Positions 1 to 64,000 of a stretch of 64,000 nucleotides of DNA are shown here, in pieces. The stretch is from NCBI GenBank assembly GCA_903821875.1, contig CAIJMU010000097.1:1-64000 (forward strand). The letters run 5' to 3'. Source of the DNA: an uncultured Spirochaetota bacterium. Its GTDB lineage: Bacteria; Spirochaetota; Spirochaetia; Treponematales; Rectinemataceae. Both the position numbers and the translations under genes were made by a program. How positions within the stretch are numbered: position 1 is the stretch's first letter; the number at the start of each line of letters is the position of its first letter. The notes under the pieces are model-generated. The model was given only the letters and a program-made list of their open reading frames with translations. It was not told the DNA's origin and ran no database searches.

Positions 1-71
1 CAGGTACAGCTCGATCTCCTTGAAGGCCGGGTCATGCCTCGCCATCCTGTCCATGGTCCCTGCCAGGCGGC

Positions 72-206
72 TCAAGGCCCGCCGACATCCAGAAGCTTGA
101 AAACCTCAGCTGGCAAAGCGGTTTCCAAGAAAGGGATCAGGTTCTCGGGCCGGGAAAACCAAGTCTTGAAGAACTTGTCATGCGGATTGTGAACCTCGCC
201 GCTCAT
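72..206 (-). pseudogene. Rpn/YhgA-type nuclease (transposase_31 family) 5' remnant
   Basis: A 44-codon reading frame opens at the ATG at 206 and ends in a TGA at 72-74. Its product begins MSGEVHNPHDKFFKTWFS and continues with an LPAEVFKLLD stretch. This is the characteristic start of Rpn (recombination-promoting nuclease, PD-(D/E)XK, formerly transposase_31) proteins, which are normally about 300 residues. The catalytic core is missing. From about position 70 to the window edge another minus frame reads RALSRLAGTMDRMARHDPAF and onward. That has the look of the helical Rpn C-terminus, so an internal deletion with frame change is the simplest reading. The N-terminal match is seen directly; the identity of the downstream piece is inference. 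Confidence 0.6.
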
Positions 207-311
207 AGCTGAAGGATATCCAGGCACGGGGATGAAATCAAGATGAGGGGCGAACTCGGCGGATCAAACACCGTTGCCATGCCATGAATTGGAATCAGGC
301 CCCCCCTACCC

Positions 312-803
312 TCAACCCCTCATAAAAGAACTGATTTCCTTGCGGTCGCGCATCATCCCCGCCACGGTACGGAAAAGGCTAAAGACTCTCTCGAGTCTGA
401 GTCCTACCTTTGTGGCGAGGGGGAAATCGCAATCGGGAGAAGACAGAAAGGTCCGGAGGAAGGAAATCTGGATGGCCAGGTACTTGATAATCCTGTAGCC
501 CGTATCGGGGAGGTATGAGACGCCGTCATCGTCTTCAATGGAATCTTCCTTGTCCGCCAGGAGTTTGACTGCCTTGAAGACATGATAGTCGCCGAGGAGG
601 ATCATCTCGAGGATCGTGGTGGACAGCCGCTCGACGGTCCAGCGCGCACCCGGATCGGTCCTTGTAAGATTCCGGATGGCGTCCTTGCTGCCGACAGTCG
701 TGAAGAGCTCAAGATTCGCGGCAATCTCCAGATAGAGGAGCCGAATGAGGGTGCCCGCATGCGCCAGCGGTGGAGGGGACCCGCCGCGAGATCCAGTACC
801 GAC
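312..803 (-). pseudogene. 5'-truncated hypothetical protein gene
   Basis: The minus frame is open from about 803 to the stop at 312 (about 163 codons) and reads like real protein. It has balanced hydrophobic and charged residues, with stretches such as LIRLLYLEIAANLELFTTV and RTDPGARWTVERLSTTILEM. The only conventional start is the ATG at 605, which would remove the well-formed first 60 residues. No in-frame ATG, GTG or TTG exists between 605 and the upstream stop at 804-806. The gene has therefore lost its 5' end or been frameshifted near 800. I do not recognise the family; the product looks alpha-helical and soluble. It sits among other decaying small genes. Confidence 0.45.
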
Positions 804-896
804 TTACCCTCTTGAGCCCGAGTACAAGAAACTTTTGCCCTGCTTGCCCCTGCCTGAGCTACGGGGAAGGCGAATGCTTACCTGACATCATGCCTC

Positions 897-925
897 TTGA
901 AAGCATAGCAATGTCCTCTTATCGT
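897..925 (+). promoter_or_regulatory. Promoter of the decayed DUF4160 gene
   Basis: A TTGAAA box at 897-902 and a TATCGT box at 920-925 are separated by 17 nt. The ATG of the DUF4160 remnant follows 6 nt after the -10 box (932), with no Shine-Dalgarno, so a transcript starting here would be leaderless. Confidence 0.45.
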
Positions 926-931
926 AAGAGT

Positions 932-1191
932 ATGCCAGAGTTACGCCGATCTATTCAGGAATTATCATAGCGCTCCTGTATGATGGCCATGCACCTCCGC
1001 ATTTCCATGCGGTTTATGGTGAGTTCAAGATTATGGTAGAGATTCATACAGGAATTGTCGAGGGGAAATTCCCCAAGCGGGCATTGAATGCAGTAATGGA
1101 ATAGTATGAACTGCATAGAGATGAATTGTTAAGTGATTGGGAGTTAGCGAAAAGGCATGAACCCCTAAAGAGCATTCCTCCATTGGAATAA
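932..1191 (+). pseudogene. DUF4160 family protein, frameshifted and interrupted by a stop
   Basis: The frame starting at the ATG at 932 reads MPELRR and then stops. Shifting frame at about 951 gives YSGIIIALLYDGHAPPHFHA, followed by VYGEFKIMVEIHTGIVEGKF and PKRALNAVME. This is the typical DUF4160 sequence with its PPHFH motif. A single missing base near 950-952 explains the shift. A second lesion, TAG at 1102-1104, stands where the family has a Trp codon, after which the frame continues LHRDELLSDWELAKRHEPLK to the TAA at 1189-1191. DUF4160 proteins are small and usually paired with a DUF2442 protein in TA-like modules; the partner's tail follows directly. Two independent lesions mark it as dead. 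Confidence 0.75.
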
Positions 1192-1192
1192 G

Positions 1193-1312
1193 GCGGTCAT
1201 TCGGATATCAAAAGCATTGGGAACTATTGAATGGGAAAATGGAGCTGATATTGCTCCGGAATTCATTGGAGAGAAACTTAGGCGAGAAGACGCACGGACT
1301 TGCTGCAGCTGA
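1193..1312 (+). pseudogene. DUF2442 protein, C-terminal remnant
   Basis: This plus frame reads AVIRISKALGTIEWENGADI and then APEFIGEKL, ending in a TGA at 1310-1312. It matches the conserved C-terminal half of DUF2442 (the WPNGADIAPE-type motif). The N-terminal half and any start codon are absent, and the fragment overlaps the end of the DUF4160 remnant by a few bases in another frame. DUF4160-DUF2442 is a common order for such pairs, so the two fragments are probably one decayed module that lost the 5' part of its second gene by deletion. The identification rests on the motif only. Confidence 0.6.
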
Positions 1313-1422
1313 CAAGCTACCGATGCTCGGCAATCGCTACGCTCCTTTCCTTGGGAGCTTTTGCCAGAGGCGTTGCCCCGACCTGTGCTCCGGGATATCA
1401 TTGCCGACAGGAGGAACCTAGG

Positions 1423-1743
1423 TTGCGTAGCCATGCCGAAATCGACCAGAGGAGCCTCAGCCTGGCGCGGGCCATCGTATCAGTGATCGATCAGGATCCT
1501 GCCCATGCAGGGCTGGATCGTGCGTGGGCAAACTGTGAGCGCTGGCTTGAAATCGCCGGAATGACTCCTGCGATGAGGGAGTGGCAGATCGTCCTTCGCG
1601 GTACGTGGGAAGAGGTGAGACAAATCCTTCTTGATAGCTCGGAACGCGGCGTACAGCTCCGGCAGTCTAGCCCCTTCGTTGGCATCGTCGACAAGCGGGT
1701 TCGTCGCGCCATCTGGAAGGAATACCGAAGCCATGATGGCTGA
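1423..1743 (+). CDS. Small helical hypothetical protein, possible TA-associated component
   Basis: I chose the TTG at 1423 because an AGGAGG Shine-Dalgarno lies about 7 nt upstream. This gives 106 residues, MRSHAEIDQRSLSLARAIVS and onward. The frame is open further upstream to 1300, but that part reads through the DUF2442 remnant in another frame. The protein has an N-terminal helix, a WLEIAGMTPAMREWQIVL stretch, and a C-terminal LRQSSPFVGIVDKRVRRAIW motif. Small proteins with an LRQSSPF-type motif occur next to toxin genes in many bacteria. Here no intact toxin is adjacent, so it may be an orphan antitoxin. That role is inference; no catalytic motif is visible. Confidence 0.6.
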   Translation: MRSHAEIDQRSLSLARAIVSVIDQDPAHAGLDRAWANCERWLEIAGMTPAMREWQIVLRGTWEEVRQILLDSSERGVQLRQSSPFVGIVDKRVRRAIWKEYRSHDG

Positions 1744-1764
1744 ACCTCGGCACCCACTGAGAGC

Positions 1765-2454
1765 ATGAGCTTCCTCAGCGACCTTGTCATCCAGGGGAGG
1801 GTCAAAAATCGCGGAGACCTCCGCCGCGTCTACCGCAGCCTTGTGAAGCGTTACCATCCTGACGCCCTGGCTTCGCGGGGAGTGAGCGATTCACGCGCGG
1901 CCGATATCGAAGGCGGCGGCATCGATTTTGCGGCCCTGAGGGAGGAGCTCACAGCGTCGGAAAAGCTCCTCGCCGAGATGGCCCTCCGCCCCCGGGAAAA
2001 TGTCGGGGACGAGGCGGCCGCCTCGCTTGTTGCCTTCAATGGACAGCTTCTCGCCTCCGAGCTGCGTGACCTCGTTGCGCGGAGCTTTCCCGTGAACCAC
2101 AGGGCCTTCGAGCGCAACAAGGCCTACCGTGAAGGCATCGCGCGGATCTCGGTACAGCTCGACCTGCTTTTCGGCGAGTCAGGAAGCTTCAAGAAAATCG
2201 ATGATGAGGCCCGCCTCGCATGGAAGGATGACTTCACCATCAGGTACCACATCAACCAGGTGCTCTGGAATGGACTCGATTGGCGATTGTTCGGCTATTC
2301 CTGGATGCGCGACGCCGCGCTCAGGGACTATGAGCTTGCCGGAGAGGCGCTCAGGCAGCTCCGGCTCTCCAGGCTCGATCGCCTCCTGTCCTGGATCGTC
2401 GATGCCGAGCTGCCGCTGTCGTCCGACGCCCGTACTGGCACATCCAGGCGCTGA
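1765..2454 (+). CDS. J-domain (DnaJ-like) protein
   Basis: The 229-residue product carries a J-domain signature at its N-terminus: LRRVYRSLVKRYHPD, with the HPD tripeptide at residues 31-33. J domains stimulate the ATPase of an Hsp70 (DnaK) partner. The rest (about 45-229) is predicted helical, with no G/F-rich or zinc-finger region, so this is a specialised type III J protein rather than DnaJ itself. It starts a run of plus-strand genes and lies 64 nt upstream of the SpoIIE phosphatase. Only a weak GAGAG precedes the ATG. The last residues (TGTSRR) look unstructured. A link to the signalling genes downstream is only positional. Confidence 0.7.
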   Translation: MSFLSDLVIQGRVKNRGDLRRVYRSLVKRYHPDALASRGVSDSRAADIEGGGIDFAALREELTASEKLLAEMALRPRENVGDEAAASLVAFNGQLLASELRDLVARSFPVNHRAFERNKAYREGIARISVQLDLLFGESGSFKKIDDEARLAWKDDFTIRYHINQVLWNGLDWRLFGYSWMRDAALRDYELAGEALRQLRLSRLDRLLSWIVDAELPLSSDARTGTSRR

Positions 2455-2518
2455 AGGTCGGTTTCCCCACGCGCTGATCCAGCTCGCGAAAACATCCTGA
2501 ATCGGCTACACTCAGGAG

Positions 2519-3592
2519 ATGGATCCTTCCGGCCATGACGCCGAAGAGGCTACGACGCTCGAGAACTTCCTGGACGCCCTCGAGCACATGGCCGACGAAT
2601 TGGCGGCCCGCAAGACCGAGGACATCAACTTCAAGGTCTCGATCCGCGACGACGTGCCCCTCGCTGGCATCCTCGGCAAGCTCGTCAACCAGATCAGCAT
2701 CGACTGGGAAACCCACGTCCGCGTGGAAAACGAGAGAAGGGCACAGCGCTCGCTCGAACTCGCGCGGGCCTACGAAGCGCTCCAGGCCAAAAATGACGAG
2801 ATCCAGCGCGACCTCGACGCAGCGCGGCGCGTGCAGCTCCAGCTCCTGCCCTCGCAGCTGGAGACCTCCCGTTGCGAAGAGATCGACTTCGCCGGCCACT
2901 TCGAGAGCAAGGACAAGGTTGGCGGCGACATCTACGACTTTTTCCGGGTCGGACTCCACGCCTGGGCCATCGTGATCGCCGACGTGTCGGGGCACGGCAT
3001 ACCGCCCGCCCTCATCACCATGTTCCTGAAGGCGGCCTTCAGGACACACGCACGCTGGGGCCTCGACGCAGATGCGATCTGCCGCGACGTGAACTCTGAT
3101 CTCTGCGCGGTCACGGGGGATTCCGGGCTCTACGCTACGGCCTTCTTCGGTATCGTCGATCTCGAGAACGGCATGCTCCGCTACGTCAACTGCGGTCATC
3201 CGCCGGTCTTCGTCTACAGGCAGAATGAGGACCGTGTCTTCCGTCTCGAGGAGAGGGGAATGATCCTGGGCGCCCTCGAGGAGGTCTCGCTCACCCAGAG
3301 CTTCATATCCCTCGAGCGGAAGGATGTCCTTCTGGCTACGACGGACGGCCTCATCGAGGCCAGGAATTTCCAGGGGGAAATGTACGGACAGGATCGCCTC
3401 CTGCAGTCCTTCCACGCGGCCTGCAGGAGCCTCGGAGCGGAGGCTGCGACCATGGACATCGTGTGTTCCCTCATCGCGGAGCTCGCGGTCTATAGCCAGG
3501 CCTCACCCGTAGACGACGACGTAACAATTGCAGCCTTCCGCTACCTTGGCCGCGATGAAGTCGGCCGTAGCGGAATCGGGAAGCGACCCTGA
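2519..3592 (+). CDS. SpoIIE/RsbU-type PP2C serine phosphatase
   Basis: This 357-residue protein has an N-terminal helical region, a predicted coiled coil around residues 65-105 (ARAYEALQAKNDEIQRDLD), and a SpoIIE/PP2C catalytic domain from about 115. The metal-binding acidic motifs are present: GGDIYD (D137), VIADVSGHG (D155), TTDGLIE, and a C-terminal DDDVT. Such phosphatases dephosphorylate anti-sigma-factor antagonists (RsbV/SpoIIAA type) in partner-switching pathways. No kinase or antagonist gene is visible in the window. There is no membrane segment, so the coiled coil probably transmits the input. A TACACT hexamer at 2507-2512 ends 6 nt before the ATG. The gene ends 14 nt before the beta-propeller kinase, suggesting co-transcription. 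Confidence 0.88.
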   Translation: MDPSGHDAEEATTLENFLDALEHMADELAARKTEDINFKVSIRDDVPLAGILGKLVNQISIDWETHVRVENERRAQRSLELARAYEALQAKNDEIQRDLDAARRVQLQLLPSQLETSRCEEIDFAGHFESKDKVGGDIYDFFRVGLHAWAIVIADVSGHGIPPALITMFLKAAFRTHARWGLDADAICRDVNSDLCAVTGDSGLYATAFFGIVDLENGMLRYVNCGHPPVFVYRQNEDRVFRLEERGMILGALEEVSLTQSFISLERKDVLLATTDGLIEARNFQGEMYGQDRLLQSFHAACRSLGAEAATMDIVCSLIAELAVYSQASPVDDDVTIAAFRYLGRDEVGRSGIGKRP

Positions 3593-3606
3593 ACCAGGCA
3601 AGCCGC

Positions 3607-6600
3607 ATGCTGGCCGGGACAGTCTTCGCGACCCTTGCGCTGCTCGGACTCTCGGCCTCCGACCCCTCCGGGCTCCGCTACTACAGCCTCGGCATTTCAG
3701 CTGGATTGGCGAATTCGTCGGTGTACTGCATCCGCCAGGACTCCAGGGGCCTCATGTGGTTCGGCACCTTCGGGGGGCTGTCGCGCTGGGACGGCGAGAC
3801 CTTCACGACCTGGAGACCGAGGCCTGACCAGGCCTCCCTCTCGGCCTCGGTCATCTTCTCCCTGATGGAGGGCGATGGCTGCCTCTGGGTGGCGACCGAT
3901 GGGGGTGGCCTTTCGCGCTTCGACATGGTGACCGAGGGCTGGAGCACCTGGAGGGCGGACCCGGCAGATCCCGGGCGCCTGAGTTCGGACCGGGTCTTCG
4001 CCCTGGGTCGGGATGCCGAGGGACGGATCTGGGCGGGCAGCGCCGACGGCGTGGTCAACATCCTCGATCCGAAGAGCGGGAAGGTGCTGCGGCTCTGGCC
4101 TCCCGATGTCTCGGGGGGTGACAGGGTTCCAGCCTCGCCCGTCCGCTGCATCGCGCGAACCCTCGACGGTACGATGTGGGTCGGCACCGAGGGTTCGGGC
4201 CTCATCGAGGTCACTCCCGGGTTCCGCGCCATCGGGCACACGCACGAGGCGGGAAATCCCGCAAGCCTGGGCTCGGACACGGTGCGATCCCTCCTGGTCG
4301 ACTCCAAGGGGAGGCTCTGGATCGGGCTCGGAAACGGCAGTGTCGACCTGCGCTCGGGTGCAGGTTTCGAGCACGCCTCCCTCCCTCCCGGGGGGGCCCC
4401 ACGGCAGGCAGTCCGCGCCCTGGGCGAGGACGATTCAGGCACGATCTGGGTGGGATGGGCAGAAGCAGGAATTGGTACGATCGATCCGGGGACTGGCGCC
4501 CTCTCGCTTCCTGGCCCCCAGGGAGCGGCCAATGTGCGGGCCCTCTATCGCGACCGCAGCGGCCTGATGTGGGCGGGACTCAAGGACGGCGGGGCACGCG
4601 CCTACAACCCGCGGTCGGCGGCCTTTTCCCGCCATGAGACGATGGTGGACGGCACCCGCCTGCGTGGGCTCCGGGGCCTTGCCGAAACGCACGACGGAAA
4701 GATCCTCGCGGGGACCGATGGTCTTGGCCTCGTCGAGCTCGACCGCCGGGACGGCTCGGTGCGGACTGTCCCGGGCACAGGGAAGACGGGCGACGAACGC
4801 AAGGTCTACGCCGTCAGTGTAGCCAAGGATAGTACCATCTGGTACGGTACCGACGGCGCGGGACTCTTCGCCCTTTCACCCGGGGGAAAGCTCAGGCAGT
4901 GGCGCCACGGGGAAGAGCCCGGGAGTCTCGGATCGAACGTAGTGTGGTGCATCCTCGAAGAAGCCGATGGCGGGCTCTGGATCGGCACCGAGGGCGGCGG
5001 CCTCGACTGGCTCGCCCCCGGTTCCGACAGCTTTGTCCACCACAGACCCGACCCCTTTTCGCCCTCCTCGCTCCGAGGGGCCTCGGTGCGCAGCGTCTTC
5101 AGGGACTCGAAGAAAAGGCTCTGGGTCGCCACCTGGGACGGGGGTATCTCGCGCCTTCTCGAAGACGGAAAGACCTTTGTCTCGTATGGGCCCGAAGCGG
5201 GGAAGGCGGGTTCCCTCGCCGATTCGAGCGTGAACGCGATCTTCGAGGACTCCGCGAGGCGCATCTGGATAGGCACCGGCGGGGCTGGACTCGAGCGCTT
5301 CGACGAGGCGCGGGGCCTCTTCGAGCGCATCGGGGAGGAGGAGGGGCTGGCGGCTGCGACGGTCAACGGCATTGTCGAGTCGGCAGGGGGCGAACTGTGG
5401 ATCTCGACGCAGATTGGGCTGTCCCGCTGGATTCCGGACTCGGGTACCTGGCTGAGCTACGGGCTCGAGGACGGGCTGGCCGGCGCGGAGCTCTCCCAGA
5501 ATTCCTACCTCCGCGCCAGGGATGGCAGCCTCTGGTTCGGTGGCCCCGAGGGCCTGTCGAGCTTCGATCCGGCTGCCATCGACACGCGTGCCGCCCCGCC
5601 CTCGGTTGCCATCACCGCTGTCGTGGCCCACGGCTCGGGGCTGGTACGCCGAAGGGCCAACGGCGACCTCGTGCTCGACTGGCGCAACGCAGGCCTGTCC
5701 TTCACCATCGGGGTCCTGGACTACGTAGCCCCCGACCGCAACCGCTACGCGATGCGCATCGAGGGCAGGCAGGCCAACTGGACCCAATTGGGACATGTGA
5801 ACACCGGCTACATCGCCCCGCTGGCCCCAGGCACCTGGGTCCTTGCCGCCACCGGCTCGGACGGCAACGGCATCTGGAGCCAGTCTGCCGCAAGGCTGAG
5901 CATCCAGGTCGTCGCCCCCTTCTGGCTGACTCCCGCCTTCGGCGCCCTCGTCGCCCTGGTCCTCGGGGCCGGGGTTGCGTCGCTCATCCTGTTCCGGATA
6001 CGCACCCTCCACGCGCGCAACGCCCTCCTCGTGAAATTCTCGCGCCACATCGAACTGGCCCGCGAGGAGGAGCGGACGGACGCGGCTCGCGAGGTGCACG
6101 ACGGCATCGGACAGCACCTGGTGGTGCTCAACCTCCAGGCCTTCTGGCTGGCCAGCCATCCCGACGCCAGCAGCGAGGAAAGGGCTCCCCGGGTCGACGA
6201 GATGCGCGACTCCATTTCACGCGCCATGGCGGAGGTGAAGAACGTGGCGACAAAGTTCAGGCCGGTTGCCCTCGATTCGCTCTCGGTGGCCGAGACCGTG
6301 CGCTGGTATGCGAGGGATTTCGGCCGGCGCACGGGCATACAGGCAGCCGTCGAGGTGGCCGGGGACTTTCCCCAGTGCGGCGACGAGGCTGCCACCGCCC
6401 TCTTCCGCGTACTCCAGGAGGCCCTTTCCAATGTGGCGCGGCACGCCGGCCCCTGCCAGGTCAGGGTCGAACTGCGCGTGGAGGGAGGGGACGCCGTCCT
6501 GGAGATCTCGGACGACGGGGTCGGCCTGCCCGAAGGCGTCGACAGGGCCGAGGATTCCTTCGGCCTCATAGGCATGCGAGAACGCTGCGCCTCCCTCGGC

Positions 6601-6711
6601 GGCGGCATCAGGATCTCAGGCTCGCCGGGGGCGGGCACGCGCCTCCTGGCCACCCTGCCCCTCGCCCGCGTCGCCCGCCCTGGCGCTACAGAGTACCGGA
6701 GGAACCCATGA
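3607..6711 (+). CDS. Two-component sensor kinase with beta-propeller input and Y_Y_Y domain
   Basis: The 1034-residue protein starts with a signal-like hydrophobic segment. A long periplasmic region follows (about 25-660) built of regulator-propeller repeats, recognisable by recurring WFGTFGGLSRWD/IWIGTGGAGLERFD units, and then a Y_Y_Y-type domain (about 680-765). One membrane helix lies around 773-800. The cytoplasmic part is a HisKA_3 dimerisation domain with AAREVHDGIGQHL, in which the phospho-accepting His is residue 831, then an HATPase with SDDGVGLPEG and GLIGMRERCASLGG. This is the layout of HTCS-like sensors that read extracellular ligands, often polysaccharide fragments, but here the output is a separate NarL-type regulator. 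Its stop overlaps the regulator start in ATGA, which implies translational coupling. The ligand is unknown. Confidence 0.9.
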   Translation: MLAGTVFATLALLGLSASDPSGLRYYSLGISAGLANSSVYCIRQDSRGLMWFGTFGGLSRWDGETFTTWRPRPDQASLSASVIFSLMEGDGCLWVATDGGGLSRFDMVTEGWSTWRADPADPGRLSSDRVFALGRDAEGRIWAGSADGVVNILDPKSGKVLRLWPPDVSGGDRVPASPVRCIARTLDGTMWVGTEGSGLIEVTPGFRAIGHTHEAGNPASLGSDTVRSLLVDSKGRLWIGLGNGSVDLRSGAGFEHASLPPGGAPRQAVRALGEDDSGTIWVGWAEAGIGTIDPGTGALSLPGPQGAANVRALYRDRSGLMWAGLKDGGARAYNPRSAAFSRHETMVDGTRLRGLRGLAETHDGKILAGTDGLGLVELDRRDGSVRTVPGTGKTGDERKVYAVSVAKDSTIWYGTDGAGLFALSPGGKLRQWRHGEEPGSLGSNVVWCILEEADGGLWIGTEGGGLDWLAPGSDSFVHHRPDPFSPSSLRGASVRSVFRDSKKRLWVATWDGGISRLLEDGKTFVSYGPEAGKAGSLADSSVNAIFEDSARRIWIGTGGAGLERFDEARGLFERIGEEEGLAAATVNGIVESAGGELWISTQIGLSRWIPDSGTWLSYGLEDGLAGAELSQNSYLRARDGSLWFGGPEGLSSFDPAAIDTRAAPPSVAITAVVAHGSGLVRRRANGDLVLDWRNAGLSFTIGVLDYVAPDRNRYAMRIEGRQANWTQLGHVNTGYIAPLAPGTWVLAATGSDGNGIWSQSAARLSIQVVAPFWLTPAFGALVALVLGAGVASLILFRIRTLHARNALLVKFSRHIELAREEERTDAAREVHDGIGQHLVVLNLQAFWLASHPDASSEERAPRVDEMRDSISRAMAEVKNVATKFRPVALDSLSVAETVRWYARDFGRRTGIQAAVEVAGDFPQCGDEAATALFRVLQEALSNVARHAGPCQVRVELRVEGGDAVLEISDDGVGLPEGVDRAEDSFGLIGMRERCASLGGGIRISGSPGAGTRLLATLPLARVARPGATEYRRNP

Positions 6712-7346
6712 TGCTGCGCATCCTCGTCGCCGACGACCATTTCCTCATAAGGAAGGGCCTTTCCCAGCTCCTCGCGGAAAGCCTCCATGTCGTGGGCATC
6801 GACGAGGCGGACGACGGGACCAAGGCCCTCGAGATGGCCAGCGCCAACCGCTACGACGTCGTGATCCTCGACGTCTCGATGCCGGGCCGCGACGGCCTAG
6901 ACCTCATCCGTGCCATCAAGGATATAGATCCACTTACACATATCATAATACTTTCAATACAGCCCGAGGAGCAGTACGCGATCCGCGCCTTCAGGCTCGG
7001 CGCCTCGGGCTGCCTCAACAAGGCAGGCGACCCGGCCGAGATCGTGGAGGCCGTGAAGACCGTGGTGGCGGGCAGGCGCTACCTCTCGCAGAAGGCCCAG
7101 GAGCTGCTGCTCGACGAGATGGCCGGATCGGGCACTGCCCTGCCCCACGAGTCGCTCTCGGACCGGGAGTACCAGGTCCTCCGCATGCTCTCCTCGGGCA
7201 AGACCATCGGAGAGGTCTCGGAGATGCTCGCCCTGTCGGTAAAGACGGTGAGCACCTACCGCGCCCGGATCCTGGCGAAGATGGGCATGGAAAACAACGC
7301 GCAATTGACACATTACGCCTTCAAGCACGGGCTCGTCGGGGATTGA
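6708..7346 (+). CDS. NarL/FixJ-family response regulator
   Basis: The 212-residue product has a receiver domain with the acidic pair at D9/D10, phospho-acceptor D55 (VILDVSMPG) and the conserved Lys at 105. A LuxR-type helix-turn-helix occupies about 145-210 (LSDREYQVLRMLSSGKTIGE and KTVSTYRARILAKMGMENN). It is the cognate partner of the preceding HisKA_3 kinase: the start ATG overlaps the kinase stop (ATGA), preceded by a GGAGGA. A second ATG one codon later is equally possible. It should bind DNA as a dimer after phosphorylation; its targets cannot be read from the window. Confidence 0.92.
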   Translation: MMLRILVADDHFLIRKGLSQLLAESLHVVGIDEADDGTKALEMASANRYDVVILDVSMPGRDGLDLIRAIKDIDPLTHIIILSIQPEEQYAIRAFRLGASGCLNKAGDPAEIVEAVKTVVAGRRYLSQKAQELLLDEMAGSGTALPHESLSDREYQVLRMLSSGKTIGEVSEMLALSVKTVSTYRARILAKMGMENNAQLTHYAFKHGLVGD

Positions 7347-7362
7347 GACCCGAAAGACCGGA

Positions 7363-7381
7363 GCCCTCCGACCCTGAGGGC
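7363..7381 (+). terminator. Weak hairpin after the NarL-type regulator
   Basis: A GCCCTC/GAGGGC stem (7363-7368 with 7376-7381) follows the regulator stop, but there is no T-tract. It may be only a 3'-end stabiliser rather than a terminator. Confidence 0.2.
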
Positions 7382-7407
7382 GGGCTGTCCTGCCGAGGCT
7401 ATTCCGC

Positions 7408-7436
7408 TGGCGAGTTATGCGATATTCCTCTATACT
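7408..7436 (+). promoter_or_regulatory. Candidate promoter for the hybrid kinase
   Basis: A strong TATACT -10 box (7431-7436) stands in the 193-nt gap before the hybrid kinase. The -35 region (TGGCGA, 7408-7413, spacer 17) is weak. A start here leaves a leader of about 100 nt to the TTG at 7540 and argues against translation from the in-frame ATG at 7417. Confidence 0.35.
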
Positions 7437-7539
7437 GCCGGGCAGATCCGTGTCGCCGGTGCGAAAGCAGCTCCGGCATCGTTCCTGGCGGATATCCGTT
7501 CCCCGGAACCAGGCCCGGGGGACTCGCGGGAGGCCGACT

Positions 7540-10500
7540 TTGAAAATACGGCAAGGCAGCAACCTGATAACGCTGATCATATCGGTCTTCGCGGTCGTCA
7601 CGCTGGCTTCCATCATCAGCTCGTCCCTCCTCCTCGAGGCGCGCCGCTCCTCCTTCCTCATGCTCCTGGGCCTCAACGAAGCTGCCGGGCTCCTGCAGAG
7701 GGGCAGCGAGTCGCTTCGCAAGGACGCAGAGGCCTACGTCACCACCGGGGAACGGCGCTACCGTGACAGCTTCGAACACGAGTACCTCCAGGGGAAAAGC
7801 CGCGAGGAAGCGGTCCAGTCCCTCGTCAGGCTCGGGCTGACAGCCGGGGAGCGCAATCTCGTCGAGCAGATCAAGCACTACTCCGACAGCCTCGTCGACA
7901 CCCTGGTTTCCGCCATGGACCTCCGGGAGAGGGGAGACCTGGCAGGATCGGTCGGTCTGGTCTTCGGCGAACCGGCCCTCGGCTACGCAGACAGCATCGA
8001 CAGGGGTGGGAGCGCCTTGCAGGCAAGCCTGCGCACGCGGCTCGACACCCGGATCGCCGGCCTGACCTCGGCCTCCTTCCTCCAATCACTCATCTCCGGC
8101 CTTGCCGTCGTAGTGAACCTCCTGGCGATCCTGGCGGCCTTCCGTGTCTTCTACCGGCGGAAGCTCATAGATCCCATCGTCGACCTCACCGACAGGACGC
8201 TGGCCCTCCTCAAGGGAGACCACGGGCTGCGTTACGGGCACCTGGGGGAGCAATCGGAGATCGGGGACCTGGCGCGTGCGCTCGAGGACTACCGCAGGAT
8301 GGGCGAGGAGATCGAAAGGCAGCGTTGGGTCAAGCAGGGCCTGTCGGAGATCTCCGAGGCGCTCCAGCACATCGACTCCTTCGGGGGCTTCGGCGATGTG
8401 CTGCTCTCGGGACTGGCTCCCCTCCTCCGAGCGGGCCGGGGAAACTTCTACATGCGCGACGGACACGGGGACGAATTCCGCTGCGTGGGAGGCTACGGAC
8501 GCGATCCTGCAAGCGAGATCCAGTTCGCCCTCGGCCAGGGCATCCTCGGCCAGGCGGCCAAGGACGGGGGCACGATCATCCTGAAGGACATCCCGGCCGA
8601 CTACCTGGGCATAGGAACCGGGCTCGGGTCGGCGATGGCCACGGCGATCGTCATAATTCCCATCATCGGGAAGGAGAAGGTTCTGGCGGTCGTCGAGCTG
8701 GCCACCTTCACCGACTTCGACGGGAGGACCGGCGCGCTCATCGGGGAGGTGTCCACGACCTTCTCGCCGCGCCTGGAGCTTCTCATGGGAGCGCTCAAGA
8801 CGGAGGAACTCCTGGCCTGGAGCCAGGAGCAGTCGCGCTCGCTCGAGGACCAGGCGGCCGAGCTGGCCGTGCAGCAGGAGAGCATCCGGGCCGGCGGCGA
8901 GGACCTCCTGAAGGAGAAGGCCCGCCTCCAGGAAATCATCGACACCTCGCCGATCGGCTTTGTCATCTCCGTGGACGGCATCATCCGCATGGTCAATCCG
9001 GCCTTCGAGGCCATGATCGGCGTCGGGCAGGACACGGACATGATCGACATCTACGTCGACCCCCAGGACAGCGACATGATCCTCGACGCGCTCAACGTCC
9101 ACGGGATCATGCGCAATTTCGAACTCAGGCTCTTCGGATCCGGGGGCCAGCCCAAGGAATTCCTGGCAACCTACATGCTTTCGCAGTGGGAGGGCGAACA
9201 GGCCGTCCTGGTCTGGCTCATCGACATCACCGAGCGCAAGCGCATAGAGCTCCAGGTGGAGATGGAGCGGGCGCGCTTCAACCATATCCTCGAGACGGCA
9301 CCCGTCGGCGTGGGCATCAGCGTCGGTGGCATCATGCGCTTCGTGAACCCTCGCCTCGCCCACCTCATCGTCGCGGAGGTCGGCAGATCCGTGGATGACC
9401 GCTACGTGGATCCCACCGAGGCAGCGAAGGTCGCCGGCTCCGTCTACGAGGGCCAGATGCTCAAGGACTACGAGCTGCAGATGTACGATCGCAGGCAGAA
9501 TCCCCGGAATCTCCTGGCTACCTACATGGCAATGGACTGGGAGGGCGAACCCGCCATCCTCGGCTGGCTGATCGACATCACCCGGAGCAAGCAGGCCGAG
9601 CGTGAACTCGCGGCCGCGAAGGAGGTTGCCGAGGAGGCGACGAGGATGAAATCGGATTTCCTGGCCAACATGAGCCACGAGATACGAACGCCGATGAACG
9701 CCATCATCGGGATGTCACACCTGGCGATGAAGACCGAGATGTCGCCGAAGCAGCGCGACTACCTCCGCAAGATCCAGGCTTCCAGCCAGCACCTCCTGGG
9801 CATCATCAACGACATACTGGACTTCTCCAAGATCGAGGCCGGAAAGCTCACAATTGAGAACATCGACTTCGAGCTCGAGAAGGTCCTCGACAATGTCGCC
9901 ACCCTCATCGGCGACAAGGCCGGCGCAAAGGGCCTCGAACTGGTCTTCGACGTGGCCGGGGACGTCCCGAACCATCTTATGGGCGATCCGCTCCGCGTCG
10001 GGCAGATCCTCATCAATTACGCGAACAACGCGGTGAAGTTCACGGAGTCCGGCGAGATCGACATCAAGATCGCCCTTGCCTCCGAAGACGACGAAGGAGT
10101 CATGCTGCGCTTCGAGGTCCGCGACACCGGCATCGGGCTCACACCCGAGCAGTGCACCCTCCTCTTCCAGAGCTTCCAGCAGGCCGACACCTCGACCACG
10201 CGGAAATTCGGGGGCACCGGGCTCGGCCTGGCGATCTCCAAGCGCCTGGCCACCCTCATGGCGGGCGATGTCGGCGTGGACAGTGAATTCGGCAAGGGTT
10301 CGACCTTCTGGTTTACGGCACGCCTGGGCAAGGGTGTCGAAAGGGGAAGCAGGCTGATGCCCGCCGCGGATCTCAGGGGCAGACGCATGCTGGTCGTGGA
10401 CGACAACCAGACGGCACGCGCCGTGCTCGTGCACCTTCTTTCGGCCATGACCTTCCAGGTCGGCGACTCTGCCTCCGGCGCGGAGGCCATCATCGAGGTG

Positions 10501-11883
10501 GCGCGTGCAGCCCGGGCCGGGGAGCCCTATGAGATCGTCTTCCTCGACTGGCAGATGCCCGGCATGGACGGCATCGAGGCAGGTCGGAGGATCAAGGCCC
10601 TCGGCCTCGAACCGCCTCCGCACCTGGTGATGATCACTGCCTATGGGCGGGAAGAGGTCATGCAGCAGACCCTGGAGTCGGGCTTTGACAGCATCCTCAT
10701 CAAGCCCGTCAACCAATCACTCTTGTTCGACACGAGCATGCAGGTGCTCGGTCATCCCGACGCTGCCAGGCAAGCCGGAACGAATCCCCTTTCAGCGCCG
10801 GTAGAACTCATCTCGGCGCTGAGCGGTGCCCGCGTGCTTCTGGTCGAGGACAACGAGCTCAACCAGGAAGTTGCGGCAGGGCTCCTCGGAGAGGTCGGCG
10901 TCCTGGTGGAATTCGCGGGGAACGGCGAGATCGCGCTGCAAAAAGTCAAGAAAGGGAAATACGACGCCGTTCTGATGGACATGCAGATGCCGGTTATGGA
11001 CGGCATCACTGCCACGATAGAGATCCGGAAGGATCCATCCTTCGCAGGATTACCCATAATTGCGATGACCGCCAGCGCGCAGCAGGTCGACCGCGATCGC
11101 TGCCTAGCCGCCGGGATGAACGACCACGTGGTCAAGCCGATCGACCCCGACGAGCTCTTCTCGCGGCTCCGGCACTGGATCGGCAGCCGTCCAGGAAGGA
11201 AGCCCGGCGAAGCCGCTGCCCCCCCTCTGCCTCCGCAGCCGGATCCGGCCAGGGAGGGCGCCTCTACATGGCTTCCCGAAGACATCCCCGGAGTGGACAT
11301 GAAGCTGGGTCTCGGCCGCGTCCTTGGCAAGAGGAAGGCCTATGTAGCAATGCTGCGCAAATTCGCCTCGGGGCAGAAGGAAACCAGCGGAGCGCTCGAC
11401 GCGGCGATCGGGGTCGGGAACATGGCCGATGCCGAGCGCCTCGCGCACACCCTCAAGGCAGTCTCGGGGAACATCGGCGCGACAGGACTGCAGAAGGAGG
11501 CGGAGAGGCTCGAGACCGCGATCCGTGCGCAGGAAAATGCGCTCTCGGTCGAAGAGCGGAAGGCCGCCGTGGACGACAGGCTCATCCCCCTCATCGACGC
11601 CCTCGACAGCTTCTTTCCGGTGGAATCGGGCGTCACCGCTGTCGGGGCGGAACAGGCAGGCAGGCGCGAGGAGGTCCTCGCGAAGCTCTCGGCCCTCCTT
11701 GCGGACAATGACGCTTCGGCCACCGACTTCGTGGAGGCCGAAGCCGCCTTCCTCTCAGCCTCCCTGGGAAGTGCCTTCACCAGGCTGGGCAGCCTCGTGC
11801 GGAACTTCGATTTCGAGGCTGCCCTTGCCGCCATCGCCAGGCTGTCCGAAGACCAGGGCAGCGGGGCGGAAAGCAGGCCATGA
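7540..11883 (+). CDS. Hybrid sensor histidine kinase (HAMP-GAF-PAS-PAS-HisKA-HATPase-REC-REC-HPt)
   Basis: I chose the TTG at 7540 because GGGAGG lies about 7 nt upstream and the product then begins LKIRQGSNLITLIISVFAVV, directly giving the first membrane helix. The 1447-residue protein has two membrane helices (about 8-32 and 185-208) around a periplasmic helical sensor, then HAMP, a GAF domain (about 270-400), a coiled coil, and two similar PAS domains that each repeat a FLATYM/NLLATYM...WLIDIT pattern. HisKA follows with FLANMSHEIRTPMNA (His713), then HATPase (about 820-940), two receivers (D1003 and D1147) and an HPt with LAHTLKAVSG (His1303). All phosphorelay residues are present. Its stop overlaps the cyclase start in ATGA, so the receiver-cyclase is a likely output partner. 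Confidence 0.9.
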   Translation: MKIRQGSNLITLIISVFAVVTLASIISSSLLLEARRSSFLMLLGLNEAAGLLQRGSESLRKDAEAYVTTGERRYRDSFEHEYLQGKSREEAVQSLVRLGLTAGERNLVEQIKHYSDSLVDTLVSAMDLRERGDLAGSVGLVFGEPALGYADSIDRGGSALQASLRTRLDTRIAGLTSASFLQSLISGLAVVVNLLAILAAFRVFYRRKLIDPIVDLTDRTLALLKGDHGLRYGHLGEQSEIGDLARALEDYRRMGEEIERQRWVKQGLSEISEALQHIDSFGGFGDVLLSGLAPLLRAGRGNFYMRDGHGDEFRCVGGYGRDPASEIQFALGQGILGQAAKDGGTIILKDIPADYLGIGTGLGSAMATAIVIIPIIGKEKVLAVVELATFTDFDGRTGALIGEVSTTFSPRLELLMGALKTEELLAWSQEQSRSLEDQAAELAVQQESIRAGGEDLLKEKARLQEIIDTSPIGFVISVDGIIRMVNPAFEAMIGVGQDTDMIDIYVDPQDSDMILDALNVHGIMRNFELRLFGSGGQPKEFLATYMLSQWEGEQAVLVWLIDITERKRIELQVEMERARFNHILETAPVGVGISVGGIMRFVNPRLAHLIVAEVGRSVDDRYVDPTEAAKVAGSVYEGQMLKDYELQMYDRRQNPRNLLATYMAMDWEGEPAILGWLIDITRSKQAERELAAAKEVAEEATRMKSDFLANMSHEIRTPMNAIIGMSHLAMKTEMSPKQRDYLRKIQASSQHLLGIINDILDFSKIEAGKLTIENIDFELEKVLDNVATLIGDKAGAKGLELVFDVAGDVPNHLMGDPLRVGQILINYANNAVKFTESGEIDIKIALASEDDEGVMLRFEVRDTGIGLTPEQCTLLFQSFQQADTSTTRKFGGTGLGLAISKRLATLMAGDVGVDSEFGKGSTFWFTARLGKGVERGSRLMPAADLRGRRMLVVDDNQTARAVLVHLLSAMTFQVGDSASGAEAIIEVARAARAGEPYEIVFLDWQMPGMDGIEAGRRIKALGLEPPPHLVMITAYGREEVMQQTLESGFDSILIKPVNQSLLFDTSMQVLGHPDAARQAGTNPLSAPVELISALSGARVLLVEDNELNQEVAAGLLGEVGVLVEFAGNGEIALQKVKKGKYDAVLMDMQMPVMDGITATIEIRKDPSFAGLPIIAMTASAQQVDRDRCLAAGMNDHVVKPIDPDELFSRLRHWIGSRPGRKPGEAAAPPLPPQPDPAREGASTWLPEDIPGVDMKLGLGRVLGKRKAYVAMLRKFASGQKETSGALDAAIGVGNMADAERLAHTLKAVSGNIGATGLQKEAERLETAIRAQENALSVEERKAAVDDRLIPLIDALDSFFPVESGVTAVGAEQAGRREEVLAKLSALLADNDASATDFVEAEAAFLSASLGSAFTRLGSLVRNFDFEAALAAIARLSEDQGSGAESRP

Positions 11884-12971
11884 ATATACCAATTATGAAT
11901 ACAAAGCCCGAAGTGCCCCAGGCTGCGAAGATAGTGCTCGTCGTGGACGACAGCCCGGACAACATCATGGTGCTCAAGGAAGTGCTCGGATCGGAATTCG
12001 CCATCCGCGTCGCGACCTCGGGACCCAAGGCGCTGGAGATCTGCCACGGCGCCGTGAAGCCTGACATCATCCTCCTCGACATCATGATGCCCGGGATGGA
12101 CGGCTACGAGGTCTGCGCCAGGCTCAAGGCCGACGCGGAAACCGCCGGCATCCCGGTGATCTTCGTAACTGCGATGACCGACGAGCAGGACGAGGCGAAG
12201 GGGCTGGGGATGGGTGCCATCGACTACATCACCAAGCCCATCAGCCCGACGATCGTGATACAGCGCGTGAGGAACCACCTGGAACTCCGGGCTGCCCGCC
12301 TCGCCCTCGAGGGCCTGAGCCGGCATTATTCCTCCTACCTCTCGCCCGAACTGGTCGAGGGCATCAGGGCGGGCTCGATCGCCGGCAAGATCGGAGCGCA
12401 GCGGAAAGAGCTCACGGTGATGTTCTCCGACATCGAGGACTTCACCCCGAAATCCGAGCGCCTGGGCCCTGAAGCCCTCACCCTGGCCCTGAACAGCTAC
12501 TTCGAGGCAATGGCCCGCATCGTGGCCAAGCACCGGGGTACCCTCGACAAATTCATAGGCGATTCGGTCATGGTCTTCTTCGGAGACCCCGAGAGCCAGG
12601 GCCTCAGAGAGGACGCGGTCGCCTGCGTAGCCATGGCCCTGGAAATGCAGGCCCAGATCCCCCTGGTCGTGGAGGGCTGGAAGAGGCTTGGCATCGAGGA
12701 GTCGCTGGGCATCCGCATCGGGATGGCAACCGGCCCCTGCACGGTCGGCAATTTCGGCTCGAGTTCCCAGCTTACCTACACGATCTTCGGGAGCACCGTC
12801 AACCTCGCATCGCGGCTGGAGTCGAGCGGGGGTCCGGGAAAAATAGTCGTGTCCGAACGGACCTGGGAGCTGATCGGCGCTGACTTCACGGGACGGGCGC
12901 TGGCTCCGCTTTCGCTCAAGGGCATGGCCCAGCCGACGAGCGCCTACGAGATTCTGGGGGCCAAGGGCTGA
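11880..12971 (+). CDS. Response regulator with class III adenylate cyclase domain
   Basis: The 363-residue protein has a receiver domain (acidic pair D23/D24, phospho-acceptor D67 in IILLDIMMPGMDGYE, Lys119), a linker helix, and a class III nucleotide cyclase domain (about 170-345). The metal-binding aspartates are D184 (VMFSDIEDFT) and D228 (KFIGDSVM). K224 and T301 occupy the base-recognising positions, the Lys/Thr pair seen in bacterial adenylate cyclases, and N308 and R312 (VNLASR) fill the transition-state positions. All catalytic residues are present, so ATP-to-cAMP activity is predicted. The start overlaps the hybrid kinase stop (ATGA), making phosphorelay control of cAMP synthesis the obvious hypothesis. 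Guanylate cyclase activity is less likely on these residues. Confidence 0.9.
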   Translation: MNIPIMNTKPEVPQAAKIVLVVDDSPDNIMVLKEVLGSEFAIRVATSGPKALEICHGAVKPDIILLDIMMPGMDGYEVCARLKADAETAGIPVIFVTAMTDEQDEAKGLGMGAIDYITKPISPTIVIQRVRNHLELRAARLALEGLSRHYSSYLSPELVEGIRAGSIAGKIGAQRKELTVMFSDIEDFTPKSERLGPEALTLALNSYFEAMARIVAKHRGTLDKFIGDSVMVFFGDPESQGLREDAVACVAMALEMQAQIPLVVEGWKRLGIEESLGIRIGMATGPCTVGNFGSSSQLTYTIFGSTVNLASRLESSGGPGKIVVSERTWELIGADFTGRALAPLSLKGMAQPTSAYEILGAKG

Positions 12972-12990
12972 GAGAGGGAAGCAAACCATT

Positions 12991-13027
12991 GATGTCTTGA
13001 CATCTTACTTATTTGTGCCATGATGTC
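12991..13027 (+). promoter_or_regulatory. vapB promoter with palindromic candidate operator
   Basis: GATGTC at 12991-12996 and GACATC at 12999-13004 form a perfect 6-bp inverted repeat with a 2-nt centre, and a third GATGTC lies at 13022-13027. The palindrome overlaps a perfect TTGACA -35 box (12997-13002). A CATGAT -10-like box at 13019-13024 (spacer 16) ends 6 nt before the vapB ATG. Autorepression by the VapBC complex is expected for this family. The operator assignment is inference from symmetry and position. Confidence 0.55.
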
Positions 13028-13030
13028 AGT

Positions 13031-13285
13031 ATGAGATCCACACTGACCATCGAGGACGATACCGATCAGCGCGTCCGGAAGCTCGCGGAAAGCGAGCACT
13101 GCTCCTACAAGGAGGCAGTCAACCTCGTGCTTGCCCGGGGCCTTGAGGCGCTTTCGGTTGCAGAGTCTCCCCCCCGCTACAGCGTGAGGGCCTTCGATGC
13201 CGGCTTCCAGCCCGGTATCGACCTCGGGAAGCTCAACGAGCTCGCCGACGGCGAGCTTGCCGACGGCAGCGGGGACGAGGCGTGA
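13031..13285 (+). CDS. VapB-type ribbon-helix-helix antitoxin
   Basis: The 84-residue protein begins MRSTLTIEDDTDQRVRKLAE, a ribbon-helix-helix DNA-binding strand, followed by two helices (YKEAVNLVLARGLEAL). Its C-terminal tail (about 50-84) is the expected toxin-neutralising part. I start it at the ATG at 13031. An in-frame GTG-type start at 13013 would lie inside the promoter/operator elements. There is no Shine-Dalgarno, consistent with a leaderless transcript. Its stop overlaps the toxin start (GTGA), the usual coupled order. The RHH fold is recognised from the N-terminal pattern; partner specificity is inferred from adjacency. Confidence 0.85.
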   Translation: MRSTLTIEDDTDQRVRKLAESEHCSYKEAVNLVLARGLEALSVAESPPRYSVRAFDAGFQPGIDLGKLNELADGELADGSGDEA

Positions 13286-13710
13286 TCCTTCCCGACCTCA
13301 ACCTCGTCGTCTCCGCCTATAATACTGCCTCACCCTGGTATGAGCGCGCCCGGCTTTGGTGGGAGGACAGCCTCAACGGCCCTGAAATCGTGGGGCTGGC
13401 TCCTGTTGTCGCCCTTGGTTTTGTCCGCCTCCTGTCCAATCCCAAGGTGGTGGTCCGTCCCGTAAGTCCCGCCATCCTCCTCGATGTTGTCGCAGAATGG
13501 CTCGATACGGGGCGGGTTAAATATATCGTGCCAGGACTGCGCCATGTGCGGATCATGCGCGGGCTCTTCGAGGCAAGCGCTGCAGGCTCTTCGATGACGA
13601 CTGACATCCACCTCGCGGCCCTCGCCATCGAGCAGGGAGCGACCATGGCCAGCAGCGACAGCGATTTTCGGAGGCTCTCGGGCTTCAGGCTCGTAAATCC
13701 GCTTGAGTGA
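13282..13710 (+). CDS. VapC-type PIN-domain ribonuclease toxin
   Basis: The 142-residue PIN-domain protein starts at a GTG that overlaps the antitoxin stop. It shows the PIN acidic residues: D5 in ILPDLNLVVSAYN, an Asp in MTTDIHLAALAIEQGA, and the SSDSDFRRL motif near the C-terminus. VapC toxins cleave RNA, often tRNA, when not bound by VapB. The AIEQGATMASSDSDF pattern places it with the TA_VapC_Mycobact-like PIN subgroup. The gene looks intact. Its 3' end overlaps the convergent solute-binding gene by 26 bp, with no terminator between them. Confidence 0.88.
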   Translation: MILPDLNLVVSAYNTASPWYERARLWWEDSLNGPEIVGLAPVVALGFVRLLSNPKVVVRPVSPAILLDVVAEWLDTGRVKYIVPGLRHVRIMRGLFEASAAGSSMTTDIHLAALAIEQGATMASSDSDFRRLSGFRLVNPLE

Positions 13711-14440
13711 GGCCCCGGAGGCCCAGGCGCGCGATGCAGGTGCCAAGGAAGCCTGAAGCCTTGATGTCAGCGACAAAGGCCTCGAGAGCCTCGCCGACTG
13801 AAGCGTCGCGGGCAGCCGGTACCGCCATAGCCTGCTCGATAACCATAAAGCGCCCAGGCAGGAGCCGGAGGAGGGGCCTGCCCGCTGCGTCGCGCAGCTT
13901 CCCGCTGTCAGCCTCGAGCTGCTGCCGCACGCCGGCAGCCACCTCGTAGCCCCCTTCGAGGAAGGTCGCGACCACTTCTGGAGAGCTGGGCGCGCGCACG
14001 AGTTCCGCGCTTTTGATCGTCCTGCTCAGGAAGAGGTCGTAGGCGCTGCCCTTGCCCACCACGATGCGCCTTCCCCCACGATCGACCTCGTCGTTGGACA
14101 GGATGGGCGAATCCGATCGTACTAGATAGGAACCTTCGATGAGCACATAAGGCCTGCTGAAGCGCAGTCCGGCTCCACGCTCCGGGTCGACAGCGAAAAA
14201 GCCTAGGTCCGCACGACCCTCGCGGACCGCCTCCACCGAAGCGGCGGCCCCTTCGAAGCAGACGAATTCGAGGCCGAGGCCCAGGCGGGCGGCCAGTTCG
14301 CCCGCGAGTTCCACCGACAGTCCCTTGGGTGGGGCACCCTCCTGTCCCCGCTGCGCCAGAAGGGGATTTCCCAAATTGATCGAGGCCCTAAGCGTCCCGC
14401 CGGGAGCGAAGGCCCTCGCAAGGGTCGCATCGATGGTCAT
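13685..14440 (-). CDS. Solute-binding (SBP_bac_3-like) protein without signal peptide
   Basis: The 251-residue product has the family 3 periplasmic binding fold: LRASINLGNPLLAQ, then GLSVELAGELAARLGLGLEF, GRADLGFFAVDPERGAGLRF and a hinge with YVLIEGSYLVRSDSPI. Unlike most relatives it has no signal peptide or lipobox, starting MTIDATLARAFAPGGTL. Its ATG overlaps the tctA stop (ATGA), so it is the last gene of the tct operon. It may be a cytoplasmic ligand-binding or sensing accessory, or it may have lost its export signal. The frame is open well upstream, but that part is inside tctA. No alternative start supplies a hydrophobic leader. Confidence 0.75.
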   Translation of the reverse strand: MTIDATLARAFAPGGTLRASINLGNPLLAQRGQEGAPPKGLSVELAGELAARLGLGLEFVCFEGAAASVEAVREGRADLGFFAVDPERGAGLRFSRPYVLIEGSYLVRSDSPILSNDEVDRGGRRIVVGKGSAYDLFLSRTIKSAELVRAPSSPEVVATFLEGGYEVAAGVRQQLEADSGKLRDAAGRPLLRLLPGRFMVIEQAMAVPAARDASVGEALEAFVADIKASGFLGTCIARLGLRGLTQADLRA

Positions 14441-15966
14441 AGTGCCTTCTTTCCCCTTCCCGAGAGGGCCCGGAACCCCATCGGGATGTACTTCCAGTAG
14501 GGATTCGTGATCGAGGCAAAGGCGAGAATCATGAAAAAGCAGGCGATGGGACGGTTGAAGAAGATGGCGATGCTTCCATCGGAGATGATGAGGGACTGGC
14601 GCATCTTTTCTTCCATCATCTTGCCGAGGACCATGCCCAGGATGACCGGGGCGGCCGGGATGTCGGCCTTCTTGAAGCCGAAGCCGATGAGGCCGAAGAC
14701 GATCATGATGAAGAGGTCCTCCACCGCGTTGTTGGCCGTGAATACGCCCATGAAGGAGAACAGCACTATGAACATCGTCAGGAGGTACTGGGGTATGTCC
14801 AGGAGCTTTACCCACATGCCGACCAGGGGGAGGTTGAGCACGAGGAGCATTACGTTGCCGATATACATCGAGGCGATGAGGCCCCAGACGAATTCGGGCT
14901 GGGCGGTGAACAACATCGGCCCGGGCTGGAGCCCCAGCATGATGAGGGCGCCGAGCATGATGGCCGTCGTGCCCGAACCGGGGATGCCGAGGCAGAGGAG
15001 GTGGATGAGGGAACCGCCGGCAGCCGCGTTGTTGGCCGCCTCGGGGGCAGTGACTCCCTCGATGATGCCGGTACCGAGGAGGGCACGCCGCCTCGCCACC
15101 TTCTTCTCGAGGCCGTAGGCCACGAAGCTCGCCACAGCCGCACCTGCGCCCGCGACGCCCCCGACAAAGAAGCCGGAGATCGTCCCGCGCCCGCAGGATG
15201 GCCAGAAGTGCTTCCAGTCCTCCCGGGTGAGCATGAGCCCGCCCTTGATCTTGATGAGTTCGACCTTCGTGGCCTTGCTCATCTCGACGAGGTTGACGAA
15301 GACCTCGGTGATGGCAAAGAGACCAATTGCGACGACCAGGAATTCGATGCCATCCATGAAGCGTATGTTGCCGAAGGTAAAGCGGGGGACCGAGGACTGG
15401 AGGTCGATGCCGACCATCGCTATGGCCAGGCCGAAGAGCGTAGCCAGGAGGGCCTTCACGATGGAGCGGCCGGCGAGGCTGGTAACGACCGTGAGTCCCG
15501 CCACCATGAGGGCGAAGAATTCCGGTGGCCCGAATCTCAGGGCAATCTGCGCGATCAGGGGCCCGAAGAGCATCAGCATGATGGTGGCAAAGGTACCGGC
15601 TATGAAGGAAGCGATGGCCGCCGCCGCGAGGGCGGGACCGGCGCGCCCGTTCTTGGCCATCCTGTTTCCGTCGATGCAGGTGACGACCGAGGAGGACTCG
15701 CCGGGAGTGTTGACGAGGATCGAGGTGGTGGAACCACCGTACATGGCCCCGTAGTAGATGCCCGCCATCAGGATGATGGCCGAGGTCGGGGGCATGCTGA
15801 GGCTGAAGGCCAGGGGAATCAAAAGGGCTATGCCCGTCATCGGCCCGATGCCGGGAAGCACCCCGATGATGGTTCCCATGAACACGCCGACAAAGGCCAA
15901 AAGGAGGTTGATCGGAGTGCCAGCGACTCCGAAACCGAGGGCGACATTGTGGAAGAAATAATCCAT
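14437..15966 (-). CDS. tctA: Tripartite tricarboxylate transporter large membrane subunit
   Basis: This 509-residue polytopic protein has the TctA pattern: an N-terminal VGVFMGTIIGVLPGIGP repeat, NTPGESSSVVTCIDG, a central SGFFVGGVAGAGAAVASFVA, and a second LGIPGSGTTAIMLGALIML repeat. About 11-12 membrane helices are expected. With TctB and the periplasmic TctC it forms a secondary, ion-driven uptake system for citrate-like or other carboxylates; the substrate cannot be read from sequence. It lies 13 nt after tctB and overlaps the following solute-binding gene by ATGA. Confidence 0.93.
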   Translation of the reverse strand: MDYFFHNVALGFGVAGTPINLLLAFVGVFMGTIIGVLPGIGPMTGIALLIPLAFSLSMPPTSAIILMAGIYYGAMYGGSTTSILVNTPGESSSVVTCIDGNRMAKNGRAGPALAAAAIASFIAGTFATIMLMLFGPLIAQIALRFGPPEFFALMVAGLTVVTSLAGRSIVKALLATLFGLAIAMVGIDLQSSVPRFTFGNIRFMDGIEFLVVAIGLFAITEVFVNLVEMSKATKVELIKIKGGLMLTREDWKHFWPSCGRGTISGFFVGGVAGAGAAVASFVAYGLEKKVARRRALLGTGIIEGVTAPEAANNAAAGGSLIHLLCLGIPGSGTTAIMLGALIMLGLQPGPMLFTAQPEFVWGLIASMYIGNVMLLVLNLPLVGMWVKLLDIPQYLLTMFIVLFSFMGVFTANNAVEDLFIMIVFGLIGFGFKKADIPAAPVILGMVLGKMMEEKMRQSLIISDGSIAIFFNRPIACFFMILAFASITNPYWKYIPMGFRALSGRGKKAL

Positions 15967-15979
15967 GTTCCGTTCCTTC

Positions 15980-16483
15980 CTAGAACCCGAGAAGGGTCAG
16001 GGGCCCCTTCGGCAGGTCGACGCGGAGTAACAGGCTGAAGGCGAAGTAGATGCCGAAGCTGCCCACGAGGGAAATGATGACATCACGGAGGATGTGGCGC
16101 CGGTCGAGGATCAGGATGCCCGCCATCAGCGCGAGGAAGGTGGAGATCGCGAAGCCCAGGGGCACAAAGAGGAGGGCATAGGCCACCATGTCCAAAAGGA
16201 CCAGGCCCATCAGCTTGAAGTTGGCCTTGTCCTCGAGCTTCTCCTCGGCTCCGATCATCTCGGCGCGCTTTTCGTCATCCTTGATCTTCCCGAGGAAGGC
16301 CTGGAAGAGGTAGATGATCGAAAGTCCGGTCATGAGGAAGCCTATGGCCTTCGGGAAGCCGTCGGGGCCGAGCTGCTGTCTGTAGATGGGCTTGTGGATG
16401 TCGAAGGCAGCCATGAGGAAGGCTACGGAAAACAGGGCGACAAGGACGCTCGCGATCCGGTCTTCTCGCTTGGAGGTGGCCAT
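15980..16483 (-). CDS. tctB: Tripartite tricarboxylate transporter small membrane subunit
   Basis: This 167-residue protein has four predicted membrane helices (VLVALFSVAFLMAAF, IGFLMTGLSIIYLFQAFL, MGLVLLDMVAYALLFVPLGF, VIISLVGSFGIYFAFSLLL). Size and place between tctC and tctA identify it as TctB, the poorly conserved small subunit. AAGGAG at 16491-16496 precedes the ATG by 7 nt. That Shine-Dalgarno begins 1 nt after the T-tract of a terminator hairpin lying between tctC and tctB, so transcription into tctBA is probably only partial. Confidence 0.88.
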   Translation of the reverse strand: MATSKREDRIASVLVALFSVAFLMAAFDIHKPIYRQQLGPDGFPKAIGFLMTGLSIIYLFQAFLGKIKDDEKRAEMIGAEEKLEDKANFKLMGLVLLDMVAYALLFVPLGFAISTFLALMAGILILDRRHILRDVIISLVGSFGIYFAFSLLLRVDLPKGPLTLLGF

Positions 16484-16497
16484 GGGGATGCTCCTTG

Positions 16498-16541
16498 AAA
16501 AAAGCCGGCGACTCGGGCGCCTAACGCGCCCCGCCGCCGGC
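16498..16541 (-). terminator. Intrinsic terminator/attenuator between tctC and tctB
   Basis: On the minus strand a GC-rich stem (GCCGGC outer arms, GGGCGC/GCGCCC inner arms, TTAG-type loop) is followed by six T residues (16498-16503). The tctB Shine-Dalgarno starts 1 nt beyond the T-tract. Partial termination here would give more TctC than TctAB, which suits a binding-protein system. Confidence 0.8.
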
Positions 16542-16562
16542 CTGGCTTCGGGAAGGCTTCTC

Positions 16563-17546
16563 TTACTTGCTGATGAGTCCGACCTTGACCATGATGTCCT
16601 TGAAGGTCAGGTAATCGGCGTCGAGGAACTTGGCGAAATCAGCCTGGGCCATGTAGCCGTCGCTCCAGACGTTCTTCTCCAGCTGATCCTTCCAGGTGGC
16701 GGTGGTGACCATCTTCTTGAAGGTGGCGGCCCACCAGGCCTGGGCTTCCTTGGACATTCCGGGTGCTGCGAACATGCCGCGCCAGACATCGAAGGTCACA
16801 TTGACTCCAGCGGCTTCCTTGACGGTCGGGACATCCTTGAAGGCGCCCGGTCGGCGGACGCCGGCGGAGATGCCCAGGACGCGGACTGTGCCAGCCTCGA
16901 GCTGACCCTTGACGGTACCGGTGTCGGTGGAGAGGAAGGCAACATTGCCGCCCAGGAGGGTGGTCATGGCCTCGCCGCCGCCTGAGAAGGCGACGTAGAT
17001 GAGCCTGGAGGGATCGATCCCGTAGGCCTGGGCGATCTTGAGGAATGAAAGATGGTCCATAGAACCGGGGCTGGAACCGCCGGCGAACTTGTAGGTGCCA
17101 GGATCCTTCTTGAGGGCGTCGAGCAGTTCCTTGAGGTTCTTGAAGGGCGAGTCAGCCTTGACTACCACACACTCGTAGTCGGTCGTGAGCATGGCCAGGG
17201 GAAGGATGTCCTTGTAGGAACCCTGGAGGGTTGTGTCGATGGTCTTGATGAGGAGGGGCGGGGAGAAGGGGAGGATAAAGTAGTCGTTCTTGGCCTGGGA
17301 GAGGGTGTAGATAAAGCCGACCGTGCCACCGCCGCCTTCCTTGTTCGTCACGGCCATGGGCTGGGGATAGAGCTTCTCCTTCTCGAGCGTCACGTTGACG
17401 GCGCGGGCGAGGGCGTCCCAGCCGGAACCTGGCTTGTTGGACACCATGATCTCGAGGGGCTTCGAGGGGTAGGGGGCCGCCGCGATGGGGGCGGCAACCG
17501 TAAGGGCAAGGGCGATTCCTGCGATGGCGACGAGGGTCTTCTTCAT
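16563..17546 (-). CDS. tctC: Tripartite tricarboxylate transporter substrate-binding protein
   Basis: The ATG at 17546 gives 327 residues with a clear Sec signal peptide ([20 protein letters not shown]) cleaved after AA near residue 24. Mature features of the TctC/Bug family are [31 protein letters not shown] and [16 protein letters not shown]. The frame extends upstream to 17744 but lacks a Shine-Dalgarno there, whereas GGAGAGC precedes 17546. It is the first gene of the operon and is separated from tctBA by a terminator hairpin. The periplasmic protein captures the carboxylate and delivers it to TctAB. Confidence 0.93.
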
Positions 17547-17684
17547 CTGCTCTCCTTGTAGGGCTCCGGACAGGAACCCTGATTGTAGGCGCAGTGTGAA
17601 CCCATCCCTCCGATCCGTATGTAGGAAGGCTGTTGAAAGTGCTGTAAGCCTCTGTCCTACACGGCTCCCATCGGCGGTTTTCCT

Positions 17685-17713
17685 TGGACAGAGGGGAGAA
17701 GCGACACTAGACT
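17685..17713 (+). promoter_or_regulatory. Aconitase promoter
   Basis: TGGACA (17685-17690, five of six to the -35 consensus) and TAGACT (17708-17713) are spaced by 17 nt. They leave a leader of about 70 nt before the ATG at 17791, which has a good AAGGAG. The 244-nt gap is the divergent control region of tctC and acnA; on the tctC side a TACAAT is visible but no good -35. Confidence 0.55.
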
Positions 17714-17790
17714 GTGGCCGCGCCGCGAGGATCACTCGATTCACCGCGCCCCCCGGGCCCCGGCGGCGGAATTACTTTCAAGGAGCAACT

Positions 17791-20472
<2,682 letters not shown>

Positions 20473-20498
20473 TTGTCGCAATTGGCAATGAAGGGAGG

Positions 20499-20530
20499 GC
20501 AACCCGGCTCTTAGGCTCCGGGTTGCTTTT
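20499..20530 (+). terminator. Terminator after acnA
   Basis: GCAACCCGG (20499-20507) pairs with CCGGGTTGC (20518-20526), followed by TTTT. It overlaps the last codons of the convergent histidine kinase gene. Confidence 0.8.
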
Positions 20531-21969
20531 GGCCCTGGCTGCCCACCGGGGCGGCCGGAATCCTGACCGTGAATGCAGATCCACCCAATTGTGATGACCC
20601 GACTGCGATATCCCCCCCGTGGGCCTTCGCTATCTCGAGGGCGATAGCCAGCCCCAGGCCTCGCCCGCCGGTCTCCCGCGAGCGAGAGCGGTCGAGGCGG
20701 TAGAAGCGCTCGAAGATGCGCTCGCGCTCGGCTTCGGGAATGCCGGGGCCCGAGTCCTCCACGGTGATGGAAAAGCCCCCCGGCGCTGCCCTCGCGGGCA
20801 ACTCCGATCTCGACCGTGCCCCCGCGCGGCGTATATTTGACAGCATTGGAAACGAGATTGTGCACGATCTCCCCGAGCCGGAGTGCATCGCCCCGCGCCT
20901 CGGGGACCACTTCTCCACCTGAGCAGACCGAGATGTCCCGGTCCCTCGCCTGCTGTGCGAAGAGGGCTGCCGCCCTTCCCGCGATGGCCAGGGGGTCGAT
21001 GCTCTGGGCTTCGATCAACAGTTCACCGGAATCGATGGCCTCGAGCTCGCTGAGCATGTCGATGAGGAGGGACAATCGCATCGTCTCCTCGTGCACCGAT
21101 TCGAGGTTCTCGCGGTCGCTGGGAAAGACCCCGTCGATCATGGCCTCGACTGCGCCCCGGATCAGCGTGACGGGCGTGCGCAGCTCGTGGGCCGAGTCGG
21201 CGATGATGCGGCGGCGACAGTCCTCGAGGCGCGCAAGTTCCGCAGTCATGCGGTTGAAGGCGACAGCAAGGGCCGCAATCTCGTCCCTTCCCTTGGCGAC
21301 GACAGTCGCTTTGAGGTCGCCGGCTGCGACTCGGGCAGCAGCTCCGGAGAGCGTGGCCAGACGCGCGGTGATCCTCCGCGAGATCGCGATTCCCAGGATC
21401 AGTGCAAGTCCGGCCGACACCAGTGTGGCGACGACGAGGGCACTGCTGAAGGCCGAAAGGAAGCGGGAACCGACATCACCCAGCGAGGAGTCCACCATAG
21501 AGCCTACGAGGACAGTCCCGACGCGTTTCCAGTCCGCCATTACCGGGACGCCCTGCATGAGGTGGCGCTCAGGGTGGAGGGAACCCAGGAGGGAACCGGC
21601 GGTATCGGCGACCACCCTGCCCTCGGCATCGGCTACCACGATGCGGTCGGCCAGGATTTTCCCGAAGGTGTCGAAGGAAAAGGATGCCACGAGCTTGTCC
21701 CGCGAATCGTCGTAGAGCCCCCGGGCCAGGCCCTCATACATCACACGCGGAAGACCCGCCAGCCAGGGCTGGATACCCTCCCAATTGGGATGTTCCGAGC
21801 GCCAGTCCCCGAGGATGGTGGCGTAGGCCCCGGCCTTGGCCCTGTCCCCTTCCAGCACCCAGCTGCGGAAGGCACCCTCCGTCGAGGCGCCGAGCATCGC
21901 CGCAGTCGAGGCCGCAAAGAGGGCGATTACCGCGATGAAGGCGAGGGCCAGACGGTTAGCGAGGCGCAT
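20511..21969 (-). pseudogene. Sensor histidine kinase with a single-base frameshift
   Basis: The N-terminal frame encodes two membrane helices (about 5-27 and 175-197) around a periplasmic region, HAMP, and HisKA with RIIADSAHELRTPVTLI (His261), up to the N-box VHNLVSNAVKYTPRGGTVEI. At a run of six G residues (plus-strand C run at 20776-20781) the frame is lost. The rest of the HATPase (FSITVEDSGPGIPEAERERI and GGRGLGLAIALEIAKAHGG) lies in the next frame and ends at 20511. Removing one G restores a normal kinase of about 485 residues. It overlaps the upstream OmpR-type regulator by 14 bp. Assembly error, phase variation or a real mutation are all possible; everything else looks intact. Confidence 0.85.
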
Positions 21970-22660
21970 CGCCGGAGTCGATAAAGCGGTAGCCGACGCC
22001 CCGGACCGTCCCGATAAAACGAGGCTCTCCCGAATCGTCGCCGAGGGCCTTGCGTATGTTTTTCACGTGGGCGTCGACGGTGCGCTCGTAGCCCTCGAAG
22101 TCGCTGCCCGAGGCTGCTTCGAGGATGGCGAGGCGGGGAAAGACACGGCCGGGTGAGCGCGCCAGAAGGAGGAGGATGTCGAACTGCGCAGTAGTGAGAA
22201 CCTTCTGAATGCCGTCGATCCTTAGCTCGCGCCGGGCTACATCCATGGTAAGGCCGCCACGGCGAAGCGTCTCTTCGGAGCTGGCCTCCTCCTTCGGGGG
22301 CGAGCGCCTGAGCACGGCGCGCACACGGGACACCAGTTCGCGGGGGCTGAAGGGCTTGGCTACATAGTCGTCAGCCCCCAGTTCGAGGCCGACTATCGTG
22401 TCAGCCTCGGAGGCCTGGGCGGTCAGGAAGATGATGGGCGTCGAGGATTCCTTCCGTATCGACCGCGCTACCTCAAGTCCGTCGAGACCGGGCATGTTGA
22501 TGTCCAGGATCACGCAGTCCGGCTTCCCTTCGCGGAAAAGCGCCAAGGCAGTCTGCCCCTCGTGGGCGACCAGCGTCTCGAAGCCCGAGTTATGGAGGTA
22601 GCTCGCGACAATTGAGGTAAGTTTTTCCTCGTCGTCCGCGATGAGGACCAGTGCCGCCAT
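21956..22660 (-). CDS. OmpR-family response regulator
   Basis: The 234-residue product has a receiver domain (D9/D10, phospho-acceptor D53 in CVILDINMPG, Lys102) and a C-terminal winged-helix domain (about 135-228, with RVFPRLAILEAASG and YERTVDAHVKNIRKAL). It is the partner of the kinase downstream, whose start lies 14 bp inside this gene. The pair is divergent from the envelope genes to the right and convergent with acnA. Target genes are unknown. If the kinase frameshift is real, this regulator may be an orphan or respond to another kinase. Confidence 0.93.
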   Translation of the reverse strand: MAALVLIADDEEKLTSIVASYLHNSGFETLVAHEGQTALALFREGKPDCVILDINMPGLDGLEVARSIRKESSTPIIFLTAQASEADTIVGLELGADDYVAKPFSPRELVSRVRAVLRRSPPKEEASSEETLRRGGLTMDVARRELRIDGIQKVLTTAQFDILLLLARSPGRVFPRLAILEAASGSDFEGYERTVDAHVKNIRKALGDDSGEPRFIGTVRGVGYRFIDSGDAPR

Positions 22661-22764
22661 TCAAGCCTCCGATTACGAAGATACTCGAGACTGGCCCTGC
22701 CGCCAACGACCGCCAACGCAGACCCACAGGCTCGGCGCGACTTGGGGGCCGGGCCAGCAGGCCC

Positions 22765-23616
22765 CTATGGCCCCGGGCAGGCTTCCTCCACGCGCCAGAC
22801 CTCATCTCCGTCCCGGGGATCGATACCCGGCCGCGTGAGCGCAAAGTCGTATTTTACCGGGTCGCGCGGCGCGTAGAGGCGAAAGGCCTCCGTCGCGCGG
22901 AGGGCATTGGCCAGGGTGGCTGCCGGGCCCGGGATAAATCCGAGCCTCGCGGAGCATACCCGCGCCATGTGGACATCGATGGGGATCACCAGGCGCGAGC
23001 GGCTGATGCCCGTCCATCCTCCCGGATCGACGACGTCGCGGCGCACCATCCAGCGCAGGTAGAGGAAGAGTCTCTTGCAGGCAGAGCCGCGAGCGGGATC
23101 GGGCAAAAGCCCCTCGCGAAGGGGCCCGCCCAGGCCCCTGAGGCGCCGGGAGAACTCCCCGACAGCAGCAACTATGTCCTTCCCTCCGGGGTCCCCCTCA
23201 GCGAACATCGCCCCGAGGCCGCCGAACTGGGCGCGGGCGCGCTTTATCCCAAGCATGAGGGCAACCATGTCGGGACCATGCATGAAGCGATACTGGAAAT
23301 CTCCCCAGAGCCTCCGTATCGAAGCGTCTTTCAGGGCGTCGAGGGCCGTTGCCGGTCGCTCTCCGAGGGGCTCCATCGCCTGTCGGACTGCGCGCATGAT
23401 GAGGTCTACCTGCCCGAAGGCCAGGGTCGAGGCCACAAGTCCGGCTAACTCCCTGTCCGCGAGCTCTCCGAAGGGTCGCACCAGGGCGAGGGGGTCGCGG
23501 TCGAGCCTCGCGAGGCCGCTGCAACTGCGATGGATCCCATCAAGATATGCGGCGATGGCGGGATCATGGACAGGAGGGGGAGCTGCGTTGCGTCCGCCAC
23601 GGACGGGCTGGCTCAC
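22765..23616 (-). CDS. TIGR02757 (DUF2400) family protein
   Basis: With the GTG at 23616, which overlaps the stop of the TPR lipoprotein gene (GTGA), the product is 283 residues. It shows DPLALVRPFGELADRELAGL, ASTLAFGQVDLIMRAVRQAM, DFQYRFMHGPDMVALM, CKRLFLYLRWMVRRDVVDPG and IDVHMARVCSARLGF, the conserved blocks of TIGR02757 proteins. They are found in Bacteroidetes, spirochaetes and others; their function is unknown, though the fold resembles helix-hairpin-helix DNA glycosylases. It is the last gene of a three-gene minus-strand unit. The open frame continues upstream to 24021 but only inside the TPR gene. Confidence 0.8.
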   Translation of the reverse strand: MSQPVRGGRNAAPPPVHDPAIAAYLDGIHRSCSGLARLDRDPLALVRPFGELADRELAGLVASTLAFGQVDLIMRAVRQAMEPLGERPATALDALKDASIRRLWGDFQYRFMHGPDMVALMLGIKRARAQFGGLGAMFAEGDPGGKDIVAAVGEFSRRLRGLGGPLREGLLPDPARGSACKRLFLYLRWMVRRDVVDPGGWTGISRSRLVIPIDVHMARVCSARLGFIPGPAATLANALRATEAFRLYAPRDPVKYDFALTRPGIDPRDGDEVWRVEEACPGP

Positions 23617-25526
23617 GGGGCGACTTCGGCCAGGTCGCGGGAGCGTCGGATGATCTCGGGATCGGCGGGCGCGAGGGCCAGGGCCTGCTTGAGGTAGAAG
23701 CGGGACTTCTGCCAGTCCTGGCGGCGAAACCAGATATCGTACATCGCCAGAAGGGCGTCTACATTGTCCGCGTTTTCGACCAAGGCAGTGCGGAGCGAGG
23801 CGAGGGCAGACTCCTCGGTCTTGGAAAGGAGGCTCTGGGTATAGTGAAGACTCGAACGTCCGGCTGTCGTGCCGGGCTGGAGGAGGAGGCGGGGAAGGAG
23901 ATCCTCCGCTGCCTTGGTGTTGCCCGAACCAATGAGAGCGCGAAGGTAGGCATCGGCCGCAGCCTCGGAAGAAGGGTTTAGTCGGTACCATTCCGAGGCA
24001 TGGTCGAGGGCACGGCCCCACTCCCCCGACCTTCGGAGCACAAGACAGACCAGGGCCTCGTTCGAAAAGCCTGGCGCGTCATGGGCGCGCTCGACATAGC
24101 GCGATGCACTGATCCAGTCGAAGCGGAGGGCCGACTCCTCAAGGAGGAGCCGCGCAGCCTCTCCCCCCGCACCCTTCCATCCACCGAGTCGAAGGGGCGA
24201 GAGGAGCTCTGGCACCGTGGCACCGGCAGCCGTCAGGTCAAAGGCCGAGCGGGCGAGTTCCCGTCCCTCGCTGAGAGCCGCGGCCTTTGCCTCCGCGGAA
24301 AGCCCCTGCTGTCCGAAAAGTACGCGGGCAGTCAGCGTGAGGAATTCCGGATCGCCGGGGAAGGCTTCCATGCCCTTCCGTGACCAGCGCAGGGCTTCGT
24401 CGCGGTTGCGGAGGCCCTCCGAGCTTAAGGCGCGCAGAAGCACATAGGTACGATCATTGAGGTCGACTGTCGCAAAGGCGTCGAGGAGGGGGAGGGCCTG
24501 CTGGTACTGCTTCGCGCGCACCAGGAGGTGGGCACGCATGAGGATGAGCTTGGAATCGAGGGGATCGTTTCGAAGTGCCTGGGCGACAAGGGGATCAGCC
24601 TTGTCGAAGACGCCGTTCTCGTAGAGGGCCTCCGCCCGTATCTTGTTGAAGTCGCTGTCGTTCTGGATGTCCTCCGGCGTCCTGGAAATCAGCTCGAGAG
24701 CCTCGGAAGGTTTGCCAAGGGCGAGGTAGTCCTTGGTGGCACCGATCACCGAGGGCCAGGCGTCGGAGGCTGCATCCACCGAAACGAGATAGAAGGCGAG
24801 ACTCTCCGTCCAGGCCTTGCGGCGCTCGGCGTCGAGTCCTCGTATCATCGCAGGGAGCACAGATTTCGCCCCGAGGTGCTCGAAGCGGTCGAGGGCCGCG
24901 AGGGCGAGCCGCGCGGTGTCATGCGAGTCTGAACGAAATACCGAGAGCGCGGGAAGGATCTCGGCCAGGGGATCGCCAGCATTCTCGGGAGGAAGGGCGG
25001 GAACGCGGCCCGACAGGGCTTCCGAAACCATGCGGGCAATGGCGCCGGAGGGTATGTCTCCGGGAGACTGGAGGTCCTGGGGAACAAAACTTGGCGAACG
25101 CAGTGGATAGACAATGGTCGCCACCCGGGCGCCCACCCAAGCCAAAAGGATGGCCTCGCTGCGGTCCAGGCCCGTCACATTACGGATCAATTCGAAGGCC
25201 CGGGTGAGCGAGGTTGGAGAGCCGAAGGCGATCGCCTCGGAGATGGCCTTCCGCTCGGACTGGGCCTTGCTTGGAGCGGCGACAGTGGCAGTCTGGATGG
25301 CTGTCCCGCCCGTACTACCCGCCACGGGAGAGGACGGGGCGCCAGAAGACGCAGCAGCGGAGCTGCCCCTGGTCTGGCTTCCCCCTGGACTGCCTGGCGA
25401 ATTCGCTGCGCTTCCCTTACCCGCTCCGGCTGGCCCTGAAGCGCAGGATATCAAGACGATCCCGGCAAGCCCGGCAATCGCGCTGCGGGCGAAGGCTCCG
25501 AGACCCCCGGGCCGGGGGCGGATCAT
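23613..25526 (-). CDS. TPR-repeat lipoprotein
   Basis: The ATG at 25526 gives 637 residues with a lipoprotein signal (FARSAIAGLAGIVLISCASG; acylated Cys around residue 28). A low-complexity Gly/Ser/Ala linker (about 30-75) follows, then a long superhelix of tetratricopeptide-like repeats, clearest in the second half (YQQALPLLDAFATVDLNDRT, WQKSRFYLKQALALAPADPE). It is probably anchored to a membrane and acts as an envelope protein-interaction scaffold; the partner is unknown. Its start overlaps the stop of the upstream membrane protein (ATGA) and its stop overlaps the TIGR02757 start. The open frame runs on to 26534, but only as antisense of other genes. Confidence 0.8.
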   Translation of the reverse strand: MIRPRPGGLGAFARSAIAGLAGIVLISCASGPAGAGKGSAANSPGSPGGSQTRGSSAAASSGAPSSPVAGSTGGTAIQTATVAAPSKAQSERKAISEAIAFGSPTSLTRAFELIRNVTGLDRSEAILLAWVGARVATIVYPLRSPSFVPQDLQSPGDIPSGAIARMVSEALSGRVPALPPENAGDPLAEILPALSVFRSDSHDTARLALAALDRFEHLGAKSVLPAMIRGLDAERRKAWTESLAFYLVSVDAASDAWPSVIGATKDYLALGKPSEALELISRTPEDIQNDSDFNKIRAEALYENGVFDKADPLVAQALRNDPLDSKLILMRAHLLVRAKQYQQALPLLDAFATVDLNDRTYVLLRALSSEGLRNRDEALRWSRKGMEAFPGDPEFLTLTARVLFGQQGLSAEAKAAALSEGRELARSAFDLTAAGATVPELLSPLRLGGWKGAGGEAARLLLEESALRFDWISASRYVERAHDAPGFSNEALVCLVLRRSGEWGRALDHASEWYRLNPSSEAAADAYLRALIGSGNTKAAEDLLPRLLLQPGTTAGRSSLHYTQSLLSKTEESALASLRTALVENADNVDALLAMYDIWFRRQDWQKSRFYLKQALALAPADPEIIRRSRDLAEVAP

Positions 25527-26074
25527 GGCGCGGGAGAGCGCCTGCGCGCCGCCGCGCGCCGCGAACGATACCAGAGGGCAGCGAAGATGGCGGCAACCGC
25601 AAGGACTATGAAGGCGGGCCACCAGATCGCCAGGAATTTGGCAAGCCTCATGGTCACGAGGCCGAAGGAAAACAACGAAAAGAAACCGGCCAGGAGGAGC
25701 ATGGCCACAGATGGAACAAAGGTCGCAACGCGAAGCCGGCCGAAACGCGACAGGCCATCGACGATCCAGCCCAGGGCCGCACCCACCATGAAGAGGGGCC
25801 AGGATTGACGGAGTGAAAGCCCAAAGGCGGCAGCTGCCAGCACGGCGCCGGCGAAGATAAAGGTTATTCCCGATCCACGATGGAGGGGAGCCCTGCCCTC
25901 GTTCACCGCCAGGAATAGGAGGACGAGCCCGAAAAGGACAGCCAGCAGTGGAAGAAGCACCCGCAGGTCTGCGAGCATTCCAGAGGCACGCAGCACAATT
26001 CCCGTAGCGATCAGCGCCACGAGGAAGATCGAGGGCAGGATGGCTTCCGTCTTGGCGGTTCGTGGCGGGCGCAT
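25523..26074 (-). CDS. Multi-spanning membrane protein of unknown function
   Basis: This 183-residue, strongly hydrophobic protein has five or six predicted membrane helices (ILPSIFLVALIATGIVL, LLPLLAVLFGLVLLFLAV, ITFIFAGAVLAAAAFGL, WPLFMVGAALGWIVDGL, FVPSVAMLLLAGFFSLF, FLAIWWPAFIVLAVAAIFAA) and an Arg/Ala-rich cytoplasmic tail. I do not recognise the family. It is the first gene of the minus-strand unit shared with the TPR lipoprotein and the TIGR02757 gene, overlapping the former by ATGA. It is divergent from another TPR-like lipoprotein gene. Confidence 0.75.
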   Translation of the reverse strand: MRPPRTAKTEAILPSIFLVALIATGIVLRASGMLADLRVLLPLLAVLFGLVLLFLAVNEGRAPLHRGSGITFIFAGAVLAAAAFGLSLRQSWPLFMVGAALGWIVDGLSRFGRLRVATFVPSVAMLLLAGFFSLFSFGLVTMRLAKFLAIWWPAFIVLAVAAIFAALWYRSRRAAARRRSPAP

Positions 26075-26105
26075 GTTCTATGGATAGTAGCTGAAGCTGC
26101 CGATC

Positions 26106-26151
26106 TTGCCAACTCTCACAATGACATGCTACGCTTTTCCGCATGACATGC
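26106..26151 (+). promoter_or_regulatory. Promoter with two direct repeats, upstream of the lipoprotein gene at 26143
   Basis: TTGCCA (26106-26111) and an extended -10 TGC-TACGCT (hexamer 26130-26135) are spaced by 18 nt. ATGACATGC occurs at 26121-26129 and again at 26143-26151, exactly 22 bp apart (two helical turns), so both copies face the same side of the helix. The second copy covers the first possible start codon. This is a candidate activator or repressor site. Confidence 0.4.
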
Positions 26152-27288
26152 GGCGGCAGGATAGACGCTTCAGGCGGCAGAAAGAGCGCCTTGGGCGGCT
26201 CCTGTCCTATAGCTAGGCCTGTTTCCTGCACAGCCCCTCGCCGGCTGGGCAGCTTTGTGACAGGCCTCGTCTTCACCCTCCTCCTGGCACTTTCCTCCTG
26301 CTCCAACTCCAATTCAATCTGGCTTGTAGGCAGCCCGGAGGATAAATCCGAACTGCGCGTCCTCTTCGGCATTCTCGATTCCCGGTCGACCCCGACTGTT
26401 GAGCGCTTCGCGGCAACCCGGGAAATATCGGCGATATTCCTCCGCATCAAGGAATATGGCAAACTTGCCAGCTTCCTCACCGACCTCGCGGACAGGTATC
26501 CCGACGACCCCAACGACGCCTGGTACCTCTTCACCGCAGCCTGGTGCTACGACAGCGAGGCGGCAGCCCCCATAGCCTCGCTGTACTACGAGCGCGTCGT
26601 CAACAATTATCCGGACCTCGAAATCGAGGGGACCTCCATCCATTACGAGAGCCTCATGCGGCTCATCCGTACCGAGAAATCGCCGGAAAAGCGCATCGGC
26701 TACTTCAGCACCCTCATCTCGCGGTTCCAGGACCGCGTCGACATGGGGCAGATGTTCTTCCTCCTGGGCAAGGAGTACGAGCGCGTAGGGGACTGGGCCA
26801 AGGCGGTGGAGACCTACGCACGGTTCCTCCCCTACTTCTCCACGCAGATACCGGGCTATCCGGACGCCTTCACCTATGCGAGGAACATCGTCGATTTCTA
26901 CAACAGCCCGAAGGACTGGGCCTACGAGGACCTCGACGCGCTTGTGCGCGGGATCGAGGTGGCCCTCGACTCCGGGAGTTCGATGCAATTGCGAAAGTAT
27001 CGCGCCAAGGTGAATTTCTTCGCAATGTCCTGGCACCAGGACGAGAACGACGTCAATTCCCAGGTGCTCTTCGACTTCGCCCCCCTCATGGTCGGCAGCC
27101 GCGTGAACTACGCCAACGCCCTCGATCCCTCCTCCAGTACGCGCGAAGCCTACCTCAAGACCTGGGGCTGGTCCGACCGTGTCACCACCTGGTACCTCTA
27201 TTTCCGCAAGATCAACTTCCCCGCCGACCCGGACATCCACGGAAGGTGGGAGTGGGCGGGAATCTATTTCGGCGAGAAGATGCAGTGA
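26143..27288 (+). CDS. TPR-like lipoprotein
   Basis: The 381-residue product contains a lipoprotein signal late in the sequence (RRLGSFVTGLVFTLLLALSS then C, near residue 53). Downstream helical repeats follow, such as DDPNDAWYLFTAAWCYDSEA, MGQMFFLLGKEYERVGDWAK and the C-terminal DPDIHGRWEWAGIYFG. The long N-region is unusual for a lipoprotein. Translation may really begin at the GTG at 26257 (VTGLVF), although that leaves no basic n-region. The ATG at 26143 is 7 nt after a -10-like box and would be leaderless. The gene overlaps the lytic transglycosylase start by GTGA. It is probably an envelope protein, perhaps a partner of that enzyme. Confidence 0.75.
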   Translation: MTCGGRIDASGGRKSALGGSCPIARPVSCTAPRRLGSFVTGLVFTLLLALSSCSNSNSIWLVGSPEDKSELRVLFGILDSRSTPTVERFAATREISAIFLRIKEYGKLASFLTDLADRYPDDPNDAWYLFTAAWCYDSEAAAPIASLYYERVVNNYPDLEIEGTSIHYESLMRLIRTEKSPEKRIGYFSTLISRFQDRVDMGQMFFLLGKEYERVGDWAKAVETYARFLPYFSTQIPGYPDAFTYARNIVDFYNSPKDWAYEDLDALVRGIEVALDSGSSMQLRKYRAKVNFFAMSWHQDENDVNSQVLFDFAPLMVGSRVNYANALDPSSSTREAYLKTWGWSDRVTTWYLYFRKINFPADPDIHGRWEWAGIYFGEKMQ

Positions 27289-28982
27289 GAAGCCAGCTGT
27301 CATTTTGTGCCGGACCCTTTGCGTCGCTGCGCCCGCGCGGGCCAGTCCACACGCGGGGACCCTGTCACGCGCGCAGCCGCTGCCAGCCAGTGCAGGGCCC
27401 GCGTGCGTGGCTCGGGATCGCGTCCCTCATTCTTGCCTCCACCACCTTCACTGCCGCCGCACAGCCTCTGGCAGGCGGGGGGGCAGCAGCCATGGCTAGC
27501 GCCTCACCTGCAGCGATGACCGGCGCAGGTACGCAAAGCCAATCTGCATCCCTTGGAACCAATGCTGATGATTATAGCTGGGTGTTTTCAGGGCGGAGGC
27601 ACGTAGGTCCCCTGGCGGCAGCGCCGTCTGGGCCGACAGTGCCACAGGCGACCCCTCCGCCGGCAGCACCGGCTGGGCCGACAGTGCCACCGGCGACCCC
27701 TCCGCCGCCGGCGCCGGCTGAGCCGATAGCACCACCGGCGACCCCTGTGGCAGGCAGCGACGAGGGGACAGCGCCTGCCACGGCGCCCGCAGTGCCTACA
27801 GTGCCAGCAGCGCTGAGGGACGCGTTGTACGATCTAGATATGCCCTGGGGTGAGCCGGCCTTCGAGAAGTGGCGGGCCTCCTATCTGGGGGCTGACGGGA
27901 AAAAATGGCTTTCGGTTGCGCTCGGTCGGGGGCAACCCTGGATGGCCTACATCATGGAGCGCATCGATTTCTTCCGCCTGCCCCGTGAGCTTGCCTGGCT
28001 GCCGCTCATAGAGTCCGAGTATTCGCTGCGGGCGGTATCGAAAAGCGGGGCGGCGGGACTCTGGCAGTTCATGCGGAATTCGATCGCTGGCTACGGGATG
28101 CGCATCGACGACTGGGTGGACGAACGGCGGGATTTCATGAAGAGCACCGACGCTGCCCTCCGCAAGCTGGCGGACAACCATGCGAGCCTCCATGACTGGA
28201 ACCTCGCGCTCGCAGCCTACAACATGGGGCTCGGCGCGATCACGCGCGCCGTCAAGGCGGCGGGCAGCACTGACTTCTTCGTGCTCCGCGACGGAGGCTA
28301 TCTCTCGAAGGAGACATCCTCCTATGTACCGAAATTCCTGGCAGTCGCATCCATACTCAAGTACCCCGCGCGCAACGGACTGCCCCTCGACTGGAGTCCT
28401 CCTATAGAGTGGGAGTGCGTCGAGATGGCCAGGCCCGTCGATCTCGGGCTTCTGGCCGCTCAGGCTGGCCTGGCCCCCGAAACCCTTAGGGGCGCAAACG
28501 CCGAACTCCGCTTTGCGGTAACCCCTCCCTGGAAGGGCTACAGCCTCAAGGTTCCCCTCGGCAGCGCCGAGTCCATCGTCAAGGCCCTCGAGGATCCTGA
28601 GGCGAAGCTCATCAAGTACACGATCCATACTGTCCGCTCGGGCGACTCGGTATCCGCCCTGGCCCGTGCCTACGGTGCCCCCCTCGCCCTGGTCGTAGAG
28701 GCCAATCCCGGGCTTGAACCATCGAAGATACGCATCGGGCAGACCCTCGTGATCCCGGTCCTCAAGGAGGGAGCGACCGCCCCGGAGCTGGTCAAGCCAG
28801 ACCTTGCCGACGAAACAGTGGAGTTCGCAGGCCGCTACACGGTCGCCAAGGGCGACAGCCTCTGGGGCATCGCCCTCAGGCACGAAATCCGCCCGGAAAC
28901 GCTCGCAGCGAGAAACGGCCTCGAACTCACCAGCGTCTTGCGCGAAGGTATGGTCCTCGAGGTGCCGACAATTACGCCATGA
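27285..28982 (+). CDS. LysM-containing lytic transglycosylase (MltD-like)
   Basis: From the GTG at 27285, coupled to the upstream stop (GTGA), the product is 565 residues. A signal peptide ends near AAAQ (about residue 60). A Pro/Ala-rich linker contains a 15-residue repeat (GPTVPQATPPPAAPA-type, DNA period 45 bp). The SLT domain has the catalytic Glu243 in LAWLPLIESEYSLRA, then SGAAGLWQFM and NLALAAYNMGLGAI. Two LysM motifs end the protein (YTIHTVRSGDSVSALARAYG and YTVAKGDSLWGIALRHEIR). It cleaves the MurNAc-GlcNAc bond in peptidoglycan. An alternative start is the GTG at 27390, which gives a more usual signal peptide length. The linker repeats could vary in number between strains. Confidence 0.88.
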   Translation: MRSQLSFCAGPFASLRPRGPVHTRGPCHARSRCQPVQGPRAWLGIASLILASTTFTAAAQPLAGGGAAAMASASPAAMTGAGTQSQSASLGTNADDYSWVFSGRRHVGPLAAAPSGPTVPQATPPPAAPAGPTVPPATPPPPAPAEPIAPPATPVAGSDEGTAPATAPAVPTVPAALRDALYDLDMPWGEPAFEKWRASYLGADGKKWLSVALGRGQPWMAYIMERIDFFRLPRELAWLPLIESEYSLRAVSKSGAAGLWQFMRNSIAGYGMRIDDWVDERRDFMKSTDAALRKLADNHASLHDWNLALAAYNMGLGAITRAVKAAGSTDFFVLRDGGYLSKETSSYVPKFLAVASILKYPARNGLPLDWSPPIEWECVEMARPVDLGLLAAQAGLAPETLRGANAELRFAVTPPWKGYSLKVPLGSAESIVKALEDPEAKLIKYTIHTVRSGDSVSALARAYGAPLALVVEANPGLEPSKIRIGQTLVIPVLKEGATAPELVKPDLADETVEFAGRYTVAKGDSLWGIALRHEIRPETLAARNGLELTSVLREGMVLEVPTITP

Positions 28983-29911
28983 GGATCACCAGCATCATGC
29001 TCATCGGCCTCCTCGCCCTTCGCCTGGGATGGGCCGAGGCTGAGGCGCCCGCGGCGGAAGGCGCGCCTGCAGCGGAAGGCGCGCCAGCTGCCGAAGGTGA
29101 GCCAGCTGCCGAAGGCGAGGGCTCGGAGCTTCCGGGCTCCACCTATGCCGTCCGGGCCAGCATCGATTGGAGCCGCCGCGTCCTCGAGCTCCGTGTCAGC
29201 CTCAACCTCCAGAGTGCGGGTCTCAGGCTGCCCGAAGGCAGACTCGCCGCCGAGCGAATGGTCAGCCGCGACCTGCCCGGCCTGGCGAAGAATCCCTTTT
29301 TCGCGATACCCGTGGATTCGCGAAGGAGCGTCGGCGACACCATCGTAGACGGGACCGTCGACAGCTCCGCCATCCTCGATCTCGCCGCCCTCCTCGTTCG
29401 CCGCGAGGATTCCCTTTCCAGGGACCTGCGGTCCTACGTGTCAGTCTGGGAACTGCCCCTCATGGAGGCAGCCAAGCTCTACCTCTCCCATTCGACCCCC
29501 TCGCCCCTCCCCCAGCCCCTCGAATGGACTGCCACGAAGGCCTGGTCCGGAATAGTCATCACGGCGGAGGGGCCCCTCCCTGTCCACGGCGAGGCTGGCG
29601 AAACCGACCGCCTGAGCCCCGGGCTCTTCCCCAGGATCTTCGACTCGGACATGAACCTCATAGTGGACCGGAGCACGGTCGACCCGGAGTCCCTCCTCAG
29701 GCAGGGTCCCCTGGCCTACGCCACCGCTTTCGGGGCGGCCGAACGGTCCCGCGTCGGCGACACCCCACTCCGCATCCGGGCCCGTGAGCTTTTCGGGATC
29801 AACCGCACCGACTTGGTCATCTCGCGGGAGGACGCACTCCGGATCCTGTCCTCGGCGGAGGGCAGGAAGCTGGTAGCCACCGGCAGGATCCTCGTCGTCA
29901 CCGGCAGATAG
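28979..29911 (+). CDS. Secreted protein of unknown function with Ala-Pro-Glu-Gly repeats
   Basis: The 310-residue product has a signal peptide (MRITSIMLIGLLALRLGWAE). A hexapeptide repeat (APAAEG x3, then EPAAEG; 18-bp DNA units at about 29044-29115) follows, and then a globular domain rich in LDLAALLVRREDSLSRDLRS and WSGIVITAEGPLPVHGE-type segments. Its C-terminal DALRILSSAEGRKLVATGRI looks like the end of a domain that might bind a ligand or peptidoglycan. I do not recognise the family. Its start overlaps the transglycosylase stop (ATGA), so it probably works in the same envelope compartment. A paired role in cell-wall remodelling is inference only. Confidence 0.7.
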   Translation: MRITSIMLIGLLALRLGWAEAEAPAAEGAPAAEGAPAAEGEPAAEGEGSELPGSTYAVRASIDWSRRVLELRVSLNLQSAGLRLPEGRLAAERMVSRDLPGLAKNPFFAIPVDSRRSVGDTIVDGTVDSSAILDLAALLVRREDSLSRDLRSYVSVWELPLMEAAKLYLSHSTPSPLPQPLEWTATKAWSGIVITAEGPLPVHGEAGETDRLSPGLFPRIFDSDMNLIVDRSTVDPESLLRQGPLAYATAFGAAERSRVGDTPLRIRARELFGINRTDLVISREDALRILSSAEGRKLVATGRILVVTGR

Positions 29912-29917
29912 ACCCAA

Positions 29918-31150
29918 CTAAGCCCTGAGCATCAGCGAGGCAAAGACCTTGGCGTCTCCCATGATGTTGGCCATCAGCGCGCTTTCGTTGGGCTGGTGCG
30001 CCGTCTCCTCCATCCTCGCCCACACGACAGCGTCGTAGCCTGCCTTGCGGAGGTAGGCCGCCACGGTGCCGCCTCCGATGCCGATGGCATGGGCATCCAC
30101 GCCGTACACTTCCTTTATGGCGGCAGCGAGGGTCAGCACCACCGGCGCGTCGGCAGCAGTCGCCTTCGACTCGTTCCGCTGGATGACCTCATAGGCCATG
30201 GTGACGCCGTACTTCGGCTCCAGTTCGCGCATCAGCTTCGAGATCTCCGACAGCGCCAGGTCGATCGGGTACTGGGGCAGGAGGCGCAGGTCGACGCAAA
30301 AGGCGTCGTCACCGGGAATGGTGTTCACATTTGGTACGTTCGCTTCCTTCTTGGTCGGGTTTATCGTGGAGCGGTCGGGGTCGAAGAGCCTGTCGCGGGC
30401 CGTGAACACGGCCTTCTCAAGGCCATGGATGCGGACCGCCAGGTCGGAGGCTGCAACGAAGGCGTTGGCTCCCTTGTCGGGCATGGCTGCGTGGGTCTGT
30501 TTTCCCTTGGTCACGATCCTGAGCCAGCAGATGTTTTTTTCCGCCACCTCGATCTCCGAGCCGTCGGCTACGCCGCCGTCGGGCACGACAAAGAGGTCAT
30601 CGGGCCGGAAGAGTCCCGGATGCGAGTCGATGAGGAACTGGATGCCGTGGGCCGAGCCCACCTCCTCGTCGGCGACAAAGAGGAGCTTGACCGTATGCGC
30701 CGGCAGCTCTCCTTCTCCCAGGAGTGCGAGGGCCGCGAAGACCGAGGCGACCAGGCCCTGCTGGTTGTCCTCGACACCGCGGCCGATCAGCTTCCCGTCC
30801 TCGTAGACGACCTTGAAGGGATCGCCCCTCCACATCGAACGGTCGCCCTCGGGCACGACGTCGGTGTGCGACATGATCCAGAGCCGCTGATCGGCCTTCC
30901 TGCCCTCGATGGTCGCCACGAGGTTGGGCCGCTTCCCCGAGGGCACCCTGGGGTCCGGGGAATCATACCGTTCTAGTTGCTTGATTCCATGGGCACGAAG
31001 CCATTTCTCCAGGGCCTCACACTTGGCCAGCTCGCCTGAGCCTCCGGACTCCGGCGCAAAGGCCGGGATGCCCGTAAGCAGGGTCTCAAGCTCGACTATG
31101 CCAGCTTCGGAGGCCTCGATGCGTGCGAATATGCCTTCCTTCGTCGTCAT
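29918..31150 (-). CDS. M20-family dipeptidase (PepV/Sapep-like)
   Basis: I use the ATG at 31150, preceded by a GGATGGAG-type Shine-Dalgarno, instead of the TTG at 31174; this gives 410 residues. The metallopeptidase motifs are WIMSHTDVVPEG (zinc ligand His, catalytic Asp), GRGVEDNQQGLVASVFAALA (bridging Asp) and FVADEEVGSAHG (general-base Glu and ligand). A late AHQPNESALMANIMGDAKVF supplies the last His. The length and lid domain fit Sapep/PepV dinuclear zinc dipeptidases that finish peptide breakdown in the cytosol. It lies 20 nt after galE and is probably co-transcribed. An opp peptide importer nearby makes dipeptide use plausible. Confidence 0.9.
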   Translation of the reverse strand: MTTKEGIFARIEASEAGIVELETLLTGIPAFAPESGGSGELAKCEALEKWLRAHGIKQLERYDSPDPRVPSGKRPNLVATIEGRKADQRLWIMSHTDVVPEGDRSMWRGDPFKVVYEDGKLIGRGVEDNQQGLVASVFAALALLGEGELPAHTVKLLFVADEEVGSAHGIQFLIDSHPGLFRPDDLFVVPDGGVADGSEIEVAEKNICWLRIVTKGKQTHAAMPDKGANAFVAASDLAVRIHGLEKAVFTARDRLFDPDRSTINPTKKEANVPNVNTIPGDDAFCVDLRLLPQYPIDLALSEISKLMRELEPKYGVTMAYEVIQRNESKATAADAPVVLTLAAAIKEVYGVDAHAIGIGGGTVAAYLRKAGYDAVVWARMEETAHQPNESALMANIMGDAKVFASLMLRA

Positions 31151-31170
31151 CTCTCCATCCTTTACTGCAA

Positions 31171-32154
31171 TCAATTATGAGCGATATGGGAACGGTAGGC
31201 ATCCCACGTTGTGCGCACGAGGCTGTCGACATCCGAGTCCTTCGCGGTCCACCCGAGGGTCTCCCGGGCCAGGGCGGACGAGGCTACGAGCCTGGCCGGG
31301 TCCCCCGGCCTCCGCGCTACGAAGTCGGCCTTGATGGGCCTGCCCGTGATGCGCCTGGCCGACTCCAGCATCTCCTTTACCGAGATGCCCTCTTCAGAGC
31401 CGAGGTTCACCGTGAGGCTCTGGTCGTTCTTTGCGATCCAAAGGAGGGCGGCCACATGCCCGCGTGCGAGGTCGTTTACGTGCACATAGTCGCGCACCCC
31501 CGTGCCGTCCTTGGTGTCGTAATCGTCACCGAAGACCTGGATGGAGGGCCTCATGCCTGCAGCCACCTCCATCACAACCGGAAGGAGGTTCGCGGGGTTC
31601 CGCTCGAGGCCCGTGATGCGACCCCGGGTGTCATAGCCGGCCGCGTTGAAGTAGCGCAGGGCCGCATAACGCATCCCCTTCAGCCTGTCGTACCAGGCCA
31701 GGATGCGCTCGATCTCGAGCTTGGTAAAACCGTAATAGTTCTCAGGATCGGTGGGATGCTTTTCGTCGATGGGCAGGTACTTCGGCTCGCCATAGGTTGC
31801 CGCAGACGAGGAGAAGACAACTTTGTGGATGCCCGCTTCCACGGCCGCATTGAGGATGTTCACCGTGCCCGAAAGGTTCTGTGTCGAGTACTTCATGGGA
31901 TTGAGCATCGACTCGCCCGCAGCCTTCGCCGCTGCCAGGTGGATGAGGGCATCAAAGCCCCCGCCCCTTGCCGCCCCGAGGATGGCCGGGTAATCGAGGA
32001 TGTCCCCCAAAACGAATTCCTCTTCGGGAAAGAGGTTCTCTCGAGTGCCTGTCGACAGGTTGTCGTAGACCGTCACCGAATCTCCACGATCCAGGAATTC
32101 GCGGGCGACGTGGCTGCCTATGTATCCTGCTCCGCCGACGACAAGAATCTTCAT
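31171..32154 (-). CDS. galE: UDP-glucose 4-epimerase
   Basis: The ATG at 32154 with AAGGAG upstream gives 327 residues. The Rossmann NAD-binding motif is MKILVVGGAGYIGSHVAREF. The catalytic residues lie in FSSSAATYGEP (Ser/Thr) and NYYGFTKLEIE (YxxxK). Substrate-binding segments such as ALRYFNAAGYD and GVRDYVHVNDLARGHVAAL are typical of GalE. It interconverts UDP-glucose and UDP-galactose for polysaccharide synthesis or galactose entry. Its Shine-Dalgarno lies a few nt after the T-tract of a strong hairpin, so transcription from upstream would be attenuated; no separate promoter is obvious. Confidence 0.95.
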   Translation of the reverse strand: MKILVVGGAGYIGSHVAREFLDRGDSVTVYDNLSTGTRENLFPEEEFVLGDILDYPAILGAARGGGFDALIHLAAAKAAGESMLNPMKYSTQNLSGTVNILNAAVEAGIHKVVFSSSAATYGEPKYLPIDEKHPTDPENYYGFTKLEIERILAWYDRLKGMRYAALRYFNAAGYDTRGRITGLERNPANLLPVVMEVAAGMRPSIQVFGDDYDTKDGTGVRDYVHVNDLARGHVAALLWIAKNDQSLTVNLGSEEGISVKEMLESARRITGRPIKADFVARRPGDPARLVASSALARETLGWTAKDSDVDSLVRTTWDAYRSHIAHN

Positions 32155-32167
32155 GGGAACTCCTTGC

Positions 32168-32194
32168 AAAAAAGGGGCGCCGTCGCAGGCGCCC
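32168..32194 (-). terminator. Terminator/attenuator before galE
   Basis: GGGCGCC (32188-32194) pairs with GGCGCCC (32174-32181 side) around a 6-nt loop, followed on the minus strand by TTTTTT (32168-32173). It ends the pRiA4b-domain gene transcript; the galE Shine-Dalgarno begins a few nt past the T-tract. Confidence 0.8.
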
Positions 32195-32264
32195 TGGTTC
32201 GGAAAAGGAGACTATACCCAAAGGCTGATCCCGTCCATCGGGAAGCCTTGACCTCGCCGGCAAC

Positions 32265-32303
32265 GCTGCCGGCTATGACTGCCGGCTATGACTGCCGGCT
32301 AAA
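32265..32303. repeat. Short 13-bp tandem repeat
   Basis: CTGCCGGCTATGA occurs two full times with a third partial copy (ending GGCTAAATA) in the gap between the pRiA4b-domain gene and galE. Its unit contains the palindrome GCCGGC. It may be a replication-slippage product; no function is visible. Confidence 0.6.
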
Positions 32304-32312
32304 TATGGCGGG

Positions 32313-34289
32313 CTAGAGCTTCCCCAGCTCGAGCCGGATTTCCGCAAGGTGGAAGCGCTCGGGGTCCCAGCCATCAGTCCAGGCCAGGAATTCGCGCTCC
32401 TCCTCCGTCCGCTTCCCCGGCTTCCTGGAGAGGATCTCCAGGATGTCCTCGTAGCCTGGAACGCCCCCGCAGTCCTCAGGCGGGGCAGCACGGGCTCCGT
32501 CGAGCAGATCCACCCGGTCGCCGTCCTCCTGCCGCTTCGAGGAGCTCACGACCAGGATGTCATGCACCCATCCGTCGCCGAAATCATATTCATAGTTCAG
32601 GCGACTCCGGCCCCGGAGTCCCAGTTCATCGAGGGTAAACGCGGCCTCGTCGAGGAGGGGTTCGAAGTCATCGCGGGAGGGCTTGCCGTAGCGTTCTCCC
32701 CGGAGCGCGAAGACATGGAGGTGGCTGTCGGTCCAGCCGAAGGCCATCTGGAGCACGCGATGGAGGTCGGCAAGCGTGCGGTTCCCCGGAACCACGAGCT
32801 GTCGCCAGACAGGAGGATCGATCCCCGCGATGCGGACGTCGAGCACGTAGCTCTTGTCCGAAGCTGGCCGGGCTTTTACGCCTGCCTTGGCTCGGCCAGT
32901 CGCCTTTCCCCCGGATGCCTTGCCCCTGCCGCCGCGCGAAGCGGGAGCGAGGGGCATCCCGCCCTGTTTTTTCGCCGCGGCGATGGAGAGGTCGGACAGG
33001 AGGGTTTCGACCAGCATCTCGAGGGCAGGCATGGTTTTAGTTACCGAAGCAAGCTCTTTTTTCGAGAGGAGGGCTGGCTCGTTCATCGCGGCGAGGTAGG
33101 CTACCATCTCGGCCATGATCTCCATGAGTGTGTCGAAGGCCTCACGCCGCAGCGAGCGCATATCCAGGCCGGCGGCTCCGGCTTCCCGCATCCACAGGAG
33201 AAAGCGCCCATACATCTCGAGGCAGCTGCTCCGAAGCGGTCCCACCCTGCGGTCCGCCTGAAAATCATAGGCAGGCACTATTTCGAGGGCATGGGCCACA
33301 GCGAGGGAACGGGCCCGCCTGAGTTCAGCCTGCCCGTAGCCTACGGCTTCGAGCCCCGCAAAGGAGCGTTCCACTGCGCTTGCCGCAGCTGTCATGGCCG
33401 GATTCCCCTGATAGAGCTCATCACGCATGAAGGACTCGATCTCGATGGAATCGACGGTGATCCCCATCTCCTCGAGGAGTCCGTCGAGTTCCGAAGCCCC
33501 ATCCCTGGTTCCAGAGTCCAGGCTCTCCGTCCCGCCTTTACTCCCCTTTTTTCCTCTTCCGGCAGACAGGCTCGCCACATCGACATCCTTTTCCCAAAGG
33601 AACTCGGCCCCCCCGAAGGAGCTCATGCCGAGAAGTCCACCCTCCGCGACAAACTCCGAAAGGGAGGTCTTTGGGTCGCTCCGTAGCTGGGGTGGAGCCG
33701 CCAGCATCGCAGCGCGCAGCAACTCGGAGTTGGGACCAGGCATCTGGAGAGCTACCATCGCCGAACGGAATCCCTCCTCCATGCTGGCAAAGCTCCTCGC
33801 CCTGTCAGCGGCATCGATGCTCGCGGCAGGAAGAGCCTCCACGGAAAAATGCCGCCCCTGGGCGTCGAGGAAGCGGAAAAGAAGGTAGTCCCCGGAAGCG
33901 AGGCCCTCGCGGGCATAGAGTTCTGACAGGTCAAAGGCCGCGATCCGCACGATGAAATCCGGGTGTTCCTCCCCTGCAGACAGGTAGGCTTCGTGGTTTT
34001 TCGGATCCTCAAGCCCGAGAACAAAGGGCACCTGGTGGCTTCCGAGCAACATATAAAAGAGCTTGGCGTCCTTGAAGGACAGTGCGATCCGGCGCAGGCC
34101 CAGGGCCTTGCCCGAGACTTCGGAGAGCCCCAGCTTCCAGGGATGGACGACAGGATCGCGGAAGGCCTCGAAGCGGTGCCCGGGGATGAGCACTCCCCGC
34201 GACCGCTCGATGGCGTGGATCCTTACGAGAAACGCGTTGCCCGCTTCATAGGCAGGCAGGGCGTTGGCAACGATGGTTTTCTTCGGCAT
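32313..34289 (-). CDS. Large protein with C-terminal plasmid pRiA4b ORF-3 domain
   Basis: The 658-residue product ends in an IS1096/pRiA4b ORF-3-like domain (about 470-640), recognisable by IAGIDPPVWRQLVVPGNRTL, LADLHRVLQMAFGWTDSHLH, YEYDFGDGWVHDILV, EDCGGVPGYEDILEIL and the late WDPERFHLAEIRLEL. The N-terminal 430 residues form a separate region of unknown family, with FLVRIHAIERSRGVLIPGHR at its start and helical segments later. A Lys/Ala/Gly-rich linker (about 425-460) joins them. pRiA4b domains occur on plasmids and chromosomes and their role is unsettled. It is divergent from a small membrane protein and ends before a hairpin. Confidence 0.8.
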   Translation of the reverse strand: MPKKTIVANALPAYEAGNAFLVRIHAIERSRGVLIPGHRFEAFRDPVVHPWKLGLSEVSGKALGLRRIALSFKDAKLFYMLLGSHQVPFVLGLEDPKNHEAYLSAGEEHPDFIVRIAAFDLSELYAREGLASGDYLLFRFLDAQGRHFSVEALPAASIDAADRARSFASMEEGFRSAMVALQMPGPNSELLRAAMLAAPPQLRSDPKTSLSEFVAEGGLLGMSSFGGAEFLWEKDVDVASLSAGRGKKGSKGGTESLDSGTRDGASELDGLLEEMGITVDSIEIESFMRDELYQGNPAMTAAASAVERSFAGLEAVGYGQAELRRARSLAVAHALEIVPAYDFQADRRVGPLRSSCLEMYGRFLLWMREAGAAGLDMRSLRREAFDTLMEIMAEMVAYLAAMNEPALLSKKELASVTKTMPALEMLVETLLSDLSIAAAKKQGGMPLAPASRGGRGKASGGKATGRAKAGVKARPASDKSYVLDVRIAGIDPPVWRQLVVPGNRTLADLHRVLQMAFGWTDSHLHVFALRGERYGKPSRDDFEPLLDEAAFTLDELGLRGRSRLNYEYDFGDGWVHDILVVSSSKRQEDGDRVDLLDGARAAPPEDCGGVPGYEDILEILSRKPGKRTEEEREFLAWTDGWDPERFHLAEIRLELGKL

Positions 34290-34408
34290 GTCCTAGCCTA
34301 GCGCGAAAGGGATCTGTCGCGTAAGCCGACTTCCAGGGCTGCGCCAGCCGCTTGTCCTCCCAGCTCCCTCTGGCTACCATCCTGGTATCCCTTTCCCCAG
34401 GAACCCCG

Positions 34409-34978
34409 ATGGAACTGCCCCTGGTCCTTGCCCTTCGCAGCCCTGCGCGCCTCAGCCTCGGCATACCCCTGTGGTACCGCCTGTCGATGGGACTCCTCGA
34501 AGCACTCCTGGTCGCCTCGATGTACTCCGGAGGCTCCTCGCCCGGCCCCCTCGGCTGGTTCTTCTCGGCCATCGTCCTTCTGGCCCTCCTCTACGAGGAA
34601 AAGTGGAGCTTCGATACGGATACCCTCTCGATCTCCCATCGCTTCGGACTCATCATAGTTGCTAAGACATTTTCAGTCCCCCTGGCCGAAGTGACGGGCT
34701 TCAGGCTCGTACCCTGGACGCGCGGCACCCTGCCCGGCAGCGCCGAGGAGAGGGCCGACGCGGCGAACACCCTCGCCGTCAGCCGTGGTGCCCAGGACGG
34801 GCAGGCCAATCCCCGGGTCCTGTCCGGCATCCACAAGAAACCCTTCCTCGCCCTCGTCTGCGAGACCGAGGGGCAGACCCTCCTCGTCAACATGGTCTCG
34901 GCCCGCAAGGGCGAAAGGCTCCGGGCCCAGGCCGAGCGCCTCGCGCGGCACTGTGGAAAGCCCCTGGCCGAGGGCTGA
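34409..34978 (+). CDS. Membrane protein with two helices and a PH-like tail
   Basis: I use the ATG at 34409, preceded by AGGA, giving 189 residues. Two membrane helices (LWYRLSMGLLEALLVASMYS and PLGWFFSAIVLLALLYEE) are followed by a soluble part, WSFDTDTLSISHRFGLIIVA then SVPLAEVTGFRLVPW. This resembles a bacterial PH-like (bPH) arrangement, though I cannot confirm that. It is a single-gene unit between divergent and convergent neighbours. The shared hairpin at 34985-35018 lies just after its stop but has its T-tract on the other strand. Function unknown. Confidence 0.65.
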   Translation: MELPLVLALRSPARLSLGIPLWYRLSMGLLEALLVASMYSGGSSPGPLGWFFSAIVLLALLYEEKWSFDTDTLSISHRFGLIIVAKTFSVPLAEVTGFRLVPWTRGTLPGSAEERADAANTLAVSRGAQDGQANPRVLSGIHKKPFLALVCETEGQTLLVNMVSARKGERLRAQAERLARHCGKPLAEG

Positions 34979-34984
34979 GAATAC

Positions 34985-35018
34985 AAAAAAAGGCCCTTCC
35001 AGCAAGCCTGGAAGGGCC
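34985..35018 (-). terminator. Terminator at the end of the opp-OMP operon
   Basis: A perfect 11-bp stem, GGCCCTTCCAG (34992-35002) with CTGGAAGGGCC (35008-35018), has a 5-nt loop. On the minus strand it is followed by seven T residues (34985-34991). On the plus strand it lacks a T-tract but may still trim the convergent gene's mRNA. Confidence 0.88.
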
Positions 35019-35048
35019 CTCGAAAAACCTCCGCCCGAGCGGAAAGGC

Positions 35049-36149
35049 CTAGAACTGATAACCCAGGATGATGAAATTAAAGAAGCTCCAGGCCCGCTCC
35101 GTGAGGTTGTAGGTCACATAGTAGCCCAGTTCCAGGGGCGAGGAGCCGGCCAGGAAATCGAGGACGAGGCCCCCGCCCGCTGTCAGGAGGAGCTGACCCG
35201 GCGTGGCGAAGTAGTCCCGGTTGTCAACAAAGCCCTGATCGGTAAAGACAAAGAGCTCCGGCACCAGGCCCTTGCCGAAGATGGCGGGAAGGGTGGCGCG
35301 GACGTCGAAGTTGTTCACGATCTTGACATTCCCGTCGTAGCGGTAGCTGTCGATGCCGCGCACCGCTCCGCCCATGGCCTTGCCGGCCTTGAAGCCACCG
35401 ATCTGGCGCTGGATATGCGAGGGCAGGCTCGGCCCTCCTACTGCGTCCAGGACGAGGCGGTCGCCCACGTAGAGGCCAAAGGCCGATGTCTTCACAATTG
35501 GCAGGAATCCGGCTATGCGGGAGTTGAGCCTCCACCAGTGAGCCTTCCCGATCAGGTTGTTCAGGAGGAAGGAGGGTGCCCACTCGACCGAGGCTTCGGC
35601 ATTGAGGCCTTCCCGTGTACGGGTATCGATGTCGAGCTCCACCCCCGCATAGTCGAGTCTGGCGAGGAGGGAATTCTCCAGGTAGCCGGCACCATCGAGA
35701 GCCGTGGAGGAGTAGGCTGCAGGAGCCCCGACGTTCGTCTTCCAGACATCCCGTAGATAGAGCTGGAGCGTGAGAAGGTTCCCCTCGCCCTGGCTCTTGG
35801 GGACCAGGCCCAGATCGAGGCCCAGGCGGGTTTCCGAGCCCCACTCGTTAAAGGAAGCTCCGGCAAAGGCGAGGCTAGGATCGACCAGGCGGGCACCGGC
35901 AGCGTCCCGGTAATAACTGTCCGAGTAGTAGCCTGCGCCGAGGTAGAGGAGGGCTGCGCTGGAAACGCCAGGAACTAGCTCAAAGCCTTCCACGCCGCCC
36001 TTGAACTGCGCCCAATAGAAATCGGCGTCCGCAAAACCGAAGGTCGGCCTGAGAGCCGCGCCTGACTCAGTCTCAGCCAGCAGCGGGACCAGCGCGATGA
36101 GCGAAACGATAGCCGCAACAGCGAGCTTCCTGACAAGCTTTCTTTTCAT
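35049..36149 (-). CDS. Outer-membrane beta-barrel protein, Omp85/surface-antigen-like
   Basis: The 366-residue product has a signal peptide (KLAVAAIVSLIALVPLLA, cleaved near AET) and alternating amphipathic strands throughout, ending in the aromatic FIILGYQF expected of outer-membrane barrels. The segment GGAVRGIDSYRYDGNVKIVN, followed by FDVRATLPAIFG, LFVFTDQGFVDNRDYF and TAGGGLVLDFL, resembles the VRGF/Y region and last strands of Omp85-family barrels; no POTRA domains are present. It follows oppF by 27 nt on the same strand with AAAGGAG-like bases, and the operon terminator lies after it. A pore feeding peptides to the opp system is the obvious inference; direct evidence is lacking. Confidence 0.75.
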   Translation of the reverse strand: MKRKLVRKLAVAAIVSLIALVPLLAETESGAALRPTFGFADADFYWAQFKGGVEGFELVPGVSSAALLYLGAGYYSDSYYRDAAGARLVDPSLAFAGASFNEWGSETRLGLDLGLVPKSQGEGNLLTLQLYLRDVWKTNVGAPAAYSSTALDGAGYLENSLLARLDYAGVELDIDTRTREGLNAEASVEWAPSFLLNNLIGKAHWWRLNSRIAGFLPIVKTSAFGLYVGDRLVLDAVGGPSLPSHIQRQIGGFKAGKAMGGAVRGIDSYRYDGNVKIVNNFDVRATLPAIFGKGLVPELFVFTDQGFVDNRDYFATPGQLLLTAGGGLVLDFLAGSSPLELGYYVTYNLTERAWSFFNFIILGYQF

Positions 36150-36176
36150 CCCTTTCTCCTTTTCAGCGCTGCCGCT

Positions 36177-37190
36177 TCAGTCGTGGTAGAGGAAGCATGC
36201 CACCTCGTGGCCCGGCTCGGCTTCCTTGAGAGCAGGCTTCTGGCTCTGGCACTTGTCCATCTTCTTCCAGCAGCGGTCATGGAAGGGGCAGCCCGGGCGC
36301 AGCCTGTCGGGAGAGGGAACGTCACCCGTCAGTATTATGCGCTTCCTCTCCTTCTCGATCTTGGGATCCGGGATGGGAGCGGCCGAAAGGAGGGCCTGGG
36401 TGTAGGGATGGAGGGGCTTACTGTAGAGGTCCCCGGAGCCCGAGATCTCGGCGATGATACCGAGGTACATGACGGCGACGCGCGTCGAGATGTACTCGAT
36501 CACCGCCAGGTCGTGGGCGATGAAGAGGTAGGTCAGACCGAACTCGTCCTGGAGGTCCCTGAAGAGATTGAGAATCTGGGCCTGGATGGAAACGTCGAGG
36601 GCCGACACCGGCTCGTCGCAGAGGATGAGCTCGGGCTGGAGAGCGAGGGCGCGGGCGATGCCGATGCGCTGGCGCTGTCCACCCGAGAACTCGTGGGGGT
36701 AGCGGTTGCGGAAAAAGCGGGATAGTCCCACCCTTTCCATGAGCTGCTCGACGCGCTCCTCCATGTCCTTCCTGCTGAACTGGACGAGGCCCTTCCTGGA
36801 GTAGATCCGCATCGGCTCGGAGATGATGTCTCCGGAGGTCATGCGCGGGTTGAGCGAGGCATAGGGATCCTGGAAGACCATCTGCATGTTCTTGCGCGCC
36901 GCGATGAGGTCCCGGGCCTTGAGCGTGGTGAGTTCCGCGCCCTTGAGCTTGACCGATCCGCCGGTAGGCCTGTACAGCTGCGCCACGGCACGCGCCGTCG
37001 TCGACTTGCCGCAGCCCGACTCGCCCACGAGGCCGAGGGTCTCGCCCTTCCTGATCTTGAAGTCCACGCCGTCGACTGCATAGATGTACTGCTGCTCACC
37101 AGCAATTAGGCCCTTCCTCCCGATGGGGAAGTGCATCTTGAGGTCCTTTACGTCCAGGAGGGTTTCGTTCCCGCCACTATTGTTTGGCAT
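36177..37190 (-). CDS. oppF: Oligopeptide ABC transporter ATP-binding protein
   Basis: The 337-residue ATPase has Walker A (GLVGESGCGKST), signature SGGQRQRIGIARALAL, Walker B ELILCDEPVSALDVS, and the C-terminal oligopeptide-transport extension with the cysteine motif GCPFHDRCW...C, often an Fe-S site in this family. It begins directly after the oppD stop (TAA immediately followed by ATG). It energises uptake with OppD, OppB and OppC. The assignment as OppF instead of DppF rests on gene order and the OppF-like DLKMHFPIGRK start. Confidence 0.93.
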   Translation of the reverse strand: MPNNSGGNETLLDVKDLKMHFPIGRKGLIAGEQQYIYAVDGVDFKIRKGETLGLVGESGCGKSTTARAVAQLYRPTGGSVKLKGAELTTLKARDLIAARKNMQMVFQDPYASLNPRMTSGDIISEPMRIYSRKGLVQFSRKDMEERVEQLMERVGLSRFFRNRYPHEFSGGQRQRIGIARALALQPELILCDEPVSALDVSIQAQILNLFRDLQDEFGLTYLFIAHDLAVIEYISTRVAVMYLGIIAEISGSGDLYSKPLHPYTQALLSAAPIPDPKIEKERKRIILTGDVPSPDRLRPGCPFHDRCWKKMDKCQSQKPALKEAEPGHEVACFLYHD

Positions 37191-38174
<984 letters not shown>

Positions 38175-38185
38175 AGCGGTGCTCC

Positions 38186-39259
38186 TTATGCCCTGTTCTT
38201 GCTCTGGGGATCGAGGGCGTCCCGGAGGCCGTCGCCCAGGAAGTTCATCGCGAAGAGGAAGAGGGTCATCGCGCTGGCCGGCACCAGGAGGCACCATGGA
38301 TGGAGTTCGAGGCCCTTGATGGAGTCGGAGACGAGGGTGCCCCAGGAGGCGTCGGGTGCCGAAACTCCCAATCCCAGGAAGGAGAGGAAGGACTCGTTCA
38401 TGATGAAGCTCGGCACCGACAGGGTCGCAAAGATGATGATGACCCCGAGGGTGTTGGGCAACAGGTGGCGGAAGATTATGCGCGCAGTGCTCGCTCCCAT
38501 CGAGCGGGCTGCCTCGACGAACTCGGAGTTCTTCAGGCTTATTATCTGCCCCCGGACGACACGGGCTTCGGTCAGCCAGGATACCAGGGCAATTGCGATG
38601 AAAAGGATGAAGATGGCGCTGGAGCCTTCCTTGCTGAACATGGCCATCAGTATTATGACGATCAGCATGTAGGGCAGGCCGTACATGATGTCGACGATGC
38701 GCATCATCAGGTTGTCCGCCCTTCCCCCGAGGTAGCCGGCGATGGCTCCGTAGACGACACCGATGAGGACGGCAGTGATGGTACCGATCAGCCCTACCAG
38801 CATCGAGATGCGTCCGCCGTAGATGGTGCGCGACAGCATGTCGCGGCCGAGGTAGTCGGTCCCGAAGATGTAGATGTTCCTGCTGGCCGGCTTGGCTACA
38901 TACTCACGTTTCAGCTTCTCGTAGGAAGCCTCGGACTTCTCGAGTTCGGGCACCAGGTCCGCGCGGCCGTCCTTGACCATGCCGCCGATCAGCTCGATGC
39001 GTTTTTGAGCCTCCGAGAGGGCGACTTCGCCAGCCGGCCTGAAGGAGGGAGGGAGGTTGGTGAAGTCCGTCTCCGTGTGCGTGTAGTCGATGAGGGGGAG
39101 GATGGGCGCAAAGAGGCCCACGAGCGCGAAGATCACGGTAATCCACAATCCTATGAGGGCCATGCGGTTTTTCTTGAGGCGCTTCCATGCGTCGGCCCAG
39201 AGGGAAACGGGCTTGACCTGCTGGTTGAACTCGTTGACCGCCTGCTTGTTGTCTGCCAT
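38186..39259 (-). CDS. oppC: Oligopeptide ABC transporter permease
   Basis: Starting at the ATG at 39259 (GGAGA upstream) the product is 357 residues with six membrane helices and the permease motif EAARSMGASTARIIFRHLLPN. The FGTDYLGRDMLSRTIYGGR segment is typical of OppC/DppC. A longer loop than usual (about 75-135, with PELEKSEASYEKLKREY) lies between the first helix and the rest and is probably periplasmic. It lies 10 nt after oppB and 11 nt before oppD. It forms the transmembrane channel together with OppB. Confidence 0.93.
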   Translation of the reverse strand: MADNKQAVNEFNQQVKPVSLWADAWKRLKKNRMALIGLWITVIFALVGLFAPILPLIDYTHTETDFTNLPPSFRPAGEVALSEAQKRIELIGGMVKDGRADLVPELEKSEASYEKLKREYVAKPASRNIYIFGTDYLGRDMLSRTIYGGRISMLVGLIGTITAVLIGVVYGAIAGYLGGRADNLMMRIVDIMYGLPYMLIVIILMAMFSKEGSSAIFILFIAIALVSWLTEARVVRGQIISLKNSEFVEAARSMGASTARIIFRHLLPNTLGVIIIFATLSVPSFIMNESFLSFLGLGVSAPDASWGTLVSDSIKGLELHPWCLLVPASAMTLFLFAMNFLGDGLRDALDPQSKNRA

Positions 39260-39269
39260 TGCGGGTCTC

Positions 39270-40196
39270 CTATTTGTAGGCGATGCGTGGATCGAGGAAG
39301 CCATACAGGATGTCGACCAGGAAGTTCACCAGCACGAGGATCAGGCTGAAGATGATCACCTCCGCCATGATGAGGGTGTAGTCGCGGTTCAGTGCGGACT
39401 GGACGAAGATGCGCCCGATCCCGGGAATCGCGAAGGTCGACTCCACGACGAGGGAGCCGGTGATGATGCCGGCGAAGGCGGGCCCGAGGTAGGAAACGAC
39501 CGGGAGCAAGGCTCCCTTCAAGACGTGTTTAGCTATGACGACATTTTCAGACAGGCCCTTGGCGCGGGCAGTGCGCACATAGTCGGCGCGGAGCACCTCG
39601 AGGATCGAAGCCCGCGACAGGCGGGCGATATAGGCAAAGTAAGGGAAGGCGAGCGTGATGACCGGCAGGAGTGCGAAGGTGACCGAGGTGTTGCGCGAAG
39701 TCCAGGTCAGGGGCAGCCAGTGCAGCTTCATCGCAAAGATGAGCTGCAGCACGGGTCCTATGACGAAGAGGGGGACCGAGATGCCTACAACCGCCAGGGA
39801 CATCGACAGGTAATCCTGCCAGCGGTTCTGCTTGAGCGCGGAAATTATGCCCACGAGGATGCCGAACACGACCGAGAGCACCAGGGCGGCGCTGCCGAGC
39901 ATGATGGAGACGGGGAAACACTGCTCGATGAGCTCGTTGACGGAACTCTCCTTGTACTTGAAGGAGGGGCCGAAATCCCAGCGGAGGACGTCACCGAAAT
40001 ACCGTATGTATTGTGTGAAGAGTGGCTCGTCCATGTGGTACTTCTTCATCATGTTCTGGATGACCTGCTCGGGGAGGTTCTTCTCGCCCGAGAAGGGACC
40101 ACCAGGAGCGAAGCGTATCAGGAAAAAGCTGAAGGTGATGATCACGAACATCGTCGGGATCAGGCTCAGGAATCTGCGGATGATGAACTTGCCCAT
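39270..40196 (-). CDS. oppB: Oligopeptide ABC transporter permease
   Basis: The 308-residue protein has six membrane helices, the OppB start (IIRRFLSLIPTMFVIITFSF), and the coupling motif DYVRTARAKGLSENVVIAKH. A good AAGGAAGG precedes the ATG and lies directly against the T-tract of a terminator hairpin at the oppA-oppB junction. That layout should yield more OppA than OppBCDF. It forms the permease heterodimer with OppC. Confidence 0.94.
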   Translation of the reverse strand: MGKFIIRRFLSLIPTMFVIITFSFFLIRFAPGGPFSGEKNLPEQVIQNMMKKYHMDEPLFTQYIRYFGDVLRWDFGPSFKYKESSVNELIEQCFPVSIMLGSAALVLSVVFGILVGIISALKQNRWQDYLSMSLAVVGISVPLFVIGPVLQLIFAMKLHWLPLTWTSRNTSVTFALLPVITLAFPYFAYIARLSRASILEVLRADYVRTARAKGLSENVVIAKHVLKGALLPVVSYLGPAFAGIITGSLVVESTFAIPGIGRIFVQSALNRDYTLIMAEVIIFSLILVLVNFLVDILYGFLDPRIAYK

Positions 40197-40210
40197 CGTG
40201 ATCCTTCCTT

Positions 40211-40255
40211 AAAAAACGGCCATGGGAAAGCCCTGTGCAGACTACCCCATGGCCG
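40211..40255 (-). terminator. Terminator/attenuator between oppA and oppB
   Basis: CGGCCATGGG (40217-40226) pairs with CCCATGGCCG (40246-40255) across a loop of about 19 nt; six T residues follow on the minus strand (40211-40216). The oppB Shine-Dalgarno (40203-40210) is directly adjacent. Confidence 0.8.
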
Positions 40256-40323
40256 CCGTTCAAAGGTGGCTGCGGCCTTCCTCCCTTCCCCAGGGACAGG
40301 TTCGAAAGGCCGCGTCTCCTCGC

Positions 40324-41898
40324 TTACTTCTTGGAGATGTACTTGAAGGGGTGGAAGCCGAGGGGAGTCGCGCTCCATCCGATCCACTTCTTCGTATCTA
40401 TGAGGTCCTGGTTCGAGTAGTGGTAGATGGGCATGATTGCCTGGTCGGTCAGGAGCATGGCCTCGGCCTGCTGGAGCATGCCCATTCGCTCGGCTCCGGA
40501 ACCCATCGCCGCATCCTTGATGAGCTTGTCATAGGCGGGGTTGGCGTACTGGACGTCGTTGTTTCCGGCGCCGGTGATCCACAGGTCGAGCATGGTGTTC
40601 GGATCGAGGTAGTCACCCACCCAGCCGGCGCGGGCGATCGTGAAGTCATGCTGCTTGGAGCGGAGGTCGATGAGGGTCTTGAACTCCATGTTCTTGAGCA
40701 CGACGTTGATCCCGAGGTTGGTCTTCCACTGCTGCTGGATGTACTCGGCGATGGCCTTGTGGCCCTCGTTCGTGTTGTACACGATCGTCAGCTGGGGGAA
40801 GCCCTTGCCATCGGGGAAGCCAGCCTCGGCGAGGAGCTTCTTGGCGTTCTCGACGTTGTAGCCGCCACCGGGCTGCGGGCTGTAACCTGCCATCGGGGGA
40901 ACCATGGCGTCTGTGGGAATCTGCCCGCCCTTGGTGACCTTGTCCACGAGGGTCTGCTTGTCCACGGCCGCTGCGAGGGCCTGGCGGACCTTGACGTTGT
41001 CGGTGGGCTTCTTCTGCGTGTTGAACTCGTAATAGTAGGTAGCAACCTGGGCAGAGGCCTGGTAGTCGGCGCGGAGCTTGATCTCGTCGATCATGCTGTT
41101 CGCGATCCCGTGCATCCAGTCGACTTCGCCGTTCTTGAACATGTTGTAGTTGGTGGAATCGTTGTCGCTGGCGAGGATCTTGATGCCCCGGAGCTTCACG
41201 TTCTTCGCATCCCAGTACTTGTTGTTCTTGACGAGGAACACGTACTCCTGGGCCTTCCACTCCTTGAGGGTGTAGGGGCCGTTGGTGACGATGTTCGCGG
41301 GTTTGGTCCAGTCGTTGCCGGACTTCTCGACGGCCCACTTGGGAATCGGCCAGAACGCATTGTGCGCGGTCATGTCGATAAAGTAGGGCGCCGCGTTGGA
41401 GAGCGTGTACTGGAGGGTCTGGTTGTCGATGGCCTTGACGCCGACGTCCTCGAACTTGCCCGTACCGGCTGTGAAGGCTTCTGCGCCCTTGATGACCATG
41501 CCGGGCATGTAGGCGTAATCGGCGGCCGTCTTGGGGTCGAGGATGCGCTCGAGGCCGTAGACAAAGTCGCCTGCGGTGACGGGCTTGCCGTCGGACCACT
41601 GGGCCTTGCGCAGCTTGAAGGTGACGGTGAGTCCGTCGGGGCTGACCGTGTAGGACTCGGCCATCGCGGGAACGCCCTTGTTCGTGACCGGGTCGTACTG
41701 CATGAGGCCCTCGAAAAGGCCAAGACCGACGTTGGTGGACGCGACGTCGTTGAGCAGGCTCGGGTCGATCGTGGGCTCCGCGCCGTTGGACATGATGAAA
41801 TCAGCCTTGTCGGCGGTGAGTTCCTTCGCTGCGCAGGACACGGACAGCATCGTGGTGATGGCTGCGAGCGCCAAAAGGATCGGGAGAATCCTCTTCAT
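40324..41898 (-). CDS. oppA: Oligopeptide-binding lipoprotein
   Basis: The ATG at 41898 gives 524 residues with a lipoprotein signal (MKRILPILLALAAITTMLSV then SC; acylated Cys at 22). The SBP_bac_5 fold is clear: NGAEPTIDPSLLNDVASTNV, GLMQYDPVTNKGVPAMAESY, VTFKLRKAQWSDGKPVTAGD, KPTDNVKVRQALAAAVDKQT. Three or four Trp/Tyr residues in the pocket fit peptide binding. An AGGAGG precedes the start, and a sigma70-type promoter lies about 35-60 nt upstream. It captures peptides at the periplasmic face for OppBCDF. Confidence 0.95.
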   Translation of the reverse strand: MKRILPILLALAAITTMLSVSCAAKELTADKADFIMSNGAEPTIDPSLLNDVASTNVGLGLFEGLMQYDPVTNKGVPAMAESYTVSPDGLTVTFKLRKAQWSDGKPVTAGDFVYGLERILDPKTAADYAYMPGMVIKGAEAFTAGTGKFEDVGVKAIDNQTLQYTLSNAAPYFIDMTAHNAFWPIPKWAVEKSGNDWTKPANIVTNGPYTLKEWKAQEYVFLVKNNKYWDAKNVKLRGIKILASDNDSTNYNMFKNGEVDWMHGIANSMIDEIKLRADYQASAQVATYYYEFNTQKKPTDNVKVRQALAAAVDKQTLVDKVTKGGQIPTDAMVPPMAGYSPQPGGGYNVENAKKLLAEAGFPDGKGFPQLTIVYNTNEGHKAIAEYIQQQWKTNLGINVVLKNMEFKTLIDLRSKQHDFTIARAGWVGDYLDPNTMLDLWITGAGNNDVQYANPAYDKLIKDAAMGSGAERMGMLQQAEAMLLTDQAIMPIYHYSNQDLIDTKKWIGWSATPLGFHPFKYISKK

Positions 41899-41931
41899 GA
41901 AACCTCCTAGGGAGATGGAGAAAGATGGGTA

Positions 41932-41960
41932 TTTATAGAGCTTTTCCTGCTCTGTAGCAA
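41932..41960 (-). promoter_or_regulatory. opp operon promoter
   Basis: On the minus strand TTGCTA (41955-41960) and TATAAA (41932-41937) are separated by 17 nt, with GAGC/GCTC arms within the spacer. The oppA start lies 33 nt downstream of the -10 box. Confidence 0.6.
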
Positions 41961-42018
41961 GGTCGGAGGAGGATTTCGGCGATCGAAACTCAATTCCGCC
42001 TTTCAAAAGCCCGATTGC

Positions 42019-45000
42019 TCACTCGAGCCCGTGGAGGACAAGGGTCGAGCCCGTGGAGCCTTTTCGTACCTCTATCCTGGCCGGAATCCGGTTCCGGAGT
42101 TCGGCCACATGCGAGACTATTCCTATCAGGCGCTGGCCCCGGGCACGGTCGAGGGCGCTGATAGCCCGGTCGAGGGTCTCGTCGTCGAGGCTCCCGAAGC
42201 CCTCGTCGATAAAGACTGAATCGAGGGAAATGCCGCCAGATCGGCTCCGGATCGTGTCGGCCAGGCCGAGGGCGAGGGAAAGGGAGGCCAGAAAACGCTC
42301 GCCTCCTGAGAGGGTACCCGAGGGACGGGTCCTACCAGCCCAGGAATCGCGGACGAGGATCTCGAGCCCGATACGCCCGAGGCCTCCTAGGGCACCCTCG
42401 TCGGCGAGCATGGCAAAGCGACCCTCGGTGAGTTCCTCGAGCCTCTGGCTCGCCCGCTCGACGACTACGCGGAAATAGGCAGCCAGCACAAAGGTCTTGA
42501 AGGGCAGCCGCCTCGGGGCAATCTTCCCGGCCAGGAGCTCGGCCAGGCCGGCATAGCGCCCGGAGCTGGCAGAAAGTGCAGCCACCTCGGCCTGGAGGGC
42601 GGCGAGGCGATCAAAGAGGGATCGGAGCTTCTGGGCTTCGGATTTCGCGTCCAGGAGGGCAGCCTGGGCCTGGACAAAGGCGGAAGCGGCATCCGACAGG
42701 GCCGCTTCGAGGGCCGGAACATCGGCCGGTGCCTCCTTCCCACTAGCCCGGCCGCTTTCCTCGGCCGCAGCCCGGGCAGCCCCGCGCTCAAGCTCGAGCC
42801 TGCGGATCTCCCCTTCGAGTGCCGACACCGCTTCAGTCGCCATCGCCGCCGACCTCGCCTCCCCCGCTTCTGTAAACCCACTGGCTTCCAGCTGCGCCCT
42901 GGCAGCCGCCTGCGCCGCTCTAGCCTCGGCCTCCAGGCCCGGCTGCCTTTCGCTGGCCTCGGCCAGGCGCGCCCGGGCTACGGTCAGCTCCTTTTCGAAG
43001 GCGGCAATGCCTGCCAGGAGGGCCGCGCTCCGGGCCTCTGTTTCCACACGGGCACGGTCGAGGGCAGCTGCTCGCGGACGAGGGTCCTCGGCGCCAGCGC
43101 TCGCCTCTGCGGCCGCGTACTGGGCCGACAGACCAGCCAGGCTCGCCTGGGTCGCAGAGCGCGCCGATTCAGAGCGCCGTACCTCGGCGACAGCGGCCTC
43201 GAGGGCCCGCCTCCTGTCCTCAAGCTCTTTCTGGCCCTTTTTCACAGCCTGGAGGGCCTCACCCGCCTCGCCCGCAGCCTTCCCGGCAGCGTCGCGGAAG
43301 AGCCTGGCCTGCGGGACCGGCGCCAGGATAGGCGGCGCCAGGATAGGCGGCGCCAGGAGTGCTGTCACCGCTTCTTCGGCCCTTTCCCGCGAGCTTCGGG
43401 CATGGATACAGTCCGCCTCCGCCGCAGCCCGCGCCCCCGTGGCAGCCTCGTGGCGCAGCTTCAGGGCTGCGGCCGCCCCCGCTGGCACCCCCGCAGCCGC
43501 CCCCGCTGGCGCCGGGTGCTCCCGCGAGCCGCAGACCGGACAGGGCTCGCCGGCTGCGAGGGCAGAGGCCAGTTCTGCTGCCAGGCCCCCCCTGCGTGCA
43601 GTCTCAAAGTCAGCAAGGGCCAGGCTGGCTTCGGCGAGGGCGCTGGCAGCCCGGTCGGCAGCCTCCCTTGCGACTTCCTCCCCCCGGCGAAGCTCCTCGA
43701 GGGCCTCCACGGCACGGAGCCTTTCCTTTGCAGTATTGAAGGCCGTGTTCGCGGCCTCGAATTCGCTGTGCGCCCTATCGAAGGCATCCTCGGCCAGGAG
43801 GGCGGCTTCCACGGAGGCTCTCGCCCCGGCTTCGACAGCCTGCGCCTTCGAACAGGCCAAATCCCTGATCGCTGCCTCGGAGCGGGCAGCCTCGAGGCGG
43901 GCTCCCAGGGCAGCGAGCCCGGCCCAGGCAGCGATCGCCGACCCCAGTTCGCCGCGCTGCCGGTCGAGGGCGGCACGCTCCGAGGCCAGGCTGAGGGCAG
44001 TGGCTCGGTCCGCCTCGAGAGCCGGCGCGCGCAGGCTGCAGCTGTCAAAAAGCCTTTGACGCTCAGCGAGTTCGGAGCGGCCGCGCGCGGCACGGTCGGA
44101 GGCGGCAAGCCCCTCGTCGAGGGCGGGGAGGAGGCGGGCAGCGGCGCGTGCCTGGCTGAGGCTGGCTTCCATCGCGGGAAGTCCGGCGGCAGCAGCCTCG
44201 GCAGCAGCCAGGGTGGCGAGCTTCGCCTCATGATTGAGCCTGCGCTCCCGTGCAGCGTGGGCGGCCTTGAGGGCGCTGTCTGCCTCGACCCGGCGGCGCA
44301 GCGCAGCCTCGAGGGCCTCCGAAAGAGCCTCCATGCCCTCATCGAGCCGCGCGAGGGCGGCCTGCCCCTCGGTGTTGGCGCCCTCAGCCTCCAGGCGGGC
44401 CAGACCCTCAGTCATGTTTCGGAGAGCGGCTAAGGCGTCCTTCGCCTTCTGGACTGCGAGCTCCGTGACGCGGTCGTGGAGGTCTACGGGAAAGAGCTTT
44501 TCCAGGATCTTTACACGCTCGGTCGAATCCATTTCGAGGAAGCGCTGGAATTCGCCCTGGGGGAGGAGGATGATGCGCGAAAACTCGTCGACAGTCAGGC
44601 CCAGAAGTTCCTCGATGCGGGCATCGACATCGCGCGGCCCCTCGGCCACGCGCTCCCAGAGGCCCTCCCGGCGGGCATCGAGGGCAGCCTCCTGCTTCAC
44701 GGTGACCGGCTTTCCGCTGCGCCCCGGCCTCGTCCAGGGCGGCGTTCGCATAACGCGCCACTCCTTGGCAGCGAGCGCAAAGGTGAACTCCACCCGGGGC
44801 TCCTCGCCACCCTGTGCAAACTGGGACCGTAGCTCCACCGCAAGCTTTTTCCGCGCCCCCGGTGCCTCGCCGTAGAGTGCATAGGTCATCGCGTCGAAGA
44901 GCGTCGTCTTCCCCGAGCCCGTCCTCCCCCACACGAGGAAAAAATCCCCAAGGACGCGGAAATCAATTGACACCCTTCCGCGATAGGGCCCGATGCTTTT

Positions 45001-45024
45001 CAATACCAGTTCAATTGGTCGCAT
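42019..45024 (-). CDS. sbcC: Exonuclease SbcC (Rad50-like ATPase)
   Basis: The ATG at 45024 gives 1001 residues. The N-terminal ATPase half has Walker A VWGRTGSGKTTLFDAMTYAL and LLPQGEFQRFLEMDSTER; long coiled coils flank a zinc-hook GEPCPVCGSREHPAP (about residue 493); the C-terminal half has LSGGERFLASLSLALGLAD and a Walker B (LDSVFIDEGFGSLD). With SbcD it opens hairpins and processes double-strand breaks. The coiled-coil arms are Ala-rich, with in-frame 15-bp repeats (APPIL units, plus-strand 43319-43360). It overlaps sbcD by 14 bp. The frame upstream to 45261 lies inside sbcD. Confidence 0.94.
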   Translation of the reverse strand: MRPIELVLKSIGPYRGRVSIDFRVLGDFFLVWGRTGSGKTTLFDAMTYALYGEAPGARKKLAVELRSQFAQGGEEPRVEFTFALAAKEWRVMRTPPWTRPGRSGKPVTVKQEAALDARREGLWERVAEGPRDVDARIEELLGLTVDEFSRIILLPQGEFQRFLEMDSTERVKILEKLFPVDLHDRVTELAVQKAKDALAALRNMTEGLARLEAEGANTEGQAALARLDEGMEALSEALEAALRRRVEADSALKAAHAARERRLNHEAKLATLAAAEAAAAGLPAMEASLSQARAAARLLPALDEGLAASDRAARGRSELAERQRLFDSCSLRAPALEADRATALSLASERAALDRQRGELGSAIAAWAGLAALGARLEAARSEAAIRDLACSKAQAVEAGARASVEAALLAEDAFDRAHSEFEAANTAFNTAKERLRAVEALEELRRGEEVAREAADRAASALAEASLALADFETARRGGLAAELASALAAGEPCPVCGSREHPAPAGAAAGVPAGAAAALKLRHEAATGARAAAEADCIHARSSRERAEEAVTALLAPPILAPPILAPVPQARLFRDAAGKAAGEAGEALQAVKKGQKELEDRRRALEAAVAEVRRSESARSATQASLAGLSAQYAAAEASAGAEDPRPRAAALDRARVETEARSAALLAGIAAFEKELTVARARLAEASERQPGLEAEARAAQAAARAQLEASGFTEAGEARSAAMATEAVSALEGEIRRLELERGAARAAAEESGRASGKEAPADVPALEAALSDAASAFVQAQAALLDAKSEAQKLRSLFDRLAALQAEVAALSASSGRYAGLAELLAGKIAPRRLPFKTFVLAAYFRVVVERASQRLEELTEGRFAMLADEGALGGLGRIGLEILVRDSWAGRTRPSGTLSGGERFLASLSLALGLADTIRSRSGGISLDSVFIDEGFGSLDDETLDRAISALDRARGQRLIGIVSHVAELRNRIPARIEVRKGSTGSTLVLHGLE

Positions 45025-46255
45025 CGTGGGACTCCCGCGCCAGAGCGCGCACGAGCTCAAGGCTCGCCTCGTCGGGGTCGGCACCCTCGCGCAGCTCCCG
45101 GTGGAAGAGGACAAAATCATCCAGGAGCCTCTTCGGGTCGAGGGGATCGCGGGCAGCATCGAATTCGATGCGCCCTCCCTGGCCGGCCAGGGAAATCTCG
45201 AAGGCGGATTGGTGCAGCGAAAGGAGATTAGGGAAGTTGCCCCGGAGGCGTTCGGAGGCATCGAGGACAGGCAGGGTATCAGTCAGGGTAATCTCAAGGA
45301 GATCGTCACGATGTTCAGCATAGGCACCTGGCAGGCAGAGCTCGTCGAAGGCCGCGGAGAGCCGGACGAGAGTGTGGAGGGGTTCGTGCGCGATGAATTC
45401 CCTCCGCAGCTCATCCCCCTTTAGTTCGAGGACGAGAAAACCCTTTTCGCTGCCTGCCTCCCCAAATGAATAGGCAAGGGGAGCGCCAGGATAGCAGCCC
45501 CTGGTTCCCGCCCTTTGGTAGCGGTGGAGGTGGCCGAGGGCGGCATAGTCGAAGGGATCGAAGAGCCGCGAGTCCACCTCCTCCGAAAGCCCCACAAAGG
45601 AGCGCTCGGAGTCGCTCGGCGCAGCGCCCGAAGCAAAGCAGTGAGCCAGGAGGATGTTGCGTGAGCCTGGCTCCAGGCGCTCTGTGATGCGCCCGACGGC
45701 TATCGTAAAGGCCTGTGCCTGGCTTCGAAGCGGGGCCGAATCCCCTGCCGCATCAGCATCTCCGAGGTCAGCCCCCCCGCCGAGAAAGGGGAGGGCCCAT
45801 ATCGCGCAGCGCTCGGGCGGGCCGGCGGCACCAGGGCCGGCGGCACCAGGGCCGGCGGCACCAGTGCCGGCGGCACCAGGGCCGGCGGCACTCGGGCCCT
45901 CCACGATAACCGGCTCCACCTTCGCGGCGCTCGTCCGCACATGGACGCCCGCACGCCTGAGGAGCCCTGCTCCGAAGGCCAGGCGGCTCGCTGAATCGTG
46001 GGTGCCCGGGATGATGACCACGACGATGGCGGGGCAGGCTTCCACGAGCCGCTCCAGGAAGTCAGAAAACAGGGTGATGGCCTCGGGCGGAGGTATGGCC
46101 CTGTCATATATATCGCCTGCGATGAGGAGGGCCGAGGCCCGCCGCTCGACCGCCACTCCGATCAGCGCCTCGAGAAAATAGCGCTGCTCGTCCTCGAGGC
46201 TTCGTTCGTGGAGGGTCTTTCCGAGGTGGAGGTCCCCCGTATGGATGAGCGTCAT
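45011..46255 (-). CDS. sbcD: Exonuclease SbcD (Mre11-like nuclease)
   Basis: The 414-residue protein has the calcineurin-like phosphoesterase motifs: MTLIHTGDLHLGKTLHE, LIAGDIYDRAIPP, IIPGTHDSASRL, NILLAHCFASG and YAALGHLHRYQ. It is the Mre11-type nuclease partner of SbcC. Between residues of about 120 and 145 it has an unusual insert of five near-identical GPGAA pentapeptides (15-bp DNA repeats, plus-strand 45821-45895), which SbcD proteins normally lack and which may vary in copy number. The insert lies in a loop between phosphoesterase strands, so activity may be tolerant of it. It is divergent from the PilZ gene. Confidence 0.93.
   Translation of the reverse strand: MTLIHTGDLHLGKTLHERSLEDEQRYFLEALIGVAVERRASALLIAGDIYDRAIPPPEAITLFSDFLERLVEACPAIVVVIIPGTHDSASRLAFGAGLLRRAGVHVRTSAAKVEPVIVEGPSAAGPGAAGTGAAGPGAAGPGAAGPPERCAIWALPFLGGGADLGDADAAGDSAPLRSQAQAFTIAVGRITERLEPGSRNILLAHCFASGAAPSDSERSFVGLSEEVDSRLFDPFDYAALGHLHRYQRAGTRGCYPGAPLAYSFGEAGSEKGFLVLELKGDELRREFIAHEPLHTLVRLSAAFDELCLPGAYAEHRDDLLEITLTDTLPVLDASERLRGNFPNLLSLHQSAFEISLAGQGGRIEFDAARDPLDPKRLLDDFVLFHRELREGADPDEASLELVRALARESHDATN
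45821..45895. repeat. 15-bp in-frame tandem repeat in sbcD
   Basis: Five copies of the 15-bp unit GCCGGCGGCACCAGG (plus strand) encode Gly-Pro-Gly-Ala-Ala-type pentapeptides in SbcD. One copy has a single change (CCAGTG). A multiple of three, so length change would stay in frame. Confidence 0.85.
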
Positions 46256-46323
46256 GGAGGCGCAGCCTAGACCCCGGCCGCGTGGCGGTCAAGGCTTCAC
46301 GCCTTCCTTGAAACACTTCGTTC

Positions 46324-46352
46324 TTGCGAATGGCTCGTCATGGCAGTATTGT
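46324..46352 (+). promoter_or_regulatory. Candidate promoter of the PilZ gene
   Basis: TTGCGA (46324-46329) and TATTGT (46347-46352) are spaced by 17 nt. The ATG at 46360 follows 7 nt after the -10-like box and has no Shine-Dalgarno, so a leaderless mRNA is possible. The in-frame ATG at 46330 would lie within this promoter. Confidence 0.35.
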
Positions 46353-46359
46353 GTTGCCC

Positions 46360-47148
46360 ATGCCCGAAGCTGGCTCCCTTGGGAAAAAGGTCCTCTTCCT
46401 CTATCCCCCCCCTGTCCTTACGGACATCGTGGAGGAGCTGTCATACAAGGAATTCGAGGTCTACCTTGTCAAGGACGCGGTGAAGGCCAAGCGCTTCCTC
46501 ATGCAGGAGCCGGATTCCATCGTCTTCATCAACCACGATGACGGCCTGGACGAGCAGGGCTGGGAAGCCTGGGTACGCGGAATCCGGGAAGGGGAAAATA
46601 CCTCACACGTAGGCATCGGGGTCCTCAGCCTCAACGAGGACCAGGTCCTCAAGGAAAAATACCTGATGGACCTCCAGGTAGCCTGCGGCTGCATAACCCT
46701 CAAGATCGGGGCAGCGAAGACCATGGAGATCCTGGCCAAGACCCTCGAAGCCAACGAGGCCAGGGGCCGCAGGAAATTCGTGCGCGCCATGACCCCGCCC
46801 AAGATGGCCCAGTGCGTCGCAAGCTTCAACGAGGGAAATATCAGGGGAGATATCTCCGACTTTTCCATTGCGGGCATGGCCTGCTCCTTCGAAGGCGGTC
46901 CCAACCTCAAGCCCGGAGCGATACTGCGATCCTGCCAGCTCACGATCAAGGGCGGTCGCCTCAACGTGGACGGTGTCGTCGTGGCCCACAGGGGTGCCCG
47001 GAAAAGCGAGGATGGGTCACCACTCGCCGCCTCGACCGTCGTGATGTTCGATCCGGGTTCACTCGACGAGAGCAAGCGCGACAAGCTGCACTCCCTCGTC
47101 TTCAGGGTCAACCAGCACAACATGGAGAGGCTCTTTGAGACCCTGTAG
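46360..47148 (+). CDS. PilZ-domain c-di-GMP-binding protein
   Basis: The preferred ATG at 46360 gives 262 residues. The N-terminal half (about 8-135) is a receiver-like alpha/beta domain without the phospho-acceptor Asp (KVLFLYPPPVLTDIVEELSY). The second half is a PilZ domain starting at the RRKFVRA motif (about residue 147), with DISDFSIAGMACSFEG as the D/NxSxxG element. The RxxxR is replaced by RRKFVRA, which keeps the basic residues. PilZ proteins bind cyclic di-GMP and often regulate motility or envelope functions. Two earlier in-frame starts (46324, 46330) would lie inside the candidate promoter. The acyltransferase-like gene lies 57 nt downstream. Confidence 0.8.
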   Translation: MPEAGSLGKKVLFLYPPPVLTDIVEELSYKEFEVYLVKDAVKAKRFLMQEPDSIVFINHDDGLDEQGWEAWVRGIREGENTSHVGIGVLSLNEDQVLKEKYLMDLQVACGCITLKIGAAKTMEILAKTLEANEARGRRKFVRAMTPPKMAQCVASFNEGNIRGDISDFSIAGMACSFEGGPNLKPGAILRSCQLTIKGGRLNVDGVVVAHRGARKSEDGSPLAASTVVMFDPGSLDESKRDKLHSLVFRVNQHNMERLFETL

Positions 47149-47205
47149 CGTTCCCGGAACCTTGAGGCCTCACGGCTCGCCAAACTCCCACAGGTCATCA
47201 TAGAT

Positions 47206-48633
47206 ATGATGAAACCCATAGTCCGGGCCCGGAAGCGCCCACAGCTCGCCGCGCCCTGTCTCGATCCCCTCGCCCTCTGGCTTATCGACCTGGTGGGTCC
47301 CTTATATTCCAGGATGACCCTCAGGATGAAGTCGATGCGCTTTATCCACGGCGAGCGCCTTGTCGGCGCGGTGCGCGATTTCTACGAGGGCCGCGCGCGC
47401 CTGGTGCTGGCCTTCAGGCATCCCTACGGCGACGAGCCCCAGCTCCTCACCTGGGCCATGCACCGGGGCCTCCGGGGACTGGGGGTCAGACCCCACTGCC
47501 TCTTCCTCCACGGCTACGAAGTGCCGCTCTGGTCGGGCCCCCTGGTGCGCTGGCTCATCCCACGCTCGGGCTCCCTGCCCGTCTACCATGTCCGCGTCGA
47601 CAGCTCCGGGATAAAGGCCACGCGCCGCGCCCTCCGTGACGGAGAGCACCCCCTGGCCCTCGCCCCCGAAGGCCAGGCCTCCTACCGCAGCGAAACCCTC
47701 CCCCGCCTCGAGCGCGGCGCCCTCCAGCTCGGCTTCTGGTGCGCCGAAGAACTCGCCGCAGCCGGCCGCAGCGAAAAGGTCATACTACTGCCCTTATCCG
47801 TGCATGTGAGCCATCACGCCTCGGACCTTTCGGCCCTCGAGGCCTTTGCGACAGCACTGGAGGCACGGCTCGGACCGGCGGCAGCAGCGATTGCAGCGCC
47901 CACCCTGGCCCGCGGCTCGGATGAATGGCGCCGGCGCGAGTTGGGCCTCCGGCTCCGCGCCATCGACCTCCAGCTCCTTGAGTCGGGGGAGTCCTACTAC
48001 TGGCCCGGACAGAAGAGCCAAGGCAAGGCCCTTCCCATAGAGGCCCTCCTCGCGTTAGCCGATTCAAATAATACCGAGTTTCTCTCCCTCCGTGCCTCCC
48101 GTCACGCGGCCCTCCTCGAAGAAGCGCTCAGGCGCGGCGAGGCCATGCTGGGGCTCTCTTCCGACGGCGACGCCATCACCCGCGTCTACCGCATCCGCCA
48201 CGAGGGCTGGAACAGGGTCTACCCCGAACTCGACCTGGGCACCCTCTCCCCCCACGCGCGCGCCCTCGCCGACCGCCGCGCGGGAGAGGCCTGGTACGCC
48301 ATGCGGCACATGGAAACCGTGGACCTCGGCTGGTACCTCGACGCCCCCTACCTCGAGGAGGGCCTCGCCGAGGGCGGAGCTCCGAGCCTCAACCGCCTCG
48401 CCGAAACCCTTGTGAACCTCGACGATTTCGCCTCACGCCTCGAGGGCGGCAACATCACCAACAGGAAGAATCCCCTTTCGCGCCACATATGCATGGTAGC
48501 TGCCGAGCCGCTTGAAATAGCCTCGCGGCTTTCCGCCTACCGATCCGACAGACAGGCCGCCCTCGCCGCGGCCGAGACCGACCTCGCCTCCGCCTTTAAA
48601 GGCGCGATCAAGGAGTTCCTCGATGGCAATTGA
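47206..48633 (+). CDS. PlsC-like acyltransferase domain protein
   Basis: The 475-residue product has acyltransferase-like motifs: VLAFRHPYGDEPQLLTWAM, where the canonical HX4D is altered to HPYGDE, and ALAPEGQASYRSETLPRLER, matching the PEG block of 1-acylglycerol-3-phosphate acyltransferases. The C-terminal 200 residues, with NRLAETLVNLDDFASRLEGG, are additional and of unknown fold. It probably acts at the inner membrane on a lipid or lysophospholipid. The spacing change in the catalytic motif leaves the chemistry uncertain. It overlaps the symporter gene by 11 bp, so the two may be coupled. Confidence 0.65.
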   Translation: MMKPIVRARKRPQLAAPCLDPLALWLIDLVGPLYSRMTLRMKSMRFIHGERLVGAVRDFYEGRARLVLAFRHPYGDEPQLLTWAMHRGLRGLGVRPHCLFLHGYEVPLWSGPLVRWLIPRSGSLPVYHVRVDSSGIKATRRALRDGEHPLALAPEGQASYRSETLPRLERGALQLGFWCAEELAAAGRSEKVILLPLSVHVSHHASDLSALEAFATALEARLGPAAAAIAAPTLARGSDEWRRRELGLRLRAIDLQLLESGESYYWPGQKSQGKALPIEALLALADSNNTEFLSLRASRHAALLEEALRRGEAMLGLSSDGDAITRVYRIRHEGWNRVYPELDLGTLSPHARALADRRAGEAWYAMRHMETVDLGWYLDAPYLEEGLAEGGAPSLNRLAETLVNLDDFASRLEGGNITNRKNPLSRHICMVAAEPLEIASRLSAYRSDRQAALAAAETDLASAFKGAIKEFLDGN

Positions 48634-50017
48634 ACAAGCCGCCCCCGCGGGCAGCCTCGCCTCTAAAGGGAAACTCTCCCTGGGCACCAAGCTCGGTTTC
48701 GGCGTCTGTGACCTGGGCGGAAACCTCTTTTTCACTGCCATGGGTTTCTGGTCCCTCTATTACCTTACCGACACCGTAGGCGTCCCGGCAGCCGCGGCAG
48801 GTGTAGCCGTAATGATCGGAAAGCTCTGGGATGCGGTCACCGACCCGATGATGGGCTTTATCTCCGACCGCACCAGGACCCGCTGGGGACGCAGGCGGCC
48901 CTGGCTTCTCTTCGGTGCCCTCCCCCTCTTCCTCGGGATGTGGTGGTTCTTCACAAATCCCAACATCGCCGACCCCGTCATGGCCACTATCTGGGCGGCC
49001 CTGGCCCTCTGCTTCCTCAATACCGCCTATACAGTCGTGAACATTCCGTATAACTCCCTCACTCCCGAACTCACCCAGGACTACCACGAGCGCACGAGTC
49101 TCAACGGCTTCCGCTTCGGCTTCGCGGTCTTCGGAACCCTCCTTGGCGCCGGGGCCGTCCTCCCGATCGTCAATGCCTTCGGCAACCGGAATACCGGCTT
49201 CTCGGTCATCGGCGCCATCCTGGGGCTCGTCATGATGGTGACTGCCCTCATCACCTTCGCCTCGGTGCGCGAGCCCGACCACTCCCATGAACCGAAGCCC
49301 ACCGAGAAGTTCTTCGCCACCTTCCTGGCCGTCTTCAAGAACAGGCATTATGTCACAATACTGATCACCTATGCCCTCAACCTCACCGCCCTCACCTTCG
49401 TCCAGGGCATCCTGGCCTACTACTTCAAGTACCTCTACCGGAACGAGGCCATGACCACCCTTGCGATGGTCCTCCTCCTGGTCACCGCGATGTTCTGCAT
49501 ACCGATATCAGTATTTGTGTCCAAGCGGATCGGCAAGAAGAGGACCTACCAGTTCTCCCTGGCCATGCTCGCCATCTCCTGCATCGCGATCTTCTTCCTG
49601 GGCCACATCCTGGGCATGAGCTTCTTCATCGCCATGATGGTCTTCGCCGGCATCGGCATCGGCTTCGGCTATGTCGCCCCCTACGCCATGGTTCCCGACA
49701 CCGTCGAGTTCGACGCAATCAAGACCGGCAAGCGCAAGGAAGGCGCCTTCTACGGCATGTGGACCTTTACCTCGAAGGTGGGGACCTCATTGGCCATAGC
49801 CCTGACCGGCGTCATCCTGAGCCTGGCCAAGTATATCGCCCCCTCGACCACGGACCTCTCCCCCTTCCAGCCGGAGTCGACCCTCTTTGCGATACGCATG
49901 CTCATCGGCCCCATTCCGGCCCTGACCTTCATCGCTGCCATCGTGCTGGTACAGTTCTACGCCCTCGACGAGAAGACCTACGCAAAGATCCTGGCCGAAG
50001 GCAAGGCGACGAGTTAG
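48623..50017 (+). CDS. GPH-family sugar:cation symporter (MFS)
   Basis: This 464-residue transporter has 12 predicted helices and the GPH-family signatures: YYLTDTVGVPAAAAGVAVMI, the cytoplasmic DPMMGFISDRTRTRWGRRRP, NIPYNSLTPELTQDYHERTS, and YAMVPDTVEFDAIKTGKRKE. Such proteins import glycosides or uronides with Na+ or H+; the substrate is not predictable. The start at 48623 is 11 bp inside the acyltransferase gene. mannose-1-phosphate guanylyltransferase follows 39 nt later, so these genes may be a carbohydrate-linked unit. Confidence 0.9.
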   Translation: MAIEQAAPAGSLASKGKLSLGTKLGFGVCDLGGNLFFTAMGFWSLYYLTDTVGVPAAAAGVAVMIGKLWDAVTDPMMGFISDRTRTRWGRRRPWLLFGALPLFLGMWWFFTNPNIADPVMATIWAALALCFLNTAYTVVNIPYNSLTPELTQDYHERTSLNGFRFGFAVFGTLLGAGAVLPIVNAFGNRNTGFSVIGAILGLVMMVTALITFASVREPDHSHEPKPTEKFFATFLAVFKNRHYVTILITYALNLTALTFVQGILAYYFKYLYRNEAMTTLAMVLLLVTAMFCIPISVFVSKRIGKKRTYQFSLAMLAISCIAIFFLGHILGMSFFIAMMVFAGIGIGFGYVAPYAMVPDTVEFDAIKTGKRKEGAFYGMWTFTSKVGTSLAIALTGVILSLAKYIAPSTTDLSPFQPESTLFAIRMLIGPIPALTFIAAIVLVQFYALDEKTYAKILAEGKATS

Positions 50018-50056
50018 CCGATCCTTTTAAATTGCGACTGAACTGGAGGAAGCAAC

Positions 50057-51142
50057 GTGACTAACCTGATACTCTGTGGCGGCGCCGGAACGCGGCTCTG
50101 GCCCCTTTCTCGGCGGGCTACGCCCAAGCAATTCGTCGACCTCATCGGGGGTCAGACCCTCTTCGGGCGCACCGTTGCGCGGAACCTTGCATTGGTTGAT
50201 TCGTACATCATCGTCACGGGGGCCGAGCAGTATCCCCTGGCCAAGGCCCAGTTCAAGGCTGCCGCCCACGGTGAGATGAAGGTGGGCTTTATCCTCGAGC
50301 CCCTGGGCCGCAACACAGCCCCGGCCATTGCCCTGGCCTGCCTCGGATTACCGCCGGAGGAGATCGTCCTGGTCACTCCCTCCGACCACGAGATCACCGA
50401 CCAGAAGGCCTACCTCGCGGCTGCAGCCGTCGCCCGTGAAGCCGCCGAAGAAGGCTGGCTCGCAACCTTTGGCATCACTGCGGCCTACCCGGAAACCGGC
50501 TACGGCTACATCGAGGCCGGAACTCCGACGAGGGACTCCCTCTTCCTCTCCGTTCGCGCCTTCAAGGAAAAGCCCGATCTGTCCACCGCCGAGGCCTATG
50601 TCAAGGCGGGACGCTACTACTGGAACTCGGGCATGTTCTGCTTTAGCGCCGGCCGCTTCCTCGAAGAACTGGGACGTTATGCGCCCGACATGCTCGAGAC
50701 CGCAAAAAAAGCCAGGGAAGCCGGCATTGCCGTATCGCCGAAGGGACAGGGCGCCCCCGATGTCGTCACTATCCCAAAGGCCGAAATGGAGGCGATACCC
50801 GCCCAATCCATCGACTACGCAGTCATGGAAAAGGCTGATCGTGTTGCCGTCGTGCCCTGCGATATCGGATGGAACGACCTTGGAAGCTGGGACGCAATCT
50901 ATGAGATCCGGAGCAAGGACGGTTCGCATAACGCATCGAACGAAGGTTTGATGGCCATCAATTCCACCCGGAACCTCGTGATGGGACCGGGCAAGCGCAT
51001 CATCCTCCTGGACGTCGAGGATCTCATCGTCATAGACACTCCCGACGCCCTCCTGGTCGCGCGCCGAAGCAGGAGCCAGGACGTAAAGGCAGTCGTCGAT
51101 GCCCTCAAGGCCGGTGGGTTGGAGGACCAGGGCCTCCTCTAG
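50057..51142 (+). CDS. manC: Mannose-1-phosphate guanylyltransferase
   Basis: The 361-residue protein has the pyrophosphorylase signature NLILCGGAGTRLWPLSRR, then PKQFVDLIGG, ILEPLGRNTAPAIALACLG and GRYYWNSGMFCFSA. It lacks the C-terminal isomerase domain of bifunctional ManC/AlgA. It converts mannose-1-phosphate plus GTP to GDP-mannose for glycan synthesis. A GGAGG-type site (aactggaggaagc) precedes the start at 50057 (GTG). A hairpin lies after the stop, before flgF. Confidence 0.93.
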   Translation: MTNLILCGGAGTRLWPLSRRATPKQFVDLIGGQTLFGRTVARNLALVDSYIIVTGAEQYPLAKAQFKAAAHGEMKVGFILEPLGRNTAPAIALACLGLPPEEIVLVTPSDHEITDQKAYLAAAAVAREAAEEGWLATFGITAAYPETGYGYIEAGTPTRDSLFLSVRAFKEKPDLSTAEAYVKAGRYYWNSGMFCFSAGRFLEELGRYAPDMLETAKKAREAGIAVSPKGQGAPDVVTIPKAEMEAIPAQSIDYAVMEKADRVAVVPCDIGWNDLGSWDAIYEIRSKDGSHNASNEGLMAINSTRNLVMGPGKRIILLDVEDLIVIDTPDALLVARRSRSQDVKAVVDALKAGGLEDQGLL

Positions 51143-51192
51143 GCCGCCCGAATCGCATAAAGCCCCACCCCTGCCCTTCCGACAATCCATAG

Positions 51193-51227
51193 GAGGCGGA
51201 ATCGCGGAATGCCAGTTCCGCCTCTTT
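51193..51227 (+). terminator. Hairpin between manC and flgF
   Basis: GAGGCGGAA (51193-51201) pairs with TTCCGCCTC (51216-51224), followed by TTT. The flgF Shine-Dalgarno AAGGAG (51231-51236) starts 3 nt later. A short T-tract makes it a weak terminator or attenuator. Confidence 0.5.
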
Positions 51228-51247
51228 CGGAAGGAGCACATGCTGCG

Positions 51248-52096
51248 ATGATTCGAGGCCTGTATACCGGCGCAAGCGGGATGAACGCCCAGCAAGTCAG
51301 GCTGGACGCCATTTCCAACAACCTCGCCAATGTCGACACCAATGGCTACAAGCGCGATACCGCCGTCCACAAAGCCTTTGCGCAGCTCCTCCTCCGCAGG
51401 ATGGACGATGACGGAGTCATGTCCAATCCCTTCGGCACGAGCGACCTCGCCCCCGTGATCGGCAAGCTCGGCACCGGCGTGGAGAACAATGAGGTCTTCA
51501 CCCAGTTCGAGCAGGGCTCGCTGAAAGAAACCCAGTCCGACTTCGATTTCTGCGTCGACGGCAAGGGCTTCATGGCCATCCAGACACCCCAGGGCGAGCG
51601 CTACACCCGCAACGGCGCCTTTACCCTCGGCAAGGAAGGCTTCCTCGAAACCCAGGACGGCATGCCCGTCCTCGGCGAAAAGGGCCCAATCAAGGTCAAA
51701 GCGAATAACTTCCAGGTCGACAAGGATGGCAACGTCTGGATCAACCAGGACTTCAAGGATGATCCCTTCCGCCTCGTCTCCCGGGAAGAGAACACCTGGG
51801 ACAAGCCCTTCAAGCTCGATCGCCTGAAGATCGTGGATTTCGACAAGGAACGCTTTCTGGCCAAGCAGGGCAGCAGCCTCTATGCCGATACCCTCGAGTC
51901 CGGCCCCGCCACGGTGATGGAGGGCTCCGCCCGCCCCAAGATGGTCCAGGGCTTTGTCGAAACCAGCAACGTAAACCCAGTGCTTGAAATGGTCAGCATG
52001 ATCGACGTCAACCGCGCCTACGAGGCCAACCAGAAGTCGATCCAGTCCGAGGATGCCATGCTCGGCAAGCTCATCAACGAGGTCGCGAGGGTCTAG
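51248..52096 (+). CDS. flgF: Flagellar basal-body rod protein (FlgF-like)
   Basis: The ATG at 51248, with AAGGAG at 51231-51236, gives 282 residues. It shows the rod-protein N-terminus IRGLYTGASGMNAQQVRLDA and SNNLANVDTNGYKR, the central FDFCVDGKGFMAIQ, and the C-terminal FVETSNVNPVLEMVSMIDVN with RAYEANQKSIQSED. Together with FlgG it builds the periplasmic rod; in spirochaetes the flagella stay periplasmic. In some spirochaete annotations this gene is called flhO. A second flgG-like gene follows 57 nt later, with the palindrome GTTATTACAATAAC (52111-52124) between them. Confidence 0.9.
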   Translation: MIRGLYTGASGMNAQQVRLDAISNNLANVDTNGYKRDTAVHKAFAQLLLRRMDDDGVMSNPFGTSDLAPVIGKLGTGVENNEVFTQFEQGSLKETQSDFDFCVDGKGFMAIQTPQGERYTRNGAFTLGKEGFLETQDGMPVLGEKGPIKVKANNFQVDKDGNVWINQDFKDDPFRLVSREENTWDKPFKLDRLKIVDFDKERFLAKQGSSLYADTLESGPATVMEGSARPKMVQGFVETSNVNPVLEMVSMIDVNRAYEANQKSIQSEDAMLGKLINEVARV

Positions 52097-52110
52097 GCCC
52101 GCTCTTCATA

Positions 52111-52124
52111 GTTATTACAATAAC
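52111..52124 (+). promoter_or_regulatory. Palindrome between flgF and flgG
   Basis: GTTATT-AC-AATAAC is a perfect 6-bp inverted repeat and contains TACAAT, a possible -10 box. The AT-rich spot stands out between two GC-rich genes; it may be an operator or internal promoter. Confidence 0.25.
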
Positions 52125-52153
52125 CGTGCTTCTGCGCGGTGGAGGATATACGG

Positions 52154-52948
52154 ATGGTACGAAGCCTTTGGACCGGTGCGAGCGGCATGATCGGGCAGCA
52201 AGCCTCGATGGACACGATCTCGAACAACCTCGCCAACGTCAACACGCCCGGCTACAAGCGCATGCGCGCCGAGTTCGAGGATCTTCTTTACCAGAGCGTC
52301 CGCATCGCCGGGACGCCCGCCACAGAAGACACCGTCGTGCCGGTGCCCACCCAGATGGGCCACGGCGCCAAGCTCTCCTCGACACAGCGGCAGTTTACGC
52401 AGGGCAACCTCCAGAACACCGAGAACATATCCGACGTGGCCATCCAGGGCGACGGTTTCTTCCGTGTGCGCCTCTACGATGGGAGTTATTCCTATACCCG
52501 CGACGGTTCCTTCAAGATCGATTCCACCGGCCAGCTCGTCACCTCCGACGGCTACAAGATGATGCCCGAGATCGTCCTACCCCAGGGTTTCATACCAAGT
52601 ACACTGAACGTCTCCCAGGATGGCCGCGTTGAAGTCAAGCTCCCCGGCCAGGACGATCCCACCGCCGTCGGACAGCTCGAACTCTATCGTTTCCCCAACC
52701 CGGGTGGCCTCACCGCCATCGGCGAGAACCTCTACAAGGTTTCCAACGCCTCAGGTGACTCCATCGCCGGACGCCCCGGCTTCGATGGCATGGGCAAGAC
52801 CGTCCACAAGTTCCTCGAGATGTCAAATGTGTCGGTAGTCAGGGAAATGGTCGACATGATCGTCGCCCAGCGTGCCTACGAGTTCAACTCCAAGGCCATC
52901 CAGACCAGCGACAACATGCTCGGCACTGCAACCAACCTCAAGAGGTAA
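52154..52948 (+). CDS. flgG: Flagellar distal rod protein
   Basis: The ATG at 52154, with GGAGG upstream, gives 264 residues. Typical FlgG blocks are VRSLWTGASGMIGQQASMDT, SNNLANVNTPGYKRMRAEFE, DVAIQGDGFFRVRLYDGSYS, LVTSDGYKMMPEIVLPQGF and EMSNVSVVREMVDMIVAQRA. It forms the distal rod of the periplasmic flagellum. It is followed 7 nt later by the FlgJ-like gene. The product fits the usual FlgG length of about 262. Confidence 0.94.
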   Translation: MVRSLWTGASGMIGQQASMDTISNNLANVNTPGYKRMRAEFEDLLYQSVRIAGTPATEDTVVPVPTQMGHGAKLSSTQRQFTQGNLQNTENISDVAIQGDGFFRVRLYDGSYSYTRDGSFKIDSTGQLVTSDGYKMMPEIVLPQGFIPSTLNVSQDGRVEVKLPGQDDPTAVGQLELYRFPNPGGLTAIGENLYKVSNASGDSIAGRPGFDGMGKTVHKFLEMSNVSVVREMVDMIVAQRAYEFNSKAIQTSDNMLGTATNLKR

Positions 52949-52955
52949 TAGCTAA

Positions 52956-53291
52956 ATGCAGATAGACGCAGGCCTCGTACAGTACCGCAACCAGCCCTTG
53001 AAGATCCCCGGTGGAGCCTCGGCAGTACAGGGCCTGGGCGCCCGTGTCCTGAGTAACCAACCCATCGACACGAAGTCCCCCCTCTTTGCGCAGTGCAAGG
53101 ACTTCGAGTCCATCTTCACCAAGATGATGCTGAAGGAGATGAGGAAGACCGTGGACAAGACCGACGCCATCATCTCAGGCGGCTTTGCGGAGGACATCTA
53201 CCAGGACATGCTCGACGACCAGTACTCCAAGACCATGTCCAATGCCGGCAATTTCGGCCTCGCCGAGATGCTCTACAAGCAGCTGGCCTAA
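52956..53291 (+). CDS. FlgJ-like rod-binding protein without hydrolase domain
   Basis: This 111-residue protein has a rod-binding domain with LFAQCKDFESIFTKMMLKEM, VDKTDAIISGGFAEDIYQDM and SKTMSNAGNFGLAEMLYKQL, as in the N-terminus of FlgJ. The muramidase half of enterobacterial FlgJ is missing, as is usual in spirochaetes. It should cap or guide rod assembly. The stop is directly followed by the convergent carB stop, with no spacer and no terminator. Confidence 0.85.
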   Translation: MQIDAGLVQYRNQPLKIPGGASAVQGLGARVLSNQPIDTKSPLFAQCKDFESIFTKMMLKEMRKTVDKTDAIISGGFAEDIYQDMLDDQYSKTMSNAGNFGLAEMLYKQLA

Positions 53292-56200
53292 CTACTTATA
53301 TTCCTCCCAGGCCTTGATCTCGATGCCGCGCTCCCTCATGGCGGCGAGGGCCTCTGTAAAGGCCCTCGCTACCTTGATGTTCGTTATGAGGGGAATATCG
53401 AGGTCGGCCGCAAGGCGCCGTATCAGATAGTCGTTCCTTATCTCCGCCTCGCCATTGTCCTTCGGAATGTTGATGACAAGGTCGAAGGCCCTCTCCTTCA
53501 GCATTGTGGCAATATTGGGTTCCTTCTCCTCGAGGGGCCAATACAGGGATTCGCTCGGAATCCCGTTCAGACCGAGGAAGTCCGCAGTCCCATGCGAGGA
53601 ACAGAGCGTATAGCCCATGTCGGCGAGCATGCGCGCACCGTCCACAAAATCCACCTTGTCACGGAGGGGGCCAGTCGAAAGAAGGATCTTCTTTTTCGGC
53701 AGCCTATAGCCAACCGACAGGAGAGCCTTGAGCAGGGCGTCATCGAGGTCGCGCCCGATACAGCCCACCTCCCCTGTCGAGGACATCTCCACCCCGAGGA
53801 TGGGATCAGCCCCCTTGAGCCGCGAAAAGCTGAACTGCGCCGCCTTCACTCCCACCCAGCCCAGGTCGAGCACGGAAACGGGCGACTTGGCGACCGTCTC
53901 TCCGAGGAGAGCCCTCGTCGCCATGCCGATCATGTCGACCCTCGACACCTTGGACGCAAAGGGAAAGGACCGCGAGGCGCGGAGGTTGCACTCGATGACG
54001 TAGAGCTTGTTGTTCTTGGCCATCAACTGGAGGTTAAAGGGACCAGTTATGCGAAGAGCGCGGGCAATGTCCTCAGCGACCCTGCGTACCCTCCGGAGGG
54101 TTTCGATATAGAGGCGCTGTGGAGGCAGGACGACGGTAGCGTCCCCTGAGTGGACGCCTGCGTTCTCGATGTGCTCGGAGATGGCATGGAAGAGGACTTC
54201 CCCTCGCCTGGCTACCGCGTCGACCTCGATTTCCTTGGCATCCTCTATGAACTTCGTAATCAAGACAGGATGCTCGCTGCCCAGATCTGCCGCAGCGCCC
54301 AAGGCCCGTTCGAGGCTCTCCTCGTCCCAGGCTACTGCCATCGCCGCACCGGACAGGACATAGGAGGGCCTCACCAGCACCGGCCAGCCCACCTCGCGGG
54401 CGAAGGCCATGGCCGATTCGGCGTCGGTCAACTCCTTCCAGGGCGGCTGACCAATCCCTAAGGCTTCGAGGAGGGCCGAGAACTTGTGCCTGTTCTCGGC
54501 GCGGTCGATGTCACGGGCATCCGTCCCGAGTATCACAGCCCCCGCTTCGAAGAGGGGCAGGGCCAGATTGTTGGGGATCTGTCCACCCATAGACAGGATG
54601 ATGCCCTCGGGCGACTCGAATTCGTGGATGTCCAGGACGCGCTCCAGGGAGAGTTCCTCGAAGTACAATCGGTCACAGACGTCATAATCGGTACTTACTG
54701 TCTCAGGGTTACAGTTGACCATGATGGTCCTTCGCCCCAGGGCACGGACTGCCTCGACGGCCTTTACACAGCACCAGTCGAACTCCACGCTCGAACCGAT
54801 GCGGTAGGCGCCAGAGCCGAGGACCATGACACCGCCAGAGCCAGGCTCCAGGTCGTCGGAAGACCCTGAATAGGTGGCATAGAGATAATTGGTATGAGCC
54901 GGGTATTCGGCAGCCAGCGTGTCGATGCGCTTGAAGCTGGGCCTGATGCCGAGGGAAATCCTTGCCCTCCTCACCGTCGCCTCGTCCCGCTCCGAGAGCT
55001 CTCCGATGCGGAGGTCCGAAAAGCCCAGTCGCTTGGCCTCCCTGAAAAGCTCTGCATCGCGCAGGACTTCCTGCCCCCTGGCTGCCAGGCGGCGTTCGCA
55101 TCCGAGGATGCGCGCGATCTTCCCGAGGAACCAGGGATCTATGCCCGTAGCCTCGTGGACCGCCTCTATTGTCCAACCCTCGGCGAGGGCGCGGTACACC
55201 GAGAAGATCCTCCGGTCTGTGGGCTCCGCGAGGGCCGCCCTCAGGGCCTCGTTTGCACCCGGCCCCGGAGCTATCTCGTCGGCCAGCTCCGCAGAAAGGC
55301 CCGTGGCGCCGACCCCCGTCATCCTGAGCGCCTTCTGGAGGGCCTCTTCGAAACTCCTTCCAATTGACATCACCTCGCCCACGCTCTTCATCTCGCTGCC
55401 GATGCGGGTGTCTACCTCCTTGAATTTCCCCAAGTCCCAGCGCGGTGCCTTCACCACGCAGTAGTCGAGGGCCGGCTCGAAGAAGCACTTTGTCGCCCGC
55501 GTTATGCGATTTTCAATCTCGAGGAGGCTCCTGCCCAAAGCCAGCTTGGCTGCCACAAAGGCCAGGGGATAGCCCGTCGCCTTGGAGGCGAGGGCCGAGC
55601 TCCGTGACAGGCGGGCATTGACTTCTATGACCCGGTACCTGTCGGACTTGGGGTCGAGGGCGTACTGGATGTTGCACTCACCCACGATGCCGAGCCTCGT
55701 GGCAACATCTATGGCAATGCGGCGGAGCCTGTGGTAGTCGGCATCGTCCAGGGTCTGCGAGGGCGCAACGACAATGCTCTCCCCCGTGTGGATGCCCAGG
55801 GGGTCGAGGTTTTCCATGTTGCACACAGTTACGCAGTTCCCCGCAGCGTCGCGCACAACCTCGTACTCGACTTCCTTCCAGCCGCCGAGCCACTCCTCCA
55901 CGAGGACCTGGGGTGAAATCGCGAAGGCCCGCTCGCAGCGTGCCTGTAGCTCTTCCTCATCGCGGCAGAGTCCCGAGCCCGCACCTCCCAGGGCATAGGC
56001 TGCGCGGACCATCACAGGATAGCCGATCCTGCCTGCAGCCAGGCAGGCTCCGGGAAGGTCAGCTGCAGCCTCGCTCCGCGCCGTGTGGACGCCGATAGCT
56101 GCCAGCGCATCAGAGAAAAGCTCGCGGTCCTCTGTTTCCTCGATGGCGCGGACGGGCGTACCCAGTACACGTACACCGTGCTTGGCTAGAACCCCGGAAC

Positions 56201-56507
56201 GCTCGAGGGCCACTCCGCAGTTCAAGGCCGTCTGCCCCCCGAAGGAAAGAAGTATGCCGTCGGGCTTCTCCTTTTCGATAACCCGCTCCACCATCTCGGG
56301 CGTAACCGGGAGGAAGTAGGTCGCGTCAGCCATCCCGGCACTCGTCTGTATTGTGGCGATGTTGGGATTGAGGACCACTGTCGCCACACCCTCCTCCCTC
56401 AGGGCCTTGAGGGCCTGGGTACCCGAATAGTCGAACTCCCCCGCCTGCCCGATCCTGAGCCCTCCGGAGCCCAGAACCAGCACCTTCCGTGGATCACCCG
56501 TCCTCAT
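53292..56507 (-). CDS. carB: Carbamoyl-phosphate synthase large subunit
   Basis: The 1071-residue protein has two ATP-grasp halves. The first starts with [20 protein letters not shown] and has [20 protein letters not shown]; the second has [20 protein letters not shown] and [20 protein letters not shown]. It ends in an MGS-like regulatory domain ([20 protein letters not shown]). It makes carbamoyl phosphate from bicarbonate, glutamine-derived ammonia and two ATP. The start overlaps the carA stop (ATGA). The MGS-like domain suggests allosteric control by UMP or a similar effector. Confidence 0.97.
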   Translation of the reverse strand: [1071 protein letters not shown]

Positions 56508-57652
56508 GAGGTCCTCCCTGCCGCGACGCGCTCCAGAAATGAACTAATGAGGTATTCCGTATCCCGCGGCCCCGGGCAACCCTCGGGATGGAACTGCACC
56601 GCCGAGAATCGCCCTCCGGCCGAGCCAGGGCCACTCGAGCCAGAACCCACACTGCGAATGCCCTCGATGCTCCCGTCGTTGGCATTGCTGAACCAGATCT
56701 CCCAACCCGGCGGCAGGCTATCTTCGCGCACCGCATAGCCGTGGTTCTGGCTCGTCACCTGGCAGCGCCCGCTTCCCGCCTCGACACAGGGCTGGTTCTG
56801 CCCCCTGTGGCCGTACTTGAGCTTGTAGGTATCCGCCCCAGCGGCCAAGGCCAGGATTTGCGAGCCCAGGCAGATGCCGAAAATCGGGATGCCTGCGTCC
56901 AGGGCCCGCCTCGTGGAAGCGATGGTCTTCGTGCAGGCCTTCGGGTCGCCCGGTCCGTTGGCAAGGAGTATTCCGTCATAATTGTCATTATCGAGGGCTG
57001 CGTCCCAGGGGAGGCGTATCACCCTGGCCCCGCCGGCCAGAAGGAGCCGTAGGATGTTGTTCTTGACCCCACAGTCGACCACCGCGATCCGTGGGCCACT
57101 GCCCTCCCCGTATTCCTGGATGCCACTGCAGGAAACTGCGGCCACCGAGGGCTTGGGATCGAGGACAGGAAGTCCTCCGGCACCCTCGACCCTGAGCCAG
57201 CCCCGCATCGTGCCCCGCTCCCGCAGGCGCATGGTCAGCGCGCGGGTGTCGATGCCCTCGATGGCGGGTACCCCCTCTTCGGCAAGCCACTGCCCGAGGC
57301 CGCGCGCGTTCGCGTGGTGGCTCGGAGCCTCGCAGAGTTCCGAAACCACAAGGGCAGAGGCGTGGACCTTCCCGGATTCAAAATAGTTATGAATACCATG
57401 ACGGTCATGCGTCATGGCAGGGACTCCGTAGCTGCCGGCCAGGGGCCAGGTCGTCACGAGGATCTGCCCGTGATAGGAGGGGTCGCTCAGGGACTGCGTA
57501 TAGCCCACCATCCCGGTCGTAAAGACTACTTCGCCTTCTGCGTCGCGCAAGGCGCCAAAGGCCCGTCCCTCGAATTCGCTGCCATCCTCGAGCCTGAGGA
57601 CGGCTGCCCGCCTTGTCCCAGGCTCCTTTGATTCCCCTACCGCGTCCACCAT
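56504..57652 (-). CDS. carA: Carbamoyl-phosphate synthase small subunit
   Basis: I choose the ATG at 57652 because a CGGAGG lies 6 nt upstream; this gives 382 residues. Earlier in-frame ATGs at 57670 and 57691 lack such a site. The N-terminal domain (LRLEDGSEFEGRAFGA, VVFTTGMVGYTQSLSDPSYH) is followed by a class I glutamine amidotransferase with the catalytic Cys in FGICLGSQILALAAG, SQNHGYAV and the His-Glu in VQFHPEGCPGPRD. It supplies ammonia to CarB. A strong hairpin with T-tract stands about 45 nt upstream of the start, so carAB is probably attenuated. Confidence 0.96.
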   Translation of the reverse strand: MVDAVGESKEPGTRRAAVLRLEDGSEFEGRAFGALRDAEGEVVFTTGMVGYTQSLSDPSYHGQILVTTWPLAGSYGVPAMTHDRHGIHNYFESGKVHASALVVSELCEAPSHHANARGLGQWLAEEGVPAIEGIDTRALTMRLRERGTMRGWLRVEGAGGLPVLDPKPSVAAVSCSGIQEYGEGSGPRIAVVDCGVKNNILRLLLAGGARVIRLPWDAALDNDNYDGILLANGPGDPKACTKTIASTRRALDAGIPIFGICLGSQILALAAGADTYKLKYGHRGQNQPCVEAGSGRCQVTSQNHGYAVREDSLPPGWEIWFSNANDGSIEGIRSVGSGSSGPGSAGGRFSAVQFHPEGCPGPRDTEYLISSFLERVAAGRTS

Positions 57653-57697
57653 CAGCAGCCTCCGGAACATAGATTCTTTCCATAGATACATTGCACG

Positions 57698-57759
57698 AAA
57701 AAAAGAGGCGAATCAAGCCAGTTTCGGCAGCTTCTGTGCCGATTGTAGCTTGATTCGCC
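57698..57759 (-). terminator. carAB leader attenuator/terminator
   Basis: On the minus strand GGCGAATCAAGC (57748-57759) pairs perfectly with GCTTGATTCGCC (57707-57718). Inside lies a second stem TCGGCA/TGCCGA (57737-57742, 57724-57729) with a 7-nt loop. A TCTTTTTTT tract follows (57698-57706). Because the adjacent gene upstream (rsmG) is divergent, the hairpin is either in the carAB leader or stops minus transcripts arriving from add. Confidence 0.8.
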
Positions 57760-57809
57760 AGTTCAGGTCTCTATCCAGATCACCGCTTCCGTCGACTCTC
57801 CGTTTTCAT

Positions 57810-57815
57810 TACAAT
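57810..57815 (+). promoter_or_regulatory. -10 box of rsmG
   Basis: TACAAT stands 6 nt before the GTG start at 57822, consistent with a leaderless transcript. A -35 (TTCCGT, 57787-57792, spacer 17) is poor. Confidence 0.35.
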
Positions 57816-57821
57816 TCGCCC

Positions 57822-58478
57822 GTGATCAGCACAGTTCTCGCGGAGGGTCTCGCAGCCCTCGCCTTGCCCTCTGACGGCGAACTCCACAACCATCTGGCCA
57901 GCTACGCCCAGGCCATCGAAGAATGGAACCCCGCCTACGGCCTCGTAGGAGCGACGGGCGACGAACTCATCATCAAGCACATCCTCGACAGCCTGGCGCC
58001 CCTGTCCATCATCGACCGCCTCGCCCCAGCCCGCAGGCACTGCAGCCTTGCCGACCTCGGGACAGGAGCCGGCCTCCCCGGCATTCCCCTCGCCCTCGCC
58101 CGAGGGGCCTTCGACGTCGCGCTTATCGATCGCATGACGCGTCGCATCACCTTCCTCGAAGCCATGAAATCCCAGCTTGGCCTCGGCAATGTCCAGATCA
58201 TCGAAACCCAGGTCGAGCACGCCAGAGGCGCCTGGGACCTCGTGACCTTCCGCGCCTTCAGGCCCTTCGAGCGAAAACTCTTCAAGCGGGTATTCGCCCT
58301 CTGTGCGCCCGGGGGCTACGTGATCGCCTACAAGGGAAAGATGGAGCGTGCGAAGGCCGAGTTAGCCGAAATCGAAGGACTCTATTCGAGCGTGGAGTTC
58401 CACCCTGTCAAGGTTCCCTTCCTTGAAGACGAACGTTGCGTCGTGCTGCTCTCGCCTGCGCTGAAAACAAAGACCTAA
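57822..58478 (+). CDS. rsmG: 16S rRNA (guanine527-N7)-methyltransferase
   Basis: The GTG at 57822 gives 218 residues with NPAYGLVGATGDELIIKHIL near the N-terminus, the SAM-binding LADLGTGAGLPGIPLALARG, and MTRRITFLEAMKSQLGLGNV and DLVTFRAFRPFERKL. It methylates G527 of 16S rRNA. A TTG at 57750 would extend it by 24 residues, but the sequence there is the carAB hairpin and is poorly coding. It is the only plus-strand gene between minus-strand operons; its stop is 4 nt from the convergent deaminase stop, with no terminator between. It consumes SAM made by metK close by, but no regulatory link is visible. Confidence 0.93.
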   Translation: MISTVLAEGLAALALPSDGELHNHLASYAQAIEEWNPAYGLVGATGDELIIKHILDSLAPLSIIDRLAPARRHCSLADLGTGAGLPGIPLALARGAFDVALIDRMTRRITFLEAMKSQLGLGNVQIIETQVEHARGAWDLVTFRAFRPFERKLFKRVFALCAPGGYVIAYKGKMERAKAELAEIEGLYSSVEFHPVKVPFLEDERCVVLLSPALKTKT

Positions 58479-58482
58479 TTCC

Positions 58483-59508
58483 TCAGGCCGGTATCCCGAG
58501 CGCATTCCGGGCAGCCTCGAACTCCAACAGGAGGCGGCGCCGCAGGCCCACATCAGCGAGTCCATAGCGAAGTCCGTTCAGGTTGATCTGCCAGAGCTCG
58601 GCGAGCGAGAGGCCAGCTTCCTCATTGGCCAGAGTGTACTCGCGCACGAGATCGGTTCCGAAGAAGGGCGGATCATCCGTGGACAGGGTCACCGGCACCC
58701 CGGCATCCAGCATGCGCCTAATTGGGTGTTTAGCGATGTCGGTATACCCTGTCAGGCAGGCGTTGCTCGAAAGGGCGACGTCGCAGCAGATCCTCCGCTC
58801 GGCCAGCAATGTAAGGACGGCCTCGTCCTCGACAGCGCGGATACCGTGCTGGATGCGCTGGGCGCCGAGGTCAAGCACAGCCTGCCTCACATGTTCGGCA
58901 CCGGCAGTCTCTCCCGCGTGCGCCACGCAGGGATATCCGGCCCTTCTCGCACGGTCAAAATATGGCGCGAAGGGAGCACGGGGGAATCCCGCCTCCGGTC
59001 CGCCCAGGCCCATGGCGACAATCAGGGGATTGGCATTGGCTTCCAGGAAAGCGGCCGTGAAGTCCCCGCTCTCGGGGGCGGCTTCGCTCGGGATATCGGT
59101 AATCAGTCTCGTCACTGGCCCGCCAGAAGCCTCCGCTTCCTGTAGGCGGCGTGTCACTACCTTGAATGCCCGATCCGCCCCTATGCCAAACTTTTCATGG
59201 TTGTAGGCTGAAAAATGCACTTCTGCGTAGCGGATGTTCTGCCTCTGGCAGTCCGCAACAAAGCCGTCCACCATGCCGACATAGTCATCTTCTGTCTTCA
59301 GGCAGGAGCACATCATCAGCCAGATCTTGATAAACTTGTCGAAATTCTCACAGACGTAGAGGCCCTTGAGTTCCTCGAGGCTGGTGACTGGCAAAGCTAT
59401 GCCATTCCGGGCAGCCATGGCCCAGAGTGTATCGGGTGAAATCGTGCCTTCAAGGTGGAGGTGGACCTCAGTCTTCGGCATTGCGGCAATCTTTTCAAGG
59501 TCGGTCAT
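58483..59508 (-). CDS. add: Adenosine deaminase
   Basis: The ATG at 59508, with AAGGAAG upstream, gives 341 residues. Zinc ligands and catalytic residues are in KTEVHLHLEGTISPDTLW (HxH), PCVAHAGETAGAEHVRQAV (His and catalytic Glu) and RIQHGIRAVED, followed by VTLSTDDPPFFGTDLVREY. It deaminates adenosine to inosine. After metK and ahcY in the same orientation, it removes adenosine released by SAH hydrolysis. A hairpin after metK lies upstream; the SD follows the weak T-tract. The family also includes adenine deaminases, but the substrate context supports adenosine. Confidence 0.92.
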   Translation of the reverse strand: MTDLEKIAAMPKTEVHLHLEGTISPDTLWAMAARNGIALPVTSLEELKGLYVCENFDKFIKIWLMMCSCLKTEDDYVGMVDGFVADCQRQNIRYAEVHFSAYNHEKFGIGADRAFKVVTRRLQEAEASGGPVTRLITDIPSEAAPESGDFTAAFLEANANPLIVAMGLGGPEAGFPRAPFAPYFDRARRAGYPCVAHAGETAGAEHVRQAVLDLGAQRIQHGIRAVEDEAVLTLLAERRICCDVALSSNACLTGYTDIAKHPIRRMLDAGVPVTLSTDDPPFFGTDLVREYTLANEEAGLSLAELWQINLNGLRYGLADVGLRRRLLLEFEAARNALGIPA

Positions 59509-59520
59509 CGATGCTTCCTT

Positions 59521-59567
59521 AAAATAGAACTGCCGGCCCATGATCCCCAAGGGATATGCGCCGGCAG
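59521..59567 (-). terminator. Hairpin between metK and add
   Basis: CTGCCGGC (59530-59537) pairs with GCCGGCAG (59560-59567); an inner ATCCC/GGGAT stem lies between. On the minus strand a TTCTATTTT tract follows, and the add Shine-Dalgarno AAGGAAG comes next. The interrupted T-tract suggests incomplete termination. Confidence 0.65.
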
Positions 59568-59580
59568 CTCGATACCCAGC

Positions 59581-60738
59581 TCAGATCTTTGCGAGTTCGC
59601 TCGCCTTGTCAGTTTTCTCCCAACTAAAGCCATCACGCCCGAAGTGCCCGTAGGCTGCGGTTCTCTGGTAAATAGGCTTCTTGAGGTCGAGGGTCCTGAT
59701 TATCCCGGCGGGATCGAGTTCGAACACCTTCCTGACTGCTGCTGATATCTTCTCTTCCGGGTACTTCCCCGTACCGAAGGTATCTACCATTACCGAAACA
59801 GGATCAGGCACCCCGATGGCGTAGGCGAGCTGGACCTCACAGCGCTCTGCGAGGCCTGCCGCAACAATGTTTTTTGCAACGTACCTGGCCATATAGGCTG
59901 CAGAGCGGTCGACCTTGGAGGGGTCCTTTCCAGAGAAAGCCCCACCCCCATGTCGCCCCATTCCACCGTAGCTATCGACTATGATCTTGCGGCCAGTGAG
60001 GCCAGTGTCGCCCATCGGGCCGCCGATGACAAAGCGCCCGGTCGGGTTAATGAGGAACTTGGTGTTCTTGTCAAGCAAACCAGTCTTTTCCAAAACCGGC
60101 TTGATGATCTCTTCGATGATGGCTTCGCGGAGCACAGGATGGGTGATATCCGGATCATGCTGATGCGATACAACTACCGTATCAATTCGTATAGGTTTGT
60201 GTCCCTCGTATTCGAGGGTCACCTGGCTCTTGGCATCAGGCCTCAGCCAGGCGATCTTCTTGGACTTGCGAAGATCGGTTGCCCGATGGAGAATCTGGTG
60301 CGCGTACATGATGGGAGCAGGCATGAGCTCAGGCGTCTCCTTGCAGGCAAAGCCGAACATCATTCCCTGGTCACCCGCTCCCTGCCTGCCCTTGAACTCA
60401 TCCAGGCCCTTTCCGACAACACCCTGGTTGATGTCGGGAGACTGGGAATGGATTGTATTAAGTACGGCCATCGACTCGTAATCGATGCCATAGTCCGGGT
60501 TCGTATAGCCGATCTCGAAAACAACATCACGCGCAAGCTTCTGGATATCGACATAGGTAGTCGTGGTTATTTCCCCACCGACAAGGACCATACCAGTCGT
60601 CGCAAAGCACTCGCAGGCAACGTGGCTCTCCGGATCATCCCTGAGGCAGGCATCGAGGACAGCATCTGAAACCTGGTCGCAGAGCTTGTCGGGGTGGCCT
60701 TCGCCCACTGACTCCGAGGTAAAAAAGTATCGTGCCAT
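59581..60738 (-). CDS. metK: S-adenosylmethionine synthetase
   Basis: This 385-residue enzyme has all the MetK signatures: the start [40 protein letters not shown], and the phosphate-binding [20 protein letters not shown]. It makes SAM from methionine and ATP as a tetramer. It lies 20 nt after ahcY with a GGAAGGA-type site and is followed by a hairpin and add. The layout places it in the methyl-cycle operon. Confidence 0.97.
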
Positions 60739-60758
60739 GATCGTTCCTTCCCTTGTCG

Positions 60759-62183
60759 TCAGTATCGGTATGAATCGGTCTTGAAGGGACCGGTCTTGGC
60801 GATGCCAATATATGCTGACTGCTTTTCACTCAGCTCGGTGAGGACGGCGTTGAGCTTGCCGATGTGCATACGGGCTACTTCCTCGTCAAGCTGTCGGGAG
60901 AGCACGGTTACGCCAGGCTTTGCTGTTTCACGAGACTTCCAGAGTTCGATCTGGGCGAGAACCTGGTTGGTAAAGGAGGTCGACATGACAAAGGAGGGAT
61001 GACCCATGGCACAGCCGAGGTTGACCAGGCGACCCTCGGCCAGGAGGATGATGGAATGGCCGTCGGGGAAGAGGTAGCGGTCAACCTGGGGCTTGATGTT
61101 TATCCGCGTGATTCCGGGGAAGGCAAAGAGGTCGGCTACCTGGATCTCGTGGTCGAAATGCCCGATGTTGCAGACGATAGCCTGGTCCTTCATCTTCTTC
61201 ATGTGCTCAATTGTGATGATATCGACATTGCCCGTGGCAGTGACAAAAATATCGGCACGCGAAAGGGCGTTCTCGACGGTGGTAACCTCATAGCCTTCCA
61301 TCGCAGCCTGGAGGGCGCAGATCGGGTCGATCTCGGTGACGATGACGCGGGCACCCTGGCCTCGGAGGGACTGGGCACAGCCCTTGCCCACGTCGCCGTA
61401 GCCACAGACTACGGCAATCTTTCCAGCGAGCATCACGTCGGTAGCCCGCTTGATGCCGTCGATGAGGGACTCCCGGCAGCCATAGAGGTTGTCGAACTTG
61501 CTCTTGGTCACGGAGTCGTTGACATTGATGGCCGGGACGAGGAGCTTGCCCTCCTCGGCCATCTTGTAGAGACGGTGCACACCCGTTGTCGTCTCTTCCG
61601 AAACGCCCTTCCAGGCCTTTACAACCTCATGCCAGCGCTTCGGACTCTGCTTGAGGATGGCCTTGAGGCGGTCGACAAGGGCCTGTTCGTCAGCATTGTC
61701 ACATTTCCGCTCGAGGACAGCAGGGTTGTTCTCCGCCTCGTAGCCGAGGTGGATCATGACCGTCGCGTCGCCACCGTCATCGACGATGAGCTCAGGTCCC
61801 TTGCCTCCGGGGAAGCTCAGGGCCTTGTCAAGAAGATCCCAGTATTCCTCGAGGCTCTCTGCCTTCCAGGCGAAGACGGGCACGCCCGCGGGCTTGTCTG
61901 TGCTGCCCGAACCCACTACGACAGCGGCTGCCGCATGGTCCTGGGTCGAAAAGATGTTGCAGCTCGCCCAGCGCACATCGGCACCGAGGATCTTGAGGGT
62001 CTCGATGAGGACCGCCGTCTGTACGGTCATGTGGAGCGATCCGGTGATGCGCACGCCCTTCAAAGGCTGTGCCTTGCCAAAGCGCTCGCGGGCAGCCATG
62101 AGCCCGGGCATTTCCTTTTCCGCAAGTTCGAGTTCTTTCCGGCCGAACGAGGCCAGACCGATATCCCTGATCGAATAGTCCAT
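60759..62183 (-). CDS. ahcY: Adenosylhomocysteinase
   Basis: The ATG at 62183, with AGAGGAGAG upstream, gives 474 residues. Substrate and NAD-binding regions are seen: [60 protein letters not shown] and [20 protein letters not shown]. The C-terminal [12 protein letters not shown] carries the conserved Lys and Tyr that close the NAD site. It splits S-adenosylhomocysteine into homocysteine and adenosine, relieving product inhibition of methyltransferases. It lies 16 nt after the PfkB kinase gene. The frame extends upstream to 62255 only inside that gene. Confidence 0.96.
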
Positions 62184-62199
62184 ACTGCTCTCCTCTTCC

Positions 62200-63171
62200 T
62201 TATTCTTTCGAAGTAATGAGTGCGTCGAGCACCCCTTTATCGTCATAGGTATCACGAAAACGCTTCACAAACTCGGCCTTTCCGAAGGCATGCCCCTGGG
62301 GACCGTTTTTCTCGAGGCAGTACACGGCGGCCAGGGATCCGACCTGTCCACAGAGCGTCCAGTCCCATCCCTGCGCATAGCCTGTGAGGAATCCACCCCG
62401 GAAGGCGTCACCAACGCCCGTGGGATCGACGATGCTGTCCTCACGGATCGTGGGTATCATGGATTCCTGGTCCCTCGAGCTGAAGCGGGCACCATCCTTG
62501 CCGAGGGTCACCACAAGATACTCAACGCGCTCCTGGATTTCCGAGGCAGTCAAACCCGTCTTGGACTTTATCAATTCAAACTCGTACTCGTTGCAAAAGA
62601 GAAACTTCGCACCGCTGAGGTCCCGGGCAAGTTCCTCGCCATTGAGGCGTGCAACCTGCTGGCTCGGGTCATAGAGGTAGGGAATGCCTAAGTCCCTGCA
62701 TTCCTTGGCGAATTTCTTCATCGCTGTGGGATCATTGGGGGAAATGACCACAAGGTCTGGAACAAAGCCGGCTTCAGCGACCGATTGCGTGGCTGCCTGG
62801 GCCATGGCCCCAGGGTAAAATGAAGCTAATTGGGCTGATTCTCGGTCGGTCGTGGCAAAAAAAGAGGCTGTATGCTCACCCGGGATAACCTTCATCAAGG
62901 CAGTGTCTACGCCTTTGGCCTCGAGCCAGGCGCGGTACTCGCCGAAGTCCTCCCCCACCGTCGCCATGATGCGGGGCCGCTGTCCGAGGAGGGCCATCGT
63001 GTAGGCGATGTTCGGAGCTATTCCGCCACGGAGACGGATCATCGATTCGACGAGAAAGGAAAGGCTAATCGAAGAAAGGCTCTCCGGAAGGAGGTGCTCT
63101 TTAAAGGAGCCTGGGAATTTCATGAGGTAATCAAAGGCTACTGAACCGGTTAGGAGTAACTTCACACTCAC
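62200..63171 (-). CDS. PfkB-family kinase, likely adenosine kinase
   Basis: The GTG at 63171, overlapping the metH stop (GTGA), gives 323 residues. The N-terminal [40 protein letters not shown] and the C-terminal [20 protein letters not shown] (catalytic Asp) define a ribokinase-family enzyme; the pattern is close to adenosine kinases. Its place between metH and ahcY supports phosphorylation of adenosine to AMP. Another PfkB substrate cannot be excluded. Together with the deaminase two routes for adenosine removal are encoded. An alternative GTG start at 63165 (VKLLLTG) is possible. Confidence 0.83.
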
Positions 63172-64000
63172 CTCGCACGCTTTAGTTCGTCTGGATCGTA
63201 ATTCAACTCGGTCCGTAGCCAGCGCTCGGATTCTTCGAGGGCTTCCCCCCGTCTCCGGGCGAAATCTGCCACCTGGTCCCGTCCGAGCTTCCCGACAGCA
63301 AAGTATCTGGCCTCTGGATGGCTGAAGTACCAGCCTGAAACCGAGGCTGCAGGTACCATCATATTGGATTCGGTGAGGGCTATTCCAGTATGCCTTGCCG
63401 CATCAAGAAGCTCGAAAATAAGGCGCTTTTCGCGATGGTCCGGGCAGGGGGGATAGCCCGGAGCGGGGCGGATACCGCGATAGCGCACCTTTAGCAGGTC
63501 TTCCGAGGAAAGGGCCTCTTGGGGCGCATAGCCCCAGAAAAGCTTCCTGAAATCCTCGTGGAGCTTTTCAGCTGCAGCTTCGGCCAGGCGGTCGGCGAGG
63601 ATCTTGATAAGGATTGAGCCATACTCGTCGCCGGACGCAGCGAATGACTCAAGGCTCTTGTCTAGCCCGACCCCGGCTGTGATAGCAAAGGCACCGATCC
63701 AGTCCTTCCTTCCACCCTCCGGGCTTTCAAGGAAATCGGCATGGCAGAGGTAGGCAGAGCCATCATCCTTTTTCCGCTGCTGCCTCAGGCAGGGCAGCAA
63801 GGCCCGGAGTTCCCCTCGGGACTCATCTGTATAGATAAGAATATCGTCGCCGGAGGAAGCCGCAGGGAAGATCCCATAGACACCGGCAATAGCCAGGAGC
63901 CCCTCGCGACCCGCCCGTGTAAGCATGCTTCGCGCGTCCCTAAGGAGCTTTTGGGCTTCGGTTCCCATAGCTGGGTCCTCGAGGATAGCCGGATAATTCC
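63168..64000 (-). CDS. metH: Cobalamin-dependent methionine synthase, C-terminal part (cut by window edge)
   Basis: The frame runs off the right edge without a start. In its last 277 codons it has YPAILEDPAMGTEAQKLLRD and the AdoMet-binding activation-domain blocks WIGAFAITAGVGLDKSL, DRLAEAAAEKLHEDFRKLFW, KVRYRGIRPAPGYPPCPDH and LTESNMMVPAASVSGWYFSH. These belong to the reactivation domain of MetH, which uses SAM and flavodoxin to restore methylcobalamin. The window thus holds only the C-terminal module; the ATG at 63968 is internal. It is the first visible gene of the methyl-cycle operon. Confidence 0.95.
   Translation of the reverse strand, partial: NYPAILEDPAMGTEAQKLLRDARSMLTRAGREGLLAIAGVYGIFPAASSGDDILIYTDESRGELRALLPCLRQQRKKDDGSAYLCHADFLESPEGGRKDWIGAFAITAGVGLDKSLESFAASGDEYGSILIKILADRLAEAAAEKLHEDFRKLFWGYAPQEALSSEDLLKVRYRGIRPAPGYPPCPDHREKRLIFELLDAARHTGIALTESNMMVPAASVSGWYFSHPEARYFAVGKLGRDQVADFARRRGEALEESERWLRTELNYDPDELKRAR

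Follow-up and report, generated by a model that had tools for sequence, protein, structure and literature searches.

In the 64-kb stretch of DNA analysed here (the window), a strong hairpin followed by six T residues separates two genes of one transporter, tctC and tctB, and the Shine-Dalgarno sequence (SD) of tctB begins almost where the T-tract ends. This junction raises the question of whether hairpin, T-tract and SD together form a regulated device, as proposed in the initial annotation, or whether a terminator belonging to the upstream gene happens to lie close to the next start codon.

Anatomy of the tctC-tctB junction

The three genes concerned are encoded on the minus strand and correspond to the solute-binding protein (tctC, 16563..17546; Pfam PF03401, E 1.4e-27), the small membrane subunit (tctB, 15980..16483; PF07331, E 1e-23) and the large membrane subunit (tctA, 14437..15966; PF01970, E 1e-155) of a tripartite tricarboxylate transporter. 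According to the ORF coordinates, 79 nt separate tctC from tctB on the same strand and 13 nt separate tctB from tctA. A GC-rich stem-loop of −35.8 kcal/mol (16504..16543, minus strand) starts 19 nt past the tctC stop codon (16565-16563), and the T6 tract (16498..16503) lies directly 3' of the stem. A single C (16497) then precedes the tctB SD, AAGGAG (16491..16496), which is followed by a 7-nt spacer and the ATG at 16483; the last T is thus 14 nt ahead of this start codon. The strong stem with T6 between the two genes and the SD 1 nt past the last T had both been described correctly in sequence and position, and all elements lie on the minus strand. Folded as a whole, the 101-nt junction reaches −44.8 kcal/mol (z −2.5), a value equalled by 3 of 200 shuffles. 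For the pattern T5-N0-8-AAGGAG, 0.03 occurrences are expected in the window and two are present. With a GC-rich stem and then a T-rich tract on the coding strand, located between co-directional genes that, from their Pfam assignments and common strand, belong to one functional unit, the element has the features of an intrinsic terminator internal to an operon. Most likely it is a leaky one.

The surroundings of the operon fit a tricarboxylate substrate in that a divergent aconitase gene (AcnA) is found at 17791-20472 on the plus strand. At the other end, a gene with an SBP_bac_3 domain (13685-14440, minus strand) overlaps the end of tctA by 4 nt. TctA itself shares 72-78% identity with proteins from metagenome genomes of Anaerolineae, Syntrophales and Holophagaceae. 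This similarity suggests that the tctCBA operon (14437-17546, minus strand) has spread horizontally.

The same layout had been reported for four further junctions of the window. The tctC hairpin escaped simple terminator scans that allow no bulges; a bulge-tolerant scan returned four, which we assumed to be the same ones. On the minus strand these are a junction at 32173 between a PRiA4_ORF3 gene and an epimerase gene, the oppA-oppB junction at 40216 (40211..40257; SBP_bac_5 and BPD_transp_1), where hairpin and T6 are directly followed by AAGGA, and a junction at 59526 between metK and an adenosine deaminase gene; on the plus strand a nucleotidyl transferase gene and a flagellar rod gene flank the junction at 51223. 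Judged by these Pfam assignments, only tctC-tctB and oppA-oppB, two of the five, have a binding-protein/permease context. At 32155-32240 (minus strand), CTCCTT immediately ahead of the hairpin is the full complement of the epimerase SD, AAGGAG, whose predicted unpaired probability is 0.01, and a TATAGT box is present just upstream; the hairpin at this junction could be a 5'-leader hairpin. At 51143-51262 (plus strand), the T-tract and SD TTTCGGAAGG pair with CCTTCCGA upstream of the hairpin, giving a longer stem.

Terminators behind binding-protein genes and in relatives

Terminators were counted in 1.36 Mb of the host draft genome (4.68 Mb, 193 contigs), in which co-directional gaps of 30-600 nt, 308 in all, were delimited by genes and starts called with a simple script. 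For most of contigs C1-C62, the beginning of the contig was used regardless of matches, and five long contigs (C16, C56, C114, C115 and C146) were known beforehand from a pattern match, which introduces a mild bias. Strict hairpin-plus-T terminators were present in 39 of the 308 gaps in sense direction, compared to 8 of 308 in antisense direction and 7-10 in dinucleotide shuffles. They are therefore strand-specific and beyond chance, and terminators of this kind are real in this genome. The plain T5-AAGGA pattern was discarded as a measure of enrichment: as judged by eye, most of its 74 raw matches genome-wide have no hairpin and many represent in-frame F-K-E/D codons, so that taken alone the pattern is misleading.

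The position of these terminators was related to gene function by considering all gaps of at least 30 nt from a binding-protein gene (SBP_bac_5, SBP_bac_1 and Peripla_BP_6 families, and tctC) to the next gene. A strict terminator was found in 16 of 26 such gaps, oppA included, and in 28 of the 274 co-directional gaps behind other genes (Fisher p 6e-9). Restricting the comparison to gaps of 60-130 nt gave the same picture (14 of 20 against 9 of 118, p 4e-9), and compact hairpins of −18 kcal/mol or better occurred in 22 of 25 binding-protein gaps and 114 of 286 background gaps. Where a binding-protein gap contains a strict terminator, the hairpin starts at a median of 19 nt past the stop codon (IQR 15.5-20.75), whereas the T-tract lies at a variable distance from the next start (IQR 18-44). 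Because the first distance is fixed and the second is not, we attribute the hairpin to the end of the binding-protein gene; the SD comes near it when the gap is short. The oppA-oppB hairpin of the window, 66 nt past the oppA stop, differs from this usual spacing. The enrichment thus supports one part of the earlier proposal, namely a setting of high binding-protein and low permease expression, but not its other part, in which coupling to the SD serves as the device.

A similar picture was obtained across relatives. A search of the genome-contig collection with tctC gave no match, and one with tctA gave named relatives; those nearest to the host draft genome include one Spirochaetaceae genome from a metagenome. 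Across the host and its relatives at genus, family and order level, a hairpin better than shuffles (p 0.01-0.04) is present in each of the 17 tctC-tctB gaps of at least 30 nt. A strict terminator is present in 10 of the 17, and the fused spacing, defined by a T-tract ending 8-20 nt ahead of the start, in five, three of them from one genus. In other phyla, at loci with tctA 72-88% identical, most tctC-tctB gaps also carry a strong hairpin. Of the 18 oppA-oppB junctions scanned with both genes in reach, 17 have a strict terminator, mostly 14-66 nt past the oppA stop and 91-242 nt ahead of oppB, and two are fused. What is conserved is the hairpin or terminator and not its distance to the SD.

Spacing between T-tract and Shine-Dalgarno sequence

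The number of fused junctions in the 1.36 Mb was compared with two null models. Shuffled gaps gave 0-3 against the 7 seen. We preferred the second null, in which the actual terminators are placed uniformly within the actual gaps; here 7.7 fused junctions were expected (P(≥7) 0.70), and 4.6 at binding-protein gaps, where 5 were seen. The count of hairpin, T-tract and SD junctions is thus above that of shuffles but not above that of uniform placement, and the proposal that tight SD coupling represents a regulated device lost its basis in enrichment. At tctC-tctB the gap measures only 79 nt and the hairpin keeps to its customary spacing behind the tctC stop, which places the SD immediately behind the T-tract. 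The adjacency is a consequence of the short gap, arising by chance, and no special device is needed to account for it.

The local cluster in the window is the one positive support for the regulated-device idea. Five of the 7 fused junctions counted lie here, against 1.9 expected, and by the census method only two lie outside. Each of the five strict terminators found in co-directional gaps of the window is fused. Under uniform placement the chance of this is 0.0017, with no correction for the choice of the window on account of this feature; the clustering in 64 kb may reflect that choice. If the fusion were regulated, termination would be altered or the SD freed by ribosomes that finish tctC or by ribosomes or 30S subunits present at the SD. 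Beside the cluster, the predicted folds fit such a control in so far as GGAG of the tctB SD pairs with UUCC of the tctC trailer in the 101-nt fold and is largely paired in a 260-nt fold. Nevertheless, the fused spacing is neither enriched in the genome nor, at two of 18 oppA-oppB and five of 17 tctC-tctB junctions, kept in relatives, and predicted SD accessibility did not differ between fused junctions and 221 others (p 0.53). A regulated fusion is accordingly very improbable. Its more specific form, in which the fusion would tie the downstream translation start to termination, for example through pairing of the SD with CTCCTT (32173), CCTTCC (51223) or UUCC (tctC), ribosomes near the stop codon setting both termination and SD access, has in our view only the slightest chance of being right. 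Such a pairing between the SD and pyrimidines immediately ahead of the hairpin is present at 32173 and 51223 and weak at tctC. Sequestration of the SD as a common feature was rejected, since accessibility is that of the background and 12 of 169 background junctions likewise have an upstream anti-SD match of at least 6 nt.

The suggestion of a ribosome-sensitive attenuator fared no better. No competing antiterminator of similar energy was found at tctC-tctB in a comparison of folding energies: with the 3' arm of the terminator unpaired, the fold reached −71.9 kcal/mol instead of −96.0 kcal/mol and is therefore 24 kcal/mol weaker. Moreover, no Rfam family matched the window at gathering score.

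Probable leaky termination and its alternatives

We consider the following sequence of events for a leaky operon-internal terminator. RNA polymerase leaving tctC would often halt at the hairpin and T6, resulting in an abundant tctC-only mRNA, the 3' end of which is probably also shielded by the hairpin. The fraction reading through would supply tctB and tctA, and the periplasmic binding protein would be made in excess over the membrane subunits. The anatomy, the enrichment behind binding-protein genes and the hairpin kept at this place are observations, and from these, actual termination at tctC-tctB, its efficiency, the protection of the mRNA and the protein ratios are inferred. Since only 14 nt lie between T6 and the tctB ATG, a promoter could not be accommodated there, and expression of tctBA must depend on read-through or on a promoter that lies at the hairpin or further upstream.

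An observation against leaky termination is that 7 of the 17 tctC-tctB hairpins have no terminator-grade T-tract, including that of a relative from the same genus (G001), which has another stem and the weaker tail CATTTTCAGGAG. In lineages of this type the hairpin may act on mRNA stability instead of termination, perhaps as its main role, and a stabilising role beside termination is likely at tctC-tctB itself. It could then be asked whether the hairpin, while causing little termination, serves mainly to keep exonucleases off the 3' end of a processed tctC mRNA. The presence of a hairpin in every related gap of at least 30 nt, with a T-tract in only 10 of 17, points in this direction, and the stabilising REP hairpins of malE-malF provide a precedent. 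However, T6 directly follows the tctC stem, and terminators with a T-tract are themselves enriched at binding-protein gaps and kept at oppA-oppB, which makes protection as the main function unlikely. In the opposite extreme, the hairpin would fully terminate tctC transcription and tctBA would depend on its own promoter inside tctC. T6 behind a long GC stem does resemble the clostridial class with the strongest termination (>90%, for stem-loops carrying more than 5 U; PMC9045158). Yet the stretch from T6 to the SD is too short for a promoter, and a scan of 10000-29000 for sigma-70-like promoters listed none on the minus strand in tctC; full termination is hardly credible. A leaky terminator that probably also stabilises the upstream mRNA therefore remains the preferred reading.

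Comparison with known systems

Hairpins between binding-protein and permease genes are known from the malE-malF intercistronic REP elements of Escherichia coli, which lead to more binding protein. REP elements have no T-tract and act on mRNA decay. The tctC-tctB hairpin likewise separates a binding-protein gene from permease genes; unlike the REP hairpins, it carries a T-tract. With trp-type ribosome-controlled attenuators it shares a terminator hairpin ahead of structural genes. It differs from them in that a full binding-protein gene lies upstream, no leader peptide was identified and no antiterminator fold of comparable stability was found.

The closest parallel is provided by Ruminiclostridium cellulolyticum, where terminators past the binding-protein genes of ABC importers were seen in experiments to stop 21-96% of transcripts and to set the transcript ratio (Wu et al. 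2022, PMC9045158). As in these cellulolytic Clostridia, a stem-loop and U-tract lie between binding-protein and translocator genes, the folding energy is within their range of −10 to −38 kcal/mol, such junctions are common genome-wide and terminators are enriched past binding-protein genes. In contrast, tctCBA encodes a tripartite tricarboxylate transporter and not an ABC importer, the host is related to spirochaetes, the SD lies 1 nt past the T-tract and termination is here a prediction. The oppA-oppB junction at 40216 belongs to an ABC importer in the sense of Wu et al. 2022; as tctCBA does not, we classify its terminator among operon-internal intrinsic terminators in general.

In summary, high binding-protein and low permease expression by means of a leaky internal terminator is well supported, by a mechanism already known in clostridial ABC importers, whereas the novelty claimed for the terminator-SD fusion is not supported. 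The position of the hairpin follows the stop codon of the binding-protein gene, so that the apparent fusion can be understood without a special explanation. For measurements of transporter stoichiometry, the binding-protein junctions listed across the genome provide a test set. Finally, our analysis extends the mechanism known from clostridial importers of the ABC type to a lineage related to spirochaetes, and there both to tripartite tricarboxylate transporters and to further operons with binding-protein genes.
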